Assembly: GCA_005879535.1 (NCBI GenBank)
Contig: VBKI01000078.1
Coordinates: 1-64,000 of the forward strand
Length of the DNA stretch: 64,000 nt
Direction of reading: 5' to 3'
DNA from: Deltaproteobacteria bacterium
GTDB taxonomy: Bacteria; Myxococcota; Myxococcia; Myxococcales; 40CM-4-68-19
Made by a program: the position numbers and the translations under genes
Notes under the pieces: model-generated
Database searches by the model: none
Told to the model about the DNA's origin: nothing
The model's input: the letters and a program-made list of their open reading frames with translations, nothing else
Shown here: positions 1 to 64,000 of the stretch, one piece after another
Layout of the letters: every line of letters starts with the position of its first letter
Numbering within the stretch: the first letter of the stretch is position 1

Positions 1-246
1 TCCGCGTCCCTGATGACTTCCGCGCTGAAGAACAAGACCAAGGCGGAAGCGGAGGCGCTCTTCGAGCGCGTCCACTCCATGATCAGCGAGGGACCGAGGA
101 GCAAGGTCGACCCCCAGGAATTGGGCAAGCTCGCCGTGCTTTCGGGCGTGTGGGAGTTCCCGTCGCGCGTGAAGTGCGCGACGCTGGCCTGGCACACGCT
201 GCGCTCCGCGCTCGACGGTGCCGGCGCGCCGGTGTCGACGGAGTGA
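1..246 (+). CDS. sufU: SufU-type Fe-S cluster scaffold protein, 3' end (partial)
   Basis: The reading frame is open from base 1, so this is the C-terminal part of a gene that begins outside the window. Two stretches match the SufU/NifU-N family as I know it: the initial SASLMTSALKNKT, which normally follows the third cluster-ligand region (family motif S-x-ASASMMT), and the tail GKLAVLSGVWEFPSRVKCAT with its conserved late Cys and the ending VSTE. SufU assembles or relays sulfur for nascent Fe-S clusters in the cytoplasm. SufT follows after 10 bases, which fits a suf operon arriving from the left. The catalytic Cys residues of the N-terminal half are not visible, so activity cannot be judged. 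Confidence 0.85.
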   Translation, partial: SASLMTSALKNKTKAEAEALFERVHSMISEGPRSKVDPQELGKLAVLSGVWEFPSRVKCATLAWHTLRSALDGAGAPVSTE

Positions 247-256
247 GAATCGCGCG

Positions 257-838
257 ATGGCGACCAAGCTCCCGGTCGTAGAAGTCGTCGAGCCGCCCGT
301 CAGCAGCGGGTCCATCACGCTCGCGCGCGACTGCGAGGCGACCCGGATCCCGAGCGGCTCCAGCGTGGTGCTGCCCGCCGGGACGCGCGTGACGATCGCG
401 CAGACGCTGGGCGGCCACTTCACCGTCACCACGGAGGACGGGGCCCTGCTGCGCATCGCCGACCGGGACGCCGACGCGCTTGGCGCCCCGGCGGCCGCTG
501 CCCCGGCGCCGATCGTTGAAGGCCCATTCGAAGAAGAGCGGGTCTGGGAGCAACTCAGGACGGTATTCGACCCGGAAATCCCGGTGAACCTCGTCGACCT
601 CGGCCTCATCTACCGCTGCGAGGCCGTACCACTGCCGGACGGCGGGCAGCGCGTCGAGATCGCAATGTCCATGACCGCGCCGGGCTGCGGCATGGGCGAC
701 GTGCTCAAGGAGGACGTCCGGCGAAAGGTCCAGAGTGTCCCTGGCGTCCGGGAAGTGGAGGTCGAGGTCGTCTGGGATCCGCCTTGGGATGCGAGCCGGA
801 TGTCCGACGCGGCCCGGCTCCAACTCGGCTGGATGTGA
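257..838 (+). CDS. sufT: Fe-S cluster assembly protein SufT (MIP18/DUF59 family)
   Basis: A 193-residue cytoplasmic protein. An N-terminal beta-rich region (about residues 1-80) carries the SufT-specific LPAGTRVTIAQTLGGHFTV stretch. The MIP18/DUF59 domain follows (about 95-180) with FDPEIPVNLVDLGLIY and the conserved TAPGCGMGD loop holding the family's Cys. It ends in MSDAARLQLGWM, typical of long SufT proteins. SufT aids maturation of Fe-S proteins, especially under iron limitation or high demand. I chose ATG at 257 because it sits just downstream of the sufU stop with a GGAG-like site overlapping that stop. An in-frame ATG at 218 would overlap sufU and adds non-conserved residues. It is probably co-transcribed with sufU. 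Confidence 0.92.
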   Translation: MATKLPVVEVVEPPVSSGSITLARDCEATRIPSGSSVVLPAGTRVTIAQTLGGHFTVTTEDGALLRIADRDADALGAPAAAAPAPIVEGPFEEERVWEQLRTVFDPEIPVNLVDLGLIYRCEAVPLPDGGQRVEIAMSMTAPGCGMGDVLKEDVRRKVQSVPGVREVEVEVVWDPPWDASRMSDAARLQLGWM

Positions 839-924
839 GGCCCTGCGCGGTCAGCCGCGCCGCTAGGAGCGCCCTGCAACTGGGACTCCTGCCGGGCTCG
901 GCAGGTCGTGCGTAATCTGTACTC

Positions 925-2043
925 ATGTCGGAGAGCATCACCCCGTCGCCCATCGAACGCCGCCGTCCTCCCCTGGGCCCCCGCGCCCCGACGACGCGCG
1001 CCCGGCGGACCTTCTGGGCGCTGTTCGCCGTGGCCGTGGCACTCACCGTCTATGTCATCTGGCCCTTCCGCTCTCCGCTCTTCCTCGCCGCGGTGCTGGC
1101 CGCCGCCTTCCAGCCGCTGCTCGCCCGCACCGAGCGCCTGCTCAAGGGCCGCCGCCGGCTTGCCGGCGCACTGCTCACCGTGCTCGTTTTCGGGGCGATC
1201 GTCGCTCCAATCGCGAGCATCCTCGCCTTCATCGCGCAGCAGATCACCCAGGGGCTGACCTGGGTGCGCGACTCCCTGGGCGTCCAGTCGGTAGGGGACA
1301 TCTCCCTCTCGCGGGTGCCGCCCCAGGCGCAGCACGTCATCGACAACATCCTCTCGACACTGCATCTGTCGCGCGAGCAGGTTCAGGCGTTCGCGGCGAA
1401 GGCACTGGACTACGCCCAGGCGGCGGGGCCCGCGGCGCTCGGCGCGTCGGCCGGCGCAGTTGCGAGCACATTGATCATGCTCGCGGCCTTCTACTTCCTC
1501 CTGGTGGACGGGCGGCACCTCATCCGCTTGCTTGGCCGTGTCTCGCCCTTGCAGGCGGCCCAGACGGAGGAGCTGCTGCACGAGTTCGCCAACGTCTCCA
1601 GCGCTACGCTGGTGGGCGCTGCGCTCACGGCGGTGGTGCAGGCCGTGCTCGCGACCATCGGATTCACGCTCGCTCGCGTCCCCCACGCGGTCTTTCTCGG
1701 GATCGTTACACTGGTCGCCTCGTTCGTGCCCGTCGTGGGGACCGCCATCATCTGGATACCGGCCGCGGTATTGCTGGCGTTTACCGGCCACATGACTGCG
1801 GCCGTCTTCATCGCCGTCTGGTGCGGGGTGCTGCTGACTCTCGCGGACAACGTGGTCAAGCCGCTCGCGATGCGAGGCAAGGTGGAGATGCACACCGGGC
1901 TCGTGTTTCTCGCGCTGCTCGGGGGCATCACGATGTTTGGACTGCTCGGGATCATCGCCGGACCCCTGGTGATTGCGTTCCTGCTCGCGCTCCTGCGCAT
2001 GTACGAGCGCGATTTCCTCGAGCATCCGACCGGCACGGCTTGA
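925..2043 (+). CDS. AI-2E family transporter (PerM/YdiK-like permease)
   Basis: A 372-residue integral membrane protein with the family layout: an Arg-rich cytoplasmic N-terminus (1-33), paired hydrophobic helices at about 34-75, a long amphipathic region (about 95-170), then a C-terminal bundle. The late segments VTLVASFVPVVGTAIIWIPA and LADNVVKPLAMRGKVEMHTG match the conserved P-x-x-G and DN-hallmarks of the AI-2E/UPF0118 family. Members export autoinducer-2 in some enteric bacteria, but others are Na+/H+ antiporters or uncharacterised, so the substrate is unknown here. It stands alone: sufT ends 86 bases upstream and the next gene is convergent, with only 7 bases between the stops. Confidence 0.88.
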   Translation: MSESITPSPIERRRPPLGPRAPTTRARRTFWALFAVAVALTVYVIWPFRSPLFLAAVLAAAFQPLLARTERLLKGRRRLAGALLTVLVFGAIVAPIASILAFIAQQITQGLTWVRDSLGVQSVGDISLSRVPPQAQHVIDNILSTLHLSREQVQAFAAKALDYAQAAGPAALGASAGAVASTLIMLAAFYFLLVDGRHLIRLLGRVSPLQAAQTEELLHEFANVSSATLVGAALTAVVQAVLATIGFTLARVPHAVFLGIVTLVASFVPVVGTAIIWIPAAVLLAFTGHMTAAVFIAVWCGVLLTLADNVVKPLAMRGKVEMHTGLVFLALLGGITMFGLLGIIAGPLVIAFLLALLRMYERDFLEHPTGTA

Positions 2044-2050
2044 GCGCTTC

Positions 2051-3046
2051 CTACGCTGCGTAGGACTCGAAGAACTTGAGCATCACCACCTTGCTCTTCG
2101 GCGATACGCGGCGGGCCTCCTTCACCCAGATGTCGAGGTTGCCGGGGTCGCCGAAGATGGCCCTGAGATCTTGCGGTGGCTCGGAGAAGGGCTTCTCGAA
2201 GTTGTCCCAGTGCGTGGGCAGGATCACCCTGGGAAAGTTGAGCGCCTTCATCAGCCGCGGCGTGAAGTCGTGGACCTGCGTGTAGAAGATCGACGCCAGC
2301 AGCGCCACGTCCGGCCGCAGTCCCGTGATATCGCGCTCGATGAAGTTGGCGGTGCTCATCGAGAAGATGCGGTACTTGCCGCCGATGGTGATCAGGTAGA
2401 TGAGGGTGTCGCCCTCGGGCATCTCGCCCACTTTGCTCGGCGCCGAAGCCGGCACGGTGACGAGGTGGCCGGGCACGGCGTACTTCTTGATCGGCCCCAT
2501 CGAGTGGAGGCCCGGGAAGACCTCGATGGTGTACCCGTCGAACTGCATGTGCTCGCCGCCCTTCACCTGCACGATCTGCTTCTCGGGGACGCCGGCCGCT
2601 CGCAGGACGTTTCCGTGGGTCTCCGAGCCGATCACCATCGCGCCGGTCTTCTTCGCGATGAGCGGGATGTCGGCGAGATGGTCCCAGTGGCCATGGCCGA
2701 TGAGGATGTGGTCCGCCTTGCCGATGTGCTGATCGATCAGGCCCTGGTCGGTCGTGATCGGCGTGTTCGGGTTGAACTTGCCGCTGAAGAACCCGCTGTC
2801 GAAGCGTCCGAACCAGGGATCGATGAGGATGGTCTTCGCGCCGAAGGCGATTTCCCAGCCGTTCGTGCCGAACCATTTGAACCGCGCGCCGCTTCCGCCC
2901 GGTCCGCCGCTTTTGGTCGTGGGCTCGGCTCCCTGCGCGAGCCCCGGAAGCATGACACTTGCTCCGGCGGCGGCCGCTCCCGCCAATCCGGCGCCGACGA
3001 TCTGCCTGCGGAAGAGACCGGCTGCCTCAGGTTCGATGAAGCACAT
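2051..3046 (-). CDS. Tat-exported metallo-beta-lactamase-fold hydrolase (UlaG-like)
   Basis: A 331-residue protein. Its N-terminus carries a twin Arg followed by a hydrophobic run (LFRRQIVGAGLAGAAAAGAS) and an Ala-rich cleavage region ending LAQGAE, a Tat-type signal. The mature part is an MBL domain with the metal-binding signature HGHWDHL (about residue 118) and later conserved His/Asp residues (ETHGN, GLHSMG, THWDNF). It resembles the beta-lactamase-superfamily/UlaG and NAPE-PLD-like branch; the substrate cannot be told. A strong Shine-Dalgarno (AAGGAGG, 4 bases before the ATG) fixes the start. It is monocistronic and convergent with the AI-2E permease. The 124 bases upstream hold only intergenic DNA. 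Confidence 0.85.
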   Translation of the reverse strand: MCFIEPEAAGLFRRQIVGAGLAGAAAAGASVMLPGLAQGAEPTTKSGGPGGSGARFKWFGTNGWEIAFGAKTILIDPWFGRFDSGFFSGKFNPNTPITTDQGLIDQHIGKADHILIGHGHWDHLADIPLIAKKTGAMVIGSETHGNVLRAAGVPEKQIVQVKGGEHMQFDGYTIEVFPGLHSMGPIKKYAVPGHLVTVPASAPSKVGEMPEGDTLIYLITIGGKYRIFSMSTANFIERDITGLRPDVALLASIFYTQVHDFTPRLMKALNFPRVILPTHWDNFEKPFSEPPQDLRAIFGDPGNLDIWVKEARRVSPKSKVVMLKFFESYAA

Positions 3047-3170
3047 GTTTCCTCCTTGGGACGGGCGGGAAACATATCACCAGTATGAAGGCCGGATTTC
3101 AGCTCCGGAAAATACTGCGGCGCCTCGCGTCGGTCGAACATGCCGTACAGCCACCGACGGCTGCAAGCGG

Positions 3171-4140
3171 CTATGACCAGAGCGGCGCCAGGGCGACGAT
3201 GAGTTGCGCGGAGGCCGCGGCGTCAGGAAGTCCCAGCGTGGTCGTCAGCTCCAGAGAGACGGGCAGGCGCGCTTGCGAAAGGAGCCGTTCGCCGGCCTCC
3301 TGCCGAGCATCCTCCACCAGCGCGCGCTCGCCGGGCTGAAGGCGGGGCCGGACCCACGCATCAATGGCCCAGCCCAGCGATGCGTGCTCTGCCTCGTCGC
3401 GTGCAATGACTCGCATCGCTCGGCGGATTGGCCGATCTTGTGCCCATTCCCCTTGGAAGGCGGCGACCGCCGCGCCATAGGTCTCGCGAACGCAGCCCTC
3501 CGCGGCGTTTTCAATGCCAAGCTCGAGCATCGTCCGGATCTGGAGACATTCCACCTCGATCGCCGAGGCCCGCGCGCCGAAGCGGGCGGCCAGCCTCGAC
3601 ATCGCCGCATGGTGGCGCATCTCGTCTCGCCGCGCGGACCTTGCGCGCGCGACCAGGTGCGCAGGGGCATCGTGCGCGATCAACTCTCGCTCGACGGTCT
3701 GGAACGCCATCACTGCCGCTCCTTCGAGTCGCACGGCGTCCGCCACGTGCGCGGCGACGAGCGATGGTTGTTCCCGGTTTGCGACTTGCTTCAGGCCTGG
3801 AGGGAGGCGGTCGGCCACAGGGGCTCTGGGCGCAGTAGGTATAGTGATTGTGGCACGTGACAGTCGATTGGGACGCGGCCGTGCAGCCGGTGATCTCGGT
3901 CGTGAAGCAGACGTCGCGCGCGCCCGACCCACAATACGGGACACACTCGCTCGCCGAGTGCTGCGAGCCCGATGTCCAAGGTACGCCGCCGTCGACGAAA
4001 AAGGACGAATCATAGTCGGGCCGGTCGCATTGGCTTCCGCAGCCCGAGAGCCCGGCGATGGGGATTGCCGAAAGCGCTGCGCGCCGGAGCCAACGGTGCA
4101 GGGACCTGGCGGCCCTCAACTCGGCAATTGAATTGCGCAT
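3171..4140 (-). pseudogene. Cys-rich lipoprotein with ferritin-like domain, split by a one-base frameshift
   Basis: The N-terminal frame (from ATG 4140) gives a lipoprotein signal with lipobox LSGC, then a Cys-rich segment (CDRPDYD, CVPYCGSGA, CFTTEITGC, CHNHYTYC, PCGR). Near 3806-3815 the frame is lost. In the next frame (ending 3171) a ferritin-like four-helix domain continues with two ExxH motifs (DEMRHH and DEAEHA) and a matching upstream Glu (LEGAAVMAFQTVERELI). Removing one C from the C-rich run joins the halves as PCGRPLPPGLKQ, giving one protein of roughly 320 residues. Related Cys-rich ferritin-like lipoproteins occur in myxobacteria (family knowledge). It could be a true recent pseudogene or a sequence error; the rest of both halves looks well conserved. 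Confidence 0.75.
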
Positions 4141-4349
4141 CCATTGTGCTGCGGGCATTTTTCATGCCTGCACGAATCCGCCGGGTCTCTATTCGGTTAC
4201 GCAAATCGAGGAACGAGCTACGTCACCGATTCGTGACACGCGCGTCATGTGCCCGGGCCGCCGTTCCTCCGCGCTCCGTCGACGTTACGTCATCATCTTG
4301 ACAGGTTGGGATCGGGGGTGTCATTTGCCCTGCTTCTCAAGGGGAAACC

Positions 4350-4868
4350 ATGCAAACGACACGGCGGTACCGGCTTCTCGGAATCGGAGTCGTCGCTCTC
4401 AACCTCATCGGCGCGACGGTGTTGCTCGCAGAGGAGGCGGCGAAGGCGCCCGCAGCCGCAACCACGCATGTGATGGTCACGACTGCCGATCTCAAGTGGG
4501 TGGACGGACCTCCTTCGCTGCCGCCGGGCGCGAAGGTGGCGGGAATGGAAGGAAACGCGAAGGAGCCCGGCCCCTTCACGATGCGGCTCAAGTTCCCCGC
4601 AAATTACAAGATTGCCCCCCACACGCACCCGGCAGATGAGCACGTCACCGTGATCAGCGGCACGTTCTACATGGGCATGGGCGACAAGTTCGACGAGGCC
4701 GCCGCAAAGGAACTGCCCACGGGGAGCTTCGTCGTCATGCCCACCAAGCAGGCCCACTTTGGCATGACGAAAGGCGAGACCGTCGTCCAGCTACATGGAA
4801 CAGGGCCGTGGGGCGTGACCTACGTGAACCCTGCCGACGATCCGCGCTCGAAGGCCGCGAAGAAGTAG
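4350..4868 (+). CDS. exported cupin-domain protein
   Basis: A 172-residue protein with a short N-terminal signal (RYRLLGIGVVALNLIGATVL, cut near LLAEEA) and one cupin barrel. The first cupin motif reads HTHPADEHVTVISGTFYMGMG, with His, His and Glu as metal ligands, and the second His lies in PTKQAHFGM. Similar periplasmic single-domain cupins are often annotated as DUF4437/ChrR-like; the reaction is unknown. A GGGGAAACC site precedes the ATG. Upstream, a perfect TTGACA hexamer at 4299-4304 could be a -35 box, but no good -10 follows. The gene is monocistronic; downstream are remnants of an old opposite-strand operon. Confidence 0.85.
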   Translation: MQTTRRYRLLGIGVVALNLIGATVLLAEEAAKAPAAATTHVMVTTADLKWVDGPPSLPPGAKVAGMEGNAKEPGPFTMRLKFPANYKIAPHTHPADEHVTVISGTFYMGMGDKFDEAAAKELPTGSFVVMPTKQAHFGMTKGETVVQLHGTGPWGVTYVNPADDPRSKAAKK

Positions 4869-4880
4869 GCAGCGAGCAGG

Positions 4881-5030
4881 TCAGACGGTAAATCTCCTCT
4901 CCTTCCGCGTCGACTGCGGAGGCGATGTGAACCATTTCGGCCTCACGAAGACCGATTGATTCACGCCCGCTCCCACCGCAGTCCCGAGCAGCAGGTTCGA
5001 AGCGCCGAGCGCCAGGTCCGAGTAGTTCAT
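4881..5030 (-). CDS. small ORF, probably the truncated N-terminus of a membrane protein
   Basis: An ATG-initiated 49-codon frame with a good ribosome site (AAAGGACGAGG upstream) starts NYSDLALGASNLLLGTAVGA and continues GVNQSVFVRPKWFTSPPQS, then ends in a charged tail (STRKERRFTV) and a stop. The first hydrophobic helix and the VRPKWFTSPP stretch look like the start of a DUF1772-like small membrane protein whose remainder is missing. It sits 22 bases after the stop of a short-chain dehydrogenase remnant on the same strand. The two therefore look like leftovers of one operon. Whether the peptide is still made is unknown. Confidence 0.4.
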   Translation of the reverse strand: MNYSDLALGASNLLLGTAVGAGVNQSVFVRPKWFTSPPQSTRKERRFTV

Positions 5031-5052
5031 GGCTCACCTCGTCCTTTCCGCT

Positions 5053-5145
5053 TCATCTGACCACCACCGCGCCGCCGGCCACGTCCAGGACCACGCCGCT
5101 GATCCAGCTCGATTCCTCGGACGCGAAGAACTGTCGTTGAGTGTG
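5053..5145 (-). pseudogene. C-terminal remnant of a short-chain dehydrogenase/reductase
   Basis: Reading leftward, the frame gives QFFASEESSWISGVVLDVAG followed by GAVVVR and a stop. This is the standard end of a classical SDR, which normally reads like FLAS(D/E)ESSWITG.. LDVDGG. Nothing upstream in this frame resembles the Rossmann core or the YxxxK site, so only about 30 C-terminal codons survive. It precedes the truncated small ORF at 4881-5030 and lies just upstream of ridA on the other strand. The rest of the 5031-5285 region shows no gene. Confidence 0.6.
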
Positions 5146-5285
5146 CGCAAGCCGTCCACCTCGGACGACGCCCGAACCGCGACGCAAGGTATGGACCCGT
5201 CCACTACGCGAGCAGTCGCCGAAAAAAAGAAGAAATGTGTGCGCCTGCTCGAAGGACCCGCACCTAACCGTGCTATTCGATCTAC

Positions 5286-5789
5286 ATGGTGCCCATCGGC
5301 TTCAACGCAGGGATCGAGGCGGCCGGTTTGGTGGAGAAGCGTCTTCGCGAGCAGGGGATCGAGCTGCCTACCCCCAGCGCACCGGGGGCCGACTACGTTC
5401 CGTTCGTCCGCATGGGCGAGCTTCTCTTCCTCACCGGGCAGCTCAGTCAGTGGAACGGCGAGCGGAAGTTCATCGGCAAGGTCGGACGGGAGATCAGCCT
5501 CGAGCAGGCGCGGCAGGCGGCGCGGCTGTGCGCGCTCAACTTGCTCGCGCATCTCCGCGTCGCGGTGGAGGGCAACCTCGATCGCGTAGTCCAGTGCATC
5601 CGGGTGGGCGGATTCGTCAACGCCACGCCAGAGTTTCTCGACTACTCCAAGGTGATCAACGGCGCCTCCGAGCTGTTCCTGGCTGTGTTCGGCGACGCCG
5701 GCAAGCACACTCGGGTTTCCGTCGGCGTGAACGGCCTGCCCTACGGCGTCGCTGTCGAGGTCGAGGCCGTCTTCGCGGTGCGAGGCTGA
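5286..5789 (+). CDS. RidA/YjgF family protein
   Basis: A 167-residue member of the longer RidA subfamily. Recognisable parts are GIELPTPSAPGADYVPFVRM, LLFLTGQLSQWNGE, the CIRVGGFVNATPEF stretch and the final HTRVSVGVNGLPYGVAVEVE. Family members deaminate reactive enamine/imine intermediates in the cytoplasm. The canonical catalytic Arg of YjgF (…ARxx) corresponds to the region HTRVSVG, so a similar chemistry is plausible. The listed ATG has no clear ribosome site; GTG at 5331 would start nearer the conserved RLREQGIELP and is an alternative. The 3' end overlaps the convergent oxidoreductase gene by 49 bases. Confidence 0.88.
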   Translation: MVPIGFNAGIEAAGLVEKRLREQGIELPTPSAPGADYVPFVRMGELLFLTGQLSQWNGERKFIGKVGREISLEQARQAARLCALNLLAHLRVAVEGNLDRVVQCIRVGGFVNATPEFLDYSKVINGASELFLAVFGDAGKHTRVSVGVNGLPYGVAVEVEAVFAVRG

Positions 5790-6712
5790 TCCGACCCGAC
5801 TTCCAGCACGATCTTGCCGTGTGATTTCCCTTGCTGGTTCAGGTCCATCGCCTGTCTCGCCTGTTCGAGCGGAAGCACCTTCGCGATGTGGGGCCGGATC
5901 GCTCCGCTCTCCACCAGCGCCGCGATCTCCTCGAGGTCCTTGACGTCGTACTCCATGCCGAAGTCGACGGCACGCACGCCGGCGTGCTTGGCGGCCTTCT
6001 CGTCGATCTCGCCGATCAGGGTGATGAGCATTCCGCCGCGCTTGAGCACGCCCCAGGATCGCGCCTGCGTCTCTCCGCCCAGCGGATCGAGCACCACGTC
6101 GACGTCGCGCACCTTCTTTTCGAAGCGCTCGCGCTTGTAGTCGATGACCGGATCGACCCCGAGCGATCTCAGGTAATCGAGACTCGGCGCGCTTGCGGTG
6201 GCTGCCACCTCGGCACCCTTCCACCGCGCGAACTGCGCCGCGAATGAGCCCACTCCACCGCTCGCGCCGTGGATGAGGAAGCGCATTCCGGGCTTCGCCT
6301 TGGCAGTGTCGATGATGGCTTGCCAGGCCGTCAGTGCGGGCATCGGCAGAGCAGCAGCGACGTTGAAGTCGAGTGAGCGGGGCTTCTTCACCAAGTCCTT
6401 CACCGGCACCAGCGCATACTCGGCGAAGCTGCCGAAGACCTCGCCGAAGACCTCGTCGCCTTCGCGCAGCGGGGTCTTCGACCCCGGTCCGATCTTCTCG
6501 ATGACGCCGGCGAAGTCCTGCCCGAGCGTCAGCGGCACCCGGTCCGCGCCTTTCGGGTTGTACTGGTGCTCGCGGACCATCCAGTCCACCGGATTGACGC
6601 CCGCGGCGTGGATCCGCACCAGCGCCTTGCCGCGCGTGACTTTGGGAGTATCGACTTCTTCGAGCTGGACCCGGTCCGGGCCACCGAATTCATGGATGCG
6701 TACGGCCTTCAT
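5741..6712 (-). CDS. zinc-independent NADP(H)-dependent quinone/enone oxidoreductase (MDR family)
   Basis: A 323-residue medium-chain reductase. It begins [11 protein letters not shown], followed by the GroES-like domain with HAAGVNPVDWMVREH and PLTLGQDFAGVIEKIG. The Rossmann dinucleotide motif HGASGGVGSFAAQFA comes next, then the VDVVLDPLGG and AKVLPLEQARQAMDL signatures of the QOR/Zta1 branch. No structural-zinc Cys cluster is present. ATG 6712 lies inside the 3' end of the upstream hydrolase gene (23-base overlap), so translation is coupled. The last codons run through the 3' end of ridA on the opposite strand, leaving an unusual Thr/Ser/Ala tail (KTASTSTATP) that may be an extension acquired by loss of an earlier stop. 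Confidence 0.88.
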   Translation of the reverse strand: MKAVRIHEFGGPDRVQLEEVDTPKVTRGKALVRIHAAGVNPVDWMVREHQYNPKGADRVPLTLGQDFAGVIEKIGPGSKTPLREGDEVFGEVFGSFAEYALVPVKDLVKKPRSLDFNVAAALPMPALTAWQAIIDTAKAKPGMRFLIHGASGGVGSFAAQFARWKGAEVAATASAPSLDYLRSLGVDPVIDYKRERFEKKVRDVDVVLDPLGGETQARSWGVLKRGGMLITLIGEIDEKAAKHAGVRAVDFGMEYDVKDLEEIAALVESGAIRPHIAKVLPLEQARQAMDLNQQGKSHGKIVLEVGSDQPRTAKTASTSTATP

Positions 6713-7382
6713 GGGGTCTCCTCCAGGTTGGGATGAGGTGGTCCGCGAACCACTGCGCTGCGAGCGCGCCAACGACCTCCAGCGCGCCGGGCTCTTCGAA
6801 GAGATGCGTCGCGCCGGGGACAATCTCGAGCTGCTTCTCAGTCCGCAGCATCGCGAGCGCCTGGCGGTTGAGACCAAGGACCACGTCGTCGGCTCCTCCT
6901 ACGATCAGGAGCGTCGGCGCGCGCACCTCGATGAGCAGCTCTCCGGCGAGGTCGGGCCGTCCGCCGCGCGAAACCACCGCCGAGACGCGATCGGGCTCGC
7001 GTGCGGCGGTCACCAGAGCCGCCGCTGCGCCCGTACTCGCCCCGAACAAGCCGACCGGAAGTCGTCGGGTCTCCTCGTCGTGCGACAGCCACTCCACTGC
7101 TCCGGCGAGACGGTCCGCGAGCAGCCCGATGTCGAAGCGCAGGTGGCGGGTGAACCTCTCCGCCTCTTCTTCGTGCGGCGTCAGCAGGTCCATCAGCAGC
7201 GTGGCAAAACCCCCCTGCTGCAGCGTTTGGGCAACGAGGCGATTGCGCCGGCTGAAGCGGCTGCTGCCGCTGCCGTGAGCGAAGAGAACGGCGCCGCGAG
7301 CCCCATGGGGGACGGCGAGATTTCCGCCGAGTCGCACTCCCGGACGCAAGACCAACTCGATCTCGCGCTCGCTCATGTCCAT
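6690..7382 (-). CDS. alpha/beta hydrolase of the dienelactone-hydrolase type
   Basis: A 230-residue cytoplasmic hydrolase. [17 protein letters not shown] gives the oxyanion-hole His-Gly, [13 protein letters not shown] the nucleophile elbow (G-x-S-x-G), [12 protein letters not shown] the acid loop and PGATHLFEE the catalytic His. This subfamily regularly lies next to, or is fused with, COG1926 phosphoribosyltransferases, as it does here. Its substrate is unknown. AGGAGG ends 6 bases before ATG 7382; a second in-frame ATG (7376) overlaps the upstream stop as ATGA. It is the middle gene of a three-gene overlapping operon (phosphoribosyltransferase, hydrolase, oxidoreductase). Confidence 0.85.
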
Positions 7383-8044
7383 AGGGGGCCTCCTTGCGAC
7401 GCGCTGTCGCCCTCGACGGAGCGATCGAGCAGTTCGCGCACCTCCTCGTCGGTCGTCTGGGTGAAGTCCTCGTACCAGAGTCCGACGGCGCGGAATGGCT
7501 CCGGTGTCGCGGCGCAGATCACCTCGTCCGCCTCGTCCTCCATTTCCGCGCACGTCGACGGCGCCGCAATGGGCACTGCCACGATGACTCGTGCCGCTCG
7601 CTCTTGACGAAGCGCCCGCACCGCAGCCCGCATCGTCGAGCCGGTGGCGAGGCCGTCGTCCACCAGGATGACGGTGCGACCCGCGACGGGCGTTGGCGGC
7701 CGATCGCCGCGGAACAACCGCTCGCGCCGTTCGAGCTCACGCAGTTCGTTCTCCGTCACTCGCTCGATATCGTCGCGGGTGACGCCGTATGCGATCACAT
7801 CCGGATTGAGGACTCGGACTCCCCCGCTGGCAATTGCCCCCATGGCCAGCTCCTCATGTCCCGGAAAGCCGAGCTTGCGCACCACGAACACGTCCAGCGG
7901 CGCGCCCAACCGCCGCGCGACCTCCCAGGCGACGGGTATGCCGCCCCGGGGGAGGCCGAGCACCACAACGTCGGGCTGGCCCGCGAAGGCTGCCAGATGC
8001 TCGCCCAGGACGCGGCCGGCCTCTCGGCGATCGCGGTACCGCAT
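7373..8044 (-). CDS. phosphoribosyltransferase-domain protein (COG1926 type)
   Basis: A 223-residue type I phosphoribosyltransferase fold. [19 protein letters not shown] and [20 protein letters not shown] form the N-terminal half. The PRPP-binding motif is [17 protein letters not shown] (about residues 124-140), followed by [16 protein letters not shown]. The C-terminal [19 protein letters not shown] is typical of COG1926 proteins. The true substrate base of this family is not established. It heads the leftward operon with the hydrolase and the NADP oxidoreductase. No clear Shine-Dalgarno was seen before the ATG. Together the set looks like a small stress or detoxification operon, which is inference. 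Confidence 0.85.
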
Positions 8045-8113
8045 GAAAAACCAACCTACGCATCTTCCGGCGAGGACGCCGACATGCCGGAGCGCGCGCC
8101 AGCGGTCGCCGCA

Positions 8114-8497
8114 TCATGAGCGGTCTGATTCTGCTGCCAGCTCGGAAGCCGAGCGTACGTCTCGCAGCACGAGCAACACCAGGATGGCGATGCCGATCAC
8201 GACGAGAGCACTGGTGATCGCCGTGACCTGGAGCCCATCCGTGAATGCCTTCCGAGCCGTTTCGAGCAGCGCCGCACCAGGCCCCGGCACCTGCTCAGCC
8301 GCCGCCACCGCGCCGCCGAGGGTATCGCGCGCAGCCTCGGCTGCTTCGCGCGGAATGCCCTCAACGGAACGGGCCATGGCTCTACGGTAGATGGCAGTCC
8401 CGATGCTGCCGAGGATGGCGATGCCCAGCGCTCCGCCGAACTCGGAGCAAGTCTCCGAGATCGCCGAAGCCGCCCCAGCGCGCGGATGGATCCTGTC
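8114..8497 (-). pseudogene. C-terminal remnant of a DHA2-type MFS drug transporter
   Basis: The frame gives RAGAASAISETCSEFGGALG, IAILGSIGTAIYRRAM, a loop of about 50 residues, then a last helix (VTAITSALVVIGIAILVLLV) and a short tail. This matches the final two to three helices of 14-TM EmrB/QacA (DHA2) exporters, where the S-x-x-S-E-x-G-G-A-L-G motif precedes helix 13. The upstream eleven or so helices are missing: homology stops at about 8497, where an unrelated opposite-strand propeller fragment begins. An ATG at 8536 exists but encodes unrelated residues. I regard it as a non-functional relic. Confidence 0.7.
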
Positions 8498-8835
8498 GTC
8501 GCAAGCAGCCACCGGCGAGCTCAGGTATGAACGCAACGTCGACGTTCAAGACGGGGACATGCTCTGGGACGCTGCGGCCCTGAACGATGGGAGGCTGCTC
8601 GCCGTGGGCTCCAGCAACTACACGCAGAACCCGAGTGGGCTGAGTGTCAGCGATGCCAGGGACCCGCTGGCGCTGGTGCTCGACGCGCTCGGCAACGTCG
8701 AGAAGCGCATCGCGCTTCCGGCGGGACCCGCCGGCAGAGGGAATGAGGATCTCCGGCATCCACAATGCGCCGGGCACTCACGCGCCGGTGTTTTCGGATG
8801 CATTCCTTGTCGTGCGAGGAGTGGAGCTCTTGTAG
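8485..8835 (+). pseudogene. C-terminal fragment of a secreted beta-propeller-like protein, frameshifted
   Basis: The first frame reads GWILSSQAATGELRYERN, then repeats reminiscent of delta-60/propeller blades (AALNDGRLLAVGSSNY, DPLALVLDALGNVEKRIALP). At about 8740-8750 it loses frame. Another frame then carries on with HNAPGTHAPVFSDAFLVVRG and VELL plus a stop at 8835. There is no start codon or signal peptide for the joined product, and the 5' end abuts the MFS relic. It is therefore a doubly damaged 3' gene fragment. The parent function cannot be assigned. Confidence 0.5.
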
Positions 8836-8849
8836 CTCGGGAATAGTCC

Positions 8850-9191
8850 GGGGACTCGTTGCATCTCTGCTTCGACCCGGCCACCGGTCAATTCAGCCCC
8901 GCTGGCGACCTTCAGGCACCGCGAGACTCGCACTCAGCAGTCGCGTTGACGGACGGGCGTGTCCTGTTGATCGGCGGAGAAGTGCCGCCGGAGCTCCCGG
9001 GAAGGGCCGGTGTCGGAGTTCCTGCGACGGAGATCTTCGATCCGGCGACCGGAGGCTGGACCGCGGGCCCCACGCTCGATCCGGCGTTTTTCGCCGCCAC
9101 GGTGACGATGCTGGGCAACGGCAAGGTCCTCGTCTTCGGCGGTGAGGACGCCGGCGGCTTGCCGCAATCGGCCGCGGCGCTCTTCGAATGA
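8850..9191 (+). pseudogene. C-terminal kelch-repeat fragment
   Basis: About 110 codons with two kelch-type blades: CFDPATGQFSPAGDL ... SHSAVALTDGRVLLIGGE and EIFDPATGGWTAGPTL ... ATVTMLGNGKVLVFGGED. The repeated FDPATG.W..G and DGRVL.(I/F)GG patterns are diagnostic. The stretch has no signal peptide, and its ATG (8859) has no ribosome site. A whole kelch protein would need five to seven blades. It follows the propeller fragment in the same direction and is most likely the 3' remnant of a larger secreted kelch protein, which are abundant in myxobacteria (general knowledge). Confidence 0.6.
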
Positions 9192-9215
9192 CGGACGAAC
9201 TTGCGCTGGCCGCCC

Positions 9216-9602
9216 TCAGAACATCGTGTTGGTGTTCGCGGATTTCTCGGGAATTGGTTGGAGCACGTCCCAGTGCTCGACGATCCTTCCCTTGTCGTCG
9301 AGGCCGAAGATGTCGATGCCCGCCCAATCCCGGTCGCCGGGCCACTGCTGATAGCAGTGGAGGACGACGTAGTTGCCCTCCGCGATCACCCGTTTGAACT
9401 CGACCTTCTTGCCTGGGTACTCGCGAGCCATTCGCTGGAAGTACTCGATGAACGCCTGCTTCCCGTCGGCGACGGCGGGGTTGTGCTGGATGTACCGATC
9501 GCCCGTGAACATCCGGATGGCCTCTTCTGGGCGGCACTGATTGAACATGACGTCGTAGAAGCTCATCACCGTCTGCTTGTTCCGCTCCGCTTGCTCGTTC
9601 AT
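9216..9602 (-). CDS. SnoaL-like/NTF2-fold protein
   Basis: A 128-residue single-domain protein of the NTF2 superfamily. It begins with helices [20 protein letters not shown], then the family stretch [56 protein letters not shown] and the tail NTNTMF. This matches the predicted SnoaL-like aldol-condensation-type group (COG4922). The His in YIQHNP is a usual active-site position, but no substrate is known. GAGGAAACG precedes the ATG. The alpha/beta hydrolase gene lies 15 bases upstream on the same strand, so the two probably form an operon. Confidence 0.88.
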
Positions 9603-9617
9603 CGTTTCCTCACGGTC

Positions 9618-10505
9618 TCATCTGAAGAACCTCGTCAAGGCATCGGCCGTTTCACCCGGGATTTCCTCCGGGAAGAAGTGTCCGGCGTCCACGGAATGGC
9701 CGTGGACGTCGTCGGCCCAGGACCGCCAGAGCGCGAGCGGTCCGCCTTCCTCCGCGTACCAGGCATTGAGCGGTCCCTTGCCGCTCCAGAGCGCAAGGAC
9801 AGGGCCCGCGATGCGACGGCCGGCGCGGAGATCCGCCTGGTCGTGCTCTCGGTCGCACGTCGCTGCGGCCCGGTACTCTTCGCAGATCGCGTGCAAGCGG
9901 GCAGGATCGCGCAACGCCTCGACGTAGGCGGCGCGCACGTCCGCGCTGAAGACTGCCGGTGAAGATCCCCACCCGCCGAGCGCGTCGTCGACGACCGCTT
10001 CGGGGGCCGCTGCGAGGAGACGCTCGGGAAATGGTTCGGGCTGGGCGAGCAAGGACCAGGGCCAGAAGGCGAGAGCGAATCTCGCGTCTGACCGCGCCCA
10101 TGCCTCTTCGGTCGGAATGACGTCGAGCACTGCGGTCCGATGCACGCGCTGCGGGTGATCGAGTGCGAGGCGATAAGCGACGCGACCGCCCCGGTCGTGC
10201 CCGGCGACCGAGAAGCGGCGAAAACCGAGCCGCTCCATGACGGCCACCATGTCGCGCGCCATGGCTCGTTTGGAATACGGCTCGTGGTCCGGGGCCGACC
10301 TGGGGCAGCCGCTGCGGCCGTAGCCGCGGAGATCGGCGCAGATGACGGTGAAATGGCGCGCCAGGATGGGCGCCACGCTTCGCCACATCAGATGCGTCTG
10401 GGGAAAGCCGTGCAGCAGCAGGATCGGAGGGCCGGAGCCAGATCGGCGGACGAAGATGGTGGTCTCCCCGGTCTGGACCTCGGCCGTATCGAAATCGTCC
10501 AGCAT
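9618..10505 (-). CDS. alpha/beta hydrolase, haloacetate-dehalogenase-like
   Basis: A 295-residue hydrolase of the fluoroacetate dehalogenase/epoxide-hydrolase branch. It shows LLLHGFPQTHLMWR (oxyanion HG), ADLRGYGRSGCP, the Asp nucleophile in SVAGHDRGGRVAYRLAL (the D-R-x-x-R arrangement typical of haloacetate dehalogenases), and the catalytic His in DAGHFFPEEIP. In characterised fluoroacetate dehalogenases the halide pocket holds a His-Trp pair. The corresponding stretch here appears to be FWPWSLLAQPEP, with Pro in place of His, which weakens a defluorinase call. It lies upstream of the NTF2-like gene on the same strand. The start has a poor ribosome site. Confidence 0.82.
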   Translation of the reverse strand: MLDDFDTAEVQTGETTIFVRRSGSGPPILLLHGFPQTHLMWRSVAPILARHFTVICADLRGYGRSGCPRSAPDHEPYSKRAMARDMVAVMERLGFRRFSVAGHDRGGRVAYRLALDHPQRVHRTAVLDVIPTEEAWARSDARFALAFWPWSLLAQPEPFPERLLAAAPEAVVDDALGGWGSSPAVFSADVRAAYVEALRDPARLHAICEEYRAAATCDREHDQADLRAGRRIAGPVLALWSGKGPLNAWYAEEGGPLALWRSWADDVHGHSVDAGHFFPEEIPGETADALTRFFR

Positions 10506-10552
10506 CCCGGAAGTGCATACAGGCTACGACTCAGGAAACGAAGCGTGGCGCC

Positions 10553-11047
10553 TCAGTCGTCGTCGTCGCCGCCTTCGCCGCCGTGGTGGTCCGCTTTCTT
10601 CACCTCGATCCGCACCTCTTGCGATCGCGCGAGCAGCGCGCCGTTGTCGTTGCGGAGCTCGCACATGACCGTGTGCTTTCCTTCGATCTTCGCGCATCGC
10701 CCGAAGTTCGCAGCGATGTTGTCGGAGCTCGATTGAACGTTCGGCGAGCCGCACGCCGTCCCGTCGATGTAGAGGTCGATGTGTCCGCAACCCTGCGCTC
10801 CGCCGCAGCGGCCCGCCGCAGCGAGCGTCGCACCGGAGACGGCGACGGAAATCCCGCAGTTGTCCGCGCTGCACTTGTCTCCGTCGGCTGGAGAAACGAT
10901 CCGGACGTCGGCTCTCGGGGGCGACGCGCCACCAACTCCCGCATCGGAACTGCTGGCGCCGCCGGCGCCGATTCCGGCGGATTGGTCGATTGGGCCGCAC
11001 GCGACCGCAGCTATCGCCGCGCAGACGCTCGTTCGCTGAAAGCGCAC
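10553..11047 (-). CDS. lipoprotein of unknown function with acidic tail
   Basis: A 164-residue protein from GTG 11047 (RFQRTSVCAAIAAVACGPID), with lipobox AVAC giving a clean lipoprotein signal. An ATG at 11116 would add 23 unlikely residues. The mature protein has a Gly/Ser/Ala linker and then a domain with paired Cys residues (DKCSADNCGIS, GRCGGAQGCGHIDLYIDG, FGRCAKIEG, HTVMCEL). It ends in ADHHGGEGGDDDD, which could bind metal. The domain resembles the 'Ig-like' hypothetical lipoproteins seen in myxobacteria: a beta-rich pattern with a HIDLYIDG strand. No function can be assigned. It sits alone, with about 250 bases of apparently gene-free DNA to its left-facing start. Confidence 0.6.
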   Translation of the reverse strand: MRFQRTSVCAAIAAVACGPIDQSAGIGAGGASSSDAGVGGASPPRADVRIVSPADGDKCSADNCGISVAVSGATLAAAGRCGGAQGCGHIDLYIDGTACGSPNVQSSSDNIAANFGRCAKIEGKHTVMCELRNDNGALLARSQEVRIEVKKADHHGGEGGDDDD

Positions 11048-11298
11048 GGATGCGACGTTAGGTCCGGCCCGCCGCAATGGCTCGGCTCCCCGTCCCACAG
11101 GCGGGCGAAGGCGCAAGGGCCATGACTTGACAAGCGATTCACTGCAGCGCTATGTGCCCGCCGGGCAGCCTACGGGGGGTACCGCCAGCATGTCTTCTTC
11201 CGTCGAGGGTGGACGCCGATTGAGCGTTTGGCCCGGTGCCGGACCCCACTGTATCGCCCGCCCGCCGCAGTGCCCCAAGCACTGAAAGGAATACCCCC

Positions 11299-11838
11299 AT
11301 GAAGCGTCCTGCGATCTGGTCGGGAGCCCTCCTCACGTGTCTCAGCGCGATGGCACTCGCCGCAAGCGTCCACTTGAAGGGCGGCGCCCATAGCGAACCA
11401 ACGTTCACCGATAACGGCCTGACCCTGACTGCGGCCGGCGCGCTGGCCGGTCTCGGAAATCAGGACTTGCTCGTCACGCTCACGGCGACTGGAAACCCAA
11501 CCGCCACTTGCACGAACCAAGGCGGGAACCAAGCACCCGGCCAGAACCCGGCGGAGGTGACGCTGACAGGGACGCAGTCCATTCCGGCGAGCGCGATCAA
11601 GAACGGCAACGTTTCATTCAACGTCACGACGCAAGGACCGGTATCGCCGGTTCCCGGCGCGCCGGGGTGCCCGAATCCGAACTGGACCGAGACGATCACG
11701 GACGTGGAGTTCACGAGCGCCACATTGCGCGTCGAGCAGCCTGCCGGCACGCTGGTGCTGACCGTCAGCTGTACCTTCAGCCCGCCGACTTCGGACGACA
11801 CCGTTCCGGGCAACGAGGTTAGCTGCACGAGCACGTAG
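11299..11838 (+). CDS. secreted protein of unknown function
   Basis: A 179-residue protein with a signal peptide ([20 protein letters not shown], cut after ALAAS). The mature part is beta-rich and low in charge, with four Cys in pairs ([39 protein letters not shown]), consistent with an extracytoplasmic Ig- or beta-sandwich-like domain. AAAGGAA lies 9 bases before the ATG; an in-frame ATG at 11236 adds an unlikely leader. Several short paralogue-like proteins of this kind occur in soil actinobacteria and myxobacteria, but I cannot name a family. It is convergent with the MaoC gene 13 bases downstream. Confidence 0.7.
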
Positions 11839-11851
11839 CGAACGGACAAAT

Positions 11852-12295
11852 CTACATTGGCCGCGCTTGGACGAGCAGGTTCATTACCAATACCTGCACC
11901 TGCTCGTCCTTCTGGTTCAGGGTCGTAGTCCGGCACTTGATGAACCCCTGATTGGGCCGGCTGTCCGATCGCCGCACCTCGAGCACTTCGGCCTGCACGT
12001 GCAACTCGTCGCCCGGCCGGACCGGGCGCGGCCACTTCAACTCGTCGGCGCGCGAGCCGATGATGCCGCCGGCGGGGCGGAAGCCGCTCTCGACGAGAAG
12101 ACGCATGGAAAGCGCGGCGGTGTGCCATCCGCTCGCGGCCAGGCCGCCGAAGAAAGAGTCGCGGGCAGCGGCTTCGTCGAGATGGAACGGCTGCGGATCG
12201 AACTGGGTGGCGAAGGCCTTGATCGCGGCTGCGTCCAGCCGAAGCGCTTTCGACACGAACTTCTGTCCGGGAGCGAATTCCTCGAGCCAGATCAC
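11852..12295 (-). CDS. MaoC-like (R)-hydratase family protein
   Basis: A 147-residue single hot-dog-fold protein. FVSKALRLDAAAIKAFATQF followed by DPQPFHLDEAAARDSFFGGL contains the hydratase-2 motif (D-x-x-x-x-H with the downstream Phe-Gly-Gly-Leu-Ala-Ala-Ser-Gly-Trp-His). RPGDELHVQAEVLEVRRS is the usual central strand. Members hydrate enoyl-CoA/ACP thioesters. GTG 12295 is chosen because GTGA overlaps the TetR stop codon, giving translational coupling. The gene order SDR-TetR-MaoC suggests a small fatty-acyl or aldehyde metabolism operon under the TetR protein. Confidence 0.88.
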   Translation of the reverse strand: MIWLEEFAPGQKFVSKALRLDAAAIKAFATQFDPQPFHLDEAAARDSFFGGLAASGWHTAALSMRLLVESGFRPAGGIIGSRADELKWPRPVRPGDELHVQAEVLEVRRSDSRPNQGFIKCRTTTLNQKDEQVQVLVMNLLVQARPM

Positions 12296-12846
12296 GACCG
12301 CTGCTCCAGCGCGCGGATCCAGAAGCCCTGCGTTTCACGCAGAATGGCCGCGCTCAGCTCCTCGTCGTTTACCGCGCGCGCGAGCGCGAGCGCACCGACC
12401 ATACCCGTCAGCAGCGCAACTCGCGCTTTGTAGTCCGCAGCGGGCGCAAGCTCCTGAATGCGCGTGAGAGCGTCGTGCACGCCCTCGGTGTAAGCGCGCC
12501 GTACCGCAGCTGGCTGGCGCGCCATGTCCGAAGCGAGCGCGGGCAGCGGACAGCCGCCGGCCGGCGCGTCGCGATGCGATTTGCTGAGATAGCGCCGCAG
12601 CATCGCTTCCGGCGACCGGGCAGGCTGTCGCGCGAGGCCCGATCCCGCAAACGCCGCCGTGCATGCTTCCGCGGCCAGCGCCTGCTTGCTCTCGAAGTGA
12701 CGGTAGAAACCGCCGGCCGTCATCCCCAGGGTCGCCATCACGTCGCCCACGCTGACCGACTCGATGCCGCGCTCGCGGAAGAGCCGCGACGCTGCGTCGA
12801 CCGCCTTGCCTCGGGTGCGTGCGGTTTCCTCACGCGACCGGCGCAC
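12292..12846 (-). CDS. TetR family transcriptional regulator
   Basis: A 184-residue one-component regulator. The N-terminal HTH is clear: AVDAASRLFRERGIESVSVG, then DVMATLGMTAGGFYRHFESK (recognition helix ending in the YRHFESK hallmark). The C-terminal ligand domain contains LLRRYLSKSHRDAPAGGCPL with a Cys next to PLPAL, characteristic of the C-terminal TetR_C group that follows NemR/YxaF-like proteins (GCPL/GC-motif). It is the second gene of the SDR-TetR-MaoC operon. Its start overlaps the SDR 3' end by 17 bases, and its stop overlaps the MaoC start by 4. A 20-bp palindrome just upstream of the operon is the likely binding site, so it probably represses its own operon. Confidence 0.9.
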   Translation of the reverse strand: MRRSREETARTRGKAVDAASRLFRERGIESVSVGDVMATLGMTAGGFYRHFESKQALAAEACTAAFAGSGLARQPARSPEAMLRRYLSKSHRDAPAGGCPLPALASDMARQPAAVRRAYTEGVHDALTRIQELAPAADYKARVALLTGMVGALALARAVNDEELSAAILRETQGFWIRALEQRS

Positions 12847-13663
12847 GGGAGCCTCCCGCCGAGCCGAGCCCGAACTGCTTGCGAAGCGCGCCGTCGAAAA
12901 TGCTCTCCGGCAAGTATCGGCGCAGACGCGCCAGCAACCCGGCGCCTTTGCCCACCGGGTAGCGCAGGCGCGGCTTCTCGGCAGTCGCTGCTTCCAGCAC
13001 GGCCTGCGCCACCACCGAAGGATCCTCGCCGGCGCTCACTCTCGTGCGGATGCTCTCGCCGGCCCGATCCCGCGCTGCGGCGTAGGCATCGACGACGCTG
13101 CCCGGCAGCAACCGGTTCTCGCCGATGTTGGTGCGCATGAAGCCCGGCTCGACCAACGCCGCGCGGATGCCCAGCGTGCGGGTCTCGTGATCCAGCGACT
13201 CCGCGAGTCCCTCGAGGGCGTGCTTGGAAGCGGAGTAGAACCCCATGAATGGCGCCGGCAGAAAGCCGACGATGCTGCTCATGAAGACGATGCGGCCACT
13301 TCTCTGCGCCCGCATTGCCGGCAGCACCGCCTGCGTCATGCGCACCGCTCCGAAGAAGTTCACGTCGAACAATCGCTTCGCCTGCTCCAGCGAGGTCTCT
13401 TCGACCGCGCCGACCATTCCGCCCCCGGCGTTGTTGACGAGAAGGTCGACGCGCCCGGCCTTCGCCAGCAGTTCGCGCACACCTGCGTCGATCGACGCGG
13501 CGTCCCGCACGTCCAGCAACACGCGCTCCACCTTGGCGGGCATGGGGCTCGATTCGGATCTGGCCGTTCCGAAGACCCGGTATCCTCGTTCGATCAGCAT
13601 CCGGGCAGTCGCGTTTCCGATTCCCGACGACACGCCTGTCACCAACGCCACTGGGCTGCTCAT
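12830..13663 (-). CDS. short-chain dehydrogenase/reductase (classical SDR)
   Basis: A 277-residue oxidoreductase. It has the cofactor motif VTGVSSGIGNATAR (TGxxxGIG), the VDLLVNNAGGGM motif, catalytic Ser in RIVFMSSIVG and the active-site pair Y-x-x-x-K in FYSASKHALEG. EPGFMRTNIGENRL shapes the substrate loop. The RSESS after the second beta strand suggests NADPH preference. The C-terminal region (KGAGLLARLRRYLPESIFDG) is typical of the SDR subfamily acting on lipophilic ketones or aldehydes. First gene of the operon with TetR and MaoC; the substrate is unknown. A palindromic operator lies 16 bases before the ATG. Confidence 0.9.
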   Translation of the reverse strand: MSSPVALVTGVSSGIGNATARMLIERGYRVFGTARSESSPMPAKVERVLLDVRDAASIDAGVRELLAKAGRVDLLVNNAGGGMVGAVEETSLEQAKRLFDVNFFGAVRMTQAVLPAMRAQRSGRIVFMSSIVGFLPAPFMGFYSASKHALEGLAESLDHETRTLGIRAALVEPGFMRTNIGENRLLPGSVVDAYAAARDRAGESIRTRVSAGEDPSVVAQAVLEAATAEKPRLRYPVGKGAGLLARLRRYLPESIFDGALRKQFGLGSAGGSRAPVA

Positions 13664-13678
13664 GTGTGCTCCGGGCTA

Positions 13679-13698
13679 TAGATGACAGATGTCATCTA
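13679..13698. promoter_or_regulatory. 20-bp palindromic operator, probable TetR binding site
   Basis: Perfect inverted repeat with 9-bp arms and a 2-bp centre: TAGATGACA-GA-TGTCATCTA. It lies 16 bases upstream of the SDR start, in the promoter zone of an operon that encodes a TetR-family protein. Size and symmetry are typical of TetR operators. Assignment to this regulator is inferred from position. Confidence 0.65.
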
Positions 13699-13754
13699 AC
13701 CTGGAAGATGCCTGCGGCCCGGCCGAGGATTCGGGGGCAAAGACCGCTGCGCGT

Positions 13755-14237
13755 TTAACGCGTTCCGCCCCGGCCGCTGCGGCCCGGCTGCTTCCGGCGT
13801 TTACCGGTCGGCGCTTCGCCGGGTCCACGCAGGGCGTTCGCCGACTTTTGCATCTCGGCGGAAATCTCCAGTTCTTCGCGGATCGCCTGGCGCGTGTCGG
13901 TCTCGAAGTGGTCGGCGGTCGCGCGACGATCTTGTTCCGCCGAAGCCCGGCGCTGTTCGGCTTCGCGCCGGAGCCGCTCGGCGAGGACGAGGATCTCGTC
14001 GCGATGCCGCCGCGCTTCGTCGGCAGCGTAACGCGCTTGCTCGGCGCTCAATCTCACTTCCTCCGAAAGACGACGCAACTCTTCCGCGTAGACGCGCCCG
14101 GACTCCGCCTCGGACCGCCGCCTTTCCGCAGCGGCGCGCGAGGTCTCTGCATTCTTGCGACGAGCCTCACTCCGCTGCCTCTGCCGTTCCGCGGAACGGC
14201 CCGTCCCTTGCCGGCGCTTTCCGCGTCCGTGTGGCAT
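13755..14237 (-). CDS. highly charged coiled-coil protein of unknown function
   Basis: A 160-residue protein made almost entirely of Arg, Glu and Ala in a repeating AExRRxxAE pattern (for example RSEARRKNAETSRAAAERRR and RRHRDEILVLAERLRREAEQ), predicting one long helical coiled coil from about residue 15 to 135. A basic Gly/Arg-rich C-terminus (GKRRKQPGRSGRGGTR) follows. No signal peptide or motif allows a function call. Start ATG 14237 (MPHGRGKRRQ) lacks a clear ribosome site. Similar repetitive proteins occur in myxobacteria and may be structural. Because low-complexity GC-rich DNA can give such frames by chance, confidence is moderate. Confidence 0.55.
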   Translation of the reverse strand: MPHGRGKRRQGTGRSAERQRQRSEARRKNAETSRAAAERRRSEAESGRVYAEELRRLSEEVRLSAEQARYAADEARRHRDEILVLAERLRREAEQRRASAEQDRRATADHFETDTRQAIREELEISAEMQKSANALRGPGEAPTGKRRKQPGRSGRGGTR

Positions 14238-14337
14238 GAGCGATCCGCGCAGAATAGCAGGCAGTAGTGGAGTCTGCCCGGTACAGCAGATCGTTCGGGA
14301 TGGTCGCGCGTTGGAGCAAGGACTGTCTGGAGGTCCC

Positions 14338-15393
14338 ATGCCCCGGCTCGTCCTCTGCACCGCCCTCTGCGCTCTCCTCTCCGCCCACGCACCAGCCGCC
14401 AACGCGCCGGCCGATCCCGACATGCGCCGCCCCCTGGACTGGCTGATCGCCGCCCAGAACGACGACGGCAGTTGGGGCGACGGCGCAAAGGATCCCCGTC
14501 CCGATGTCGCGACGACCGCGCTCACGGCTATTGCGCTCCTGCGGCTCGGCCACACCGGCTCGCTCGGCCAGTATCAGGAGCACACGCGGCGCGCGGTGAT
14601 CTACATCGCGGCGGCCGTGGAACGTGCGCCGGAGGACGAGATCGCCATCAACCCACCCGGCACGCTTCCGCAGCGCAAGCTGGGACGCAACATCGACACC
14701 TTCGTCGCGGCGCAGTTCCTCGCCGAAGTGCTGCCCACCCTGCGCGGGCCGCTGCACGCGCATGCGGAGCGGGCCCTCGCGTCAGTGGTGAAACGCATCG
14801 AGCGCGCGCAGGCAAAAGACGGCAGCTATTCGCGCGACGGCTGGGCTCCTCTGCTGGCGTCGGCGTTTGCGAGCAACGGCCTCTACGCGGCGCAGCGCGC
14901 CGGCGCGAAGGTCGACAAGGACGTGCTCGCCAAGGGCCAAGCTGGCCTGGTCGACAAGTACGACGGCAAGACGAAGACGTTCGGCGCCACCGACGCCGCG
15001 GGCGTGCAGCTTTACTCGGTTGCCGCGAGCATGATGGCCGCCGAGCAGGTGGCGCGGTCCGACTCGCCTGCAAGTCTCGAGCTGAAGAAGCGCGCCGAGG
15101 AGGCGCGCAAGGCCGCTGCCTCGCAGCTCGCCAACGAAAACGTCATGCGCGGGTTCGGGAGCTACGGGGGAGAGGAGCACGTCTCGTACATGCTGACCGC
15201 CGAGGCCAAGGCGGCGTTGGGCGGCGACGAGTGGGCAGGGTTCCGCAAGAGCATCCGCGCGCGGTTGGCAGCCATCCAGCGGGAGAACGGGACCTGGCGG
15301 GGCGACCACTGCATCACCAGCACGACCTTCTGCACGGCGGCGTCTCTGATCACGCTCGCGATCGAGCCCCACACCGGCAGACGCGCTTCGTGA
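14338..15393 (+). CDS. exported terpenoid-cyclase/prenyltransferase-fold (alpha-toroid) protein
   Basis: A 351-residue protein with signal peptide (VLCTALCALLSAHAPAANAP) and an alpha-alpha toroid. It carries several QW-like repeats: LIAAQNDDGSWGDGA, RIERAQAKDGSYSRDGW and RLAAIQRENGTWRGDHCITS. No DxDD or DCTAE cyclase acid motif is visible, so it is not a squalene-hopene cyclase despite the fold. Exported members of this superfamily include complement-C3-like and pectate-lyase-like toroids of unknown role. GGAGG is 5 bases before the ATG. It is monocistronic and divergent from the coiled-coil gene (100 bases apart). Confidence 0.82.
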   Translation: MPRLVLCTALCALLSAHAPAANAPADPDMRRPLDWLIAAQNDDGSWGDGAKDPRPDVATTALTAIALLRLGHTGSLGQYQEHTRRAVIYIAAAVERAPEDEIAINPPGTLPQRKLGRNIDTFVAAQFLAEVLPTLRGPLHAHAERALASVVKRIERAQAKDGSYSRDGWAPLLASAFASNGLYAAQRAGAKVDKDVLAKGQAGLVDKYDGKTKTFGATDAAGVQLYSVAASMMAAEQVARSDSPASLELKKRAEEARKAAASQLANENVMRGFGSYGGEEHVSYMLTAEAKAALGGDEWAGFRKSIRARLAAIQRENGTWRGDHCITSTTFCTAASLITLAIEPHTGRRAS

Positions 15394-15520
15394 TGGGGCC
15401 GACGATCGTCGTGGGCATCTTTGCGCGTCGCGTCTTGACTGCCGCTGCCGCGCAATGGTTTCGCAGTGGGCGGCCCGCGTCGATCGAGCGACTGCACCAG
15501 GGGCCTCGAGGGGGAACACA

Positions 15521-17554
15521 ATGACGTCATCTCGCCGGGATCGGTTCCCGATCGTGTGGGCACTTGCGGTTTTGGCGCTCGGCACAGCCGCCCGCGCGGA
15601 GGTCACAGGAATCACCTACACCAGGAGCTCGCCTTTCGGCGCCGCCACCTTCGGGAGTGCCGGGGCCTACGAGCAGCTCGACGGTGTAGTCACCGGCGAG
15701 ATCAATCCGCACCACCCGCTCAATCGGATCATCCAGGACATCGAGAGTGCGCCGCGCAACGCCCGCGGAAACGTGGAGTACGGGATGACGTTCTCCGTGC
15801 TCAAGCCCGTCGACCTGGCAAGGAGCAACCACACTCTCGTCTATGACGTCGTGAACCGCGGGAACAAGCTCATCACTTCGTTCCTGAACGTCGGGATCAC
15901 CACCACCAATCCCGCCGGCGACGGCTTTCTGCAAAAGCAGGGCTTCATCCTGGTCTGGAGCGGGTGGCAGGGCGACGCGCTCGCGGGCGGCGGACGGCAG
16001 GTGATGACGCTGGTCCCGGTTGCGCGCCGCAGGGATGGGTCCTCCATCACCGGCGAGGTGCGGCAGGAATACACGCCCGGGGCCGCCGTGCCGTCCGAGC
16101 CACTCGCCGGCAACGCGCTCACGGCGCCCATCGAGACGGCCACTTTGGACAACTCGACGGCCACGCTGACCCGGCGCATCCACTGGAACGACCCCAAGGA
16201 GCTCGTTCCGCGCAGTCAGTGGGCGTTTGCCGACTGCAGCGCGACGAATCCATTCCCGGGAACTCCGAGCACCACGCGCGTCTGCCTGCAAGGCGGATTC
16301 GACACCAATCACATTTACGAGCTCGTCTACACGGGAAAGGATCCAAAGGTGCTGGGGATCGGATTCGCGGCCACACGTGACCTGGTCGCCTTCCTGCGCC
16401 GAAACTCGGGGGCGTCCAATCCTCTGGCCGGCGCGGTCCATAGCACCATCGGCTTCGGGATCTCGCAGAGCGGGCGCTTCCTGCGAACGTTCACGGGTCT
16501 CGGGTTCAACGAGGATGAGAACGGAAAGCGGGTGTTCGACGGGCTCGACCCGGACATCGCCAGCTATCGCATCTCGCTGAACATCCGCTTCGCGCAGCCC
16601 ACCCGCCTGGCGGGCACTCAGCACACCGAGAAACAATTCCCCGGACAGGAAGCGCCGACGACGTGGGGAGATTCGCACGATCGCTTCGCCCACATCGACG
16701 GAGGGCTGCTCGACCGCTGCAGGCGGAGCAACACCTGTCCGAAGGTCTTCAACACCGTCAGCAGCACGGAGTACTGGCAGGCCGGCATGTCGTTCACGAC
16801 GGCGGACGCCGACGCCGACGAAGATCTGGTAGTCCCCGAAAACGTCCGCATCTATCACTTTGCGAGCGCGCAGCACGGAGGCTCGGCGCCCGCGGTCGCT
16901 CCGTCGCAGAATCCAGTTTGCGAGCAACTCGGGAACATCAACTCGTATACGTACAACTTCCGGGCGTTGCTCGTAGCCTTGCGTGACTGGGTGGTGAACG
17001 GCCACAGGCCGCCGCATAGCCGGTATGCGACGCTCCGCGGACGCACCCTGGTGCCCGCCCACGGCGTCCGGTTCCCGAGCATCCCCGGCGTAACCTTCGT
17101 GGGAGGCTTCAACAGCAGGCAGGTGCTCGATCGCGGGCGCGACTTCGACGCGCAGGACGATTCCGGCGTGATGGACGAGCCGCCTGCCGTCCGTTACACG
17201 TACCGCGAGTTGCTGCCTCAGGTCGATGCGGACGGCAACGAGGTGGACGGGGTCCGCTCGACACAGCTTCGAGTGCCGCTCGGGACCTACTCGGGGTGGA
17301 ACACGCGCAGGGTCAATTTCGGCAATCCCGACTTGTGCGACCTGTCGGGACAGTACATCCCCTTCGCGGTGCACAAGGCCGATCGCAAGGGCGATCCGCG
17401 CCGCTCCGTCGAGGAGCGTTATGGATCAAAGAAAGGATACATGGCGCGTGTGATGGCGGCGGTGGAGGATCAGGTGGAAGAAGGCCTGCTGTTGCCCGAC
17501 GACGCCGCGACCATCATCACGCAGGAGATGGCCAGGGACATCGGCCTGCCGTAG
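15521..17554 (+). CDS. secreted protein with alpha/beta hydrolase domain (Abhydrolase_10 type)
   Basis: A 677-residue protein with a signal peptide (IVWALAVLALGTAARA, cut before EVTGITYTR). It is collinear with the large 'alpha/beta hydrolase domain-containing' family of soil bacteria: GAATFGSAGAYEQLDGVVTG, VYDVVNRGNKLITSFLN, VWSGWQGDAL and the putative nucleophile elbow IGFGISQSGRFLRTF (G-x-S-x-S-G). The region near YHFASAQHGG probably holds the catalytic His. Length matches family members. Substrates are unknown; esterase/lyase-type degradation of plant or hydrophobic compounds has been suggested for relatives (weak knowledge). A GGGGGAA site precedes the ATG. It stands alone, convergent with the RND adaptor gene. 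Confidence 0.85.
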   Translation: MTSSRRDRFPIVWALAVLALGTAARAEVTGITYTRSSPFGAATFGSAGAYEQLDGVVTGEINPHHPLNRIIQDIESAPRNARGNVEYGMTFSVLKPVDLARSNHTLVYDVVNRGNKLITSFLNVGITTTNPAGDGFLQKQGFILVWSGWQGDALAGGGRQVMTLVPVARRRDGSSITGEVRQEYTPGAAVPSEPLAGNALTAPIETATLDNSTATLTRRIHWNDPKELVPRSQWAFADCSATNPFPGTPSTTRVCLQGGFDTNHIYELVYTGKDPKVLGIGFAATRDLVAFLRRNSGASNPLAGAVHSTIGFGISQSGRFLRTFTGLGFNEDENGKRVFDGLDPDIASYRISLNIRFAQPTRLAGTQHTEKQFPGQEAPTTWGDSHDRFAHIDGGLLDRCRRSNTCPKVFNTVSSTEYWQAGMSFTTADADADEDLVVPENVRIYHFASAQHGGSAPAVAPSQNPVCEQLGNINSYTYNFRALLVALRDWVVNGHRPPHSRYATLRGRTLVPAHGVRFPSIPGVTFVGGFNSRQVLDRGRDFDAQDDSGVMDEPPAVRYTYRELLPQVDADGNEVDGVRSTQLRVPLGTYSGWNTRRVNFGNPDLCDLSGQYIPFAVHKADRKGDPRRSVEERYGSKKGYMARVMAAVEDQVEEGLLLPDDAATIITQEMARDIGLP

Positions 17555-17569
17555 TTCGCGAAGTCAGGG

Positions 17570-18850
17570 TCAACGCGCGCTCTGCGACTCACCCGGTGGC
17601 GGTGTCACTTCCACCGCCATCCCTTCGACGAACGCCGCGCTCCCAAGCTTCGCCACCCTCTCGTTGCCCTGCAGCCCGCTCGAGATCTCGATGGTCACCC
17701 CCTTGTCGCGCTCGACCACCACCGGGACCAGATGCAGCTTGTTCTGGGCGTCTACGACGGCCGCGTGCTGACCCCGGGCGTCGCTTATCAGCGCCGTCGC
17801 GGGCAGCTCCAGGATGCGATGCGACGAGGGCAGCGTGAGCGCCACCTCGGCATACATCCCCGGCATGAGCGCGCCGTCCTGGTTCGGGACGCGGATCTCG
17901 GTCGTCATCGTGCGCGTCGCCGGGTCGAGCTCGCCGGCCGCGCGCATGACCTGGCCGGCGAACGTCCGCCCCGGGTACTCGCGGACGGTGACGTTGCCGG
18001 AGACGCCCGGGCGCACTCCGGGAGCGACGTCCTGGGGGACCTGCACGAAGACTCGCGCCGGATCCATCGCGGCAATCTTGAAGAGCGGCTGGCTGTTGCC
18101 GGCCGTCACCAATGCGCCGATCTCGATCGTGCGCTGTGTGATGGTCCCGGCGAACGGCGCGGTCACCTTGGCGAAGGCCTTGAGCTGATCGAGGCGGCGG
18201 ATGTTCGCCTGCTGCGCCGCGATGTTGGCGCCCGCGACATTCACGTTGGCCTCGCCCACCGCAGCCTCGGCCTGGCTTTGCTCCAGAGCTGCCCTCGACA
18301 CGACGCCCGAGGGTGCGAGTCGCCTGGCGCGGGCGAGGTTCGCCTTGGCCAGGTCGCGATTGGCCTTCGCCTGCGTCAATGCGGCGCGGGTTTGTAGCAA
18401 TTGGGCCTGCGCCTGGGCGAGCTCCTGGTCGAGCTCCGGAGTCTCGATCTCGGCGAGGACGTCGCTCTTCTTCACCTTGTCGCCGATGTCGGCGCGCCAG
18501 GCGCGCACATAACCGCTTGCGCGTGCGAAGAGGACCGTCTCCTGGAGCGGCTGCACCGTGCCGGGAAGCTCGAGCGCGCGATCGCTGGCCCCGATCTTCG
18601 GCATCACGACATCGATGCGTGGAAGCGCGCGCTGGGCGCTCTCGGACGACGCGGTGAGCGCGGCGCGCTTGCCGCGGCGGGGCAGGTATCCGAGGCCGAA
18701 GGCGACTGCGACGACGACCAGGGCAATCAGGGCGACGGTGACGAGCCTGCGCCTGGGAATGCGGCGGGCCGAAGGCAGGACGAATCCGAGATTCGGCTCC
18801 TGCGTCGACTTGGGCTCGACGGGTGCGTGATCCTCTCTGGCGGAACTCAC
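17570..18850 (-). CDS. RND efflux periplasmic adaptor (membrane fusion protein)
   Basis: A 426-residue HlyD/MFP-type adaptor. An N-terminal anchor helix (RRLVTVALIALVVVAVAFGL) is followed by the lipoyl half-motif LFARASGYVRAWRADIGDKV, a long coiled-coil hairpin (about residues 120-200: LAQAQAQLLQTRAALTQAKA and onward), the second lipoyl half (VTAPFAGTITQRTIEIGALV) and a beta-barrel plus membrane-proximal domain. It bridges the inner-membrane RND pump and an outer-membrane channel. GTG 18850 overlaps the stop of the permease gene (GTGA) and follows GGAGGAGG. The operon has no TolC gene of its own. Confidence 0.9.
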   Translation of the reverse strand: MSSAREDHAPVEPKSTQEPNLGFVLPSARRIPRRRLVTVALIALVVVAVAFGLGYLPRRGKRAALTASSESAQRALPRIDVVMPKIGASDRALELPGTVQPLQETVLFARASGYVRAWRADIGDKVKKSDVLAEIETPELDQELAQAQAQLLQTRAALTQAKANRDLAKANLARARRLAPSGVVSRAALEQSQAEAAVGEANVNVAGANIAAQQANIRRLDQLKAFAKVTAPFAGTITQRTIEIGALVTAGNSQPLFKIAAMDPARVFVQVPQDVAPGVRPGVSGNVTVREYPGRTFAGQVMRAAGELDPATRTMTTEIRVPNQDGALMPGMYAEVALTLPSSHRILELPATALISDARGQHAAVVDAQNKLHLVPVVVERDKGVTIEISSGLQGNERVAKLGSAAFVEGMAVEVTPPPGESQSAR

Positions 18851-21800
18851 GCCTCCTCCAGGATCGCGTCGACATGCGAGGGCGGCTTCCGGCGGAGGAG
18901 GCTGTACATCACCGGCACGAAGAACAGCGTGGTCACCGTGGCGAGCAGCAGGCCGCCGATCACGGCGCGACCGAGCGGGGCATTCTGCTCGCCGCCTTCG
19001 CCCAGACCGAGCGACATGGGAAGCATGCCGAGGATCATGGCCAGGGCAGTCATGATCACCGGGCGCAGGCGTGTCATGCCGGCCGCGAGAGACGCCTTGG
19101 TAGCGTCGAAGCCGGTCACGCGCATGTCGTTGGCGAAGGTCACCACCAGGATGCTGTTGGCGGTGGCCACGCCGACGCACATGATCGACCCCATCAGCGC
19201 CGGGACGCTCAGCGTCGTGTGCGCCAGGAAGAGAATCCAGCAGATGCCGGCGAGGGCCCCGGGCAGCGCCATGAGGATGACCAGCGGATCCAGCCAGGAT
19301 TGGAAGTTCACCACCATCAACAGATACACCAGCAGGATCGCGAAGATCAGTCCGTATCCCAGGCCCCGAAACGAAGACTGCATGCTTTCGGCCTGCCCCT
19401 TGATCCGCACCGTGGTTCCTCGCGGCATCGACGGCGTGAGCTCGTCGACGATCTTCTGCACGCGATCGGCGACGGACCCCAGGTCCGTGCCCTCGACGTT
19501 GGCCTGCACGTCGTACGTCCTGGCCACGTTGTAGTGGGTGATGTTCACGGGGCCGGCGGTGCGCGAGATGGAGGCCAGATTCGAGAGGAGCTGTGGGCGC
19601 GCGGTTCCATTCGAGAGCGGCAAGGTCTTCATCGCGTCGATCGAATCGATGTCTTTCTGGGGCGTCTGCACTGCCACCAGGTACTGCACGCCGCGCTTGT
19701 CGAGCCAGTAGCTGGGGGCAACGACCGCGCTCGATGCCAGCGCCACCAGCAGGTCGCTGGCCACGTCGCGTTCCGTCAGCCCGACTTCGCCCGCCATGGT
19801 TCGATTGACGTCGATGCGGAGCGCGGGCTGCGTGGGCACCTGCGCCAGGTGGACGTCCACCGCGCCGGGAATCTCGGCGACGCGCCGGCCGATCTGCCTC
19901 GCGACCTCGTAGGTTGCCTCCTCGTTGCCGATGGCCCCGACCACCTGGACGTCGATGGGCGCCGGCAGGCCGAAGTTGAGCACCTGCGTGGAGATGTCCG
20001 GCGCCAGGAAGAAGAACGTCTGGTCCGGAAACTTCTCCGCGAGCGTTGCCCGCATCTTGTGCACGTACTGCTCGGTCGGGCGATGGTCCTTCTTGAGGGC
20101 GATGAAGATCTCGCCATCGGCCGCGGAGATCAGCGCGCCCTCGCTCAAGGACAGGTTGAGCCCGCTGTAAGGGATCCCGATGTTGTCGAGCAGGGTCTCG
20201 ATCTCGTCCGGCGGGATCACCTGTCGGATCGCGTCTTCGATCTGCACGAACTTCCGCTCGGTCTCCTCGATGCGCGTCCCCGGGACGCCGCGGACGTGCA
20301 ACTTGATGAGCCCCGCGTCGACGGTGGGGAAGAAGTCGCGGCCGACGAGCGGCAGCAGCGAAAGCGAAGCCACGACGAAGAGCAGAAAGCCGATCACGAC
20401 GCCCCGGCGGTGCTGCAGCGCCCAGGCGAGCAGGCCGCCGTAGCTCATTCGCATCCGCTCGAACCCGCGCTCGAAGCTCGCGATGAACCGCGCGCCAAAC
20501 CAGCGGGGAGGGGGTGCCGCGTTGCCATGCGCGTGGCGCTCCGCTTCGGCGGCCATGAGGTAATGCATCATGGTCGGCACCAGCGTCCGCGAGAGGAAGT
20601 ACGAAGTGAGCATCGCGAACACGACCGACATCGCCAGGGGCACGAAGAGCGACTTGGCCGATCCGCTGATGAACACCACGGGCACGAAGACGATGCAGAT
20701 GCAGAGGGTGGACACGAAGGCCGGCGTGGCGATCTCCGATGCGCCATCCAGGATGGCCCGGAGGATGGGTTTCTTCTGCGCCATGTTCCGGTGGACGTTC
20801 TCGATCTCCACCGTGGCGTCGTCGACGAGGATTCCCACCGCCAGCGCCATCCCGCCCAGGGTCATGACGTTGAGCGTCTCGTCCAGGAATGAAAGGGTGA
20901 TGATCGAGACCAGGATCGAGAGGGGGATGGAGACGATCACGATCACCGTGCTCCGCCAGCTCCCCAGGAAGACGAGGAGCATCAGCGCGGTCAGCCCCGC
21001 CGCGATCAGCGCCTCCTTCACCACGCCTTCGATGGAAGCGCGGACGAAGATCGACTGATCGAAGAGCATCGCGACCTTCAGCTCCTTGGGAAGGCGCGCC
21101 ATCGTCGTCGGCAGGATGTCCCGGATGCGCTTGACCACCTCCAGCGTGCTGGCGCTGCCCTGCTTGAGGATGCTCATCAACACCGACCGCTTGCCCTCGA
21201 CGTGCACGATGTTCGTCTGCGGCGAGTACCCGTCGCGCACGTGCGCCACGTCGCGCACATAGACCGTGGTGCCTTTGACGACCTTGACGGGAATGGTCTC
21301 GATCTGGGCGAGCAGATCGGGGCTGGCGTTGAGCACGATGGGCTACTCGTTGGCGCCGATCTTCGCGGTCCCGGTCTGCACGATGACGTTCAGCTGCCCG
21401 ATGGCGGCGGTCACGTCCCGCGGCGACAGGCCCCAGGCGAAGAGGCGCTGGGGATCGATGTCGATCATGATCAGCCGCTGCTTGCCGCCATACGGATAGG
21501 GAATCTGTACGCCCCGGATGGTGGCCATGTCGGCGCGGATGAAGTTGATTCCGTAGTCGAAGAGCTGCTGCTCGCTCAGGGTGTCGCTCTCGAGGGCGAC
21601 CTGCAGGATGGGGACGCTGGAGGCGCTGTAGCGGATGATGAACGGCGGCGTCGTCCCTGGGGGCATCGAGCGGATGGCCGCCTGCGAGATCGCCGTCACC
21701 TGCGCGGTCGCCGCCTCGATCTTCGCGCCCGGCTGGAAGAAGATCTTCAACACCGCGATGCCCGTCAGCGACTGGCTCTCGATGTGCTCGATGTCGTTCA

Positions 21801-22026
21801 CCGTGGTGGTCAGGAAGCGCTCGTAGTTGTTGACCATCCGCTTCTCCATGTCCTCGGGCGAGAGGCCCGAGTAGTTGAAGACGACGGAGATCACCGGGAT
21901 GTCGATGTCCGGGAAGATGTCGGTCGGCATCCGCGAGATGGTGAGCAGGCCGACGATGATGATGAGCATCGACATGACTACGAAGGTGTACGGGCGCTTG
22001 AGCGCCATCCGGACGAGCCACATCAT
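18847..22026 (-). pseudogene. RND efflux permease (HAE1/AcrB type) interrupted by one in-frame TAG
   Basis: Reading from ATG 22026, the frame encodes a full-length RND pump of 1,059 codons. It is the right length and fully collinear, with N-terminal TM1 (LKRPYTFVVMSMLIIIVGLL), porter domains, and the TM4 proton-relay GGMALAVGILVDDATVEIEN. The C-terminal bundle reads GSIMCVGVATANSILVVTFA and ALAMILGMLPMSLGLGEGG. A single TAG at 21343-21345 replaces what is normally Tyr in the KIGANE-Y-PIVLNASP stretch of the family. There is no frameshift and both sides are intact. A one-base change (TAC to TAG), sequence error or readthrough are all possible. The adaptor gene follows with a 4-base overlap. 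Confidence 0.85.
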
Positions 22027-22236
22027 GGGCGGCGCCCCAGGATGGTGAAGGCCGGGGGAGTGGCGCTGGGCATGCGCAGTTCATCGACTGAAGCCGCCGC
22101 CAACGCAAGCCTGCGGCCTAGGACCGGCAATAGACTGACACAAGCAGTTCGCGAAAGTTTGGAATCGTCCAAAACGCTCGGAGCCCCGCATTGCGAGCAG
22201 GGATGAGCGCTTCCGGCGGGTGCGCTCCTGTCGAAT

Positions 22237-22785
22237 TCAAGCCAGCGCCAGCTCGATGTCGCATACGCCGCGCGATGCCAAGCCGACGCGGCCACCCAAC
22301 TTCCGCAGCAGCGCGCGCATCGGGCGGTTCTCGTCGAGCACCGTCCCGGTGAAGCGGGTGACCTCGCGCTCGAGCGCGGCCTCGCGCAACCGCGACAGCA
22401 GCAGCCGGCCCAGCCCCTTGCCTTGAAGAGCGTCGCCGACGACCAGCGCGAGCTCTGCCGCAGCCTCGGCAGCGCTGCTGCGAATGAAGCGCCCGACGGC
22501 CACCAGCCGCTGGGACTGCAAGGTGAACGCTGCCAGCGCAAAGTGCGTCTCGCCATCGACATCGGTGAGAAGGCGCAGCTCGTCGGGGCTGAATTCCCCT
22601 CGCGGAGCATGGAACCGCAGGTACCGCGTGCGCTCCGAGAGCTGCCGAAGACCCGCCTGCAGGAGCGGCGCATCGGCGGGGCGGATGGGCCGCAGCTCGA
22701 CGGACGTCCCATCTGTCAGTGTGGCGCGCTCGCAGTAGCTCGCGCTGAACCTGCGCTGCGTCATTACCGCTGCGGCGTTCGTCAT
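22237..22785 (-). CDS. GNAT family N-acetyltransferase
   Basis: A 182-residue acetyltransferase. The N-terminal half has LRPIRPADAPLLQAGLRQLS and the 'RYLRFHAPRGEFSPDEL' stretch that typifies the GNAT group related to the C-terminal domain of protein lysine acetyltransferase Pat. The acetyl-CoA loop is ALQGKGLGRLLLSRL (Q-x-x-G-x-G), followed by FTGTVLDENRPMRALLRKLG. The substrate, small molecule or protein lysine, cannot be told. ATG 22785 is preceded by a weak AGGGG. It is monocistronic. The 163 bases to the LysR gene and the 210 bases to the RND gene show no further ORF. Confidence 0.88.
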   Translation of the reverse strand: MTNAAAVMTQRRFSASYCERATLTDGTSVELRPIRPADAPLLQAGLRQLSERTRYLRFHAPRGEFSPDELRLLTDVDGETHFALAAFTLQSQRLVAVGRFIRSSAAEAAAELALVVGDALQGKGLGRLLLSRLREAALEREVTRFTGTVLDENRPMRALLRKLGGRVGLASRGVCDIELALA

Positions 22786-22948
22786 GCCCCTAGGATGTCG
22801 CGTGCGGCGGGAATCATCCTGCGAAATCGCAGCACGAGGCCTCAGATTTGCGCTTGCTGCAAAAACCGGGACGTCCCGGAGCCGCTCCCGAGGCAAGTGT
22901 AATGCCGATGTGCCTCCTGCGTTTGCGTGCGTGACGGTGGGCAAGACG

Positions 22949-23857
22949 TCAGGCTTGTTCTTCGTAGTCGCTGTCCAGCGCGCGGCCGTGGGCCACGATC
23001 GCATCCTTGGTGATCACGAACGCGCGCGTCCGGTGGGCGTCTCCCCTGAACAGGAGATGGATTTCATCCGCGATGAACGGCAGCTCCCGATGAAGACGCT
23101 GCAGCCGCCCTTCCTGGCAGTACCGGGCGACGCGCCGTGGCAGCACCGCCACCCCGAGGCCGGCGAGCGCGAAGCTCTTGACCAACTCGAGATCGCCGCA
23201 GGGCAAGAGTCGGGAAGGGAGCGCATTCATCGCCGCCAGCTTTTCGATGATCTGCTGGCTCTGGAGAATGCGGCCGGCGAAGACCAGCGGTCCGCGGCGG
23301 AGACGCTCCGTCGCGGCCTCGAGATCGTCGGGTGTCGGCGCGCCGTCGGCGAGCACGAACAGATCCACCGCGTCGCGAAAGAGCTTCATCTGCACCAGGT
23401 CCGGATGGGGCTCGGGATTCACCACGAGGCCGAAGTGCACCGCGCGCTCGACCGTGCCGCCGCGCACCACGGTCGAGGGGGCATTGGAAAGGCTCAGCTG
23501 GATGCGAGGGTTGGCCTCGAGGAATCTCGTCATCCACTGCGGCAGGAAGTAGGCGCCCAACGATTCGTGGCATCCGATCACGAAGTTGCCGACATCGTCG
23601 CACTCGAGGCCCTTGATCCGCTGCTCGACCTCGTCGAGCCGCGCGAGCGATTCGTTGGCGAAACGCAGCAATTCGTCGCCGGTGGTGGTCAGCGACACGC
23701 CCGTACGCAGCCGGACCAGGAGGCGCGTCCCGAAGCTCTCTTCGAGCTGCTTGATCACCGCCGTCAGTCCCGGCTGGCTGATCTGCAGGACGCGCGCGGC
23801 GGCGGAAAGGCTTCCGCACCGTGCCACCGCCTGAAAGTAGCGGAGATGGTCCAGCAT
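22949..23857 (-). CDS. LysR family transcriptional regulator
   Basis: A 302-residue LTTR. The N-terminal winged HTH is unmistakable: MLDHLRYFQAVARCGSLSAA, then ARVLQISQPGLTAVIKQLEE and TRLLVRLRTGVSLTTTGDEL. The periplasmic-binding-like effector domain follows, with FVIGCHESLGAYFLPQWMTR and LSNAPSTVVRGGTVERAVHF. Most LTTRs activate a divergent gene, but the upstream neighbour here is the anti-sigma gene on the same strand, ending 21 bases before. The target is therefore not evident from position. GTG 23875 is an alternative start; ATG 23857 is preferred because it begins exactly at the conserved HTH. Confidence 0.92.
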   Translation of the reverse strand: MLDHLRYFQAVARCGSLSAAARVLQISQPGLTAVIKQLEESFGTRLLVRLRTGVSLTTTGDELLRFANESLARLDEVEQRIKGLECDDVGNFVIGCHESLGAYFLPQWMTRFLEANPRIQLSLSNAPSTVVRGGTVERAVHFGLVVNPEPHPDLVQMKLFRDAVDLFVLADGAPTPDDLEAATERLRRGPLVFAGRILQSQQIIEKLAAMNALPSRLLPCGDLELVKSFALAGLGVAVLPRRVARYCQEGRLQRLHRELPFIADEIHLLFRGDAHRTRAFVITKDAIVAHGRALDSDYEEQA

Positions 23858-23878
23858 CCCGGTCTTCCATACCACCTC

Positions 23879-24670
23879 TCACAGGATGAGCCGCCTCAGC
23901 TCCTCGGGTGGCGCGTTGGCAATCAGCAGCGTGCCGCTGCCATCTTTCAGGACGGCGACGACTCCTTGCCCCACCTCCGACGAGGAGTAGAAGCCGTCGT
24001 GGGACAGCGCCTCGCCGACGTCCGGCTGCTGCCGGAGGAGCTCGTTCGGGACCGCGTACTGAACCACGACCATCCCCCGCCAGCGATAGGCAAGGCCGGC
24101 GGCGGGAGATCCGGCAAGGGTCGTCTTCCAGGTGCTGAAGAGCTCGACGCCCGGCCCACGGAGAGTGCGGATCGGAAAGTGCAGGCCCTCCGCCACGGCC
24201 GCGAGATCCGCCTTGCGGGGAAAGTTACGTGTCATCGCGCGCCGGCAGTCGGCGAGAGCATCGCGGAGCACGGGAATCTCCGTCATCGGTCTGCTGGCTC
24301 CGCCGCGGCGGATACGGAGCGCCGTTCCGGCGACGGCAATCGAGGCCAGCGCAGCCATCGCGACAGCTGCCCAGCGCCGGTTCCAGGGGAAAGAGCGTTC
24401 CCTCACCTCAGCGGTGCGCTCGCCGATCGCCTCGATGCGCCGGCGCAATCCGACGGAGGCTCGCGGGGTCGGCTCGCGCGCGAGCGCCCGGGAGAGATCC
24501 CGTTGCAAGGCCAGCTCGCACCGGCAGCGCCCGCAACTGCGCAAGTGTTCCTCGACTGCGCGCTTCTCCTCGCGGGTCAACTCGCCGTCGGCGAACGGCG
24601 CAACCAGCTCCTGGAGCCGCGTATGCTGGAGGGCAGTTTCAGTCACCGGGATGTCCCTGTTGCCTGCCAT
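23879..24670 (-). CDS. anti-sigma factor with zinc-binding ZAS domain, membrane anchored
   Basis: A 263-residue protein. The N-terminal anti-sigma domain contains H42-x3-C46-x2-C49 in EEHLRSCGRCRCELA, the classic zf-HC2/ZAS zinc motif. One TM helix (RRWAAVAMAALASIAVAGTA, about residues 105-125) follows. The roughly 135-residue periplasmic sensor domain is unknown (FPRKADLAAVAEGLHFPIRT; SEVGQGVVAVLKDGSGTLLI). It lies 47 bases downstream of the ECF sigma gene, the expected order for a sigma/anti-sigma pair. It likely holds the sigma factor inactive until a periplasmic signal is sensed. The sensor domain resembles those of redox- or metal-responding anti-sigmas only superficially. Confidence 0.88.
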   Translation of the reverse strand: MAGNRDIPVTETALQHTRLQELVAPFADGELTREEKRAVEEHLRSCGRCRCELALQRDLSRALAREPTPRASVGLRRRIEAIGERTAEVRERSFPWNRRWAAVAMAALASIAVAGTALRIRRGGASRPMTEIPVLRDALADCRRAMTRNFPRKADLAAVAEGLHFPIRTLRGPGVELFSTWKTTLAGSPAAGLAYRWRGMVVVQYAVPNELLRQQPDVGEALSHDGFYSSSEVGQGVVAVLKDGSGTLLIANAPPEELRRLIL

Positions 24671-24717
24671 GAGAGCCCATCGGAGTCCCTGATCCAGGAT
24701 GTCATGTCCGTCCCGAT

Positions 24718-25290
24718 TTATTCCCCTCGACCCTGCATCGCCAGTCGCCGCTGAGGCTTCTCTTCGTCGCGAGCTCTGAGCAGCCCCGCCAGCAGTTGGC
24801 GGCCGCGGCTGATGCGGCTCATGACCGTGCCCATCGGCACCGAGGTGACCTCGGCAATCTCCCGGTACTTCAAACCATGCATGTCATGAAGCGCGACGGC
24901 CTCGGCGAGATCTTCAGGGATCGACCGCAGCGCCTCGCGAAGGCTGCCTGCTTCCAGGCGAGCCAGCAGGTGTTCCAGCGGCGACGGCGCATCGCTGGCG
25001 ACGATCTCCTCGTGGGCCGCTTCCAGCTCGGTGATGAAGAGCAGGTCTTGCCGGCGCGCCACGGTCCGGCGCCGCTCGTTCGCGACCATCCTCAGGATCT
25101 TGCAAAGCCAGGGAAAAGCCGCGCCGGTGTCGCGGAGCTGGTCGAATGCGATCCAGGCGCGCGCGTACGTCTCCTGCACGTCATCCTCCGCTTCCTCCCG
25201 ATCGCCCCGGCGTGACGCCAGGGCGACGAGACGATCGAGATGGGGCAGCGTCGTGGACTGAAAGCATGCGCGCCTCGCTTCTCCCTTCAC
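24718..25290 (-). CDS. ECF-type RNA polymerase sigma factor
   Basis: A 190-residue sigma-70-family protein. Region 2 is visible as PHLDRLVALASRRGDREEAE and DVQETYARAWIAFDQLRDTG, followed by FPWLCKILRMVANERRR. Region 4 reads LAEAVALHDMHGLKYREIAE and VTSVPMGTVMSRISRGRQLL, the recognition helix of ECF factors. GTG 25290 with GGAGG four bases before is preferred over the upstream ATG at 25341. It lies between yceI (upstream) and its anti-sigma factor (downstream) on one strand. The operon's own promoter and the mirror promoter of the GFA gene share one sequence, which this factor may recognise (inference). Confidence 0.92.
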   Translation of the reverse strand: MKGEARRACFQSTTLPHLDRLVALASRRGDREEAEDDVQETYARAWIAFDQLRDTGAAFPWLCKILRMVANERRRTVARRQDLLFITELEAAHEEIVASDAPSPLEHLLARLEAGSLREALRSIPEDLAEAVALHDMHGLKYREIAEVTSVPMGTVMSRISRGRQLLAGLLRARDEEKPQRRLAMQGRGE

Positions 25291-25363
25291 GTGTCCTCCG
25301 GGGGGCTGGAGGATCGATGTGCGAACTGGCCAACTGGGCAATCAGGAATCCGGATGAGACCAA

Positions 25364-25954
25364 TCAGCGAACTTCGTTGCCGCCCTCCGCATGCTGTGGA
25401 CGCGCTCCAGCCCCCGTCAGCGCGAGCTCGACGCTGACCTCGACTTTCGGCGCGACCGACACGCCGAGATACGAAGGCACCTTGATGTCGAAGTCCCGCA
25501 TGTCGAGCTGGAACGAGCCACGTACCATGGTGACGCCGCCCGCGCCCAGCTCGGCGCGGTAGTGCACCTTCACCGTCCGCGATTGCCCATGCAACGTCAG
25601 CCCGCCTTCCGCCGTGCGCTCCACGGGTTCGCGCTCCCTGGGGAACGTCAGCTGGGAGCGCGATATCCGCAGAGTCGCGGCCGGGTATTTGTCTGCCTCC
25701 AGCATCTGGTGCAGGTGCACGTCCCGCAGGCTGATGCCGGTCTCGATCGGTGCGAGCGGCACCTTGAACGTCAGTGCGGAATCGTCCTCCTCGAGCGAGA
25801 CCTCGGAGCCTTTGCCCTCGATGCGGAGTCCTGCGGGACCGCGCGCGAGGACGGTGACGGAGTTGTTCCCCTTGGTGGAGGAGAGAGCGATTGCTCCTTC
25901 CGTCAGCACTGCGAGGACGAGGAAGAATCCGGTGAGCATGTTGCGCGTGTTCAT
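25364..25954 (-). CDS. YceI-family periplasmic lipocalin-like protein
   Basis: A 196-residue protein with signal peptide (RNMLTGFFLVLAVLTEGAIA). The YceI beta-barrel follows: ALTFKVPLAPIETGISLRDV, MLEADKYPAATLRISRSQLT (the family's 'd.yP.a.f' core), LTLHGQSRTVKVHYRAELG and RGSFQLDMRDFDIKVPSYLG. YceI proteins bind long polyisoprenoid or amphiphilic ligands in the periplasm. It is first in the operon with the ECF sigma factor and anti-sigma factor (73 bases to the sigma start), so it is probably both the main output and possibly part of the sensing loop. A second yceI lies at 29579 near a second sigma-like gene. Confidence 0.9.
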   Translation of the reverse strand: MNTRNMLTGFFLVLAVLTEGAIALSSTKGNNSVTVLARGPAGLRIEGKGSEVSLEEDDSALTFKVPLAPIETGISLRDVHLHQMLEADKYPAATLRISRSQLTFPREREPVERTAEGGLTLHGQSRTVKVHYRAELGAGGVTMVRGSFQLDMRDFDIKVPSYLGVSVAPKVEVSVELALTGAGARPQHAEGGNEVR

Positions 25955-26026
25955 GGCGTGCCCTCGGCGGTGGCGGGATTGGACGGTTCACTGGTCGCCG
26001 TGCTGGATTGCGCGGCGTACGCACAG

Positions 26027-26055
26027 AGGATGAAGCGAGGTAACGCGACTATTCC
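26027..26055 (-). promoter_or_regulatory. candidate ECF sigma promoter for yceI-sigma-anti-sigma
   Basis: On the minus strand GGAATAG (26055-26049), 14 bases, then TTCATCCT (26034-26027). An identical pair with identical spacing points the other way at 26074-26102. The GGAAT-type -35 is typical of ECF promoters. It lies about 70 bases before the yceI ATG. Confidence 0.6.
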
Positions 26056-26073
26056 CGCGGTTGACCGGTCCGC

Positions 26074-26102
26074 GGAATAGTTCTAGTCGTTCGGTTCATC
26101 CT
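26074..26102 (+). promoter_or_regulatory. candidate ECF sigma promoter for the GFA gene
   Basis: GGAATAG (26074-26080), 14 bases, TTCATCCT (26095-26102): exactly the same two boxes and spacing as the divergent promoter at 26055-26027. The two -35 boxes also form a 12-bp stem (26048-26081, one bulge). It lies 39 bases before the GTG of the GFA gene. Confidence 0.6.
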
Positions 26103-26141
26103 GAGGGTGCGCCGCGCATTCCAGCGCGCAGGGAGGCCGGA

Positions 26142-26567
26142 GTGAGCGTGTACAAAGGCAAGTGTTTCTGTGGTGCCGTCGAGATCAGCGTCGAGGGCGA
26201 CCCCGTGGGAGCGGGCTACTGCCACTGCGCGTCGTGCAGAAGCTGGTCGGCCGGCCCCGTCAACGCCTTCACTCTCTGGAAGCCCGACGCAGTGAAAGTC
26301 ACCAAGGGCCAAGACGCCGTCGGGGTGTTCCACAAGACCGGGCGCAGTTACCGGAAGTGGTGCAGGGTCTGTGGCGGGCATCTCCTGACGGACCATCCGG
26401 AGTGGAGCCTGGTCGACGTCTACGCTGCGACCATCCCCGACTTTCCCTTCAAAGCTGGCGTCCACGTGAACTACGCACAGGGCGTCCTCAAGATGAAGGA
26501 TGGCCTGCCCAAGCTGAAAGACTTCCCTCGGGAGCTCGGGGGCACAGGTGAAGCAGTACCCGAGTAG
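26142..26567 (+). CDS. GFA family protein (glutathione-dependent formaldehyde-activating enzyme-like)
   Basis: A 141-residue zinc protein of the GFA/Mss4-like fold. It has three Cys motifs: GKCFCGAVEISVEG, GYCHCASCRSWSAG and WCRVCGGHLLTDHP, with the expected CxC...CxCxxC...CxxC pattern. Members bind zinc; one founding member was linked to S-hydroxymethylglutathione formation, but most are uncharacterised. GTG 26142 follows GGAGG at 5 bases, and a second GTG (26148) is possible. It is divergent from yceI-sigma-anti-sigma and has a promoter-like element identical to theirs, so it probably belongs to the same ECF regulon. Confidence 0.88.
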   Translation: MSVYKGKCFCGAVEISVEGDPVGAGYCHCASCRSWSAGPVNAFTLWKPDAVKVTKGQDAVGVFHKTGRSYRKWCRVCGGHLLTDHPEWSLVDVYAATIPDFPFKAGVHVNYAQGVLKMKDGLPKLKDFPRELGGTGEAVPE

Positions 26568-26581
26568 TCGCGCAGAGGCCG

Positions 26582-27525
26582 TCAGGGAATGTCGAGGACG
26601 ACGTTGCCGATGACCGCCCCTCGCTCGACCGCCTCGTGCGCGTCGGCGATGGCGTCGAGCGGGAACCGCTGCGCAACGGCATGGACGATGCGTCCTTGCG
26701 CGAGCAACGTGCTCATCTCGTCGAGGACGGCCGCGCGATCGGCTGCGGAGATGTCGTAGATCAGGAACAGCCGCAGCGTCGCGCTATTCACCATCAGCCA
26801 CTGGCTGGGAATCCGTGCGGTCGCAAGATAGCCGGCAGCAGTTTCGCGTTGGCGGCGAGATCGACTTCGATGACGGCGTCGACTCCGCGCCCATCCGTCA
26901 GCTCCCTGATCCGCGCACCCACGTCCTCGGTGCGGTAGTTGATCACGGAATCGGCACCCGCCGCGCGTGCATGGGACGCCTTGGCGTCGCCGCTGACGGT
27001 GGCGAGGACGCGCGCGCCGCGCATCCTGGCGAACTGGATCGCGTAGTGGCCGACGGCCCCGGCGCCGCCGCTGACCAGCACGACGCTTTCGCGCTGCACT
27101 TGCGCGAGCCGAACGGCCTGCAAGGCGGTCAATGCCGGAATACCGAGGCAGGCACCCGCTGCGTAGTCCGTGTCTTCCGGCAGTGCGACGGCCTGCGCGC
27201 CGGGCAGCGCGATGTATTGCGCCGCCGTGCCGAACGCACGCTTCCATTGGCCGTTCCAGATCCAGACGCGCTCGCCGATGCGGCTCGCGGCGACTCCTGG
27301 TCCCACGGCGTCGATGTCGCCCGCGCCATCGCTGTGCGGGATTACGAGCGGCGCTGCGAGCTTCCGGCCGCTACCGCCGCGGCGGGACTTCCAGTCCGAG
27401 GGATTGACGCCCGACGTGCGCAAACGGACGCGGACTTCGCCAGGCCCCGGCTCCGGTGTCGGCTGCTCACCGACTCTCAGGACCTCCCGGGCCGCTCCTT
27501 GATCCGCATAAGACGCTGCGCGCAT
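26582..27525 (-). pseudogene. NADPH:quinone oxidoreductase, broken by a short internal deletion/frameshift
   Basis: The first frame (27525 to about 26810) has the MDR start MRAASYADQGAAREVL, GVNPSDWKSRRGG, PLVIPHSDGAGDIDAVGPGV, the cofactor motif VSGGAGAVGHYAIQFAR and DAVIEVDLAANAKLLPAILR-PHG, then runs into a stop. A second frame continues with IPSQWLMVNSATLRLFLIYD and ISAADRAAVLDEM to AVERGAVIGNVVLDIP (stop 26582). In intact relatives about ten residues of the type TVVVYGTG... separate PHG from the PxQWLMVN stretch. A small out-of-frame deletion has therefore removed them. Its convergent neighbour is the GFA gene. It is not expected to make an active enzyme. Confidence 0.8.
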
Positions 27526-27670
27526 GATCGCCTCACTCCGCCATCCGATGACGGTGCCGGCAATCGGGATTCGATCATCGGAGAGACTATCGTCGGTCCG
27601 ACTCTGCCTCGCGGCCTGTTGGCGATCCGTCCACTCGTCCGCACGTTTGCCAGGGAGGGGGGATCCACAC

Positions 27671-28756
27671 GTGCTCGCCGCACGTCGTCTGGAGTTGCTT
27701 CGTTCGAATCGATTGCCGAGTCTCGATGGGCTGCGCGCCCTCGCAGCCTTGATGGTGGTCGTCGGTCACGCGGGAAAGGTCCTGCAAGTGGGACGGCACT
27801 TGCCCTTCGGGTCCGGTGTGATCGACGTCTGGGGCCCGGTGGGCGTCACCGTGTTCTTCGTCTTGAGCGGATTTCTCATCACGCGTCTGCTCGTGCAGGA
27901 CCGCCGCGAAAGCGCGACGATCCACCTCCGCGCCTTCTATGTTCGACGCGCTTTCCGCATCCTGCCTGCCTACTGGGTCTACATGGCCGCAATTGCGGTC
28001 ATGGCACGCGGGCACTTGGTGCTCGCGTCGCCGTCGGGCTTCACGTGCTCCCTCACGTTCACGACCGACTACCTGAACCCGCACTCGTGGGTGATGAATC
28101 ACTCGTGGTCGCTGAGCGTCGAGGAGCAGTTCTACCTGGTGTGGCCGATCCTGCTGATGGCGGCCGGCGAAAAGCGTGCGCGCCTCGTGGCGCAGTGGCT
28201 CATCGTCATCGCGCCTCTTCTGCGAGTCTTCACCTTCTACGCGACGCCAGGGCTCCGCCCGAGCATCACCGCGATGTTTCACCTGCGTGCCGATGCGCTC
28301 ATGATCGGAAGCTGGGCGGCGCTCGAGAGTCTGCGGCCCGATTCGCGGGTTCTCGCGTTCTTGCGGCGACCCGGTGTCGCCTTGGGCGGCGCGCTCTATT
28401 GCCTTCTCCTGGCGGCGGTGGTGCGCCGACTCCAGCTCGTCCAGGTGGCATTCGGCTACACCATTGAGGCTGGCGCCGCGTGCTCGGTGCTCCTCTGGGC
28501 GGTAGAAAATCCACGCACGCTCGCGGGCAGGGTGCTCAACTGGGCGCCCCTTGTTCGCCTGGGCGTCGTGTCTTACAGCCTCTATCTGTGGCAGCAGCTC
28601 TGGCTCTCACACGAGGTGGTGACTGCCGCTTGGATGGTGCCGCTGCTCATCTGCGGCGCAGTGCTCTGCGCGGAGCTCTCGTACCGGTTCGTGGAGTTGC
28701 CCATGCTGCGGTTTCGGCAGAGCTGCGAACCGGGCGTGCCGGTCACGGCTCCGTGA
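27671..28756 (+). CDS. acyltransferase 3 family membrane protein (OafA/YrhL-like)
   Basis: A 361-residue membrane O-acyltransferase with about ten TM helices. Family landmarks: RLPSLDGLRALAALMVVVGH (catalytic His in helix 1), GPVGVTVFFVLSGFLITRLL, FYVRRAFRILPAYWVYM (R-x-x-R-I-x-P) and HSWSLSVEEQFYLVWPILL (the S-W-S-L-x-x-E-E-Q-F-Y hallmark). It transfers acetyl or other acyl groups to a surface glycan or lipid. GTG 27671 is preceded by GGAGGGGGG at 8 bases. The longer frame from 27524 encodes a non-conserved, Arg/Ser-rich leader. It overlaps the convergent sigma-like gene by 14 bases. No glycan gene cluster is nearby. Confidence 0.9.
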   Translation: MLAARRLELLRSNRLPSLDGLRALAALMVVVGHAGKVLQVGRHLPFGSGVIDVWGPVGVTVFFVLSGFLITRLLVQDRRESATIHLRAFYVRRAFRILPAYWVYMAAIAVMARGHLVLASPSGFTCSLTFTTDYLNPHSWVMNHSWSLSVEEQFYLVWPILLMAAGEKRARLVAQWLIVIAPLLRVFTFYATPGLRPSITAMFHLRADALMIGSWAALESLRPDSRVLAFLRRPGVALGGALYCLLLAAVVRRLQLVQVAFGYTIEAGAACSVLLWAVENPRTLAGRVLNWAPLVRLGVVSYSLYLWQQLWLSHEVVTAAWMVPLLICGAVLCAELSYRFVELPMLRFRQSCEPGVPVTAP

Positions 28757-29291
28757 GGCGGTGTCGAGCGAGACTCGTCAGCATCAGGCGAGCCCGATGT
28801 GCGCGTGCGCGGACGATTGCTGGCGAGGTGCGCAGGACGAATGCCGCCTCTTCGGACGAAAGCTCCTCCACGTCGCGCAGCACGTAGCAGGCGCGGTCCA
28901 CCGCGTCTACCCGACCGAGTGCTTCACGAATCCGGTCCGCGAGCGACTCCGTTGTCCGTGAATTCCACTCGACCGGAGTGGCGTGCAGCCGCGCCAACGA
29001 GACCTCCACGGCCGCGCGATAAAGCGAGCTGCGGAAAGGCACACCGTCCGGAAACGACTTCGCGGAGAAGATCGTGTGCCGGAACGTCTCTTCCGCTGCT
29101 TCCGCCGCGTTGGAGACCAGCATGTTCCGCGCAACGCGATAGACGGCCTTCCAGTGTCGGAGAGCCAGCTCGACGAGCGCCACTCCTTCGCCCCTGCGCG
29201 CACGCTCCGCGACGATTTCGTCGGAACTGCGGCGGAGCACCGCGCCCGGCAAGGGCGCGGCATCCGACATGCGGAGGACCTGCTCGCTCAT
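28743..29291 (-). CDS. ECF-like RNA polymerase sigma factor (divergent)
   Basis: A 182-residue sigma-70-like protein with weakly conserved regions. Region 2-like: LVELALRHWKAVYRVARNML and VSNAAEAAEETFRHTIFSAK. Region 4-like: RACYVLRDVEELSSEEAAFV followed by RTSPAIVRARAHRARLMLTS (helix-turn-helix). The usual D-x-x-Q-x-x-F motif is replaced by EAAEETF. Its ATG overlaps the stop of a 31-codon ORF as ATGA. No zinc anti-sigma factor is adjacent. The nearest other partner is a divergent yceI gene, echoing the yceI/ECF locus at 24.7-26 kb. The 3' end overlaps the acyltransferase gene by 14 bases. Confidence 0.75.
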   Translation of the reverse strand: MSEQVLRMSDAAPLPGAVLRRSSDEIVAERARRGEGVALVELALRHWKAVYRVARNMLVSNAAEAAEETFRHTIFSAKSFPDGVPFRSSLYRAAVEVSLARLHATPVEWNSRTTESLADRIREALGRVDAVDRACYVLRDVEELSSEEAAFVLRTSPAIVRARAHRARLMLTSLARHRLTEP

Positions 29292-29383
29292 TGCACGCTC
29301 GCGAGGAAGTGGCGGTCGATGCGGTAGCCGACGACGGGCGCGGCGGTCATTGCCATCAAGACGAACGTCAACGTGCTCTTCAT
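29288..29383 (-). CDS. 31-residue membrane peptide ORF coupled to the sigma-like gene
   Basis: A short frame, MKSTLTFVLMAMTAAPVVGY then RIDRHFLASVQ, with a good ribosome site (AAAGGGAGAAAGCGAG before the ATG). Its TGA overlaps the sigma gene's ATG (ATGA), which argues for real translation and coupling. The N-terminal 20 residues form one hydrophobic helix or signal sequence. It is too short for a classical anti-sigma factor. It might be a leader peptide setting sigma translation or a small membrane regulator. No homologue is known to me. Confidence 0.5.
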   Translation of the reverse strand: MKSTLTFVLMAMTAAPVVGYRIDRHFLASVQ

Positions 29384-29578
29384 CTCGCTTTCTCCCTTTC
29401 GTTTCCTGGGGGCACTGCTTTCGAAAGCGCCCGTGTGCATGCGGCGCGCCAAGGTGTTGCGCGAGGAGAGCTCGGCCGGTGCTTGACCGCGAGCCCGACA
29501 GGTTGTCGCCGGATCCGCCACCGACGGCACGCGTGACGAGCGACGAGCATCGGCACGCGACTTGCTCATCACGGCGGC

Positions 29579-30112
29579 ATGAAGCGCATCCGTCTGATTG
29601 TCACGCTCCTGGTCGCTTTCGCCGGATCGGCACTTGGCGAAGAGCCGGACCAGGTTCTCGTCACCTACGAAGCGGCATTGGGGGAACGACGGATCTCCGG
29701 CGCGTCGCACTCATTGCATTGGAGCGCGAACCAACTCGCCGCCGATCGCGCGCAGGTACACCTGCGCGTGCCGACTGCTTCCTTCGAATCCGGCCACGCG
29801 GGGTTCGACTCGCTCCTGCGCTCTGCCTTGCAATCCGACCGCTATCCCTTCATCGAGGTGGAGGGCGAGGTGCGCGGCGATTGGTTCGAAGGAACGCTCA
29901 CCATGCACGGCGTTTCCCGGCTGCTCGCCGTCCCCATCGCGATCGCGCGGGCCGGAACGCAGTTCGTCGCGCGTACCTCGTTCGCCATCGATCTCGATCA
30001 ATTCAGAATTGCGGTCCCGTCGGTCGGGAACCACATCACGGTCGACTTCGTCGCGCGACTCTCGGCCAACCCGCGCGCCGTGATTGCGGGCGGCGCGCTC
30101 AGCTCGAACTGA
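29579..30112 (+). CDS. YceI-family periplasmic protein (second copy)
   Basis: A 177-residue protein with signal peptide (KRIRLIVTLLVAFAGSALG). A YceI-like barrel follows: ISGASHSLHWSANQLAADRA, ALQSDRYPFIEVEGEVRGDW (family core R-Y-P-x-I/A-x-F/V), TLTMHGVSRLLAVPIAIARA and TSFAIDLDQFRIAVPSVGNH. It differs strongly from the copy at 25364, so it is not a recent duplicate. It is divergent from the small ORF/sigma-like pair (195 bases of DNA, no GGAATAG-type promoter found there). Its 3' end overlaps the response-regulator gene tail to tail by 14 bases. Confidence 0.85.
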   Translation: MKRIRLIVTLLVAFAGSALGEEPDQVLVTYEAALGERRISGASHSLHWSANQLAADRAQVHLRVPTASFESGHAGFDSLLRSALQSDRYPFIEVEGEVRGDWFEGTLTMHGVSRLLAVPIAIARAGTQFVARTSFAIDLDQFRIAVPSVGNHITVDFVARLSANPRAVIAGGALSSN

Positions 30113-31448
30113 GACCGTACTTCTTCAGCCGGTCCACGAACGAGCTGCGGCTGATCCGGAGCCGCCGCGCAGCCTCCGACTGATTTCCGCCGGTCGCGGC
30201 CAGGGCCTGCTCGATCTGCTCGCGCTCGAAAGCGTCGAGCCGCTCCCAGAGAGCCATCTCCTCATTTGACCGGTTCGCCTGAGCGCCAGCCGCCGGGGTG
30301 GGGGGCATCGTGCTCAGCGTCTGCGGCCCGATCTCCCCTCCGGAGCTGAGCGCGACGAGCCGCGCCACGGTGTTCTCGAGCTGGCGCACGTTGCCCGGCC
30401 ACTCCGCCATGCGCAGGACCTCGAGGAGCGCGGGCGAAAGGCGCGCGCCCTCCACCCCGAATCGCTCGGCATAACGTCGTGCGAACTCCATCGCCAGGGC
30501 GGGAATGTCCTCGCGATGCTCGTGCAGCGGCGGCACCCGGAGCTCCACCACGGCCAGCCGGTAGTAGAGATCCTCCCGGAAGCGGCCGTCGCGCGCATCG
30601 GCCGCCAGATCGCGATTCGTGCAGGCGATGACGCGCACGTCGACGTGCTCGATGCGCCCCGCGCCGACGGGCTGGATCTCTCCTTCCTGCAGCGCGCGAA
30701 GAAGCTTGGCCTGGACCGGCGGCGGCAGCTCGCCGACCTCGTCGAGGACCAGCGTTCCCCCGTCGGCCTCCGCAAAGAAGCCGCGGCGCGCTTGCGTCGC
30801 GCCGGTGAAGGCCCCGCGCGTATGTCCGAAGAGCTCGGCCTCGGCCAGCTCGCCCGGAATGGCCGCGCAGTTGAAGCGCACCAGCGGTCCTTTCGCGCGC
30901 TTGCTCTCCCCGTGGATGAGCGCGGCCACCAGCTCCTTGCCCGTCCCGGTCTCTCCGCGCACCAGCACGGTGATGTCGCGCGGCGCCACGCGCGTGACCG
31001 CGTCGATCAAGCGGCGCATCGCCGCGGAGTCGCCGACGATGCTGCGGCCGATGGCCTTCTCCGCCGTCAGCCTGCGGTTCTGGACGCGCAGCGCGCGAGC
31101 TTCCAGGGCTCGCTCGATGACCAGCCCCATCTCCTCGATGTCGAACGGCTTGGTGACGTACTCGTAGGCGCCCGTCTTCATCGCGCGCACCGCGATCCGC
31201 TCCGAGCCGTGGGCGGTGAGAAGGATCACGGGCAGCGACTCGTCGCGCTCGTGGATGGCCTGCAGGAGCTGCACGCCATCCATCTCCGGCATGGCGTAAT
31301 CGGTCACCACCGCATCCACGCCCTCGAGCTGCGCCAGCGCCTCCTGCGCCGAGCGCGCCAGGACCGCCTCGTGCCGGCGCTGCTTCGTCAGCGCCTTCAG
31401 GGCGAACAGCATCCCCGGCTCGTCGTCAACCAGGAGAAGGCGCGCCAA
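30099..31448 (-). CDS. sigma-54-dependent response regulator (NtrC family)
   Basis: A 449-residue regulator. The receiver domain has D8-D9, phosphoacceptor D50 in VVTDYAMPEMDG, and the conserved Lys in YVTKPFDI. The AAA+ domain has Walker A GETGTGKE, the sigma-54 contact loop GAFTGA, Walker B GTLVLDEVGEL and the R-finger region EWPGNVRQLEN. A Fis-type HTH at the C-terminus (TGGNQSEAARRLRISRSSFV) completes it. All parts needed to open sigma-54 promoters are present. TTG 31448 follows AGGAGG by 4 bases and overlaps the kinase 3' end by 23 bases; no suitable ATG exists near the first receiver strand. It pairs with the upstream histidine kinase and probably controls the divergent efflux operon. 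Confidence 0.92.
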   Translation of the reverse strand: MARLLLVDDEPGMLFALKALTKQRRHEAVLARSAQEALAQLEGVDAVVTDYAMPEMDGVQLLQAIHERDESLPVILLTAHGSERIAVRAMKTGAYEYVTKPFDIEEMGLVIERALEARALRVQNRRLTAEKAIGRSIVGDSAAMRRLIDAVTRVAPRDITVLVRGETGTGKELVAALIHGESKRAKGPLVRFNCAAIPGELAEAELFGHTRGAFTGATQARRGFFAEADGGTLVLDEVGELPPPVQAKLLRALQEGEIQPVGAGRIEHVDVRVIACTNRDLAADARDGRFREDLYYRLAVVELRVPPLHEHREDIPALAMEFARRYAERFGVEGARLSPALLEVLRMAEWPGNVRQLENTVARLVALSSGGEIGPQTLSTMPPTPAAGAQANRSNEEMALWERLDAFEREQIEQALAATGGNQSEAARRLRISRSSFVDRLKKYGLSSS

Positions 31449-32781
31449 TGCTCCTCCTCTCCTGCTGCAGCGGGAGCGTCCCGACCACGGTGGTGCCGCG
31501 TCCCTCCTCGCTCTGGTAGTCGAGCGAACCTCCATGCTGCGTGAAGGCGGCCCGTGCCATCGCCACGCCGAGGCCGGTGCCCTGCTCGCGGGTCGTGAAG
31601 AAAGGAGTACCGAGGCGCTCGAGCACTTCGGGCGGCATGCCGCGGCCGGAGTCGCGCACCTCGACCTGCGCCAGCCCGTCACGTTGCACGATCCTGACTT
31701 CCACCTTGCCGCCCTTCGCCGTCGCGTCGAGCGCGTTGGCGACGAGGTTGAAGAGCGCCTCGCGGAGCCGGCGCGGATCCGCTTCCACCTGGGCCTCGCC
31801 GGCGCGGCGAAGCGCCACGCCCGCGGAGCTGGCCTGCGCACCGAGAATTCCCAGGACTTCGTCGGCAAGCGCGCCGAGCGAGAACCGCTGGCGCCTCAGC
31901 TTTTCGAGCGGCCGGGAGAAGGAGAGATACTCCTGGAGGATGCCGTTCATCCGCTCCACTTCGTTCTCGGCGACCTCCAGCCGCTCGCGCGACTCCTCGT
32001 CGCAGGCATCGCGCTTCGCGAGCTGCACGAGCGCCTTGATGGCGCCGAGCGGGTTCTTCAGCTCGTGGGAGAGCTGCGCGCTCAGGTGCTCCAGCTCCCT
32101 TGCGCGGGCCAGCGCCTCTTCCGCCATCTGCTCGCGGGCGCGGTCGACGCGGCAGTGGCTCTCGTTGAGCGCCTGGGTCATGGCGATCAAGTAAGAGATC
32201 TGGAAGAAGGCAACGGAGAAGAGCGCCAGCCCGGCGAGATACGAGAAGTACGGCTCGACAACGCTGGGACCGAACCACCCCGTGGGCAGAAGGATGAGCG
32301 ACGCCGCTCCGACGACGACGACGCGCATTGCCAACTTCGTTTCGCGCGTCCAGCCGTAAGCGAGAAGCATGCTGGAGAGCGGTCCGAGGGTGGTGATGAG
32401 AAGCGGGCTGCGCAATCCGCCGCTCAGGCCGACCATCACGAACTGCGAGGCGAGGCCCACGAGCCAGGCGGTCGTGCTCGGGCCCGTACAGGCGACCGGA
32501 GACCCCTGCGCCGCGCGGACCGGGATGACGAGGTGTTTGAAGACGAGGTTCCGCACCAGGTTGCTGAAAAGCAGGACCGCGATGGCCGCGGTCCGCCACT
32601 CCGGATACCCGGCCCGCCAGAGCAGGGTCACGAAGAGGAGCGAAACGATGGCGTGAACCACCCACTTCGTCCTCCAATACCAGCCGGACGGGAAGTCGGT
32701 CGGGGCGACACCCGCTGTGCTCAGGGGCATCTCCGCTGGACTCGCAAGACCCGGGCCGCCGCTTTGAACCTGCTCACTCAT
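31426..32781 (-). CDS. membrane-bound sensor histidine kinase
   Basis: A 451-residue kinase. About five to six N-terminal TM helices (for example VVHAIVSLLFVTLLW and FVMVGLSGGLRSPLLITTLG) with little periplasmic sequence suggest sensing within the membrane. The transmitter has the H-box LSAQLSHELKNPLGAIKALV (phospho-His about residue 239), N-box LFNLVANALDAT, G1 VEVRDSGRGMPP and G2 GTGLGVAMARAAF. ATG 32781 (MSEQVQS) is preferred to the ATG at 32817. The cognate NtrC-type regulator overlaps its 3' end. It is divergent from the tolC-like gene 141 bases away, so membrane-active compounds exported by the pump are a reasonable signal (inference). Confidence 0.9.
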   Translation of the reverse strand: MSEQVQSGGPGLASPAEMPLSTAGVAPTDFPSGWYWRTKWVVHAIVSLLFVTLLWRAGYPEWRTAAIAVLLFSNLVRNLVFKHLVIPVRAAQGSPVACTGPSTTAWLVGLASQFVMVGLSGGLRSPLLITTLGPLSSMLLAYGWTRETKLAMRVVVVGAASLILLPTGWFGPSVVEPYFSYLAGLALFSVAFFQISYLIAMTQALNESHCRVDRAREQMAEEALARARELEHLSAQLSHELKNPLGAIKALVQLAKRDACDEESRERLEVAENEVERMNGILQEYLSFSRPLEKLRRQRFSLGALADEVLGILGAQASSAGVALRRAGEAQVEADPRRLREALFNLVANALDATAKGGKVEVRIVQRDGLAQVEVRDSGRGMPPEVLERLGTPFFTTREQGTGLGVAMARAAFTQHGGSLDYQSEEGRGTTVVGTLPLQQERRSIGAPSPG

Positions 32782-32922
32782 GGGCCCCAGTATGCTCCGG
32801 GGCAGGGGCTCTTGCATTCATTGTCGAAACGGCGGTCTGGAGTTGTATGCCGATCCGGCAACGCCGGGTCCCCGCCGCAGGAAACCGGGCTTCGGCACGC
32901 CGCGTGAAAGGGCCGCCGCGGC

Positions 32923-34212
32923 ATGCAAGGACGCAGCTTCGGCATCGCGGTCGCGGTCACGCTCTTCTGGTCACTTCCCTCGCCGGCGCTCCAGCCGCTC
33001 GACGTGTTCGTCGCCTCCGCACGCGAGCGCAACCCGGACGCGCTGGAGGCGAAAGCGGGCCTTTCGCAGCAGAACGCGCAGTCCGACGTGGTGCTGGGAC
33101 GCGTCCTGCCGGGAATTTCGGCGCGAGGCGCCTACACCCGGAACCAGTACGGCACGACCGTCGATCTGGGCAGCGGGCCGGTCACGGTGGTGCCCGACCA
33201 TCAGTGGGACGGCTCCGCCACCGTGACCGTCCCGTTGATCGACGCCGCCGGTTGGGCGCGCGTCGCGGCGGCGAAGACCACGGCCGACGCAGCCGGATTC
33301 CAGCTCGCATCGGCGAGGCTGCAAGTCGAGGCGCAGGTCGCACAGAACTATTACCAGCTGATCGCGGACTTCGCGCTCGTCGCCGTTTCCGGGACCGCGC
33401 TGGAGGTCTCGAAGGAAAGCCTGCGGCTCGCCCAGAACAGGCTCGCCGCCGGGGTCGCTCCGGCGCTGGAGGTCGATCGCGCGCGCGCCGATGTGGAGCA
33501 GCAGACGCAGCAACTGGCCGCCGCGTTGCTGCAACTCTCGCTGGCGGCGCGCGCGCTCGAATCCAACTCCGGCGTGTTCCCGGACTTGTCCGTCCCGGCG
33601 CCGCTCGCGGACGATCTGCACAACGAACCCGCGCTCGCCTCGTTCGAAGGCGAGTTGAACCGGTTGCCGGCGGTGGTGGCGGCGAGCGGCAGCACGCGCG
33701 CGGCGGAACAGGACGCCGGGGCGCAGCGGTTCGCCCTGCTGCCTTCGGTCGCGGGGACGTTCAGCGAGCGCGGGACCACCGCTCCTGGCTTCACCGGCCA
33801 CGACTGGACCTGGCAGGCGGCGATCAATTTCGCCTGGTCGTTCGATCTCACCAGCATCGCCAGCATCCGCAGCCAGGACGCGGGCGCCGACGTCGCCCGT
33901 GCCCGCGAGCTGCGGGTGAGGCTCGCCGCGCGCGACGCCATCCACCGGCAGTGGGAGACCGTGGCAGCGTCCATCGCCCGCAGCCGATCCGCGCGGGCCG
34001 GCCGGGTTGCCGCGGCGCATGCGGCGCAGCAGGCCCACGACCGCTACCAGGTCGGGACCATCACGCAGCTCGATCTGTTGCAGGCGCAGCGCGACGCCTT
34101 TGCCGCTGAAGTCGCGCGCATCCAGGCGGATGCCGATCTGGTCAATGCCCGGGCGCAGCTCCGCCTCGCCGCGGGAAAGAGTCTTCTCGAGAGGAACGAG
34201 GGAGTCCAATGA
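32923..34212 (+). CDS. TolC-family outer-membrane efflux protein
   Basis: A 429-residue outer-membrane factor with signal peptide (MQGRSFGIAVAVTLFWSLPS). Two OEP repeats follow: ARERNPDALEAKAGLSQQNA ... TVPLIDAAGWARVAAAKTTA in the first, and FSERGTTAPGFTGHDWTWQA ... DRYQVGTITQLDLLQAQRDA in the second. The last is the canonical R-Y-x-x-G-x-x-x-x-L-D-L-L-x-A-Q motif. It forms the trimeric exit duct. First gene of a three-gene operon with an adaptor and RND pump; the next ATG overlaps its stop. A near sigma-54 element upstream has imperfect spacing. Confidence 0.9.
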   Translation: MQGRSFGIAVAVTLFWSLPSPALQPLDVFVASARERNPDALEAKAGLSQQNAQSDVVLGRVLPGISARGAYTRNQYGTTVDLGSGPVTVVPDHQWDGSATVTVPLIDAAGWARVAAAKTTADAAGFQLASARLQVEAQVAQNYYQLIADFALVAVSGTALEVSKESLRLAQNRLAAGVAPALEVDRARADVEQQTQQLAAALLQLSLAARALESNSGVFPDLSVPAPLADDLHNEPALASFEGELNRLPAVVAASGSTRAAEQDAGAQRFALLPSVAGTFSERGTTAPGFTGHDWTWQAAINFAWSFDLTSIASIRSQDAGADVARARELRVRLAARDAIHRQWETVAASIARSRSARAGRVAAAHAAQQAHDRYQVGTITQLDLLQAQRDAFAAEVARIQADADLVNARAQLRLAAGKSLLERNEGVQ

Positions 34213-35312
34213 AGAAAGCATTCACGTTGCTGCTCGCCGTTGTCGGTTGCGCAAAGGTCGCCGCTGCTCCGTCGACGGAGCGGCCGGCGGCGCTCGTCTC
34301 GGTCGCCGCCGCCGAAGCGCGCGACGTGCCCGTCTACCTGGAGGAGATCGGCAAATCGGTCGCGCGCGAGACGGTCTCCATCCAGCCGCAGGTGTCCGGC
34401 CCGGTCACGCAGATCCATTTCGCCGACGGCGCGACGGTGAAGAAGGGCGCAATGCTCTTCACCATCGACCCCCGCCCTTTCCGTGCGCAGCTCGATTCCG
34501 CGCGGGCAACCCTCGAGCAGGCGCGCGCCAATCTGGACCTGGCGGAGATCGAGTTCGCCCGCGTCGAGCAGCTGATCCGGACCCAGGCGATCTCCCAGCA
34601 GGACTACGACGCGAGACGCAGCGCGGTCGCGGTAGCCCGGGCGCAGGTCGGGCTCGCCGAGGCGGCGGTCACCACCGCGAAGTTGAACCTCGAGCACTGC
34701 TTCATCCGCTCTCCCCTCGACGGGCGCGTGGGGCAACGGCAGGTGGACGTCGGCAACCTGGTCGGGCCGACGACGGCGCTGCTGATCGTCGAGCGGCTCG
34801 ATCCCATCTACGCCGACTTCACCATCCCCGAGAACGCGCTGACTTCGGTGCAACGGAGCATGGCCTCGGAGGCTGCCACCGTCGAGGCGCGGCTGCCCGA
34901 TGAGCCCGACGGCGCGCGGGTGGGCAAGCTGACCTTCCTCGACAACGCCGTCCAGGATGGAAGCGGAACGGTGAAGCTGCGGGCCACGCTGGCCAATGCC
35001 GATCGGCATTTCTGGCCGGGTCAGTTCGTCAAAGTGCGCCTGGTGCTGCAGACGAAGAAGGACGCCGTGGTGGTGCCGGCCACCGCGCCGCAGACTTCGG
35101 CCAAGGGCCAGTTCGTCTACGTCCTCAAGGGCGACTCGACGGCGGAGATGCGGCCCGTGAAAGTGGGACAGCGGCAAGGCGAACTCGTCGCCGTCATCGA
35201 AGGCCTGACGCCTGGCGAGCGCGTGATCACCGCCGGACAGCTCGCGGTCACGCCCGGCGGGAAGGTGCGCGTCGAGGAAGCGCAGGCGTCGAACGACCGG
35301 AGCAAGCCATGA
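34209..35312 (+). CDS. RND efflux periplasmic adaptor (MdtA/AcrA-like)
   Basis: A 367-residue membrane fusion protein. The N-terminus KKAFTLLLAVVGCAKVAA contains a lipobox-like VVGC, so it is probably a lipoprotein. It then follows the MFP order: barrel-sandwich first half (SIQPQVSGPVTQIHFADGAT), alpha hairpin (ARATLEQARANLDLAEIEFA), second lipoyl half (HCFIRSPLDGRVGQRQVDVG), beta-barrel (YADFTIPENALTSVQRSMAS) and membrane-proximal domain. ATGA overlap couples it to the tolC-like gene upstream, and its own stop overlaps the pump ATG in the same way. It contrasts with the 426-residue adaptor at 17570, which uses a TM anchor. Confidence 0.92.
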   Translation: MKKAFTLLLAVVGCAKVAAAPSTERPAALVSVAAAEARDVPVYLEEIGKSVARETVSIQPQVSGPVTQIHFADGATVKKGAMLFTIDPRPFRAQLDSARATLEQARANLDLAEIEFARVEQLIRTQAISQQDYDARRSAVAVARAQVGLAEAAVTTAKLNLEHCFIRSPLDGRVGQRQVDVGNLVGPTTALLIVERLDPIYADFTIPENALTSVQRSMASEAATVEARLPDEPDGARVGKLTFLDNAVQDGSGTVKLRATLANADRHFWPGQFVKVRLVLQTKKDAVVVPATAPQTSAKGQFVYVLKGDSTAEMRPVKVGQRQGELVAVIEGLTPGERVITAGQLAVTPGGKVRVEEAQASNDRSKP

Positions 35313-38300
35313 CCATCTCCGAGCCATTCATCCGCCGTCCGGTGATGACGGCCGTGCTCACGCTCGCCGCAATTCTCGCGGGCGTGGCCTGCTACTTCCA
35401 GTTGCCGGTGAATGACCTGCCCGCGGTCGACTACCCGGTCATCCAGGTCGACGCCGACTACCCGGGGGCCAGTCCCGAGACGATGGCGGCCAACGTCGCC
35501 ACGCCGCTCGAGCGGCAGTTCATGCAGATCAACGGGCTCTCACTGGTCACCAGCTCGAGCAGTCAGGGCCACACGACGCTGACGCTGCAGTTCGACCTGG
35601 ACAAGACACTCGACGGCGCGGCGACGGACGTGCAGGCGGCGATCAACCAGGCCGCCGGCGCGCTCCCGGTCGATCTGCCCTCGCCACCGACGTTTTCCAA
35701 GACCAACCCGAACGATCAGCCGCTCCAGTACATCGCCGTGACCAGCGATTCGGTCACTCCGGGGCAGCTCTATGACTACGCCAGCACCCAGGTGGGCCAG
35801 CGGCTCAGCATCCTCCCGGGAGTGAGTCGCGTGCAGATCTTCGGGAGCAAGGCCGCGGTGCGCATCAAGGGCGATCCCTCGGCAATGGCGGCGCGCGGAA
35901 TCTCCGTCGACGATCTGGCGAGCGCGATCAAGGGGGGCACGAGCACCGTCGGCGCCGGCCAGTTCGACGCTCCGTCCGGCACGCTGTTGCTCTCGCCCCA
36001 TGGCCAGCTGGAGAGGGCCGAGTCCTACGACGACCTGATCGTCGGCACGCGCAATGGCGCTCCCGTGCACTTGCGCGACGTGGCGAAATCGAGCGACTCG
36101 GTCCAGGACGAGCGGGTCCGGATCGCGTTCTGGGTCAAGGGCCATCCGGTGCCCGGCAGCGCGGTGGTGGTGGCGTTGCTCCGCCAGGCCGGTGCGAACG
36201 CGGTGGCCGTGGCGAAGAGCGTCCGCGACGTGCTGCCGTCGATCAACCAGGAACTGCCCGGGTCTGTGCGCGTCGATCTGATCTATGACCGGTCGGCCAG
36301 CATCGTGAACAGTGTCAAGGACGTGCGCGACACGCTGGTGATCGCGTTCGTGCTGGTGGTGCTCGTCATCTTCCTTTTCCTTGGCCGCACGACCGACACG
36401 CTGATCCCCGCGGTGGCCATGCCGCTCTCGCTGTTGCTGACGTTCGTGGCGATGCGGCTGCTCGGCTACAGCCTGGACAACCTCTCGCTGATGGCGCTCA
36501 CGCTCGCCATCGGCTTCCTCGTCGACGATGCCATCGTCTTCCTGGAGAACACCGTGCGGCGCATGGAGCACGGCGAGAACGCGCTGCAGGCAAGCCTCGC
36601 CAGCGCGAAGGAAATCAGCTTCACCATCCTCTCGATGACCCTCTCGCTCGCCGCCGTGTTCATTCCCCTGGTCTTCATGCCGGGGCTGATCGGGCGCATC
36701 TTCCGCGAGTTCGCCATCACCATCGTGGTGGCGATCTTCGCCTCGGGCATCGTCTCGCTGACGCTCACGCCTTTGATGACGGCGCGGATGCTCAAGGAGC
36801 GCGACGGACAGAAGACGTGGATGGAGCGCATCTCATCCGCCATCGAGCGGCGGGTTCTCGGTCTCTACGGCCGATCCCTGACCTGGTTCTTGCGGCGGCG
36901 TTGGGTCTCCGCGGCCATCTGGGCCGTGTGCCTCGCCGGCACCATCGGTCTGTTCATCGTCGTTCCCAAGGCGTTCTTGCCGGTGGGAGACAGCGGCGTC
37001 GTGAACGGAGTCTTCATCGCGCAGGAGGGGTCCTCTCCGCAGCAGATGCACGCGCTCCAGGATCGCGTCAATCAGGCGTTGTACGCGGATCCGAGCCTGC
37101 TGATGGCGGTCGACGCCACCGGGTTCACCGGCCTCCTCCCTTCCAACATGGGAATCATCTACGCCTTCCTCAAGCCGGGGGAGCAACGGCCACCCATCGA
37201 CGCCATGGCGGGCGAGATGATGGGCCGCCTCGGTGCCATCCCCGGCGTCTTTCCCTTGTTGCGCCCGTTCCCCGTGCTGCAGATCAGCACCGGCGCTACC
37301 AACCAGAACCAGGGTCAGTACGCATTCGCGATCTCCGGCACCGATGCCGGGCAGGTCTATCAGGCCTCCGACGCCCTGATGGGCAAGCTGCGCGCGTTTC
37401 CGGGGTTCGCCAGCCTCTCGTCCGACGCCTTCCGTCGCACGCCCCGCCTGGAGATCGACGTGCTGCGCGAGCAGGCCAAGGCGTACGGCGTCTCTGAGGC
37501 GCGCATCCTGGCGCTGCTGCGCAACGCCTACTCGCAGAGCTACCTCTACCTGATCAAGCAGCCCACCGATCAGTACCAGGTCATCCTCGAGGTCCAGGAC
37601 ACCGAACGCGCCAGCGCCGACGATCTCGGGCTCCTCTACATCAAGTCAGATGACGGCAAGAGGATGGTTCCGCTGCGCTCGCTGGTGCACTGGCGCACCA
37701 CTCTCGGCCCGCAGGCGGTGAACCATCTGAACCAGTTCACCAGCGTCACGACCTTCTTCAACCTCAAACCGGGAGTGGCGGTGGGCGATGCCACATCCTT
37801 CATCGAAAAGGCGGCCGCGGAGGTGGTGCCGGGCACCCTGCGCGCCGGCCTGCAAGGCGAAGCGTTGACCTTCCGGGACACGGTGCGCGACCTCACCATC
37901 CTCATGCTGGTGGCCGTGTTCGTCATGTACGTGGTGCTCGCGGTGCTGTACGAGAGCTATCTGCACCCGCTCACGGTGCTCTCCAGCCTGCCCGTGGCGC
38001 TCGCCGGCGGCCTGCTCACCCTCTGGCTCTTCCGCGAGCAGGCCACGCTCTACGCGTACGTCGGCATGTTCATGCTGATGGGCATCGTGAAGAAGAACGG
38101 CATCATGATCGTGGACTTCGCGCTGCAACGGATCGGGCGAGGGGCGACGGCAGAGGATGCGATTCACGAGGCGAGCCTGGATCGGTTCCGGCCGATCATC
38201 ATGACCACGGTGGCCGCGGTTATCGGCGCGTTGCCCATCGCGCTCGGCTACGGAGCCGACGGCGCTTCGCGGCGCGCACTCGGCCTCGTAGTGGTCGGCG

Positions 38301-38437
38301 GGCTGGTGGTGTCGCAGTTCATCACCCTCTACGTGACTCCAGTCATCTATCTGTACCTGGAGGAGCTCCAGGAGAAGGTGCTCGACCGCGTGCGCTTCTT
38401 CCGGCGCCATCCGGTGACCCTCGAGCCCGCGCCCTGA
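35309..38437 (+). CDS. RND multidrug efflux permease (AcrB/MdtB-like)
   Basis: A 1,042-residue pump, full length for the HAE1 family. TM1 starts FIRRPVMTAVLTLAAILAGV. Porter domains include SSSSQGHTTLTLQFDLDKTL. TM4 has the paired proton-relay Asp in LTLAIGFLVDDAIVFLENTV. The second half mirrors the first and ends ALPIALGYGADGASRRALGL. It exports amphiphilic compounds using proton motive force with the adaptor and TolC-like protein encoded just upstream. No frame damage is seen, unlike the RND gene at 18847-22026. The stop lies 9 bases from that of the convergent phosphate permease. Confidence 0.94.
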   Translation: MTISEPFIRRPVMTAVLTLAAILAGVACYFQLPVNDLPAVDYPVIQVDADYPGASPETMAANVATPLERQFMQINGLSLVTSSSSQGHTTLTLQFDLDKTLDGAATDVQAAINQAAGALPVDLPSPPTFSKTNPNDQPLQYIAVTSDSVTPGQLYDYASTQVGQRLSILPGVSRVQIFGSKAAVRIKGDPSAMAARGISVDDLASAIKGGTSTVGAGQFDAPSGTLLLSPHGQLERAESYDDLIVGTRNGAPVHLRDVAKSSDSVQDERVRIAFWVKGHPVPGSAVVVALLRQAGANAVAVAKSVRDVLPSINQELPGSVRVDLIYDRSASIVNSVKDVRDTLVIAFVLVVLVIFLFLGRTTDTLIPAVAMPLSLLLTFVAMRLLGYSLDNLSLMALTLAIGFLVDDAIVFLENTVRRMEHGENALQASLASAKEISFTILSMTLSLAAVFIPLVFMPGLIGRIFREFAITIVVAIFASGIVSLTLTPLMTARMLKERDGQKTWMERISSAIERRVLGLYGRSLTWFLRRRWVSAAIWAVCLAGTIGLFIVVPKAFLPVGDSGVVNGVFIAQEGSSPQQMHALQDRVNQALYADPSLLMAVDATGFTGLLPSNMGIIYAFLKPGEQRPPIDAMAGEMMGRLGAIPGVFPLLRPFPVLQISTGATNQNQGQYAFAISGTDAGQVYQASDALMGKLRAFPGFASLSSDAFRRTPRLEIDVLREQAKAYGVSEARILALLRNAYSQSYLYLIKQPTDQYQVILEVQDTERASADDLGLLYIKSDDGKRMVPLRSLVHWRTTLGPQAVNHLNQFTSVTTFFNLKPGVAVGDATSFIEKAAAEVVPGTLRAGLQGEALTFRDTVRDLTILMLVAVFVMYVVLAVLYESYLHPLTVLSSLPVALAGGLLTLWLFREQATLYAYVGMFMLMGIVKKNGIMIVDFALQRIGRGATAEDAIHEASLDRFRPIIMTTVAAVIGALPIALGYGADGASRRALGLVVVGGLVVSQFITLYVTPVIYLYLEELQEKVLDRVRFFRRHPVTLEPAP

Positions 38438-38446
38438 CCGCGGCCT

Positions 38447-39559
38447 TTACCGCAAGAGGAGGTAGGCCGCTGCGGCCAGCACCGCGGCAAGCGGCAACGT
38501 GGTCACCCAGGCGAGGACGATGGCGGAGATGGTGTGCAGCCGCGCCGTGCCTCGAGCAAGGCCCGCGCCGGCGAGGGCGCCGACCGTGACGTGCGTGGCC
38601 GATACGGGAAGGGCGGCGATCGACGCGGCGATGACGAGGGCCGCGGTGACGACGGAAGCGGCCAGTCCCTCCTCCAGATCCAATTCCGCGATGCGATCCG
38701 ACATGGTGTGCGCTACCCGGCGCGAGAAGAGGATTCCGCCGATGACCATCGCAAAGGCAACGGCGGTCATCGAAGGCGCGACGGCGAGCACGGCGCCCGT
38801 GACGAGCAGCCCGACGATCTTCGGCGTGTCGTTCAGCGCTCGCGCGAGGCAGACGGCGCCCGAGGTCAAATAGAACAGGCCTGCGATGAGTGGACGGGCG
38901 GGCAGCGTCAGGATGCGGCCAGCGAATCGGGTTTCGCAGCGCGACACCTCGTCCAGCGTGAGAGCGCGTCCACTGGCGAGGGCCAGTCTACCGTCCCGGA
39001 GGACCACCGGCTGGTCGACCGATTCGACGCAGAGGCAAAGCTGCTTCTCGACGCCGACCGCAGCCAGCAGACGGCGCACCGCCGGATACACCACCAGCGT
39101 CGCGGCGCAGGAGAGCACCGGGGAGAGAAGGAGCGGCACGACGAACTTCGCCACCAACGCGCTCCAGACCAGTTGCCTCGCGCCCACCTTGACCAGGCCG
39201 GCGCCGACGAGCGCGCCGAGGAGCGCATGGGTCGTCGAGACGGGGATTCCCAGCCTGGTCGCGGCCAGCACCGTGGCGGCCGCTCCGAGGGCAATCGCAA
39301 GAAGGTACCCGCCGGTCACGTCAGCCCCCGCCGGCAGCAGACCGCCGCCGCCGAATGCCTTGACCAGACGCTGATCGAATTGCACCGCCACGACGAGGGC
39401 TGCCAGCGAGCCGATCAGCGCGGCCAGGTTGGCGAAGCGCAACGCCGGGCGCGCCTCGGCCATCCTGCTTCCGATCAGCGCTCCGACGCCCTTGGCGTTG
39501 TCGTTCGCGCCGTTCGCCAGCGCGACGAGAAGAACCGCGAGGACCAGGACCCAGGCCAT
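38447..39559 (-). CDS. inorganic phosphate transporter, PiT family
   Basis: A 370-residue permease with the duplicated PiT signature. First half: ALANGANDNAKGVGALIGSR (the GANDxAN-like motif), RLGIPVSTTHALLGALVGAG. Second half: LARALNDTPKIVGLLVTGAV and IAALPVSATHVTVGALAGAG. A cytoplasmic loop of about 60 residues separates them. It is a low-affinity Pi (or metal-phosphate) symporter in the inner membrane. It is monocistronic, with no PHO-box-like repeat seen upstream. The PstS-like array begins 16 kb to the right, so any functional link is only thematic. Confidence 0.92.
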   Translation of the reverse strand: MAWVLVLAVLLVALANGANDNAKGVGALIGSRMAEARPALRFANLAALIGSLAALVVAVQFDQRLVKAFGGGGLLPAGADVTGGYLLAIALGAAATVLAATRLGIPVSTTHALLGALVGAGLVKVGARQLVWSALVAKFVVPLLLSPVLSCAATLVVYPAVRRLLAAVGVEKQLCLCVESVDQPVVLRDGRLALASGRALTLDEVSRCETRFAGRILTLPARPLIAGLFYLTSGAVCLARALNDTPKIVGLLVTGAVLAVAPSMTAVAFAMVIGGILFSRRVAHTMSDRIAELDLEEGLAASVVTAALVIAASIAALPVSATHVTVGALAGAGLARGTARLHTISAIVLAWVTTLPLAAVLAAAAYLLLR

Positions 39560-39678
39560 GGCGCCGCTCCCTCCTGACGTAATACACGACCGCGCCGATG
39601 TGCTGCGATGGCGGCCCTTGCTCCGGCTTCACGGACCGCGTCAGCAATGATACTGGTGCTGTCTTCCGCGGGGGAACG

Positions 39679-41043
39679 ATGAGCATCCGCGAGCAGATCC
39701 GGCAGGCGCTTTCGCTCTCGGCCTCCGACGCGCGTCAGCTGCACGCCCGGCACGTGAATCCCACGTTCATCGAGGCGCTCGAGCTGTTTGGGTTCGGGCG
39801 GGACTTCGTCAAGGCCGAGGGCCTGTCGCTGTGGGACCACGAAGGCCACGAGGTGCTCGACTTTCTCGCCGGGTACGGGGCGGTGTCGCTCGGGCACAAT
39901 CACCCCGACGTGCGCGCCGCGATCGAAGAGGTGCTGCAGGCGCGGGCGCCACATTTCCTGCTCGTGTCGCCGCAGCGGCTTGCGGCGGCGCTGGCGAAGC
40001 GCCTGGCCGTCGTCGCGCCGGGCGATCTCGATCTTTGCACCTTCGGCTCCAGCGGCTCCGAGGCCGTCGAGAGCGCCCTCAAGCTGGCCCGTGCGGCGAC
40101 GCGCCGGCCGCGCTTCGTCTCCGCGGACCGCAGCTACCACGGGACGACCCTCGGTGCTCTCGCCGTGACGGGGAGCGTCCGCCACCGCGCGCCCTTCGAG
40201 CCGCTCCTCGACGGTTGCGTCCGCGTGCCCTTCGGCGATCCCTTCGCGCTCGAGCGGGAGCTGAAGCGCCGCGACGTCGCCGCGGTCGTGCTCGAGCCGA
40301 TGCAGGGCGAAGGCGGTATGCGTCCTGCGCCGCACGGATACCTCGCCGAGGCCGCGCGGCTCTGCCGGCGTTACGGTTCACTCCTTGTCCTCGACGAAAT
40401 CCAGACCGGGCTCGGTCGTTGCGGGTATCTCTTCCTCTGCGAGGAGCAGAACGTCGAACCGGACGTGCTCCTCCTGGCAAAGGGACTCTCCGGCGGGCTG
40501 GCGCCCATCTCGGTGATGATCACGCGAGGGCGCCTCTGGGAGCGCGCCTACGGGACGCTGCAGAGATACGACCTGCACTGCACCACCTTCGGCGGCGGGC
40601 CGGTCGCGTGCGCGGCCGGCCTTGCCACCCTCGAGGTGATCGAGCGCGACCGACTGGTCCATGCCGCGGCTGCGGCGGGTGAGTACCTGCGCGAGCGGCT
40701 CCGCGCAGCCACCGCCGGACATCCGCTCGTGCGCGAGGTGCGCGGCCGTGGATTGCTTTGGGGCATCGAGCTCGACGCTCCCGGAGGCGGGATGGGAGCG
40801 GATCTGGCGGGGCAGTGGGTCGTCATCGGCCTGCTCGAGCGCGGGATGCTGACGCAGGTGTGCGCCGACGCGACCGGTGTCGTGCGCGTCCAGCCGCCGC
40901 TCACGGTGACGCGCGAGGCGATCGACCGGTTCGCCGAGGCGCTGCGCGCCACGCTCGCCGATCATGCTGCAGGTCGCTGGAGCACTGTGGCCGCCGCGGC
41001 CTCGCGGGCGGTGAAAACCAGTCTCGCGCGGGCCTTCGCCTGA
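39679..41043 (+). CDS. class-III pyridoxal-phosphate aminotransferase
   Basis: A 454-residue fold-type I PLP enzyme. N-terminal LWDHEGHEVLDFLAGYGAVS and GHNHPDVRAAIEEVLQ form the substrate region. FGSSGSEAVESALKLARAAT binds the phosphate, VLEPMQGEGGM and SLLVLDEIQTGLGRCGYLF contain the cofactor Asp, and LLAKGLSGGLAPISVMI contains the Schiff-base Lys. It resembles ornithine/acetylornithine-type and putrescine/polyamine transaminases. The amino acceptor is unknown; in this lipid-like cluster it may install an amine on an acyl chain or supply an amino building block. GGGGAA precedes ATG 39679. First gene of a three-gene (+) operon with a radical SAM enzyme (11 bases on) and a sterol-desaturase-family protein. 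Confidence 0.9.
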   Translation: MSIREQIRQALSLSASDARQLHARHVNPTFIEALELFGFGRDFVKAEGLSLWDHEGHEVLDFLAGYGAVSLGHNHPDVRAAIEEVLQARAPHFLLVSPQRLAAALAKRLAVVAPGDLDLCTFGSSGSEAVESALKLARAATRRPRFVSADRSYHGTTLGALAVTGSVRHRAPFEPLLDGCVRVPFGDPFALERELKRRDVAAVVLEPMQGEGGMRPAPHGYLAEAARLCRRYGSLLVLDEIQTGLGRCGYLFLCEEQNVEPDVLLLAKGLSGGLAPISVMITRGRLWERAYGTLQRYDLHCTTFGGGPVACAAGLATLEVIERDRLVHAAAAAGEYLRERLRAATAGHPLVREVRGRGLLWGIELDAPGGGMGADLAGQWVVIGLLERGMLTQVCADATGVVRVQPPLTVTREAIDRFAEALRATLADHAAGRWSTVAAAASRAVKTSLARAFA

Positions 41044-41054
41044 GGGAAACAATC

Positions 41055-42113
41055 ATGGCTCGACTGCCCGTCGTTTCGAGCCTCGCCGCCTCCGCCCGCT
41101 ACGGCTGGCGCGGAGCACGGCTGCTGACTGGCTTTCTCCGGGCGCGGCCGATCCACTGCATCGTCCAGGTCTCGAACCGCTGCAATCTCACCTGCGGCTT
41201 CTGTTCCTTCTGGGAGCGTCCTGCGCATCCCCGGGACGAGATGACGGTGCCGGAATTCGAGGGTATCTCCGCGAAGCTGGCCGAGGCGGGCTCGATGGTC
41301 GTCTCGATCGAAGGGGGCGAGCCGCTCTTGCGCCCCGACATCGTCGACATCGTGCGGGCCTTCGCGCGCTACCATCACCCGATCCTCTTCACCAACGGCT
41401 GGCGCGTGACCGATTCGCTGGCGCGTGAGCTGTGGGACGCCGGGCTCACCGAGATCGGCGTCTCGATCGACTTCGCCGTCCCGGAGCGGCACGACGCGCA
41501 TCGCGGGGCGCAGGGTACTTTCGCCGCCGCCGTGCGCGCGCTGCGGGCCTTGCGGGACACGGCCCCGCATGGCGCTCGCCAGGTCGCGGTGATGACGGTG
41601 CTCATGCACGACAACCTCGACCAGTTCGAGGACCTGCTCCGGCTGTCCGCGGAGCATGGAGTCATGCACCAGTGCACGCTGCTCTCGACCGCGGGCGACG
41701 GGCGCGCGGACGGCGGACACGCGCTTCCCAGTGGTGGCCTCGGCGCCCGCCTGCTCGACCTCAAGGCTCGTTACCCGCACTTCATCAGCTTCAGCGGATA
41801 CCTGGAAGGCGTCGACGGATTCCTCGCCGGAGAGGTGCGCACGCCGTGCTGGGCGGGCGAGAGGTTCCTCAACATCGATCATCTCGGCGAGGTCTCGCCC
41901 TGCATCGAGAAGCTGCATCTGCGCGCCGGGAACATCCGGCGGGAACCCTGGTCGGTGATCGCGGCGCGGCTACGCAGCTTCGAGGAGCTGCGCACCTGCA
42001 CCGACTGCTACACGTCGTGCCGCGGTTTCGTCGAGGAGATGAGCGGTCCGCCGCGCCTGCGCAGCTGGCGCGAGTTCTTCGGCGCCTTTGCCAATGTGGC
42101 GGCGCCCCGGTAG
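41055..42113 (+). CDS. radical SAM protein with C-terminal Cys cluster (SPASM/twitch-like)
   Basis: A 352-residue enzyme. The radical SAM site is VQVSNRCNLTCGFCSFW (C43-x3-C47-x2-C50), followed by VSIEGGEPLLRPDIVDIVRA (GGE motif, SAM binding). The C-terminal third has further Cys residues: TPCWAG, EVSPCIEKLHL and RTCTDCYTSCRGF, arranged as for one auxiliary Fe-S cluster. Such enzymes modify peptides, lipids or small molecules. The neighbours (aminotransferase, sterol desaturase-like, KS/CLF operon) favour a lipid or polyketide substrate. GAGGG lies upstream of ATG 41055. It is not closely similar to the other radical SAM enzyme of the cluster at 51180. Confidence 0.88.
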   Translation: MARLPVVSSLAASARYGWRGARLLTGFLRARPIHCIVQVSNRCNLTCGFCSFWERPAHPRDEMTVPEFEGISAKLAEAGSMVVSIEGGEPLLRPDIVDIVRAFARYHHPILFTNGWRVTDSLARELWDAGLTEIGVSIDFAVPERHDAHRGAQGTFAAAVRALRALRDTAPHGARQVAVMTVLMHDNLDQFEDLLRLSAEHGVMHQCTLLSTAGDGRADGGHALPSGGLGARLLDLKARYPHFISFSGYLEGVDGFLAGEVRTPCWAGERFLNIDHLGEVSPCIEKLHLRAGNIRREPWSVIAARLRSFEELRTCTDCYTSCRGFVEEMSGPPRLRSWREFFGAFANVAAPR

Positions 42114-42118
42114 GTCCG

Positions 42119-42943
42119 ATGCGAGCCGTCGCCCGTTGGCTGGCCCTGCCTCTTCTCATCGTCACGTCGGTGATCGGGGTGCTCCTGGCAATCTCCCTGC
42201 GCTTGCCGATCGTTCCCGTGCTCGCGGCCGGAGGCGTGCTCTACGCCGCGATCGTCCTCGCGCTCGAGCGCTGGCTTCCCTACGCTCCGGAATGGCAGCG
42301 GCCCAAGGGAGACGTGCCCACCGACATCGCGCACCTGGTCGTCACCGGAGGCCTGATCGAGTTCGCGACCGCTTTCGGTCTCGCGCCACCCGCTGCGAAG
42401 GCGATCTGGCCGTCGAGCTGGCCGCTGGTGGCGCAGATCGCGCTCGCGCTGATCGCCACGGAGCTCCTCGACTACTGGATCCATCGCCTGCTTCATGGCC
42501 CGCTCTGGCGGTTTCATGCCGTCCACCACAGTGCACCGAGGATGTATTGGGTCAATTCCTGGCGCCTCCATCCGGTGGAGGCGGTCCTGTACTGGTGCTG
42601 CACCGTCGCTCCGCTGCTCGTGCTGGGCGCGCCGGAGGTGCCGCTGGTCGTCGTCTGGGCGGCGACGACCGTCTTCCGCATGGTCCAGCATTCGAACGTC
42701 GACGTCCGGCTGGGACCGCTGAATTGGGTGCTCGCAGGGCCCGAGCTGCACCGCTGGCACCACTCGCGCGACCGGACCGAATCGGAGGCGAACTACGGGA
42801 ATGCGCTGATCGTGTGGGACGTCGTCTTCGGCACGCGCCGCCTTCCTGACCGCGCGCCGCCGCTCGACGTCGGCCTCGCCGGAAAGCCGTACCCCTCGGC
42901 GTACGGCGCGCAGATTCTCGCTCCGTTTCGCGGGCTGCCCTAG
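42119..42943 (+). CDS. sterol desaturase/fatty-acid hydroxylase superfamily protein
   Basis: A 274-residue integral membrane di-iron enzyme. About four TM helices (RWLALPLLIVTSVIGVLLAI; VPVLAAGGVLYAAIVLALE) surround the His boxes: DYWIHRLLHGPLW, FHAVHHSAPRMYW, MVQHSNVDVRLG and ELHRWHHSRDRTESEANYGN. These give the expected eight or so His ligands. Members hydroxylate or desaturate long-chain lipids (sterols, ceramides, carotenoids, alkylglycerols). Here it probably tailors the product of the adjacent KS/CLF pathway. It starts 5 bases after the radical SAM gene, and its 3' end overlaps the convergent LCAT-like gene by 4 bases. Confidence 0.9.
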   Translation: MRAVARWLALPLLIVTSVIGVLLAISLRLPIVPVLAAGGVLYAAIVLALERWLPYAPEWQRPKGDVPTDIAHLVVTGGLIEFATAFGLAPPAAKAIWPSSWPLVAQIALALIATELLDYWIHRLLHGPLWRFHAVHHSAPRMYWVNSWRLHPVEAVLYWCCTVAPLLVLGAPEVPLVVVWAATTVFRMVQHSNVDVRLGPLNWVLAGPELHRWHHSRDRTESEANYGNALIVWDVVFGTRRLPDRAPPLDVGLAGKPYPSAYGAQILAPFRGLP

Positions 42944-44115
42944 GAGCAGGCGGGATTGCCGGCGAGAGGGAGCCCGGTGCCTCGGCGAACGTCAAGATGC
43001 GTTTCGGGAATCGCGCGGTCGGTGGCGAGCAGCGCTTCGAGGACGAGGCGGTGAACGTCGCGATCCGCTGGCAGCGCCCGGTGCTCGTTGGACTCGACGA
43101 ACCACACGCGTTGCGGGTCGAGGGACGGCAATCCCTGAAGGCTGCGCACCGGCACCGCCGAATCGCCCGGCTCGTATGCGAAACGAAGGCGCGGATCGTC
43201 GGGCCGCGGCTCGCAAGGCGGGAACGTCGCGCGGCCGCGCTGGACGATGCAGCGCGTGGCCGTCGGCAGGTTGCGCGCGCCGATGACGAACGAATCGGGA
43301 TGCGTGACCTGCGCGATCGTGCGTTGCAAGCGCGCTGCCGTTTCCAGTCGGCGCGCCAGATCGGTCACGCCGGGATCGAGCTGCAACCTCTGCCAGGTAT
43401 CGGGATCGTAGAGGTCGATGTCGAGCGATGCGCCATCTGCGTCCACGAAGACGCGCTCTTCCCGGTGCGGAAGAGCGTCCCATACTGTCTGGAAACGGGC
43501 CACGGCAGATCCGGAAAAGCTCTTGCCGAGCGGCGCCGGTCGGACTCCCTCGGCGATGTACCAGAGCGCGCTGAACGCTCCCCGCTGCGGCGTGCCCACG
43601 TAGACGATGCGCCGCACCGGCGCGTTGCCCTGCGCGAGGAGCCAGCGGATGGCGAGCCCGCCCGTCGACATTCCGATCAGATCGAACCGCTCGTGGCCCG
43701 CGCCGCGCAGCCGCTCGAGCAACTCCGCGAGCTGCTCGCCAACCTCGGTGACGCCGCCTCGCCAGTCGTATTCGAAGACCTGCAGATCTTCGCCAAGCAC
43801 GTATCCGCCCACGCCGGTGAGGAAGCGAAGCATGCCGCCGAAGACGTCGTAGTCGAGCAGACCTGGAATGACGGTGAAGCCTCGCAGCAACCCGGCGGCG
43901 TGGATTCCCGGATCGTCTCCGAGCGGCGGGCCAAAATAGAGCCGCCGCGCGCTTCCCCAGGCGAGCCGGCCGCATGGGTCCGCGAGGCGCGTTCCGAGAA
44001 TGCTGGGCACGAGCACCACGGGGGTCCGCTCCGCAGTCAGCCGGGCGCGCCGGCGCAACAGGCGGATGCGCAGCGGAAGCCGGTGGATCCTTTCGTACAG
44101 CCGGTTGAGGAGCAT
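42940..44115 (-). CDS. lecithin:cholesterol-acyltransferase-like alpha/beta hydrolase
   Basis: A 391-residue protein with the LCAT/PDAT-type start VVLVPSILGTRLADPCGRLA and lid region, YDWRGGVTEVGEQLAELLER, and the nucleophile elbow LIGMSTGGLAIRWLLAQ. Later YEPGDSAVPVRSLQGLP supplies the acid (G-D-x-x-V-P is a family hallmark), and the His is probably in SNEHRALP. LCAT relatives move acyl chains between lipids or hydrolyse phospholipids. No signal peptide is visible; the N-terminus is Arg-rich. Last gene of the nine-gene (-) operon, 3 bases after the ACP gene. It may release or transfer the finished acyl chain. Confidence 0.85.
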   Translation of the reverse strand: MLLNRLYERIHRLPLRIRLLRRRARLTAERTPVVLVPSILGTRLADPCGRLAWGSARRLYFGPPLGDDPGIHAAGLLRGFTVIPGLLDYDVFGGMLRFLTGVGGYVLGEDLQVFEYDWRGGVTEVGEQLAELLERLRGAGHERFDLIGMSTGGLAIRWLLAQGNAPVRRIVYVGTPQRGAFSALWYIAEGVRPAPLGKSFSGSAVARFQTVWDALPHREERVFVDADGASLDIDLYDPDTWQRLQLDPGVTDLARRLETAARLQRTIAQVTHPDSFVIGARNLPTATRCIVQRGRATFPPCEPRPDDPRLRFAYEPGDSAVPVRSLQGLPSLDPQRVWFVESNEHRALPADRDVHRLVLEALLATDRAIPETHLDVRRGTGLPLAGNPACS

Positions 44116-44118
44116 GGA

Positions 44119-44526
44119 TCAGGCCGCGTCGGCAGGCGCCGCGCCCATCTTTGCGCGCACGAGGTTCACGAACGTCTGTACCGAGAAGAGGCTGAGGATT
44201 TGTACCGGCCGCAGCCCCGGGTGGATGCGGGCTGCCGCTTCGGGCATCAGCTCGCGAAGCCGGGCGAGGCCTTGCTCGGAAACCACCCCGCCGGGAGCGA
44301 ACTCCTCGTCGCTCATCTCTCCGCGCGCAGCGCGCTCCATCTCGCCGCGGGTGATCTGGATGTGGAACTCGTGCTCGAGCTTGAAGACGATGTCGAGGAA
44401 GTCGAGCGACTCCGCCCCGAGATCGGCCATCAGGATCGAGTCGAGCCGCACGTCCGATGGGGACCGCGCGAGCGCTTCGGCGACGATCTCACGGACCCGC
44501 TCAGGTACGCGCGTCGATTCGCTCAT
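44119..44526 (-). CDS. acyl carrier protein, long form
   Basis: A 135-residue protein. The N-terminal ~85 residues form an ACP: VREIVAEALARSPSDVRLDS, then ADLGAESLDFLDIVFKLEHE, where the Ser in GAESLD is the phosphopantetheine attachment site. The C-terminal extension (VQILSLFSVQTFVNLVRAKM) resembles the last helix of an ACP placed after a roughly 35-residue insertion (GEMSDEEFAPGGVVSEQGLA), so the domain is about 50 residues longer than standard. ATG 44526 lies within the end of the nitroreductase gene (26-base overlap). It is presumably the shuttle for chains made by the two KS/CLF pairs upstream. Confidence 0.88.
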   Translation of the reverse strand: MSESTRVPERVREIVAEALARSPSDVRLDSILMADLGAESLDFLDIVFKLEHEFHIQITRGEMERAARGEMSDEEFAPGGVVSEQGLARLRELMPEAAARIHPGLRPVQILSLFSVQTFVNLVRAKMGAAPADAA

Positions 44527-45184
44527 CCTTGTCCCCTTGCTCGTCGTGCCACTGCACGACCTGGCTGATGGGCTTGCGCGGCCGCGCCTGAGGCGCTTCC
44601 GCCGGCCAGCCCAACGCGACGGCGCCGACCATCCGCCAGGGCGGCACGATGCGGAGCAGCGATTGGACCTCGTCGCGCGCAACCATCGGTCCCGCCATCC
44701 AGCAGGCGCCGAGCCCCTCCGCGTGCGCCTGCAGCAGGAGCGCCATGGTTGCCGCGCTCGTCGAGCAGAGCTCTGCCTGCATGGCAGAGGCGGTGGGAAG
44801 CGTCGCCGGATCGCCTCCGCCGGAGTGGATCAGCTCGGCGAGCAGGTCGGGATACTCCCGGTACTGGGGCACGACGATGGCTGCCGCCGTCTCCAGCGGC
44901 TCGAAGAAGAAGTCGCCGTAGCTGCCGAATTCCTCGGCATGGTGCGATCGACGAATGATGTCCTTCATCGCCTCCGTCCTGCTGCGCACGGCATCGACCA
45001 GCGCGGCGCGGATTGGAGCTGCGGTCACGACTGCGAACCGCCAGGGTTGGCGGTTGGTGCTCGACGGCGCCGTGATCGCGGCCTCCAGAATCCGCTCCAG
45101 CAGCGCGCGATCGATCGATCGCGGAGCGAAGACGCGGACGCTGCGGCGGCCGCGCAACCATTCGAGGTTCGTGGGGCCATTCAT
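44501..45184 (-). CDS. nitroreductase-family flavoprotein
   Basis: A 227-residue FMN-dependent protein. It shows RRSVRVFAPRSIDRALLERI (FMN phosphate-binding R-R-S-x-R), AAITAPSSTNRQPWRFAVVT and the later LLLQAHAEGLGACWMAGPMV with G-x-G-x-C-W. Nitroreductase-fold enzymes reduce enones, nitro groups or flavins, and some dehydrogenate heterocycles. Within this cluster no enoyl-ACP reductase of FabI/FabK type is present, so it is a candidate for the missing C=C reduction or an oxidation step (inference). ATGA overlaps link it to the FabG-like gene upstream; the ACP gene starts inside its 3' end. Confidence 0.88.
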   Translation of the reverse strand: MNGPTNLEWLRGRRSVRVFAPRSIDRALLERILEAAITAPSSTNRQPWRFAVVTAAPIRAALVDAVRSRTEAMKDIIRRSHHAEEFGSYGDFFFEPLETAAAIVVPQYREYPDLLAELIHSGGGDPATLPTASAMQAELCSTSAATMALLLQAHAEGLGACWMAGPMVARDEVQSLLRIVPPWRMVGAVALGWPAEAPQARPRKPISQVVQWHDEQGDKDERIDART

Positions 45185-45921
45185 TCGAGCTTGAACCCCC
45201 CGTCGACGTTCCAGACCTGGCCAGTCACGTAGCTTGCTTCATCGCTGCAGAGGAATGCGATCACGCGCGCCACTTCCTCGGCAGTGCCCGGCCTGCGCAA
45301 GAGGATACGCCGATTCACCTCGTCTCGCGCAAGGGCGAGCAGGTCCGCGGACATCGTGGTTTCGATGACGCCCGGCGCGACCACGTTGACGCGAATGCCC
45401 CGGGGAGCCAGCTCGACCGCGATCGAGCGCGCAAAGGCTTCGACCGCTCCCTTGGAACCGGCGTAGTTCGATTGCCCGCGGCCGGGGCGCTGGGCGGCAA
45501 CGGACGAGACGAGCACGATCGCTCCCCGCCGGCGCGCGATCATGTGCCGTGAGGCCGCCCGGCAGGCGTGGACCGCGCCGAGGAAGTTCACGCGCATCAC
45601 CTCGTCGAAGTCCGCGGGCTCGCTCGCGCCGAGCAGGGAGTCGCGCGTGACGCCCGCCGCGCAGACGAGCACGTCCGGCGGTCCCAGACCGGTGACCAGC
45701 TCCTCGCCAGTGCGCTGGACGTCGTTCCAAGCCGCCACATCGCCGCGGAGGAGCTGCGTGCTGACACCGAGCCGCGCAGCCTCTTCCGCCACCCGTGAGG
45801 CCGCGGCCTCGGAGCTTCGGAACCCGATGCCGACGGAGAGTCCGCGGCGTGCCAGCTCGAGGATCACGGCGCGGCCGATGCTGCCCGACGCTCCCGTGAC
45901 CCACGCGACGCCCGCGTTCAC
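45181..45921 (-). CDS. 3-oxoacyl-ACP reductase, FabG-like SDR
   Basis: A 246-residue classical SDR. Cofactor motif VTGASGSIGRAVILELAR, VCAAGVTRDSLL, catalytic Ser in IVLVSSVAAQRPGRG, and Y-x-x-x-K in NYAGSKGAVEAFARSI. NVVAPGVIETTMS and the end YVTGQVWNVDGGFKLE are typical of FabG. GFRSSEAAAS after the second strand suggests NADPH. It reduces the beta-keto group produced by the ketosynthases. It sits between the KS/CLF genes and the nitroreductase gene with 4-base overlaps on both sides. A second SDR of this kind is at 52901. Confidence 0.92.
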   Translation of the reverse strand: MNAGVAWVTGASGSIGRAVILELARRGLSVGIGFRSSEAAASRVAEEAARLGVSTQLLRGDVAAWNDVQRTGEELVTGLGPPDVLVCAAGVTRDSLLGASEPADFDEVMRVNFLGAVHACRAASRHMIARRRGAIVLVSSVAAQRPGRGQSNYAGSKGAVEAFARSIAVELAPRGIRVNVVAPGVIETTMSADLLALARDEVNRRILLRRPGTAEEVARVIAFLCSDEASYVTGQVWNVDGGFKLE

Positions 45922-47093
45922 GGGACCTCCACCCGGACGGCAGCGACCAGACCTGGCGCTCCCGCGCTGAGGAGCAGCGCGGACGTCTCTTCGGCGGGGG
46001 TTGGCACGGCGACCGGATGCAGAGCACCGGGTGCGGCATGTTCGAGTCCGGCGATGGACGGCAGCACGCCCCGGCGCAGGATCTCGGCCGCTGCGATCGC
46101 CTGGACCACGGGCGCGGCCGCGCCGAGACGGCCCAGCGACGCCGCGCTCGCCAGGAGTCGCGCCGATTCCGGCAACACGCCGGCGAGGGACTCGCGCTCG
46201 GCGAAATCCATCTCAGGTCGTGCCCAGGCCGCCCCGTCGACGATCCTTTCGCAATGAGAGACGAGCGCAGCGATTTCGGCGAGGCGCTGCGCTCGCGGTT
46301 CGCCGGAGGGAAGCGGGTCAGCGTCCACACCTGCTATGCAGGAGAGGAGCGGAAGTCCTTTCCCGGCGGCAGCTCGCACGAGGAGGACGGCCGCCGTGCC
46401 TTCGCTGGGCACCGCGCCCTCCGCCCGTTCATCGTAGGGCGGGCGCCAGTGGGTGAGGTCGGCGCGGGTGGCCACCCGGCGCTCGGTCAAGTCCGCCACC
46501 GACTGCGGATCGAGCAGCGAGTCATAGGCGACGACCAGCGCAGCGTCGACGGCGCCGGCCTCGAGAGCGCGCCCTGCGGCGCACAGCGCCTCGGCGCCGG
46601 CAATCGCTCCCGCAAAGGTGGCACCGTCGCCGCGGATCTGCAGGTCGATCGAGAGCAGGGCGTGCACGTTGTTGGAAAGCTGCTGCAGCATCCAGAACGG
46701 ATGCATCTGCGCGAGCCCCCGATCCCAAAGGCCGGCGCCGTCGTCTCGCTGCCGCGCGAGAGCGCGGACCAGGTCGTCCCAGCGCGCGCGGAGCCCACCG
46801 GTGGCGGCGAACAAAGCGGTGCGCTCGAGTCGCGGATCGCCCGGCGCGAAACCGGCGCCCGCCATCGCCTCGCGTCCGACTTCCAGCGCTAGGAGCCCGA
46901 CCCTGTCGAGGAACCGGTCGTTGCGGCAGGGCGCGGGCTGGTCCGGAATTGCGCACCGCAGCTGGCATGCTCCCGGGACCACATGCGGTGCGGGCTGGAC
47001 GGCGTGCTCCCCGGCGAGCCACCGCGACACGACGCGCTCGATCGAGCCGCCGAGCGGCGTGCGCCAGGCGCGGCCCGCAATTGCTGCGATCAT
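45918..47093 (-). CDS. ketosynthase-like protein without the active-site Cys (CLF-like)
   Basis: A 391-residue thiolase-fold protein that aligns along most of its length with ketosynthases but lacks the catalytic set. Where KS enzymes have TACSSG, it reads FAGAIAGAEAL, with Ala in place of Cys. The HGT(S/G)T loop is absent, and the K..GH motif is degenerate (AASLGRLGAAAPVVQ). The stretch AQMHPFWMLQQLSNNVHALL matches the chain-length-factor branch as seen in highly reducing type II systems. It probably pairs with the active KS encoded immediately upstream (ATGA overlap, 47090-48385). ATG 47093 follows GGAGGG. Its partner order (KS then CLF) is repeated upstream. Confidence 0.85.
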   Translation of the reverse strand: MIAAIAGRAWRTPLGGSIERVVSRWLAGEHAVQPAPHVVPGACQLRCAIPDQPAPCRNDRFLDRVGLLALEVGREAMAGAGFAPGDPRLERTALFAATGGLRARWDDLVRALARQRDDGAGLWDRGLAQMHPFWMLQQLSNNVHALLSIDLQIRGDGATFAGAIAGAEALCAAGRALEAGAVDAALVVAYDSLLDPQSVADLTERRVATRADLTHWRPPYDERAEGAVPSEGTAAVLLVRAAAGKGLPLLSCIAGVDADPLPSGEPRAQRLAEIAALVSHCERIVDGAAWARPEMDFAERESLAGVLPESARLLASAASLGRLGAAAPVVQAIAAAEILRRGVLPSIAGLEHAAPGALHPVAVPTPAEETSALLLSAGAPGLVAAVRVEVP

Positions 47094-48385
47094 TTCCGCC
47101 CTCCAGGGTGTCCGAGCGCCAGGCAAACGTTCTGGCCACCGAAGCCGAACGAATTGGAGAGGGCGACGTCAATCGTTGCATGCCGCGGTTGCTCGCCGAT
47201 CACTGGCAGCGGGCAGTCCGGATCGGGCTCGCGGTGATGCGCGGTGCCGGGAAGAAGATCCCGCTGGAAGGCAAGCAAGCACGAGGCCAGCTCGATCGCT
47301 CCGGACGCGGACATCAGATGCCCGACCGCGCCCTTGATCGAGCTGACGGGGATGCGTTCCGCCTGTGCACCGAACGCTCCGCGAATGGCGCGGGCCTCCG
47401 CGGGATCGTTCAGCGGCGTGCCGGTGCCGTGCGCGTTGACGTACCCGACTTCCGCCGGTGAAAGACCGGCGCGAGAGAGTGCCAGCTCCATGGCGCGGCG
47501 CGCGGCGGCGCCGTCGGGCCGCGGCGTGGTCGCGCGATACCCGTCTTGCGTGCTGCCCCAGCCCAGCACGCGAGCGAGGGCAGTGGCTCCGCGCGCCTCC
47601 GCACGGCGCTCGTCCTCGACGACGAACATGGCGGCGCCCTCACCGATGGCGAGGCCGTCGCGGCGGCGATCGAATGGGCGGCATGCGTCCGGCTCGTTGC
47701 GCGGCGAAGGCGCTCCAATGCGCGCCAGTCCGCCGATACCCAACGGATTGACCATGGAGTCCGTCCCGCCGCAAACCACGACGTCCGACTCGCCGCGCTC
47801 GACGAGAGCCGCGGCGTGCGCCACGGCCAGCCCGCCGGCGGCGCAGGCGCTCGCGTGGATCACGGCGAGACCGCGCAGCTCGAGCAATTGCCGGACGGAG
47901 CGGGCGGCGAGATCGACAGGCGAGCGGAACCGTACGAAGGGAAGCGAGGCCGCGGCCTGGGCTGTCCAGTCGATCGCACCCTCGCGCCAGATCGGCGCGA
48001 AATCTTCGAGAAAGGCCTGCTCGAGTCCGATGGCGATCGACAGCGAGGCGTGTTGCTCGGCGGGGCCACAGCCTGCTGCGCGCCAGGCCTCGGCGGCCGC
48101 CAGCAGCGCGAACGGAACCTTGCGGTCTCGCAACGACCCGTCGCGCTCCAGGTCGTGCACGAGCAGATCCGCGGGCCCAAATCCGGCCAACTTTCCGGCG
48201 AGCCACGCAGGCGCGATGGTGGAGAGAGGGACCTCGCCTGCGACGCGCACCGGAAAGTGGCTCGCGTCGAACGAGCGGATGGGTCCGACCGCGGCGCGCC
48301 CTGCAGCGAGCGCATCGAGCAACGGCTGCAGACCCACGCCGAAGGGGGACACGACGCCCGCGCCGCTGATGACCGCCCGCCTCAC
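47090..48385 (-). CDS. beta-ketoacyl synthase (KS, active-site complete)
   Basis: A 431-residue KAS II-type condensing enzyme. The triad is intact: nucleophile in VIHASACAAGGLAVAHAAAL, first His in YVNAHGTGTPLNDPAEARA, second His with Lys in SSIKGAVGHLMSASGAIELA. It ends NSFGFGGQNVCLALGH. It decarboxylates an extender-ACP and condenses it with an acyl primer. GTG 48385 overlaps the stop of the preceding CLF-like gene (GTGA) and follows a GGGGGGG stretch. The longer frame from ATG 48421 would overlap that gene more and adds an unrelated leader. It forms a KS/CLF pair with the next gene, judging by order and coupling. Confidence 0.92.
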   Translation of the reverse strand: MRRAVISGAGVVSPFGVGLQPLLDALAAGRAAVGPIRSFDASHFPVRVAGEVPLSTIAPAWLAGKLAGFGPADLLVHDLERDGSLRDRKVPFALLAAAEAWRAAGCGPAEQHASLSIAIGLEQAFLEDFAPIWREGAIDWTAQAAASLPFVRFRSPVDLAARSVRQLLELRGLAVIHASACAAGGLAVAHAAALVERGESDVVVCGGTDSMVNPLGIGGLARIGAPSPRNEPDACRPFDRRRDGLAIGEGAAMFVVEDERRAEARGATALARVLGWGSTQDGYRATTPRPDGAAARRAMELALSRAGLSPAEVGYVNAHGTGTPLNDPAEARAIRGAFGAQAERIPVSSIKGAVGHLMSASGAIELASCLLAFQRDLLPGTAHHREPDPDCPLPVIGEQPRHATIDVALSNSFGFGGQNVCLALGHPGGRK

Positions 48386-49419
48386 GGCCCCCCCTGCCGC
48401 AGCACGACGCTCCCGATGCACCCATCGACGCCCGCGCTCAACACCAGGGCCGTCTCGCCGGATTTCAGCAAATCCAGGGCGGCAACCCAGGCCAACGGGG
48501 GTGCTGCTGCCAGCGAATCGCCGAGCGTCAGGCTCACATCGATCGTGCGACAGGCGCTGCAGCGGCTGGCGGCAAGATCGGAAAGGAGCGCTCGGGCCGG
48601 CGCTCCCCAGGGCGCGAGCACGACCAGATCGGCGTGCGAGGGAAGCGTCAGCGATGCGATGTCGCCGCCCTCGCGAACGGCGGCCACCGACCGGAGGAGC
48701 GCGAGCGGGCGCTCCGACCGCCGGCAGAGCGCGAGGACTGCCGCTCCTTCACCCGGCATCAGGCCCCGATTTGCGAAGCCGTCGCGAACGAGCTCTGCCC
48801 AGGTGATCGGGTGCAGCGCAGTGTCGGCCCCGCCTGCCACCGCGCGATCGCAGTCTCCTTCGAGAAGGGAATGCACCGCCTCGGCCAAAGCCGTTACGGT
48901 GCCTGCGCCGCGCGAGAAGAAGGCTCCGTTCGGACCGCCGAGCCCTTCGAGGATGGCTCCGTGACAGAGCGAGAAATTGTTGAGGGTCTGGAAGGTGAAG
49001 AGCGGGTTGCAAGCTGCGATTCCGCGCTCACCGAGCTTTTCGAGCGACAGCGCGCCTTCGCGGACGCTCTCTGCGAGGATGCACGGTACGTCCTGCATCG
49101 CGACGCCCGAGGCGCCGACTCCCATCCAGGCGCCGATCTCCTCGCGACGATCATGAAAGCCGGCATCGACCAGGGCCTCCCGCATTGCGATGGCGCCCAG
49201 GCGCGCGGCTCGTGACATCAGCTTGCGAGCGCGCGCATCGCCCGCGTCCAACCTCGAGGGGACCTCGCTGACCGAGGAGCAAAGCACGCCGGGATGCGAG
49301 GCGGCCAACTCCACCGAAGGCGCCACCGCCAGCTTGACGAGAGACTTCCCCAACCCGCGCCAGCCCACCCCGTAGGCGCTGACCGCGCCGGCGCCGACGA
49401 TGGCAACGGCGTCGCTCAT
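48382..49419 (-). CDS. ketosynthase-like protein without the active-site Cys (second CLF-like)
   Basis: A 345-residue protein, short for a KS. The start VAIVGAGAVSAYGVGWRGLG and the central CNPLFTFQTLNNFSLCHGAI, PNGAFFSRGAGTVTALAEAV and DCDRAVAGGADTALHPITWA place it in the KS/CLF superfamily. The Cys position of TACSSG is occupied by Arg in FFSRGAG, and no HGTxT loop exists. The C-terminal quarter is reduced (SLTLGDSLAAAPPLAWVAAL). It is therefore non-condensing on its own and probably the heterodimer partner of the KS encoded just upstream (49416-50615, 4-base overlap). It shares the N-P/H-P...Q-x-L-(N/S)-N pattern with the CLF-like protein at 45918. Confidence 0.83.
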   Translation of the reverse strand: MSDAVAIVGAGAVSAYGVGWRGLGKSLVKLAVAPSVELAASHPGVLCSSVSEVPSRLDAGDARARKLMSRAARLGAIAMREALVDAGFHDRREEIGAWMGVGASGVAMQDVPCILAESVREGALSLEKLGERGIAACNPLFTFQTLNNFSLCHGAILEGLGGPNGAFFSRGAGTVTALAEAVHSLLEGDCDRAVAGGADTALHPITWAELVRDGFANRGLMPGEGAAVLALCRRSERPLALLRSVAAVREGGDIASLTLPSHADLVVLAPWGAPARALLSDLAASRCSACRTIDVSLTLGDSLAAAPPLAWVAALDLLKSGETALVLSAGVDGCIGSVVLRQGGP

Positions 49420-50615
49420 GCCGCCCTCGCCAGCACGAGACTGCAGTTCGCGCCGCCGAAGGCGAACGCATTCACCAGCGCCGCGTCGACCCGCATCGTC
49501 ACTGCCCGTCCCATCACATGCGAAAGCGAGCAGTCCGGGTCGGGTTGTTCGAGGCCGGCAGTGGGGAGAACGGTTCCCCTCGCGACCGCCTCCGCGCCGG
49601 CGAGGAATCCGAGCGCTCCTGCCGCTGCGATCGTGTGACCGAGTGCGCCCTTGACGGAGCTGACGCGAACCGTGCCCAGCCTCTCACCGAAGACCGCTTG
49701 CAACGCCCGGGCCTCGACGGCATCGTTGAGCGGCGTCGAGGTGCCGTGCGCCTGGACGACCTCGACCGAGTGCCGGCCGGCATCGGCGAGCGCGAGGCGC
49801 ATGGCGCGGATGGCGCCGCCTCCGTCGGGCGCCGGGGCCGTGATGTGGTGCGCATCCAGCGTGCGGCCCACACCCTCGAGCTCGACGGCCGCAGGACGGC
49901 AGGACAGCACCGCCATGGCGGCACCCTCGCCGAGCACGAACCCGTCGCGCCGGTGGTCGAAGGGTCGCGATACGCCCGAAGCGCTCAGGGCGCCCAGCAA
50001 ACCGAACGCGGCGAGGAGCAATGGATCGACATCCGCGCCCACGCCGCCACAGAGCGCCACGTCGCATTCGCCGGCGCGCAGGGAACGAGCCGCCTCGATG
50101 ATGGCGGCGGCTCCGGAAGCGCAGGCGAGCGACACGGTCGCGCAGGGACCGCGCGTCCCGAATTCGGCGGCGAGCCGGAAGGCCACCGCGGCGGGCGAGA
50201 CCTCGCCCGGAGCGAGCGCCGATGCGCGCGCCTGCAGCGCCTTGATCAGCCGCGACTCATCCAGCCCTTGGTCGCGCGCGGACGCCCGCGCGAGCGCGAC
50301 CAGCGTCTCGAAGTCCGGCCGGCCCGTCTCTGCACCGACGAAGACCCCGATTCGCTCGGCAGGCGTGCTCTTCAGCCCCGCCGCGTCCCACGCCTCGCGC
50401 GCCGCGGGCAGCGCGAACGAAAGGCGGCGATCGGGCGCGCCGGGCGGGACCCGATCGATCGCCGCCGCATGGGAAGAAGGAAAACCGGTCGCATCGAAGA
50501 CGCGCACCGGCTGCACGGCGGAAGCGCCATCCGCCAGCGCAGCGCACGTCTGAGGCCAGGTTGCGCCGAGCGCGGTGAACGCACCGACTCCGTTGACGAA
50601 CACGGGCCGCCGCAC
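49416..50615 (-). CDS. beta-ketoacyl synthase (second KS, active-site complete)
   Basis: A 399-residue condensing enzyme. Catalytic Cys in TVSLACASGAAAIIEAARSL, His in VVQAHGTSTPLNDAVEARAL, Lys/His in SSVKGALGHTIAAAGALGF, and the glycine-rich end NAFAFGGANCSLVLARAA. It belongs to the FabF-like/type II PKS KS-alpha group. GTG 50615 is 2 bases after the FabZ-like stop. With the CLF-like gene that follows it forms the first of two KS/CLF pairs. Two non-identical pairs suggest that two chain-extension stages, or two chain lengths, are handled by one operon, as in some highly reducing type II polyene systems (inference). Confidence 0.92.
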   Translation of the reverse strand: MRRPVFVNGVGAFTALGATWPQTCAALADGASAVQPVRVFDATGFPSSHAAAIDRVPPGAPDRRLSFALPAAREAWDAAGLKSTPAERIGVFVGAETGRPDFETLVALARASARDQGLDESRLIKALQARASALAPGEVSPAAVAFRLAAEFGTRGPCATVSLACASGAAAIIEAARSLRAGECDVALCGGVGADVDPLLLAAFGLLGALSASGVSRPFDHRRDGFVLGEGAAMAVLSCRPAAVELEGVGRTLDAHHITAPAPDGGGAIRAMRLALADAGRHSVEVVQAHGTSTPLNDAVEARALQAVFGERLGTVRVSSVKGALGHTIAAAGALGFLAGAEAVARGTVLPTAGLEQPDPDCSLSHVMGRAVTMRVDAALVNAFAFGGANCSLVLARAA

Positions 50616-50617
50616 CG

Positions 50618-51082
50618 CTACTCTCCAACCGATCCGCCCAGCCAGATCTGCAATGCCTCACGCCGGCGCTGGATGAGCTTCGGGTTCGCGATCTTCACGA
50701 ACGCGAACGTCAGGTCCGCTTCGGCGACGAGTTTTCCGTCGACGCGCGCCAGCGCACGGACCTGGCCGCCTTCCTCTCGCGCCGCGAGGCCGATCGCCTC
50801 CAACTCGAGCCGGTCACCGGGCCGCACCACCTCGCGGAACTTCGCCCGATCGACCATGGTGAGCATCGCGTGAAGGTGATCATGGCCGCGCTCGCGCAAC
50901 GTTGCCTCGACCAGGACGCCCCCGAGTTGGGCCATGGCCTCGATGAGCAGCGCTCCAGGCATCACCGGCTGTCCGGGAAAATGATCGGCGAAGACGTCGT
51001 CCGCCAGCGACACGCACTTGACGGCCGTCGCGCTCTCCGGCGGCCGCAGCGTGAGGATCCGATCGAGGAGAAAGTACCGCAT
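50618..51082 (-). CDS. 3-hydroxyacyl-ACP dehydratase, FabZ-like
   Basis: A 154-residue hot-dog-fold protein with the FabZ active-site stretch ADDVFADHFPGQPVMPGALL, then IEAMAQLGGVLVEATL. The catalytic His is in DHFPGQP and the acidic residue is the Glu of IEAMAQ. HAMLTMVDRAKFREVVRPGD and RALARVDGKLVAEADLTFAF are the usual later strands. It dehydrates 3-hydroxyacyl-ACP to the trans-2-enoyl form. First gene of the (-) operon. ATG 51082 (MRYFLLDRIL) is the conserved start; an upstream ATG (51223) would run into the divergent radical SAM gene. The 97 bases to that gene form a divergent promoter region. Confidence 0.92.
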   Translation of the reverse strand: MRYFLLDRILTLRPPESATAVKCVSLADDVFADHFPGQPVMPGALLIEAMAQLGGVLVEATLRERGHDHLHAMLTMVDRAKFREVVRPGDRLELEAIGLAAREEGGQVRALARVDGKLVAEADLTFAFVKIANPKLIQRRREALQIWLGGSVGE

Positions 51083-51179
51083 CGGAGCGGCGACTATATC
51101 CCCGGCGGAAAACGCATGCACCGCATTGACGGCGACGGTCCGGTTGTGGAGGATGCTGCGAAACCGCGCGGAGGGCACG

Positions 51180-52904
51180 ATGGACTGCGCGATCTGCGAA
51201 CCGACGCGGACGCGGCCTGACAAGCCGCATACCTTCTTCGCTCACGAGTACATACCCTGCCCGAAATGCGAGCGGCGCGGTGAGGCGCGGATCGTCTTGC
51301 GCGGCGGCCAGGTCTGGGCGCTGCTGCGCTGCGAGAGCTGCGGGCCGGTCGAGCGACTTCATCATCAAGACGCGGCCGCCTTCGTCGCCGCGTTCCTCGC
51401 CCGTGGCGAAGCGGATGCTGCTTCTCCCGTGGACCGCGTCTTCAAGCACACCACCTCCGTGTGCCCGCACTGCCTGCGGCTGCTCGAGGTGGAGGTCGTG
51501 CTGCGCGCCGGCAAGGTCTACTTCCGCAAGGATTGCCCTTCCTGTGGCAAGTCCGAGGCGCTGGTCAGCGAGGACGCCCTCTACTACGTGCGCGCCTACG
51601 CCTTCGCGCGCGCCGGCACCGAGCCGCTGCACTTCTCGCGGAAGGCGGAGCATGGCTGCCCGACGGACTGCGGCGTCTGCGACGAGCACGAGCAGCACAC
51701 CTGCCTGCCCATCGTCGAGGTGACGGACCACTGCAACCTGGAGTGCCCGATCTGCATCGTCAACAACCGGTATTCGTCGCACATCTCGCTCGCCGACTTC
51801 GAGCGGATCATCGACGGCATGGTCCACCGCGAAGGAATGTGCGAGTCGGTCGCGCTCTCCGGCGGCGAGCCCACCAGCCATCCGCAGATCCTCGACCTCG
51901 TTCGCATCGCGACCCGGCCCGAGATCGGCCGGGTGGTGATCATCACCAACGGGCTGCGCCTCGGGCGGGACCACGCCTTCGCGGAGGCGATCCGGGAGAG
52001 CGGCGCCTACGTGGCGCTGCAACTCGACGGCTTCACGGCCGACACGCACGAGAAGATCCGCGGCCGCGATCTCGTGGCGGAGAAAGACGCAGCGCTGCGC
52101 ATCCTCAAGGAGCTGCGGATCCCCACGCAGCTCGTCTTCGTCGCCACCCGCGGCGCCAACGAGCACCAGATCGGGCAGGCAGTCGAGTTGCTCTTGCGCG
52201 AGGACCACATCCTCTCGCTGAACTTCCAACCGGCGGCCTTTACCGGCTACGGCGGCGGGAAGTACCCGGGCGATCCGATGGATCGCTTGACCATTCCGGG
52301 CGTCATCCAGCGCATCGAGGAACAGACCGGCGGCAAGCTACGCAAGTCCGACTTCTACCCGCTGCCGTGCTCGCATCCGCAGTGCGTCTCGCTCACCTAT
52401 CTGATGAAGCTCGAGGACGACACGCACCTGCCATTCGGACGCTTCGTGGATTTCTCCCGCTTTGGAACGCTGTTGCGGTCGTCGGCGACGCTGCCCGCGA
52501 ACGAGCAGATCCACGAGGCGCTGCATGAGGTGATCCACGACGTGTTCGCGCGTCAGGACGAGATCGAGCGCGGTCCAGACGTGCTCGTCGCGCTTCGCGC
52601 GCTGCTCTTGCAGATGTTTCCCGACCGGCTGCTGTCTCCCAAGGAGGCGGTGCGCATCGGCGAAGGCCGGGCAAAGTCGATCTTCCTCCACCATTACATG
52701 GACCGGCACGATTTCGACCTCGAGCGGCTGCGCAAGTGCTGTCACCATTACCCGCAAGCGGACGGGCGGGTCATGCCCGCCTGCGGGTTCAACATGTTCC
52801 ACCGCGGCGCGGCGAAGGGACCGGACACCGCGGTGGCGGATTTCGCGCGCCCTGGAGCCAACGGCCTCGGGGGCAGGAGGCTGCCCGTGGTGAGCGCCGG
52901 ATGA
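51180..52904 (+). CDS. radical SAM enzyme related to tetraether-lipid synthase Tes / MJ0619
   Basis: A 574-residue, Cys-rich protein. N-terminal Cys pairs (27/30, 51/54, 95/98, 119/122) look like zinc-ribbon or rubredoxin-like knuckles. Then the family block GCPTDCGVCDEHEQHTC (Cys 160-175) is followed at once by VTDHCNLECPICIVNN, the radical SAM site C185-x3-C189-x2-C192. SVALSGGEPTSHPQILDLVR and VVIITNGLRLGRD bind SAM. C-terminal Cys groups (PLPCSHPQC; RKCCHHYPQ; PACGFNMFH) suggest auxiliary clusters. This order matches archaeal Tes, which joins lipid chain ends, formerly annotated as a pterin methyltransferase. GGAGGG precedes the ATG. ATGA overlap links it to the SDR gene. The exact reaction is inference. 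Confidence 0.85.
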   Translation: MDCAICEPTRTRPDKPHTFFAHEYIPCPKCERRGEARIVLRGGQVWALLRCESCGPVERLHHQDAAAFVAAFLARGEADAASPVDRVFKHTTSVCPHCLRLLEVEVVLRAGKVYFRKDCPSCGKSEALVSEDALYYVRAYAFARAGTEPLHFSRKAEHGCPTDCGVCDEHEQHTCLPIVEVTDHCNLECPICIVNNRYSSHISLADFERIIDGMVHREGMCESVALSGGEPTSHPQILDLVRIATRPEIGRVVIITNGLRLGRDHAFAEAIRESGAYVALQLDGFTADTHEKIRGRDLVAEKDAALRILKELRIPTQLVFVATRGANEHQIGQAVELLLREDHILSLNFQPAAFTGYGGGKYPGDPMDRLTIPGVIQRIEEQTGGKLRKSDFYPLPCSHPQCVSLTYLMKLEDDTHLPFGRFVDFSRFGTLLRSSATLPANEQIHEALHEVIHDVFARQDEIERGPDVLVALRALLLQMFPDRLLSPKEAVRIGEGRAKSIFLHHYMDRHDFDLERLRKCCHHYPQADGRVMPACGFNMFHRGAAKGPDTAVADFARPGANGLGGRRLPVVSAG

Positions 52905-53650
52905 GCACGCGACTGCTCGAGGGAAAGGTGGCGCTGGTGACCGGGGGCTCCCGCGGGCTGGGCCGCGCCATCTGCAGGACGCTCGCCGGCGAGGGGGCGG
53001 CGGTGGCGTTCAACTACAGCCGCTCCGACGAAGATGCGCGCCGAACCCTCGACGAGCTTCGCAGCTCGGGCGCGCGGGCGTGGGCCTTTCGCGCCTCGGT
53101 CCTGGACAAGGTGGCGATCGACGCCATGGTCCGCGCCATCGAGGCCGAAGCAGGCGCGCCGGTGGACGTGCTCGTCAACAACGCCGGCGTGGGCCAGGTC
53201 GTGCCCCTTGCGCTGATGCAAGAGGACGACTGGGACAAGATGATGGACGTGCACGTGAAGGGCGCGTTCCTCGTCACCCAAGGCGTGCTGCGCGGCATGA
53301 TCCGGATGCGTCGCGGCAGGATCCTCAACGTCAGCTCGCTCGCCGGCGTGAAGATGCTGGAGGCGCCGGTACATTACTGCACCGCCAAAGCGGCGCTGAA
53401 GGGCTTCACGGAAGGCTTGGCAAAAGAGATCGGCCGCTATGGCGTTACCGTGAACTGCATCGCCCCGGGGATCCTCGAAGAGGGGGTCAGCGTGAACGTG
53501 CCGCCGGCGAAGCGCGATGATTATCTGCGCCATTGCGCCGTGGGCCGCGTGGGCACGTTCGAGGAGATCGCAAGCGTGGTGGCGTTCCTCGTTTCCGACG
53601 GCAATTCCTACATGAACGGGGCGACGATCGTGGTGGACGGCGCCGTCTAG
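52901..53650 (+). CDS. FabG-like short-chain dehydrogenase/reductase
   Basis: A 249-residue classical SDR. VALVTGGSRGLGRAICRTLA binds NADP(H), then VDVLVNNAGVGQVVPLALMQ, catalytic Ser in ILNVSSLAGVKMLEA, and Y-x-x-x-K in HYCTAKAALKGFTEGLAK. VNCIAPGILEEGVSVNVPP replaces the more usual P-G-x-I-x-T. The end YMNGATIVVDGAV is typical. FNYSRSDED supports NADPH. It is coupled (ATGA) to the Tes-like radical SAM gene, so the two enzymes probably act in succession. It is the cluster's second ketoreductase and may act on a different intermediate than the FabG-like protein at 45181. Confidence 0.9.
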   Translation: MSTRLLEGKVALVTGGSRGLGRAICRTLAGEGAAVAFNYSRSDEDARRTLDELRSSGARAWAFRASVLDKVAIDAMVRAIEAEAGAPVDVLVNNAGVGQVVPLALMQEDDWDKMMDVHVKGAFLVTQGVLRGMIRMRRGRILNVSSLAGVKMLEAPVHYCTAKAALKGFTEGLAKEIGRYGVTVNCIAPGILEEGVSVNVPPAKRDDYLRHCAVGRVGTFEEIASVVAFLVSDGNSYMNGATIVVDGAV

Positions 53651-53656
53651 TCCGGA

Positions 53657-54322
53657 CTAGCCGACGAGGCGTCCATCGGACATCGCAAGAATCCGGTTGG
53701 CGTGACGGGCCACGCCCGCGTCGTGCGTGACGACCAGCAGCGCAGATCCAGCGATGCATACCTCCGCGAACGCGGCCATCACGGTTTTGGTCGACGCCGA
53801 GTCGAGGTTGCCGGTGGGTTCGTCGGCGAGGACCAATCCGGGACGGTTGACGAGGGCGCGGGCAATCGCCACGCGCTGTGCTTCTCCCATCGAAAGAGCG
53901 GCGGCGGGCGTCCCGGCGCGCGAGGAGAGTCCCAGCCGTTCGAGGAGCGCATCGGCGGCGGCGAGCGCGGCGAGACGTCGTCCCAGGAGCCGCCACGCTG
54001 GAAGGGCGACGTTCTCGCGCGCCGTCAGGTGATCGATCAGGTTGTTGCCCTGAAATACGAAGCCCAGCTGTTCGCGGCGAAGTCTGCTGCGCTCTGACGG
54101 GCTGCGGTCCCATGGATCGACGCCTGCGAGCGTCAGCCGACCTGCCGTCGGGCGATCGAGCAGGCCGAGCATCTGAAGCAGCGTGGTCTTGCCGCAACCG
54201 CTAGGACCGATGAGCGACACCCACTCCCGGGCGGCAATGCTCAGCGAAACGCCGCCGACGGCCGTGACTTCGCCGAAGCGACGGGCGAGCGCTTCGGCGC
54301 GCACCATTTCGGCGCCGTTCAT
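53657..54322 (-). CDS. ABC transporter ATP-binding protein (MacB/LolD type)
   Basis: A 221-residue ATPase. Walker A is LIGPSGCGKTTLLQ, the Q-loop lies in LGFVFQGNNLIDHLTARENV, the signature is AALSMGEAQRVAIARALVN (LSMGE in place of LSGGE), Walker B is LVLADEPTGNLDSAS and the H-loop is LLVVTHDAG. The NLIDHLTxxENV Q-loop is the hallmark of the LolD/MacB/FtsE-like class that works with FtsX-type permeases. Its partner permease is encoded just upstream (ATGA overlap). The stop is 7 bases from that of the convergent SDR gene. The function is probably lipoprotein or lipid handling, or mechanotransmission rather than import. Confidence 0.92.
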   Translation of the reverse strand: MNGAEMVRAEALARRFGEVTAVGGVSLSIAAREWVSLIGPSGCGKTTLLQMLGLLDRPTAGRLTLAGVDPWDRSPSERSRLRREQLGFVFQGNNLIDHLTARENVALPAWRLLGRRLAALAAADALLERLGLSSRAGTPAAALSMGEAQRVAIARALVNRPGLVLADEPTGNLDSASTKTVMAAFAEVCIAGSALLVVTHDAGVARHANRILAMSDGRLVG

Positions 54323-55530
54323 GCGCCGCGGCGGAGGATCTCCGCCGGATCGATTCGCGCCGCGCGCCAGGCCGGATAGACGCCGGACAGGACCGTCGCG
54401 ACGAGCACCGTAACGGCGGGCCAGACGAAGGTCCGGATCGCCTCGACCGGCCGGAGGACGAACTCCTCCATCTCGAAGATCGGATGGGCGCGGAAGTAGC
54501 GCAGGAGCCCGTAGGCGATCGGACAGCCGAGCGCGACGCCGACGAGCCCGATGAGTAGCGCCTGGAGGAGAAAGGCGACGAACACTTCCGACCCCCCGAT
54601 CCCCATTGCAGCCATGAGCGCGACTTGCCTTCTCCGGTTTACGGAACGGAGGTAGAGGAGCGCGGCCACCGGCAAGGCCACGGCGACCAGCACCATCGCG
54701 CTCGATGACGCCGCCACGGCTGCGCTGCCATGGATGGCATTGCGCAACAGCGCGCTGTCCTCCGCCCAGGTGCGGGCGTCGAGCCCCGGAAAGGAACCGG
54801 CAAGCCGCGCCGACAGAGCGCCGGCGCGATCGGGATCGTCGGAATAGACGAGGAGCATGTCGGTCGCGTCCGGATTGCCGAGCTCGCTTGCGAGAAAACG
54901 GCGATCGACGACGATGGAATCGGTCGCGCAGACCGTGAACGCGCCGGCAAAGAGCCCGCGCACCGTCAGGCGGTACCGGCCTACGTCTTCGTCGAGTTGC
55001 TCGCGCCCGAGGACGACGCGGAGCTTCACTTCGTCGCCGACACGGACCCCGAGCCGGCGCGCGAGACTGCGCCCGAGCAGCACTCCATGCCGGTCGCCGG
55101 GTGGCAGCGCCTGCCCCTCGACGAGCCGGAAGGGCCGGCGGCCATCGGGAGCGTCGACGGCAAGCGCGGCCACGCTCTGGAATGCCTGGTCGCGTCCGAC
55201 GACGGCCGGAAGGATCAACACTGCCGCAACCGCGCGGACGCCGGGCGTGGACCGCAGCCGGTCGAGCGTCGTCGCTGCCTCATCGATGCGACGGCCCTGT
55301 CGCGGATAAACGCGCACGTCGCCGAAGCCCGATTTCACCCCTTGCTCGAGCATTTCCGCTTCGTATCCGAGAATGTTTGCGGTGTTCGGCACCTGAAAGG
55401 CGACCCCAACCGCTACGGCGGCGACGAGCACGGCGGCCGTCAACGGACTGCTCCGCAAGTCCCGCCATGCGAGGAAGACAATCAGCGATGGGTTCGCCCC
55501 GCGATGGATTGTGATCGGTGGCGTGGCCAT
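54319..55530 (-). CDS. FtsX-like ABC permease (MacB/LolC type)
   Basis: A 403-residue permease with the four-helix FtsX layout. TM1 (SLIVFLAWRDLRSSPLTAAV) is followed by a periplasmic MacB_PCD-like domain of about 220 residues (YEAEMLEQGVKSGFGDVRVY and GVLLGRSLARRLGVRVGDEV). Then come three TMs (MVLVAVALPVAALLYL; LLQALLIGLVGVALGCPIAY; VWPAVTVLVATVLSGVYPAW) and the terminal P-A-x-x-L-R motif (RIDPAEILRRGA). It works with the ATPase encoded next. A PstS-like gene lies 56 bases upstream on the same strand, with palindromic DNA between, so shared transcription is possible but not shown. Confidence 0.9.
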   Translation of the reverse strand: MATPPITIHRGANPSLIVFLAWRDLRSSPLTAAVLVAAVAVGVAFQVPNTANILGYEAEMLEQGVKSGFGDVRVYPRQGRRIDEAATTLDRLRSTPGVRAVAAVLILPAVVGRDQAFQSVAALAVDAPDGRRPFRLVEGQALPPGDRHGVLLGRSLARRLGVRVGDEVKLRVVLGREQLDEDVGRYRLTVRGLFAGAFTVCATDSIVVDRRFLASELGNPDATDMLLVYSDDPDRAGALSARLAGSFPGLDARTWAEDSALLRNAIHGSAAVAASSSAMVLVAVALPVAALLYLRSVNRRRQVALMAAMGIGGSEVFVAFLLQALLIGLVGVALGCPIAYGLLRYFRAHPIFEMEEFVLRPVEAIRTFVWPAVTVLVATVLSGVYPAWRAARIDPAEILRRGA

Positions 55531-55537
55531 TCAGCGC

Positions 55538-55584
55538 GGCACGGTACCGTGCCTGCTGCACTCATGAAAGTCGGGTGCGGCAGG
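55538..55584 (-). other. 16-bp perfect palindrome plus adjacent stem-loop between pstS-like and permease genes
   Basis: GGCACGGTACCGTGCC (55538-55553) is a perfect palindrome 7 bases before the permease ATG. Next to it CCTGCTGCAC (55552-55561) can pair with GTGCGGCAGG (55575-55584) around a 13-base loop, with one G-T mismatch. No T-run follows, so an intrinsic terminator is unlikely. An operator or an mRNA structure separating the two genes is possible. Confidence 0.4.
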
Positions 55585-55586
55585 GG

Positions 55587-56756
55587 CTAGTGGGCTTCGT
55601 CGAGCTTCTTGAGTTGCTCCCGCACGACCGCCGCTGTCAGCGGCAGGTACTTGCCGTCGCGCTGCACTTCCGCCTGGCCTTCCTGGCTCAGGACGTACCG
55701 GAGGAACTCCTTCACGTTCGGTTCGAGTGCCGTCCCGGGCTTCACGCTCGTATAAAAATAGGCTTCCTGGAAGAGCGGATAGGTGCGGTTCTGCACCGTC
55801 TCCAGCGTGTGCTCGACGAACGGCCCGCCGTCGGTCGCGGCCACTGCCAGTCGCCGGATGTTCGGCCGCTCGCCGCGGTAGCGGTTGTAGGCGATGCCGT
55901 ACTTGTCGCGGGCGAGCGCGTCGGTGATCTGGTCGGCCTGGATGTATCGCTTGCCGTCGGGCTGAACGATGTGCGCATAGGCGTGGATGTTCTCGTTCCA
56001 CTTGTCGCTCGCCTTGAGTACCTTGTCAGCGAAGTCGGTGGCGGTGTTGTAGCGGAGGTTGAATCCGTAGACGTGGATGGGCTTGTCGGCCCACTCGCCC
56101 TTCAGACCCAGCTGGCCCCAGGTGCGGATGTTCTTCTCCGGGCCGCGCGCCCAGTCGGGGCGGAAGTTGGTCCCCGCCCAGCCGCCGTCGCGGGCCGCGC
56201 CGAACACGCCGTCGAGCTGTTCGAGGGTGATGCCCTTGAGGGGGTTCTCGTTGTTGACGAGGATCACCGTCGAGTTTTCCCAGCCCGCGACGTCGTACGA
56301 GCCGGTGACGGCGGTGATCTCGAGCGGGTCGAAGCCCATCACGCGCTGGTATGCGAGCAGGTCGTAGAACCCCGGCCGGTGGCCCATCGCCAGGTCGGCC
56401 TGGTTGTAATAGAGCGCAGCGAACGCCACGGCCGCCGTCGGAAGGTAGAAGGAGATGCGCAGCCCGGGCTGGAACTTCGCGAATCCGTCGCGCCAGTATT
56501 CGCCGAGCTTGCCGTCGGCCAGGTAGTTGCTGCCGTGCAGGCGGATCCAGCCGGTGAGTTGCTTCTGCGGGACGTAGTGGGGCAGGCCGCTCAAGTCGAA
56601 CTTGCGGGTGTAGTGCGGCTTCTCGCCGCGCTCGGCCACCACGCCGGCGCGCTCCTTCTGCGCCGCGAGCGATTTGCGGACGTCCTCAGGGCTGGAGACC
56701 TGCGCGAGCGAGGGAACAGCGAGCAGCGACAGCGCCAACGCGATGCGAGTCAGCAT
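55587..56756 (-). CDS. PstS-like periplasmic substrate-binding protein (array member 1)
   Basis: A 389-residue exported protein (signal LTRIALALSLLAVPSLAQ) of the PBP-like phosphate-binding group. Hallmarks shared by all members of this array: FDLSGLPHYVPQKQLTGWIR, IRLHGSNYLADGKLGEYW, TGSYDVAGWENSTVILVNNE, GITLEQLDGVFGAARDGGW and RGPEKNIRTWGQLGLKGEW. The series ends with DKYGIAYNRY, HTLETVQNRTYPLF and EGQAEVQRDGKYLPLTA. The last elements are the normal end of PstS proteins. Ligand-binding Ser/Thr of canonical PstS cannot be mapped with certainty. It is divergent from member 2; the 125 bases between them contain a PHO-box-like repeat. The ABC/FtsX genes follow on the same strand. Confidence 0.85.
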   Translation of the reverse strand: MLTRIALALSLLAVPSLAQVSSPEDVRKSLAAQKERAGVVAERGEKPHYTRKFDLSGLPHYVPQKQLTGWIRLHGSNYLADGKLGEYWRDGFAKFQPGLRISFYLPTAAVAFAALYYNQADLAMGHRPGFYDLLAYQRVMGFDPLEITAVTGSYDVAGWENSTVILVNNENPLKGITLEQLDGVFGAARDGGWAGTNFRPDWARGPEKNIRTWGQLGLKGEWADKPIHVYGFNLRYNTATDFADKVLKASDKWNENIHAYAHIVQPDGKRYIQADQITDALARDKYGIAYNRYRGERPNIRRLAVAATDGGPFVEHTLETVQNRTYPLFQEAYFYTSVKPGTALEPNVKEFLRYVLSQEGQAEVQRDGKYLPLTAAVVREQLKKLDEAH

Positions 56757-56812
56757 AGGGGAAGCCTGCCCGGAGAACCTTGCGCCAACCTGAACGCGCC
56801 GCTGAAGCGGAA

Positions 56813-56840
56813 TTCATCGGCTGTTCAGGCTTGGTTCAGG
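56813..56840 (+). promoter_or_regulatory. PHO-box-like direct repeats upstream of array member 2
   Basis: TTCA occurs at 56813, 56824 and 56835, an exact 11-base period. The last two copies are part of an identical 7-mer, GTTCAGG (56823-56829 and 56834-56840). Response regulators of the PhoB/PhoP type bind 11-base-spaced direct repeats, and a TAATCC -10-like hexamer begins 9 bases later (56849). It lies 41 bases before the ATG of a PstS-like gene. The repeat is seen directly; the regulator is inferred. Confidence 0.55.
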
Positions 56841-56881
56841 GGGGCGCGTAATCCTCTCGCAACTCTGAAGGAGGCGCCCAC

Positions 56882-58051
56882 ATGTCCGCATTGAAGATTG
56901 TCGTCGGCCTGCTCCTGCTCCCTGCCGTACTCCTCGCCGGAGGCGCGCCGAGCGGTAGCCAGGACGCTCTCGCGCTGCAGAAAACCCGAGAGCGGTTCGT
57001 CCGTGAGCGCGGGGCCAAGACGTTCTATCCCGCCGACCGCTTCGATCTTTCCGGTCTGCCCGCCTACGAGTCCGAGCAACAAGTCTCCGGCACGTTGCGG
57101 ATCTGGGGCAACAACTACCTCGCCGACAGCGGCCTTGCGCAGGTCTGGGAGGAGGAGTTCCGCAAAGCCCAGCCGGGCATCCAGATCGAATGGAACCTGA
57201 AGAGCGCCGCCACCGCGGTGGGCGCCTTGTGGGCGGGCGCCGCCGACATCGGCATCACCGGGCGCGGCATCCTCTGGTCGGAGCGCCTCGCGTTCCAGCG
57301 CGAGTACGACTACGACGTCACCGAGATCGTCTCCACCACGGGCTCGTACAACGTGGCCGGGTGGAGCAACGCGCTCGGCATCTTCGTCAACAAGGACAAC
57401 CCCATCTCGAAGCTCACCTTCGCCCAGCTCGACGGCATCTTCGGCGCCGCCCGCGAAGGCGGCTGGGGGCCCGATTTCGAGTGGCACCGCGACGTCGCCC
57501 GCGGCCCGGAAAAGGACATCCGCACCTGGGGCCAGCTCGGCCTGACCGGCGAGTGGAAGGACAAGCCGATCAACCCCTACGGCCTGAACCTCCGCTACGA
57601 GCAGAGCCTGCGCATCGCCAACCCGATCCTGATGGGCAGCGACAAGTGGAACGAGCGCATCAAGCTGTTCGCCAACTTCACCGATGCGAACGGCAAGCTC
57701 ATCACCGGCGCGCAGCAAGTGATGGAGCACCTCGACGAGGATCGCTACGGCATCGGATACGGCGGCGTGATGAACCTCACGCCGAAGACCAAGGCGGTGA
57801 CCAGCGCCGTGAAGCAGGGCGGGCCGTATGTGCCGCTCACGCTGGAGACGGTGCACGACCGCAGCTATCCGCTGATCGGCGAGACCTTCTTCTACGTCAA
57901 TCGCAAGCCTGGCACGCCGGTGGATCCGAAGGTGCGCGAGTTCATCCGCTACATCCTGAGCCGCCAGGGCCAGCAGGCAGTGGCGCGCGACGGCAAGTAC
58001 TTACCGCTCACCGCGAACGCGCTGCGGGAGCAGCGCCGGAAGCTGGATTGA
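56882..58051 (+). CDS. PstS-like periplasmic substrate-binding protein (array member 2)
   Basis: A 389-residue protein with signal peptide (KIVVGLLLLPAVLLAGGAPS). It follows the array pattern: FDLSGLPAYESEQQVSGTLR, IWGNNYLADSGLAQVWEEEF, TGSYNVAGWSNALGIFVNKD, FGAAREGGWGPDFEWHRDVA, GPEKDIRTWGQLGLTGEWKD, DEDRYGIGYGGVMNLTPKTK, and the PstS-like end KVREFIRYILSRQGQQAVAR followed by DGKYLPLTA. GAAGGAGG precedes the ATG by 7 bases. It heads a (+) operon with members 3 and 4 (2-base gap, then ATGA overlap) behind the PHO-box-like repeat. It probably binds phosphate or a related oxyanion in the periplasm; no PstC/A/B genes are in view. Confidence 0.87.
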   Translation: MSALKIVVGLLLLPAVLLAGGAPSGSQDALALQKTRERFVRERGAKTFYPADRFDLSGLPAYESEQQVSGTLRIWGNNYLADSGLAQVWEEEFRKAQPGIQIEWNLKSAATAVGALWAGAADIGITGRGILWSERLAFQREYDYDVTEIVSTTGSYNVAGWSNALGIFVNKDNPISKLTFAQLDGIFGAAREGGWGPDFEWHRDVARGPEKDIRTWGQLGLTGEWKDKPINPYGLNLRYEQSLRIANPILMGSDKWNERIKLFANFTDANGKLITGAQQVMEHLDEDRYGIGYGGVMNLTPKTKAVTSAVKQGGPYVPLTLETVHDRSYPLIGETFFYVNRKPGTPVDPKVREFIRYILSRQGQQAVARDGKYLPLTANALREQRRKLD

Positions 58052-58053
58052 CC

Positions 58054-59133
58054 ATGACGGCCCTGGCCCTGCTCGGCCTGCTCGTTGCTGTGCCGACGCC
58101 GTACCAGCCGGCGAAGTACGACTTGAGCGCGCTCCCGCCGTATCGGCCGCAGCAGCAGGCGCTCGGCGTGGTGCGCATCTACGGCACGCCGCTCGAGTCC
58201 CTGGTGGGAAAGTGGGCGACAGAATTCCGCGACAGGCAGGGTCACGTCCGTCTGCAAGCGTACCTGATCAATACCTCGCAGGCGTTCGCGGGGCTCGTCA
58301 CGGGGAAGGCCGACGTGGGCCTCATGGGCCACCGCACATGGCATTCGACGCTGGAAGCGTTCCAGGGCGCATTCGGGTACGCGCCCCTGGAGATCAAGTT
58401 CGCCAACGGGTCGTATGACGATCCGGAGGGCTCGACACCGGGACTGATGTTCGTGGTTCACAAGAGCAATCCGCTCGCTGGCCTCACGCTCGATCAGATC
58501 GACGGCATCTTCGGCGCCCAGCGCACCGGCGCGTGGGTGGGTACCAAATGGTCCACCGCGGCGGCACGCGGGCCGGAGAAGAACATTCGCACCTGGGGAC
58601 AGCTCGGCCTGACCGGCGAGTGGGCCGACAAACCCATCCATTTGCACGGCTCCGACGTCACGCTGAGCAACTGGGCGGACCTGATCGAGCGCGAGGCCTT
58701 CCACGGCGGGCAGAAATGGAACCCGGCGCTGGTCGAGGGCCCGCGCGCGGACATCGCGCTGAAGGCGCGCGGGAAGACGCACGACCAGGAGATCGTCGAG
58801 GGCGTGCAGAACGACCCGCTCGCGATGGGCTTCACCTTCAAGCGCGTCATCAACGCGCTCGGGTCGGACGTAAAGGTGCTGCCGCTCGCAGCGACGCCGG
58901 GCGGCCCGTTCGTCGCTCCGAGCGCGCAGAGCTTCTTCGACGGGAGCTATCCGATGCGCAACGGCGCTTACCTCTATCTGAATCGCGTGCCGGGACATCC
59001 GCTGTCGGCGCGCGACAAGGAATTCGTCCGGTTCGTGCTGAGCCGCGAAGGTCAGCAGATCGTCGCCGACAGCCGCATCTTCATCCCGCTGAGCGCGGAG
59101 CAGGTCGAGACCGAGCTGAGGAAACTCGAATGA
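58054..59133 (+). CDS. PstS-like periplasmic substrate-binding protein (array member 3)
   Basis: A 359-residue member with a very short signal (TALALLGLLVAVPTPYQPA). It keeps YDLSALPPYRPQQQALGVVR, HKSNPLAGLTLDQIDGIFGA, ARGPEKNIRTWGQLGLTGEW and FVRFVLSREGQQIVADSRIF. The TGSYDVxGW motif is altered to FANGSYDDPEGSTPGLMFVV, and the terminal RDGKYLPLT becomes DSRIFIPLSAEQ. The ligand may therefore differ from that of member 2. It starts 2 bases after member 2 and overlaps member 4 by 4 bases, so it is in the same operon. I see no lipobox. Confidence 0.85.
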   Translation: MTALALLGLLVAVPTPYQPAKYDLSALPPYRPQQQALGVVRIYGTPLESLVGKWATEFRDRQGHVRLQAYLINTSQAFAGLVTGKADVGLMGHRTWHSTLEAFQGAFGYAPLEIKFANGSYDDPEGSTPGLMFVVHKSNPLAGLTLDQIDGIFGAQRTGAWVGTKWSTAAARGPEKNIRTWGQLGLTGEWADKPIHLHGSDVTLSNWADLIEREAFHGGQKWNPALVEGPRADIALKARGKTHDQEIVEGVQNDPLAMGFTFKRVINALGSDVKVLPLAATPGGPFVAPSAQSFFDGSYPMRNGAYLYLNRVPGHPLSARDKEFVRFVLSREGQQIVADSRIFIPLSAEQVETELRKLE

Positions 59134-61175
59134 GCGCCTTCATCGCAGCCTTGCTCGTTGTGGCGGCGCTGCCCGAATACCACCCGGCGCAGCACGTGTC
59201 CGGTACGGTCCGCGTGAGCGGCAACGACCAGATGGCCGCGCTGCTCCAGCGCTGGGAGAAGGGTTTCCGCCGCTTCCATCCGGACGTCCGCTTCGAAAGC
59301 TGGCTCAAAGGGACCGCGTCGGGGATTTACGGCCTCGAGATGCGCACCGCCGATCTCGCGCTGATGGGCCGCGCGATGAACCCGTTCGAATACTACGGGA
59401 CCTACGAGCGCTCGTGGGTCTTTCCGGTCCAGGTCGAAGTCGCTACCGGCAGCTTCGCCACGCCCGACAAGTCGCCGGCGTACGCCGTCTTCGTGCATCG
59501 CGACAATCCGATCGCGAAATTGACGGTGCAGCAGCTCGACGCGATCTTCGGTGCGCAGCGCGGCGGCGGCTGGAACGGCCTGAGTTGGGACGTGACCGCC
59601 GCGCGCGGGCCGGAACTGAACGTCCGCACCTGGGGACAGCTCGGCGCGACCGGCGCCTGGGCCGACAAACCGATCCATGTCTACGCGCCGCCGCTCGAGG
59701 GAGCGGGCGCGATCACGTACTTCCAGTCGCGCGTCATGCATGGCGCCGACCTGTGGAACGAAGACCTGCGCGAGTACGCCGACCCCGCGCTGATGATCGC
59801 CGATCTGAGCAATGACCCTTCCGGCATCGCCTACGCGTCGCTCGATTCCGCGGCAGCCGGCGTGAAAGCGCTCCCGCTGGCGGAGACGGCCGCGGGGCCG
59901 TACGTCAACCCCACGCGCGAGACGGTGGCCGACCGCAGCTATCCGCTGTCGCGGCCGGTCTACGCCGTCTTCAACATCGATAACGAGAAGAGCGAGGCCG
60001 CCGGCGTCGATCCGAAGCTGCGCGAGCTTCTCCGCTACGTGCTCAGCAAGCAAGGTCAGGCGGACGTGGCGCGCGCGGGCGGCTATCTGCCGCTGACCGC
60101 GGCCGCCGCGGCGGAACAGGTGAAGAAGCTCGATTCGACCTCGACGCCAAACGAGCTGCGCGTGATCCAGAAAGCGTCGGCGATCAAGGTGCGGATGAGT
60201 ATCGATGAGGACCCCATCGTCGTGCGGCTGGCCGAGAGCCTCGGGTATTTCGAGCAGGAAGGGATCGAGCTCCAGCGCGTCGACGTCGAGAAGATCACCG
60301 GCGAGGACTACCTGATGCAGGAGCCGCTGGCGAAGGGTCGGATCGATGCGGCCTATTGCTGGTTCAACCACGCCATCTACGGTGCGCGGCACGGGTTTCC
60401 GGTGCAGGCGGTGATGCTCTTCAACGACGCGCCGGGCATGAAGGTGCTGGTCGCGGATCGGGCAAAGGGTTGGGTCGCCAGCGCTGCCGATTTCACCGGC
60501 AGGAACGTCGCGGCGGGCGCGGGCTACGGGATGAAGAGCGTGCTCACCCGTTATCTGGCGAGGAAGTCCGGCGCGGGCGCGTACGCGTCGGTGATGATGG
60601 GGAAGGCCGGCCGGGAGGAGGCGGTCGTCAAGGGACTGAAGGAAGGCACCGTCGACGTGATGACCTTCCAGGAGCCGATCACCTCGGCGCTGCTCGCCAC
60701 CGGGCTCGCGAGCACGCTGTACGACCTGGACAGCGGCGAATCGACCGCGAGGGCGCTCGGTGCGCGGTTTCCCGCGCAGGCGCTGTTGATGTCACCGCAG
60801 ACCATCGCGAAGCGGCCGGAGATGGCGCAGCGGCTGGTGAACGCGCTGGTGCGGGCGATGCGATTCGTCAATTCGCACTCGGCGGAGGAGATCGCAGCCC
60901 GGCTGCCGGCGGATTACTTTGCCGCGAAGGATCGGCGAGCCGAGCTGGAGCTGATCCGCGCCGCGCTGCCGACGTATACCCGCGGCGATTATTCGATCTC
61001 TCCCGAGGAGGCGCAGCTGGCGGTGGACGTCAATCTCTCAGCCGTTTTCGACGAAAGCGACGAAGGCCGCTGGCGCGGGAGCGGCGACGTTTCGCGGGTC
61101 CGTGCCGCCGATCTCTACACCAGCCGCTTCGTCAGCCGGGCAATGAACGCGATCGCGGTCGTCAACGCCAGGTAA
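59130..61175 (+). CDS. fusion of a PstS-like domain with an NMT1/SsuA-like binding domain (array member 4)
   Basis: A 681-residue protein. Residues ~1-335 are an array-type PstS domain: AEYHPAQ-like start PEYHPAQHVSGTVRVSGNDQ, HRDNPIAKLTVQQLDAIFGA, ARGPELNVRTWGQLGATGAW, ADVARAGGYLPLTAAAA. After a linker, residues ~350-681 form a second binding domain: VRLAESLGYFEQEGIELQRV, YCWFNHAIYGARHGFPVQAV, TGRNVAAGAGYGMKSVLTRY and FPAQALLMSPQTIAKRPEMA. This is the SsuA/TauA/THI5 (NMT1) pattern used for sulfonates, nitrate or pyrimidines. The frame is continuous with no stop at the junction. ATGA overlap ties it to member 3. Export depends on a short hydrophobic N-terminus (SAFIAALLVVAA). Confidence 0.83.
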   Translation: MSAFIAALLVVAALPEYHPAQHVSGTVRVSGNDQMAALLQRWEKGFRRFHPDVRFESWLKGTASGIYGLEMRTADLALMGRAMNPFEYYGTYERSWVFPVQVEVATGSFATPDKSPAYAVFVHRDNPIAKLTVQQLDAIFGAQRGGGWNGLSWDVTAARGPELNVRTWGQLGATGAWADKPIHVYAPPLEGAGAITYFQSRVMHGADLWNEDLREYADPALMIADLSNDPSGIAYASLDSAAAGVKALPLAETAAGPYVNPTRETVADRSYPLSRPVYAVFNIDNEKSEAAGVDPKLRELLRYVLSKQGQADVARAGGYLPLTAAAAAEQVKKLDSTSTPNELRVIQKASAIKVRMSIDEDPIVVRLAESLGYFEQEGIELQRVDVEKITGEDYLMQEPLAKGRIDAAYCWFNHAIYGARHGFPVQAVMLFNDAPGMKVLVADRAKGWVASAADFTGRNVAAGAGYGMKSVLTRYLARKSGAGAYASVMMGKAGREEAVVKGLKEGTVDVMTFQEPITSALLATGLASTLYDLDSGESTARALGARFPAQALLMSPQTIAKRPEMAQRLVNALVRAMRFVNSHSAEEIAARLPADYFAAKDRRAELELIRAALPTYTRGDYSISPEEAQLAVDVNLSAVFDESDEGRWRGSGDVSRVRAADLYTSRFVSRAMNAIAVVNAR

Positions 61176-61267
61176 CGGATCGCGTCAGGCCCCGTGGAGA
61201 AGCCCGGAACGCCCTGGCGCAATCTCGGCCGCGACGCATAGAATCGGATGCCAGTGGACCAAACGCG

Positions 61268-61909
61268 ATGCTGCTCCTTCCGCGCGTCACACCGCTTGCG
61301 ACGATAGCCTCGCTGATTGTCGCGGCGCCGGTCCGCGCCGAGACGCAGGTCGCGGCATATCTCGGCGTGTCGTCAACCGCAGAGTCCGACGTCACGCTTG
61401 CCGGGCAGAGCTTTCGCGCCGTCCAGTGGGAAACGCGCTCGCTGCGAGCGCCGCCGTACTACGGTTTGCGCGCCGCGTATTTCTTCGAACGGAGCGGATG
61501 GGGACTGGCGATCGATTTCTTTCACGACAAAGCGTATGCCGCGAGCGGAAGCATGGCGCCCGCATTGAGCCGGCTGAGCTTCTCGCACGGGCTCAACCAT
61601 CTCATGATCGATCTCGACTGGCGCACCCGAGCCGGCCCGGTGCAGCCCTATGTGGCGCTCGGCGCTGGCACGCTCATCCCGCACGTCGAGGCGGAGTCGG
61701 GGACCACCGCGGTTGACGAGTACCAGTGGTTCCGTGGAGTGTCGCTCAAGGCAGCGGCCGGGTTCCAATGGCGGTTCGCCGGTCCGGCGGGCCTCTTTGT
61801 CGAGTACCGGCTCACGTTTGCACACTTACGCGTGTCCGCGCCGGGCGGGGACCTCTCGACCTCTCTCTGGACGAACCATCTCGCCGCAGGAGCGCTGCTC
61901 GCGCTGTGA
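61268..61909 (+). CDS. outer-membrane beta-barrel protein (OmpW/OMP_b-brl-like)
   Basis: A 213-residue protein with a signal peptide (LLPRVTPLATIASLIVAAPV, cut near RAETQ). Alternating amphipathic strands follow, typical of an eight-stranded barrel: QVAAYLGVSSTAESDVTLAG, YYGLRAAYFFERSGWGLAID, MIDLDWRTRAGPVQPYVALG and AGLFVEYRLTFAHLRV. The central PYVALGAG-x-L stretch is common to OMP_b-brl/lipid A-modifying-like barrels. It lies 92 bases after the fusion gene on the same strand, and it may be a late operon member or have its own promoter. Its presence within the binding-protein array suggests a role in outer-membrane uptake of the same solute (inference). Confidence 0.75.
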   Translation: MLLLPRVTPLATIASLIVAAPVRAETQVAAYLGVSSTAESDVTLAGQSFRAVQWETRSLRAPPYYGLRAAYFFERSGWGLAIDFFHDKAYAASGSMAPALSRLSFSHGLNHLMIDLDWRTRAGPVQPYVALGAGTLIPHVEAESGTTAVDEYQWFRGVSLKAAAGFQWRFAGPAGLFVEYRLTFAHLRVSAPGGDLSTSLWTNHLAAGALLAL

Positions 61910-61959
61910 GCATCTCGGCATGGAAATAGCGCAACGCCGCTGCTTCGCCGTCTTCTTCC

Positions 61960-63115
61960 TCACTTAGCCGCGGCACGAGTCGGCACCGTTGACCTCGTCA
62001 ACTCGTCGATCGCCTTGAGCTGCGCCTTGGCCACGTCCGCAGTCAGCGGCAGGTACTTTCCGTCGCGCTGTACCGCCGCCTGTCCTTCCTGGCTGACGAC
62101 GAAGCGGAGGAACTCGGCCACGCGGGGATTCATCGGCTTGCCTGGGGCTCGATCGGCATAGGCATAGATGCGCGAATAGAGCGGATAGGAACGATCATGC
62201 AGCGTCTCCAGCGAATAGGGGACGTAGGGCCCGCCATTCTTCTCGGCGACGGCCAGGATCTTCAAGCCGCGCGCCGCTTCACCCCCCAGCTTCGCCGTGG
62301 GCGCCGCCACGTACGCGATCCCGTACCGATCGTTCGCCAGGTCATCGCCGAGGCTGCGCTCGAGCTTGCCGTCCGCCGAGACATAGTTGGCGTAGATGCG
62401 CAAATGCTCGTTCCACTTGTCGCTGCCCTTGAGGATCATGTCGGAGATTTCGGTGGCCTGGTGGTAGCGCAGCGTGAGGCCGTAGACGTGGATGGGCTTG
62501 TCCTTCCACTCGCCGGTGAGGCCGAGCTGTCCCCAGGTACGGATGTTTTCCTCCTCTCCGCGCGCCGCCTGCGGCCGCCAGCTGGTACCGTCCCATCCGC
62601 CCAGCCGCTCCGAACCGAAGATGCCGTTGCACGACGCTGCCGTAGCCGGGCTGCCAGCCGGGAACGTCGTAAGACCCCGTAGCCACTTCGACCTCGACGG
62701 GTGAACGGTCCTTGTAACGCTCGAACATCTCCTGCTCGGCGAAGGTGACTTTGCGGCCGATGCCGACGTCGCCGTCGCCAAAAGTTAGAGAGGGCACCGC
62801 CGCCAGCGTGGTCTTCATCTGGTAATCGATGCGTGCGCCGGGCTGGTACTTGCGGAAGGCTGCTTCCCAGTACGAGCCCAGCGGACCGTCGGTGATGTAG
62901 TTGCTGCCGCGGATGCGGATGCTGCCGCTCACTTTCTGTTGCGGCTGGTAGTGCGGCAGTGCGCTGAGATCGAACTTGTTTGTGTACGAAAACTTCTTGC
63001 CGCGCGCCGTCATCATCCTGGCGCGGGCCGCCTGCATCTCCAGGCCCTCGGTGGATTCTTTCGCGGCGAGTGCCGTCGAAACCAGTAGAGCAACGCCCAC
63101 GGCTGTCTTGATCAT
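61960..63115 (-). pseudogene. PstS-like gene (array member 5) inactivated by an internal deletion
   Basis: ATG 63115 opens MIKTAVGVALLVSTALA (signal), then FDLSALPHYQPQQKVSGSIR, IRGSNYITDGPLGSYWEAAF and VATGSYDVPGWQPGYGS. At about 62635-62650 the frame shifts. In the next frame the gene continues NGIFGSERLGGWDGTSWRPQ, NIRTWGQLGLTGEWKDKPIH and VQRDGKYLPLTADVAKAQLK to a stop at 61960. Compared with its paralogues, about 20 residues (the xxxVNKxNPLxxLTxxQLD segment) and the frame are missing. An out-of-frame deletion of roughly 60 bases is implied. The ATG overlaps the stop of array member 6 (ATGA), so the pair was an operon. Confidence 0.82.
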
Positions 63116-64000
63116 TGGTTCACTCCGGTGAATTGGTCGAGCTTCCTGAGTTCCTCGCGCGCCGCCTCTGCGGTGAGCGGCAGGTACTTGCCGTCGCGCT
63201 GCACCAGCTCCTGCGCTTCCCTGCTCAGGACGAAGCGGATGAACTCGCGCGTCTTCGCGTCCATGCGCGTCCCCGGCTTGACGCTCACCCAGAGCGATTG
63301 ATCGCCCCAGAGCGGGTATGAGCGGTTTTGCACGGTATCGAGGCTGTAATCGACGTACGGGCCGGCAGTCGTTCTGGCCAGCGCCAGCACCTTGATCTCT
63401 TTGGGCAGGCCCTGGTGGAAGCGCACGTAACCGATCGCCGCCGGATCCTTGCGCACCTCGTCGACGACCTGGTCGGCTTCCAGATACGTGGTGCCGTCGG
63501 CGCGGCGATAGTTGCCATAGGCGTGCAGATCGCCGTTCCACTTGTCGCTCGCCTGCAGCACCTTGTTGGAGAACTCGATGGCAGTTGCGTAACGCAGGCT
63601 GTAACCGTGGACGTTGATGCGCTTGTCGGCCCATTCGCGAGCCAGACCGAGCTGACCCCACTTGCGGATATCCTGGTCGGGACCGCGCTTGAACTCGGGA
63701 TGCCACGTGGTTCCCACCCAGCCGCCATCCCGGGCCGAGCCGAAGATGCCGTCGAGCTGCTGCAGGGTGATCTTCGCCAGCGGATTCTCCTTGTTGACGA
63801 TGATCACGAAGTTGTTCTGCCAGCCCACGTAGTCGTATGAACCGGTGAAGGCGGAGAAGCCCACCGGCTCGTAGCCCTTCAGGCGGAGATGGCCGAGCGA
63901 ATCGTAGAAGCTGGGCTCGTGGTTGATGGCGACGTCCGCCAGCCCGAAGTAGAGACCGGGAATGGCAATGGCCGCCGAGGGCAGGTAGTACTCGATGTGG
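63112..64000 (-). CDS. PstS-like periplasmic substrate-binding protein (array member 6), 5' end outside window
   Basis: The frame is open to base 64000, so the signal peptide and first ~100 residues lie beyond the edge. Visible: IEYYLPSAAIAIPGLYFGLA, FTGSYDYVGWQNNFVIIVNK, ITLQQLDGIFGSARDGGWVG, RGPDQDIRKWGQLGLAREWA, DPAAIGYVRFHQGLPKEIKV, SLDTVQNRSYPLWGDQSLWV and VQRDGKYLPLTAEAAREELR. It is closest in pattern to member 1 (the same YLPSAA/YLPTAA and FYD stretches). The stop overlaps the ATG of the broken member 5. More members may follow to the right. Confidence 0.85.
   Translation of the reverse strand, partial: HIEYYLPSAAIAIPGLYFGLADVAINHEPSFYDSLGHLRLKGYEPVGFSAFTGSYDYVGWQNNFVIIVNKENPLAKITLQQLDGIFGSARDGGWVGTTWHPEFKRGPDQDIRKWGQLGLAREWADKRINVHGYSLRYATAIEFSNKVLQASDKWNGDLHAYGNYRRADGTTYLEADQVVDEVRKDPAAIGYVRFHQGLPKEIKVLALARTTAGPYVDYSLDTVQNRSYPLWGDQSLWVSVKPGTRMDAKTREFIRFVLSREAQELVQRDGKYLPLTAEAAREELRKLDQFTGVNQ

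Follow-up and report, generated by a model that had tools for sequence, protein, structure and literature searches.

Gene content and organization of the locus

The analysed stretch of 64,000 nucleotides (the window) is part of a 93-kb contig from a 5.16-Mb genome of high completeness that belongs to an order of Myxococcota. Between positions 39679 and 53650 it carries fourteen genes in three units, a left unit on the plus strand, a central unit on the minus strand and a right unit on the plus strand. All fourteen belong to the families given in the initial annotation, which had described the region as a three-unit cluster:

39679..41043, + strand: AT3, class III (PLP) aminotransferase (PF00202, 305 bits)
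41055..42113, + strand: rSAM1, radical SAM protein with C-terminal SPASM domain (PF04055 and PF13186)
42119..42943, + strand: FA_hydroxylase, sterol-desaturase-like membrane oxygenase (PF04116, 109 bits; HxxxH, HxxHH and HxxHH motifs)
42940..44115, - strand: LCAT-like or alpha-beta hydrolase with a GMSTGG serine motif (PF02450, 22.9 bits, cut-off 21)
44119..44526, - strand: ACP, 135 aa, phosphopantetheine site GAESLDF, C-terminus extended by a conserved segment (PF00550)
44501..45184, - strand: nitroreductase-family flavin enzyme (PF00881, 101 bits)
45181..45921, - strand: FabG-type 3-ketoacyl-ACP reductase (TIGR01830, 229 bits, cut-off 298)
45918..47093, - strand: CLF2, catalytically dead KS partner (PF00109, 59 bits; I, A, A and R at the catalytic positions)
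47090..48385, - strand: KS2, active-type ketosynthase (PF00109 and PF02801; Cys-His-Lys-His; GTG start at 48421 or 48385)
48382..49419, - strand: CLF1, catalytically dead KS partner of only 345 aa (PF00109, 62 bits; residues; predicted fold)
49416..50615, - strand: KS1, active-type ketosynthase (PF00109 and PF02801; Cys-His-Lys-His)
50618..51082, - strand: FabZ-type 3-hydroxyacyl-ACP dehydratase (NF000582 FabZ, 115.0 bits, cut-off 113)
51083..51179, no strand: intergenic region of about 97 bp from which the two operons diverge
51180..52904, + strand: Tes-like radical SAM protein of 574 aa, carrying an additional zinc-ribbon-like repeat at its N-terminus (PDB 7tol, E 1e-60)
52901..53650, + strand: SDR2, FabG-like SDR paired with the Tes-like gene (PF00106, 188 bits; NF009466, 214 bits)

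Read 5' to 3', the central operon runs FabZ, KS1, CLF1, KS2, CLF2, FabG, nitroreductase, ACP and LCAT-like. Its genes overlap or lie 2 to 3 bases apart, as had been claimed, with spacings from -40 to +3: +2 for FabZ/KS1, -4 for KS1/CLF1, KS2/CLF2, CLF2/FabG and FabG/nitroreductase, -26 for nitroreductase/ACP, +3 for ACP/LCAT-like, and -40 for CLF1/KS2 (-4 if KS2 begins at the GTG at 48385). The left and central units converge, and the stops of the hydroxylase and LCAT-like genes overlap by 4 bases. We placed the FabZ start at 51082 and not at the TTG at 51223, based on the point where orthologue alignments begin, so that about 97 bp separate the divergent starts of FabZ and the Tes-like gene (ATG at 51180); a promoter scan of this region found no sigma-70-type site. 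The open reading frame at 42088-42849 was rejected as the hydroxylase gene, being in the wrong frame and without a family match; the correct one is 42119-42943. An AcrB-type RND system lies just upstream (32923-38437), and no link between it and the cluster was seen.

A dedicated chain-building system with two KS/CLF pairs

The four catalytic positions of KS1 and KS2 are occupied by Cys, His, Lys and His, both here and in the other carriers aligned, and this catalytic set is missing from CLF1 and CLF2 in every genome compared. The label "CLF-like" given to the two partner proteins is therefore upheld at the residue level, and the arrangement is that of type II PKS KS/CLF systems, an active KS beside a dead KS homologue together with a discrete ACP. 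CLF1 has lost the C-terminal Pfam domain and is nevertheless predicted to take the KS/CLF fold: its AlphaFold2 model (pTM 0.83) matches solved KSs and CLFs, among them the short CLF of ishigamide biosynthesis (6kxf_B).

The initial annotation had also grouped the cluster with highly reducing type II PKSs or with aryl-polyene systems, a placement that is not supported. By pairwise scores against solved structures, KS1 is closer to FabF (1j3n, 211 bits) than to the KSs of ishigamide (6kxd, 149 bits), actinorhodin or aryl-polyene biosynthesis (6qsp, 117 bits), and KS2 matches solely FabF-type PDB chains at E<=1e-60, the nearest being 1e5m/1j3n. For ACP and FabZ, no single solved relative, such as the anammox proteins, stood out in affinity. 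The genome encodes one canonical FabF elsewhere (624 bits, compared to 338 and 268 bits for the cluster KSs, cut-off 494), indicating that the cluster represents a second, dedicated chain-building system.

As previously claimed, the cluster genes include no ammonia-lyase, glycosyltransferase, AMP-ligase, acyltransferase or FabI-type reductase. Without the latter, the chain should keep its double bonds unless the nitroreductase-family enzyme, which is present with nearly every complete core, acts as an enoyl reductase. It is possibly an enoyl reductase or a dehydrogenase, and among the cluster proteins it appears to be the best candidate for enoyl reduction (or dehydrogenation).

A Tes-like radical SAM enzyme forming its own clade

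The radical SAM protein of the right unit, encoded by a single-copy gene in the source genome, aligns over nearly its full length with Methanocaldococcus GDGT-MAS (PDB 7TOL, E 1e-60). Its proposed identity as a Tes-like protein is corroborated by sequence, metal ligands and fold. We mapped the ligand positions named in PMC9433317 onto 24 bacterial Tes-like sequences. The radical SAM motif CX3CX2C (C185, C189, C192) is invariant in 23 aligned sequences, and the positions of the [4Fe4S]N ligands C73, C77, C80 and His are C, C, C and H in 24/24. The rubredoxin cysteines C9, C12 and C33 are likewise present in 24/24, with H36 being a Cys in the close clade and a His in the paralogues. The C-terminal auxiliary-cluster cysteines are kept in 12/12 close-clade sequences, one of them being replaced by Pro in four paralogues, and Tyr459 is conserved in the 12 sequences of the close clade but lost in the paralogue clade.

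The position of Met439 is occupied by His in all 24 bacterial sequences. PMC9433317 reports that Met439 (a labile ligand) and Tyr459, which in GDGT-MAS adjoins the end of the substrate, show no variation among 1000 archaeal homologues. The same paper reports that the M439A and Y459F/L variants stayed active, so differences at these two positions do not exclude a coupling function.

An AlphaFold2 model of the Tes-like protein (pTM 0.79, built from 14 sequences, with a low-confidence prediction near the radical SAM motif) matched 7tom with a TM-score of 0.67 of the query and 0.77 of the target over 491 columns and 7tol with 0.64 of the query. These two structures ranked first and second, and the next matches reached <=0.30 of the query and covered the radical SAM core only. 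Scores against the curated models for Tes (NF045702, 283 bits, cut-off 450) and the TrsS (seleno)protein (NF045646, 271 bits, cut-off 490) were both below cut-off, which indicates that the Tes-like protein belongs to a clade of its own. Judged by sequence, this clade may catalyse a different reaction from Tes.

Variability of the tailoring genes

The nearest solved structure to AT3 is PigE of prodigiosin biosynthesis (PDB 4ppm, 337 bits); against the PigE model NF053554 it scored 466 bits, below a cut-off of 850 that was set for a longer protein. The FA_hydroxylase resembles the ornithine-lipid hydroxylase OlsE (NF052566, 203 bits, cut-off 475) and is the window's own version, with PF04116 hydroxylases that recur in several other carriers representing a different protein or subfamily. 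The LCAT-like gene was found elsewhere only in G010, the closest carrier (67% identity), and possibly encodes an enzyme for chain release or transacylation.

Orthologues of rSAM1 (45-82% identity) are present in 8/12 carrier genomes tested, mostly adjoining AT3. The two genes are neighbours in the window, G010, Massilia, Polyangium and G201, as well as in G199, where AT3 lies beside rSAM1 at a contig end. In a gammaproteobacterial MAG, hydroxylase and transketolase genes separate AT3 from rSAM1, the transketolase being split and located between AT3 and the hydroxylase (L042, 5065-8075). The remaining 4/12 carriers have no close rSAM1 orthologue, showing that tailoring is variable. Three of these are genomes of the Myxococcaceae-type family f4, which encode one or two nearby Tes paralogues with 33-36% identity to the window's Tes-like protein, in one genome accompanied by SDRs and a second aminotransferase. 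Fuller versions of the cluster, in Massilia and the gammaproteobacterial MAG, also have this second aminotransferase, together with two additional SDRs and a Tes paralogue.

Distribution, co-occurrence and horizontal transfer

Using a CLF1 profile, we found the core in 6/195 Myxococcota genomes, and a Tes-like protein with >=58% identity is encoded in exactly those six (next best matches <=39%). Similarly, CLF1 is present in 7/294 Oxalobacteraceae genomes, and the Tes-like clade (>=60% identity) in exactly those seven. Six of the 7 Oxalobacteraceae core carriers also encode rSAM1, which is found in none of the other genomes of this 294-genome set; in the seventh carrier, CLF1 and the Tes-like gene are both on a short contig. 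Across the two groups, 489 genomes in all, each of the 13 carriers thus has both the Tes-like gene and the KS/CLF core. Treating the genomes as independent gives a probability of such an overlap by chance of ~1e-11 for Myxococcota and 3e-14 for Oxalobacteraceae, although kinship makes the true figures less extreme. The initial annotation would have been contradicted by units that fail to co-occur outside the source genome. Instead, the Tes-like gene accompanies the core in every carrier and the aminotransferase/SPASM pair does so in most.

The cluster is rare and is present in only 1/7 genomes of the source genus. We scanned 84,980 species genomes and obtained at least 15 loci, a lower bound because two CLF1 peptide patterns were used for the search. 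The hosts comprise Polyangium, Massilia, a Janthinobacterium MAG, a gammaproteobacterial MAG, and Deltaproteobacteria- or Myxococcales-labelled MAGs. Most loci retain the gene order FabZ-KS1-CLF1-KS2-CLF2-FabG-nitroreductase-ACP and the Tes-SDR pair. Myxococcota and Pseudomonadota share this order of the eight core genes, with identities of about 39-80%, and the conservation of the order across the two phyla indicates that the arrangement is more than chance. Among carriers, identities are 60-80% for the ACP, 55-76% for the nitroreductase and 65-80% for SDR2, the gene next to the Tes-like gene.

In the Tes tree, the Massilia and gammaproteobacterial sequences nest within Myxococcota, beside two genomes of family f4 (support 91/94), a pattern suggestive of transfer from one phylum to another; where the archaeal sequence, on a long branch, belongs in this tree is unsure. 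The gene set forms a genuine cluster that can be transferred.

Proposed pathway and alternative explanations

We conclude with high confidence that the cluster encodes a single biosynthetic pathway for an acyl-derived product. In the reading that we prefer and regard as moderately probable, a dedicated type II PKS/FAS makes a chain that is coupled or cyclised by the Tes-family enzyme and aminated by the PigE-like AT3, giving an amino-lipid. Judging from their families and catalytic residues, KS1/CLF1 and KS2/CLF2 would build the acyl chain together with FabG, FabZ and the cluster ACP. The Tes-like enzyme would then abstract a hydrogen at an unactivated chain carbon and form a C-C bond that links two chains or closes a single one, a reaction suggested by its homology, ligands, fold and strict linkage to the core. 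To this coupling or cyclising role we assign a probability of about one half. SDR2, paired with the Tes-like enzyme, may adjust a carbonyl, AT3 may put an amine on an aldehyde or ketone, and the SPASM radical SAM protein rSAM1 may make a further modification. In the source lineage, the OlsE-like hydroxylase and the LCAT-like hydrolase could finish or release the lipid. The product would be an unusual amino-lipid or lipid-like polyketide, and the membrane-spanning, amino and cyclised lipids suggested in the initial annotation are all possible.

This pathway is favoured by the complete KR/DH/ACP/KS set with its residue-level division into KS and CLF, the presence of a dedicated second system, the co-occurrence of core and Tes-like genes, the near-full-length Tes alignment, PigE as the nearest solved structure to AT3, and the extra aminotransferase, Tes paralogues and PF04116 hydroxylases of the fuller versions. 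Against it stand the sub-cut-off Tes and TrsS scores, the replacement of Met439 by His, the low-depth structural model, the variable tailoring, and a substrate that is not readable from sequence. In a more specific version, which is possible but on the unlikely side, the Tes-like enzyme would join two KS/CLF-made chains tail to tail and the aminotransferases would cap their ends, yielding a membrane-spanning amino bolalipid in mesophilic bacteria. If true, this would be a dedicated, horizontally transferred amino-bolalipid pathway, independent of the coupling of ordinary phospholipid tails.

Alternatively, the Tes-like enzyme might modify the polar end or a carrier-bound head by radical addition or rearrangement, as in calditol synthase and HpnH, forming no C-C bond between chains and leading to a polar aminolipid. 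The recurrence of aminotransferases, with two in the fuller clusters, the OlsE-like hydroxylase, the split transketolase of the gammaproteobacterial MAG and the about equal closeness of the Tes-like protein to Tes and to TrsS, whose function is unknown, would all fit such a role. We nevertheless consider it unlikely, since the auxiliary-cluster cysteines and Tyr459 are retained throughout the close clade. A polyene or pigment cluster, in which the KS/CLF pairs make a conjugated polyene without enoyl reduction and the radical SAM enzymes merely decorate it, is improbable. Aryl-polyene and polyene type II PKSs characteristically combine KS/CLF, KR, DH and ACP and do without FabI, and the gene set follows this pattern, with a CLF1 that is short like the ishigamide CLF. 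However, the aryl-polyene partner genes are absent, KS1 scores higher against FabF than against the ishigamide and aryl-polyene KSs, and the nitroreductase could reduce the chain. Finally, the explanation that the three units are merely adjacent and do not form one pathway draws on the AT3/rSAM1 pair of Polyangium, which is at a separate locus from the core (L040, L041), and on distant rSAM1 relatives in four genomes without the core, and is very improbable given the unbroken association of the Tes-like gene with the core and the contiguity of rSAM1/AT3 with core genes in the window, G010, Massilia, the gammaproteobacterial MAG and G201.

The preferred pathway, with a chain made by the KS/CLF core and modified by the Tes-like enzyme, points to what is probably a new class of lipid natural products and to an enzyme that forms C-C bonds by radical chemistry in concert with a type II PKS/FAS. 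Bacterial tetraether synthase homologues have been without a confirmed function, and one clade of them is now tied to an acyl-chain cluster with no exception in 489 genomes. As the gene set is carried by culturable relatives, including Massilia atriviolacea, M. aquatica, M. rubra, M. frigida, M. mucilaginosa and Polyangium fumosum, the product can now be sought.

Comparison with known systems

We found no published description of this gene combination in Massilia, Polyangium or myxobacteria in the searchable literature, which excludes most subscription papers and preprints; to this extent, the assumption that the gene set had not already been characterised stands. Several described systems share parts of it. 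The Tes-like protein resembles archaeal Tes/GDGT-MAS (7TOL, 7TOM) in its full-length homology, the CX3CX2C motif, the auxiliary-cluster cysteines and Tyr459 (PMC9433317). It differs in the changes of Met439 to His and of rubredoxin His36 to Cys, the extra N-terminal repeat, the sub-cut-off score, and its occurrence in bacteria alongside a KS/CLF cluster. It is a member of the broad group of bacterial Tes homologues, of which PMC8941075 counts 456, proposing branched-GDGT synthesis, and which according to PMC9433317 occur in organisms not known for biphytanyl chains. A linkage to dual KS/CLF genes, as seen here, is not mentioned in the available parts of these two papers.

Among type II systems, the highly reducing PKS of ishigamide (PDB 6KXD) likewise has a KS with a dead partner, discrete KR, DH and ACP, and a short CLF. 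In contrast, the KSs of the present cluster are closer to FabF, come in two KS/CLF pairs, and are encoded together with Tes-like and aminotransferase genes. Membership in the aryl polyene family can be ruled out, as ammonia-lyase, glycosyltransferase, AMP-ligase, acyltransferase and MMPL exporter are all missing from the cluster genes. The type II PKS-like system of cispentacin and coronafacic acid (PMC10698177) shares a KS with a dead partner and, in the case of cispentacin, a class III aminotransferase, but its AMP-dependent loading enzyme AmcH is absent here, and no radical SAM protein is mentioned in PMC10698177. Scores against the AmcF (KS1 178, KS2 210, cut-off 325) and AmcE models (48, cut-off 140) were all below cut-off, which together with the lack of an AMP-ligase rules out membership.

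The FASII clusters of anammox ladderane bacteria and Desulfotalea (PMC2649909) similarly contain several FabF-like genes, some without active-site residues, and radical SAM genes. They also carry phytoene-desaturase-like genes and a B12-type radical SAM gene, and the absence of both from our cluster excludes a ladderane-type FASII. The swf cluster of Plakortis (PMC3908369), a type I PKS with a B12-type radical SAM protein, was set aside as a parallel. Compared to these systems, the cluster is rare, conserved and apparently undescribed, and it combines components of known kinds, a type II PKS/FAS and a Tes-family radical SAM enzyme.

Genes bordering the cluster

A PiT-type (PHO4) transporter gene adjoins the twin KS/CLF cluster, or pieces of it, in several of the genomes that carry the KS/CLF core:

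PiT-type (PHO4) transporter genes next to the cluster or its pieces
window 38447-39559: PiT-type (PHO4) transporter
L012 3948-5021, same strand as the ACP gene and directly after it: PiT-type (PHO4) transporter
L042 (gammaproteobacterial MAG locus) 19757-19972: PiT-type (PHO4) transporter
L043 87-302: PiT-type (PHO4) transporter

In the window, two genes for phosphate-binding-protein-like (PBP_like_2) proteins lie on opposite strands (55587-58051), at the end of the cluster away from this transporter. An ABC ATPase/FtsX permease pair is found at the cluster border (window 53657-55530) and is conserved beyond the class III aminotransferase gene in the closest carrier, G010 (77-80%; L045 7068-7999). 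At L043, the radical SAM/SPASM gene is adjoined by an ABC-2 pair, which differs from the pair in the window. Just upstream of the cluster, the window also encodes a complete set of outer-membrane factor, HlyD-type adaptor, and AcrB-type RND pump (32923-38437), for which we found no evidence of belonging to the cluster.

Variation within the cluster and related clusters

The tetraether-synthase-like (Tes-like) gene of G010 (L004 2104-3739, G010:C135) is split over two frames (3739-3569 and 3561-2104), reflecting either a frameshift within the gene or an assembly error. Additional genes are found inside other clusters. The gammaproteobacterial cluster contains split transketolase genes (PF00456 and PF02779+PF02780; L042 5065-8075) between the aminotransferase and hydroxylase genes, and the Massilia cluster contains LPG_synthase_TM and zinc-dependent phospholipase C-like genes (L046 13297-15443) between the SDR gene and the Tes paralogue.

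Several Tes-family genes can also accompany a single KS/CLF cluster. In genome G133, three are located near one such cluster (L013 12514-19989 and L073 1-12373). Other genes there encode a second aminotransferase and SDRs, as well as a PF04116 protein and a membrane protein that Massilia likewise has. A distant cousin (L069 255-11313; G104:C29:21000-40000) encodes on one side an ACP, FabG, a single KS/CLF pair, FabZ, and a nitroreductase-like protein, and divergently on the other side an SDR and two Tes-family proteins in tandem, suggesting that Tes-plus-KS/CLF clusters form a wider superfamily.
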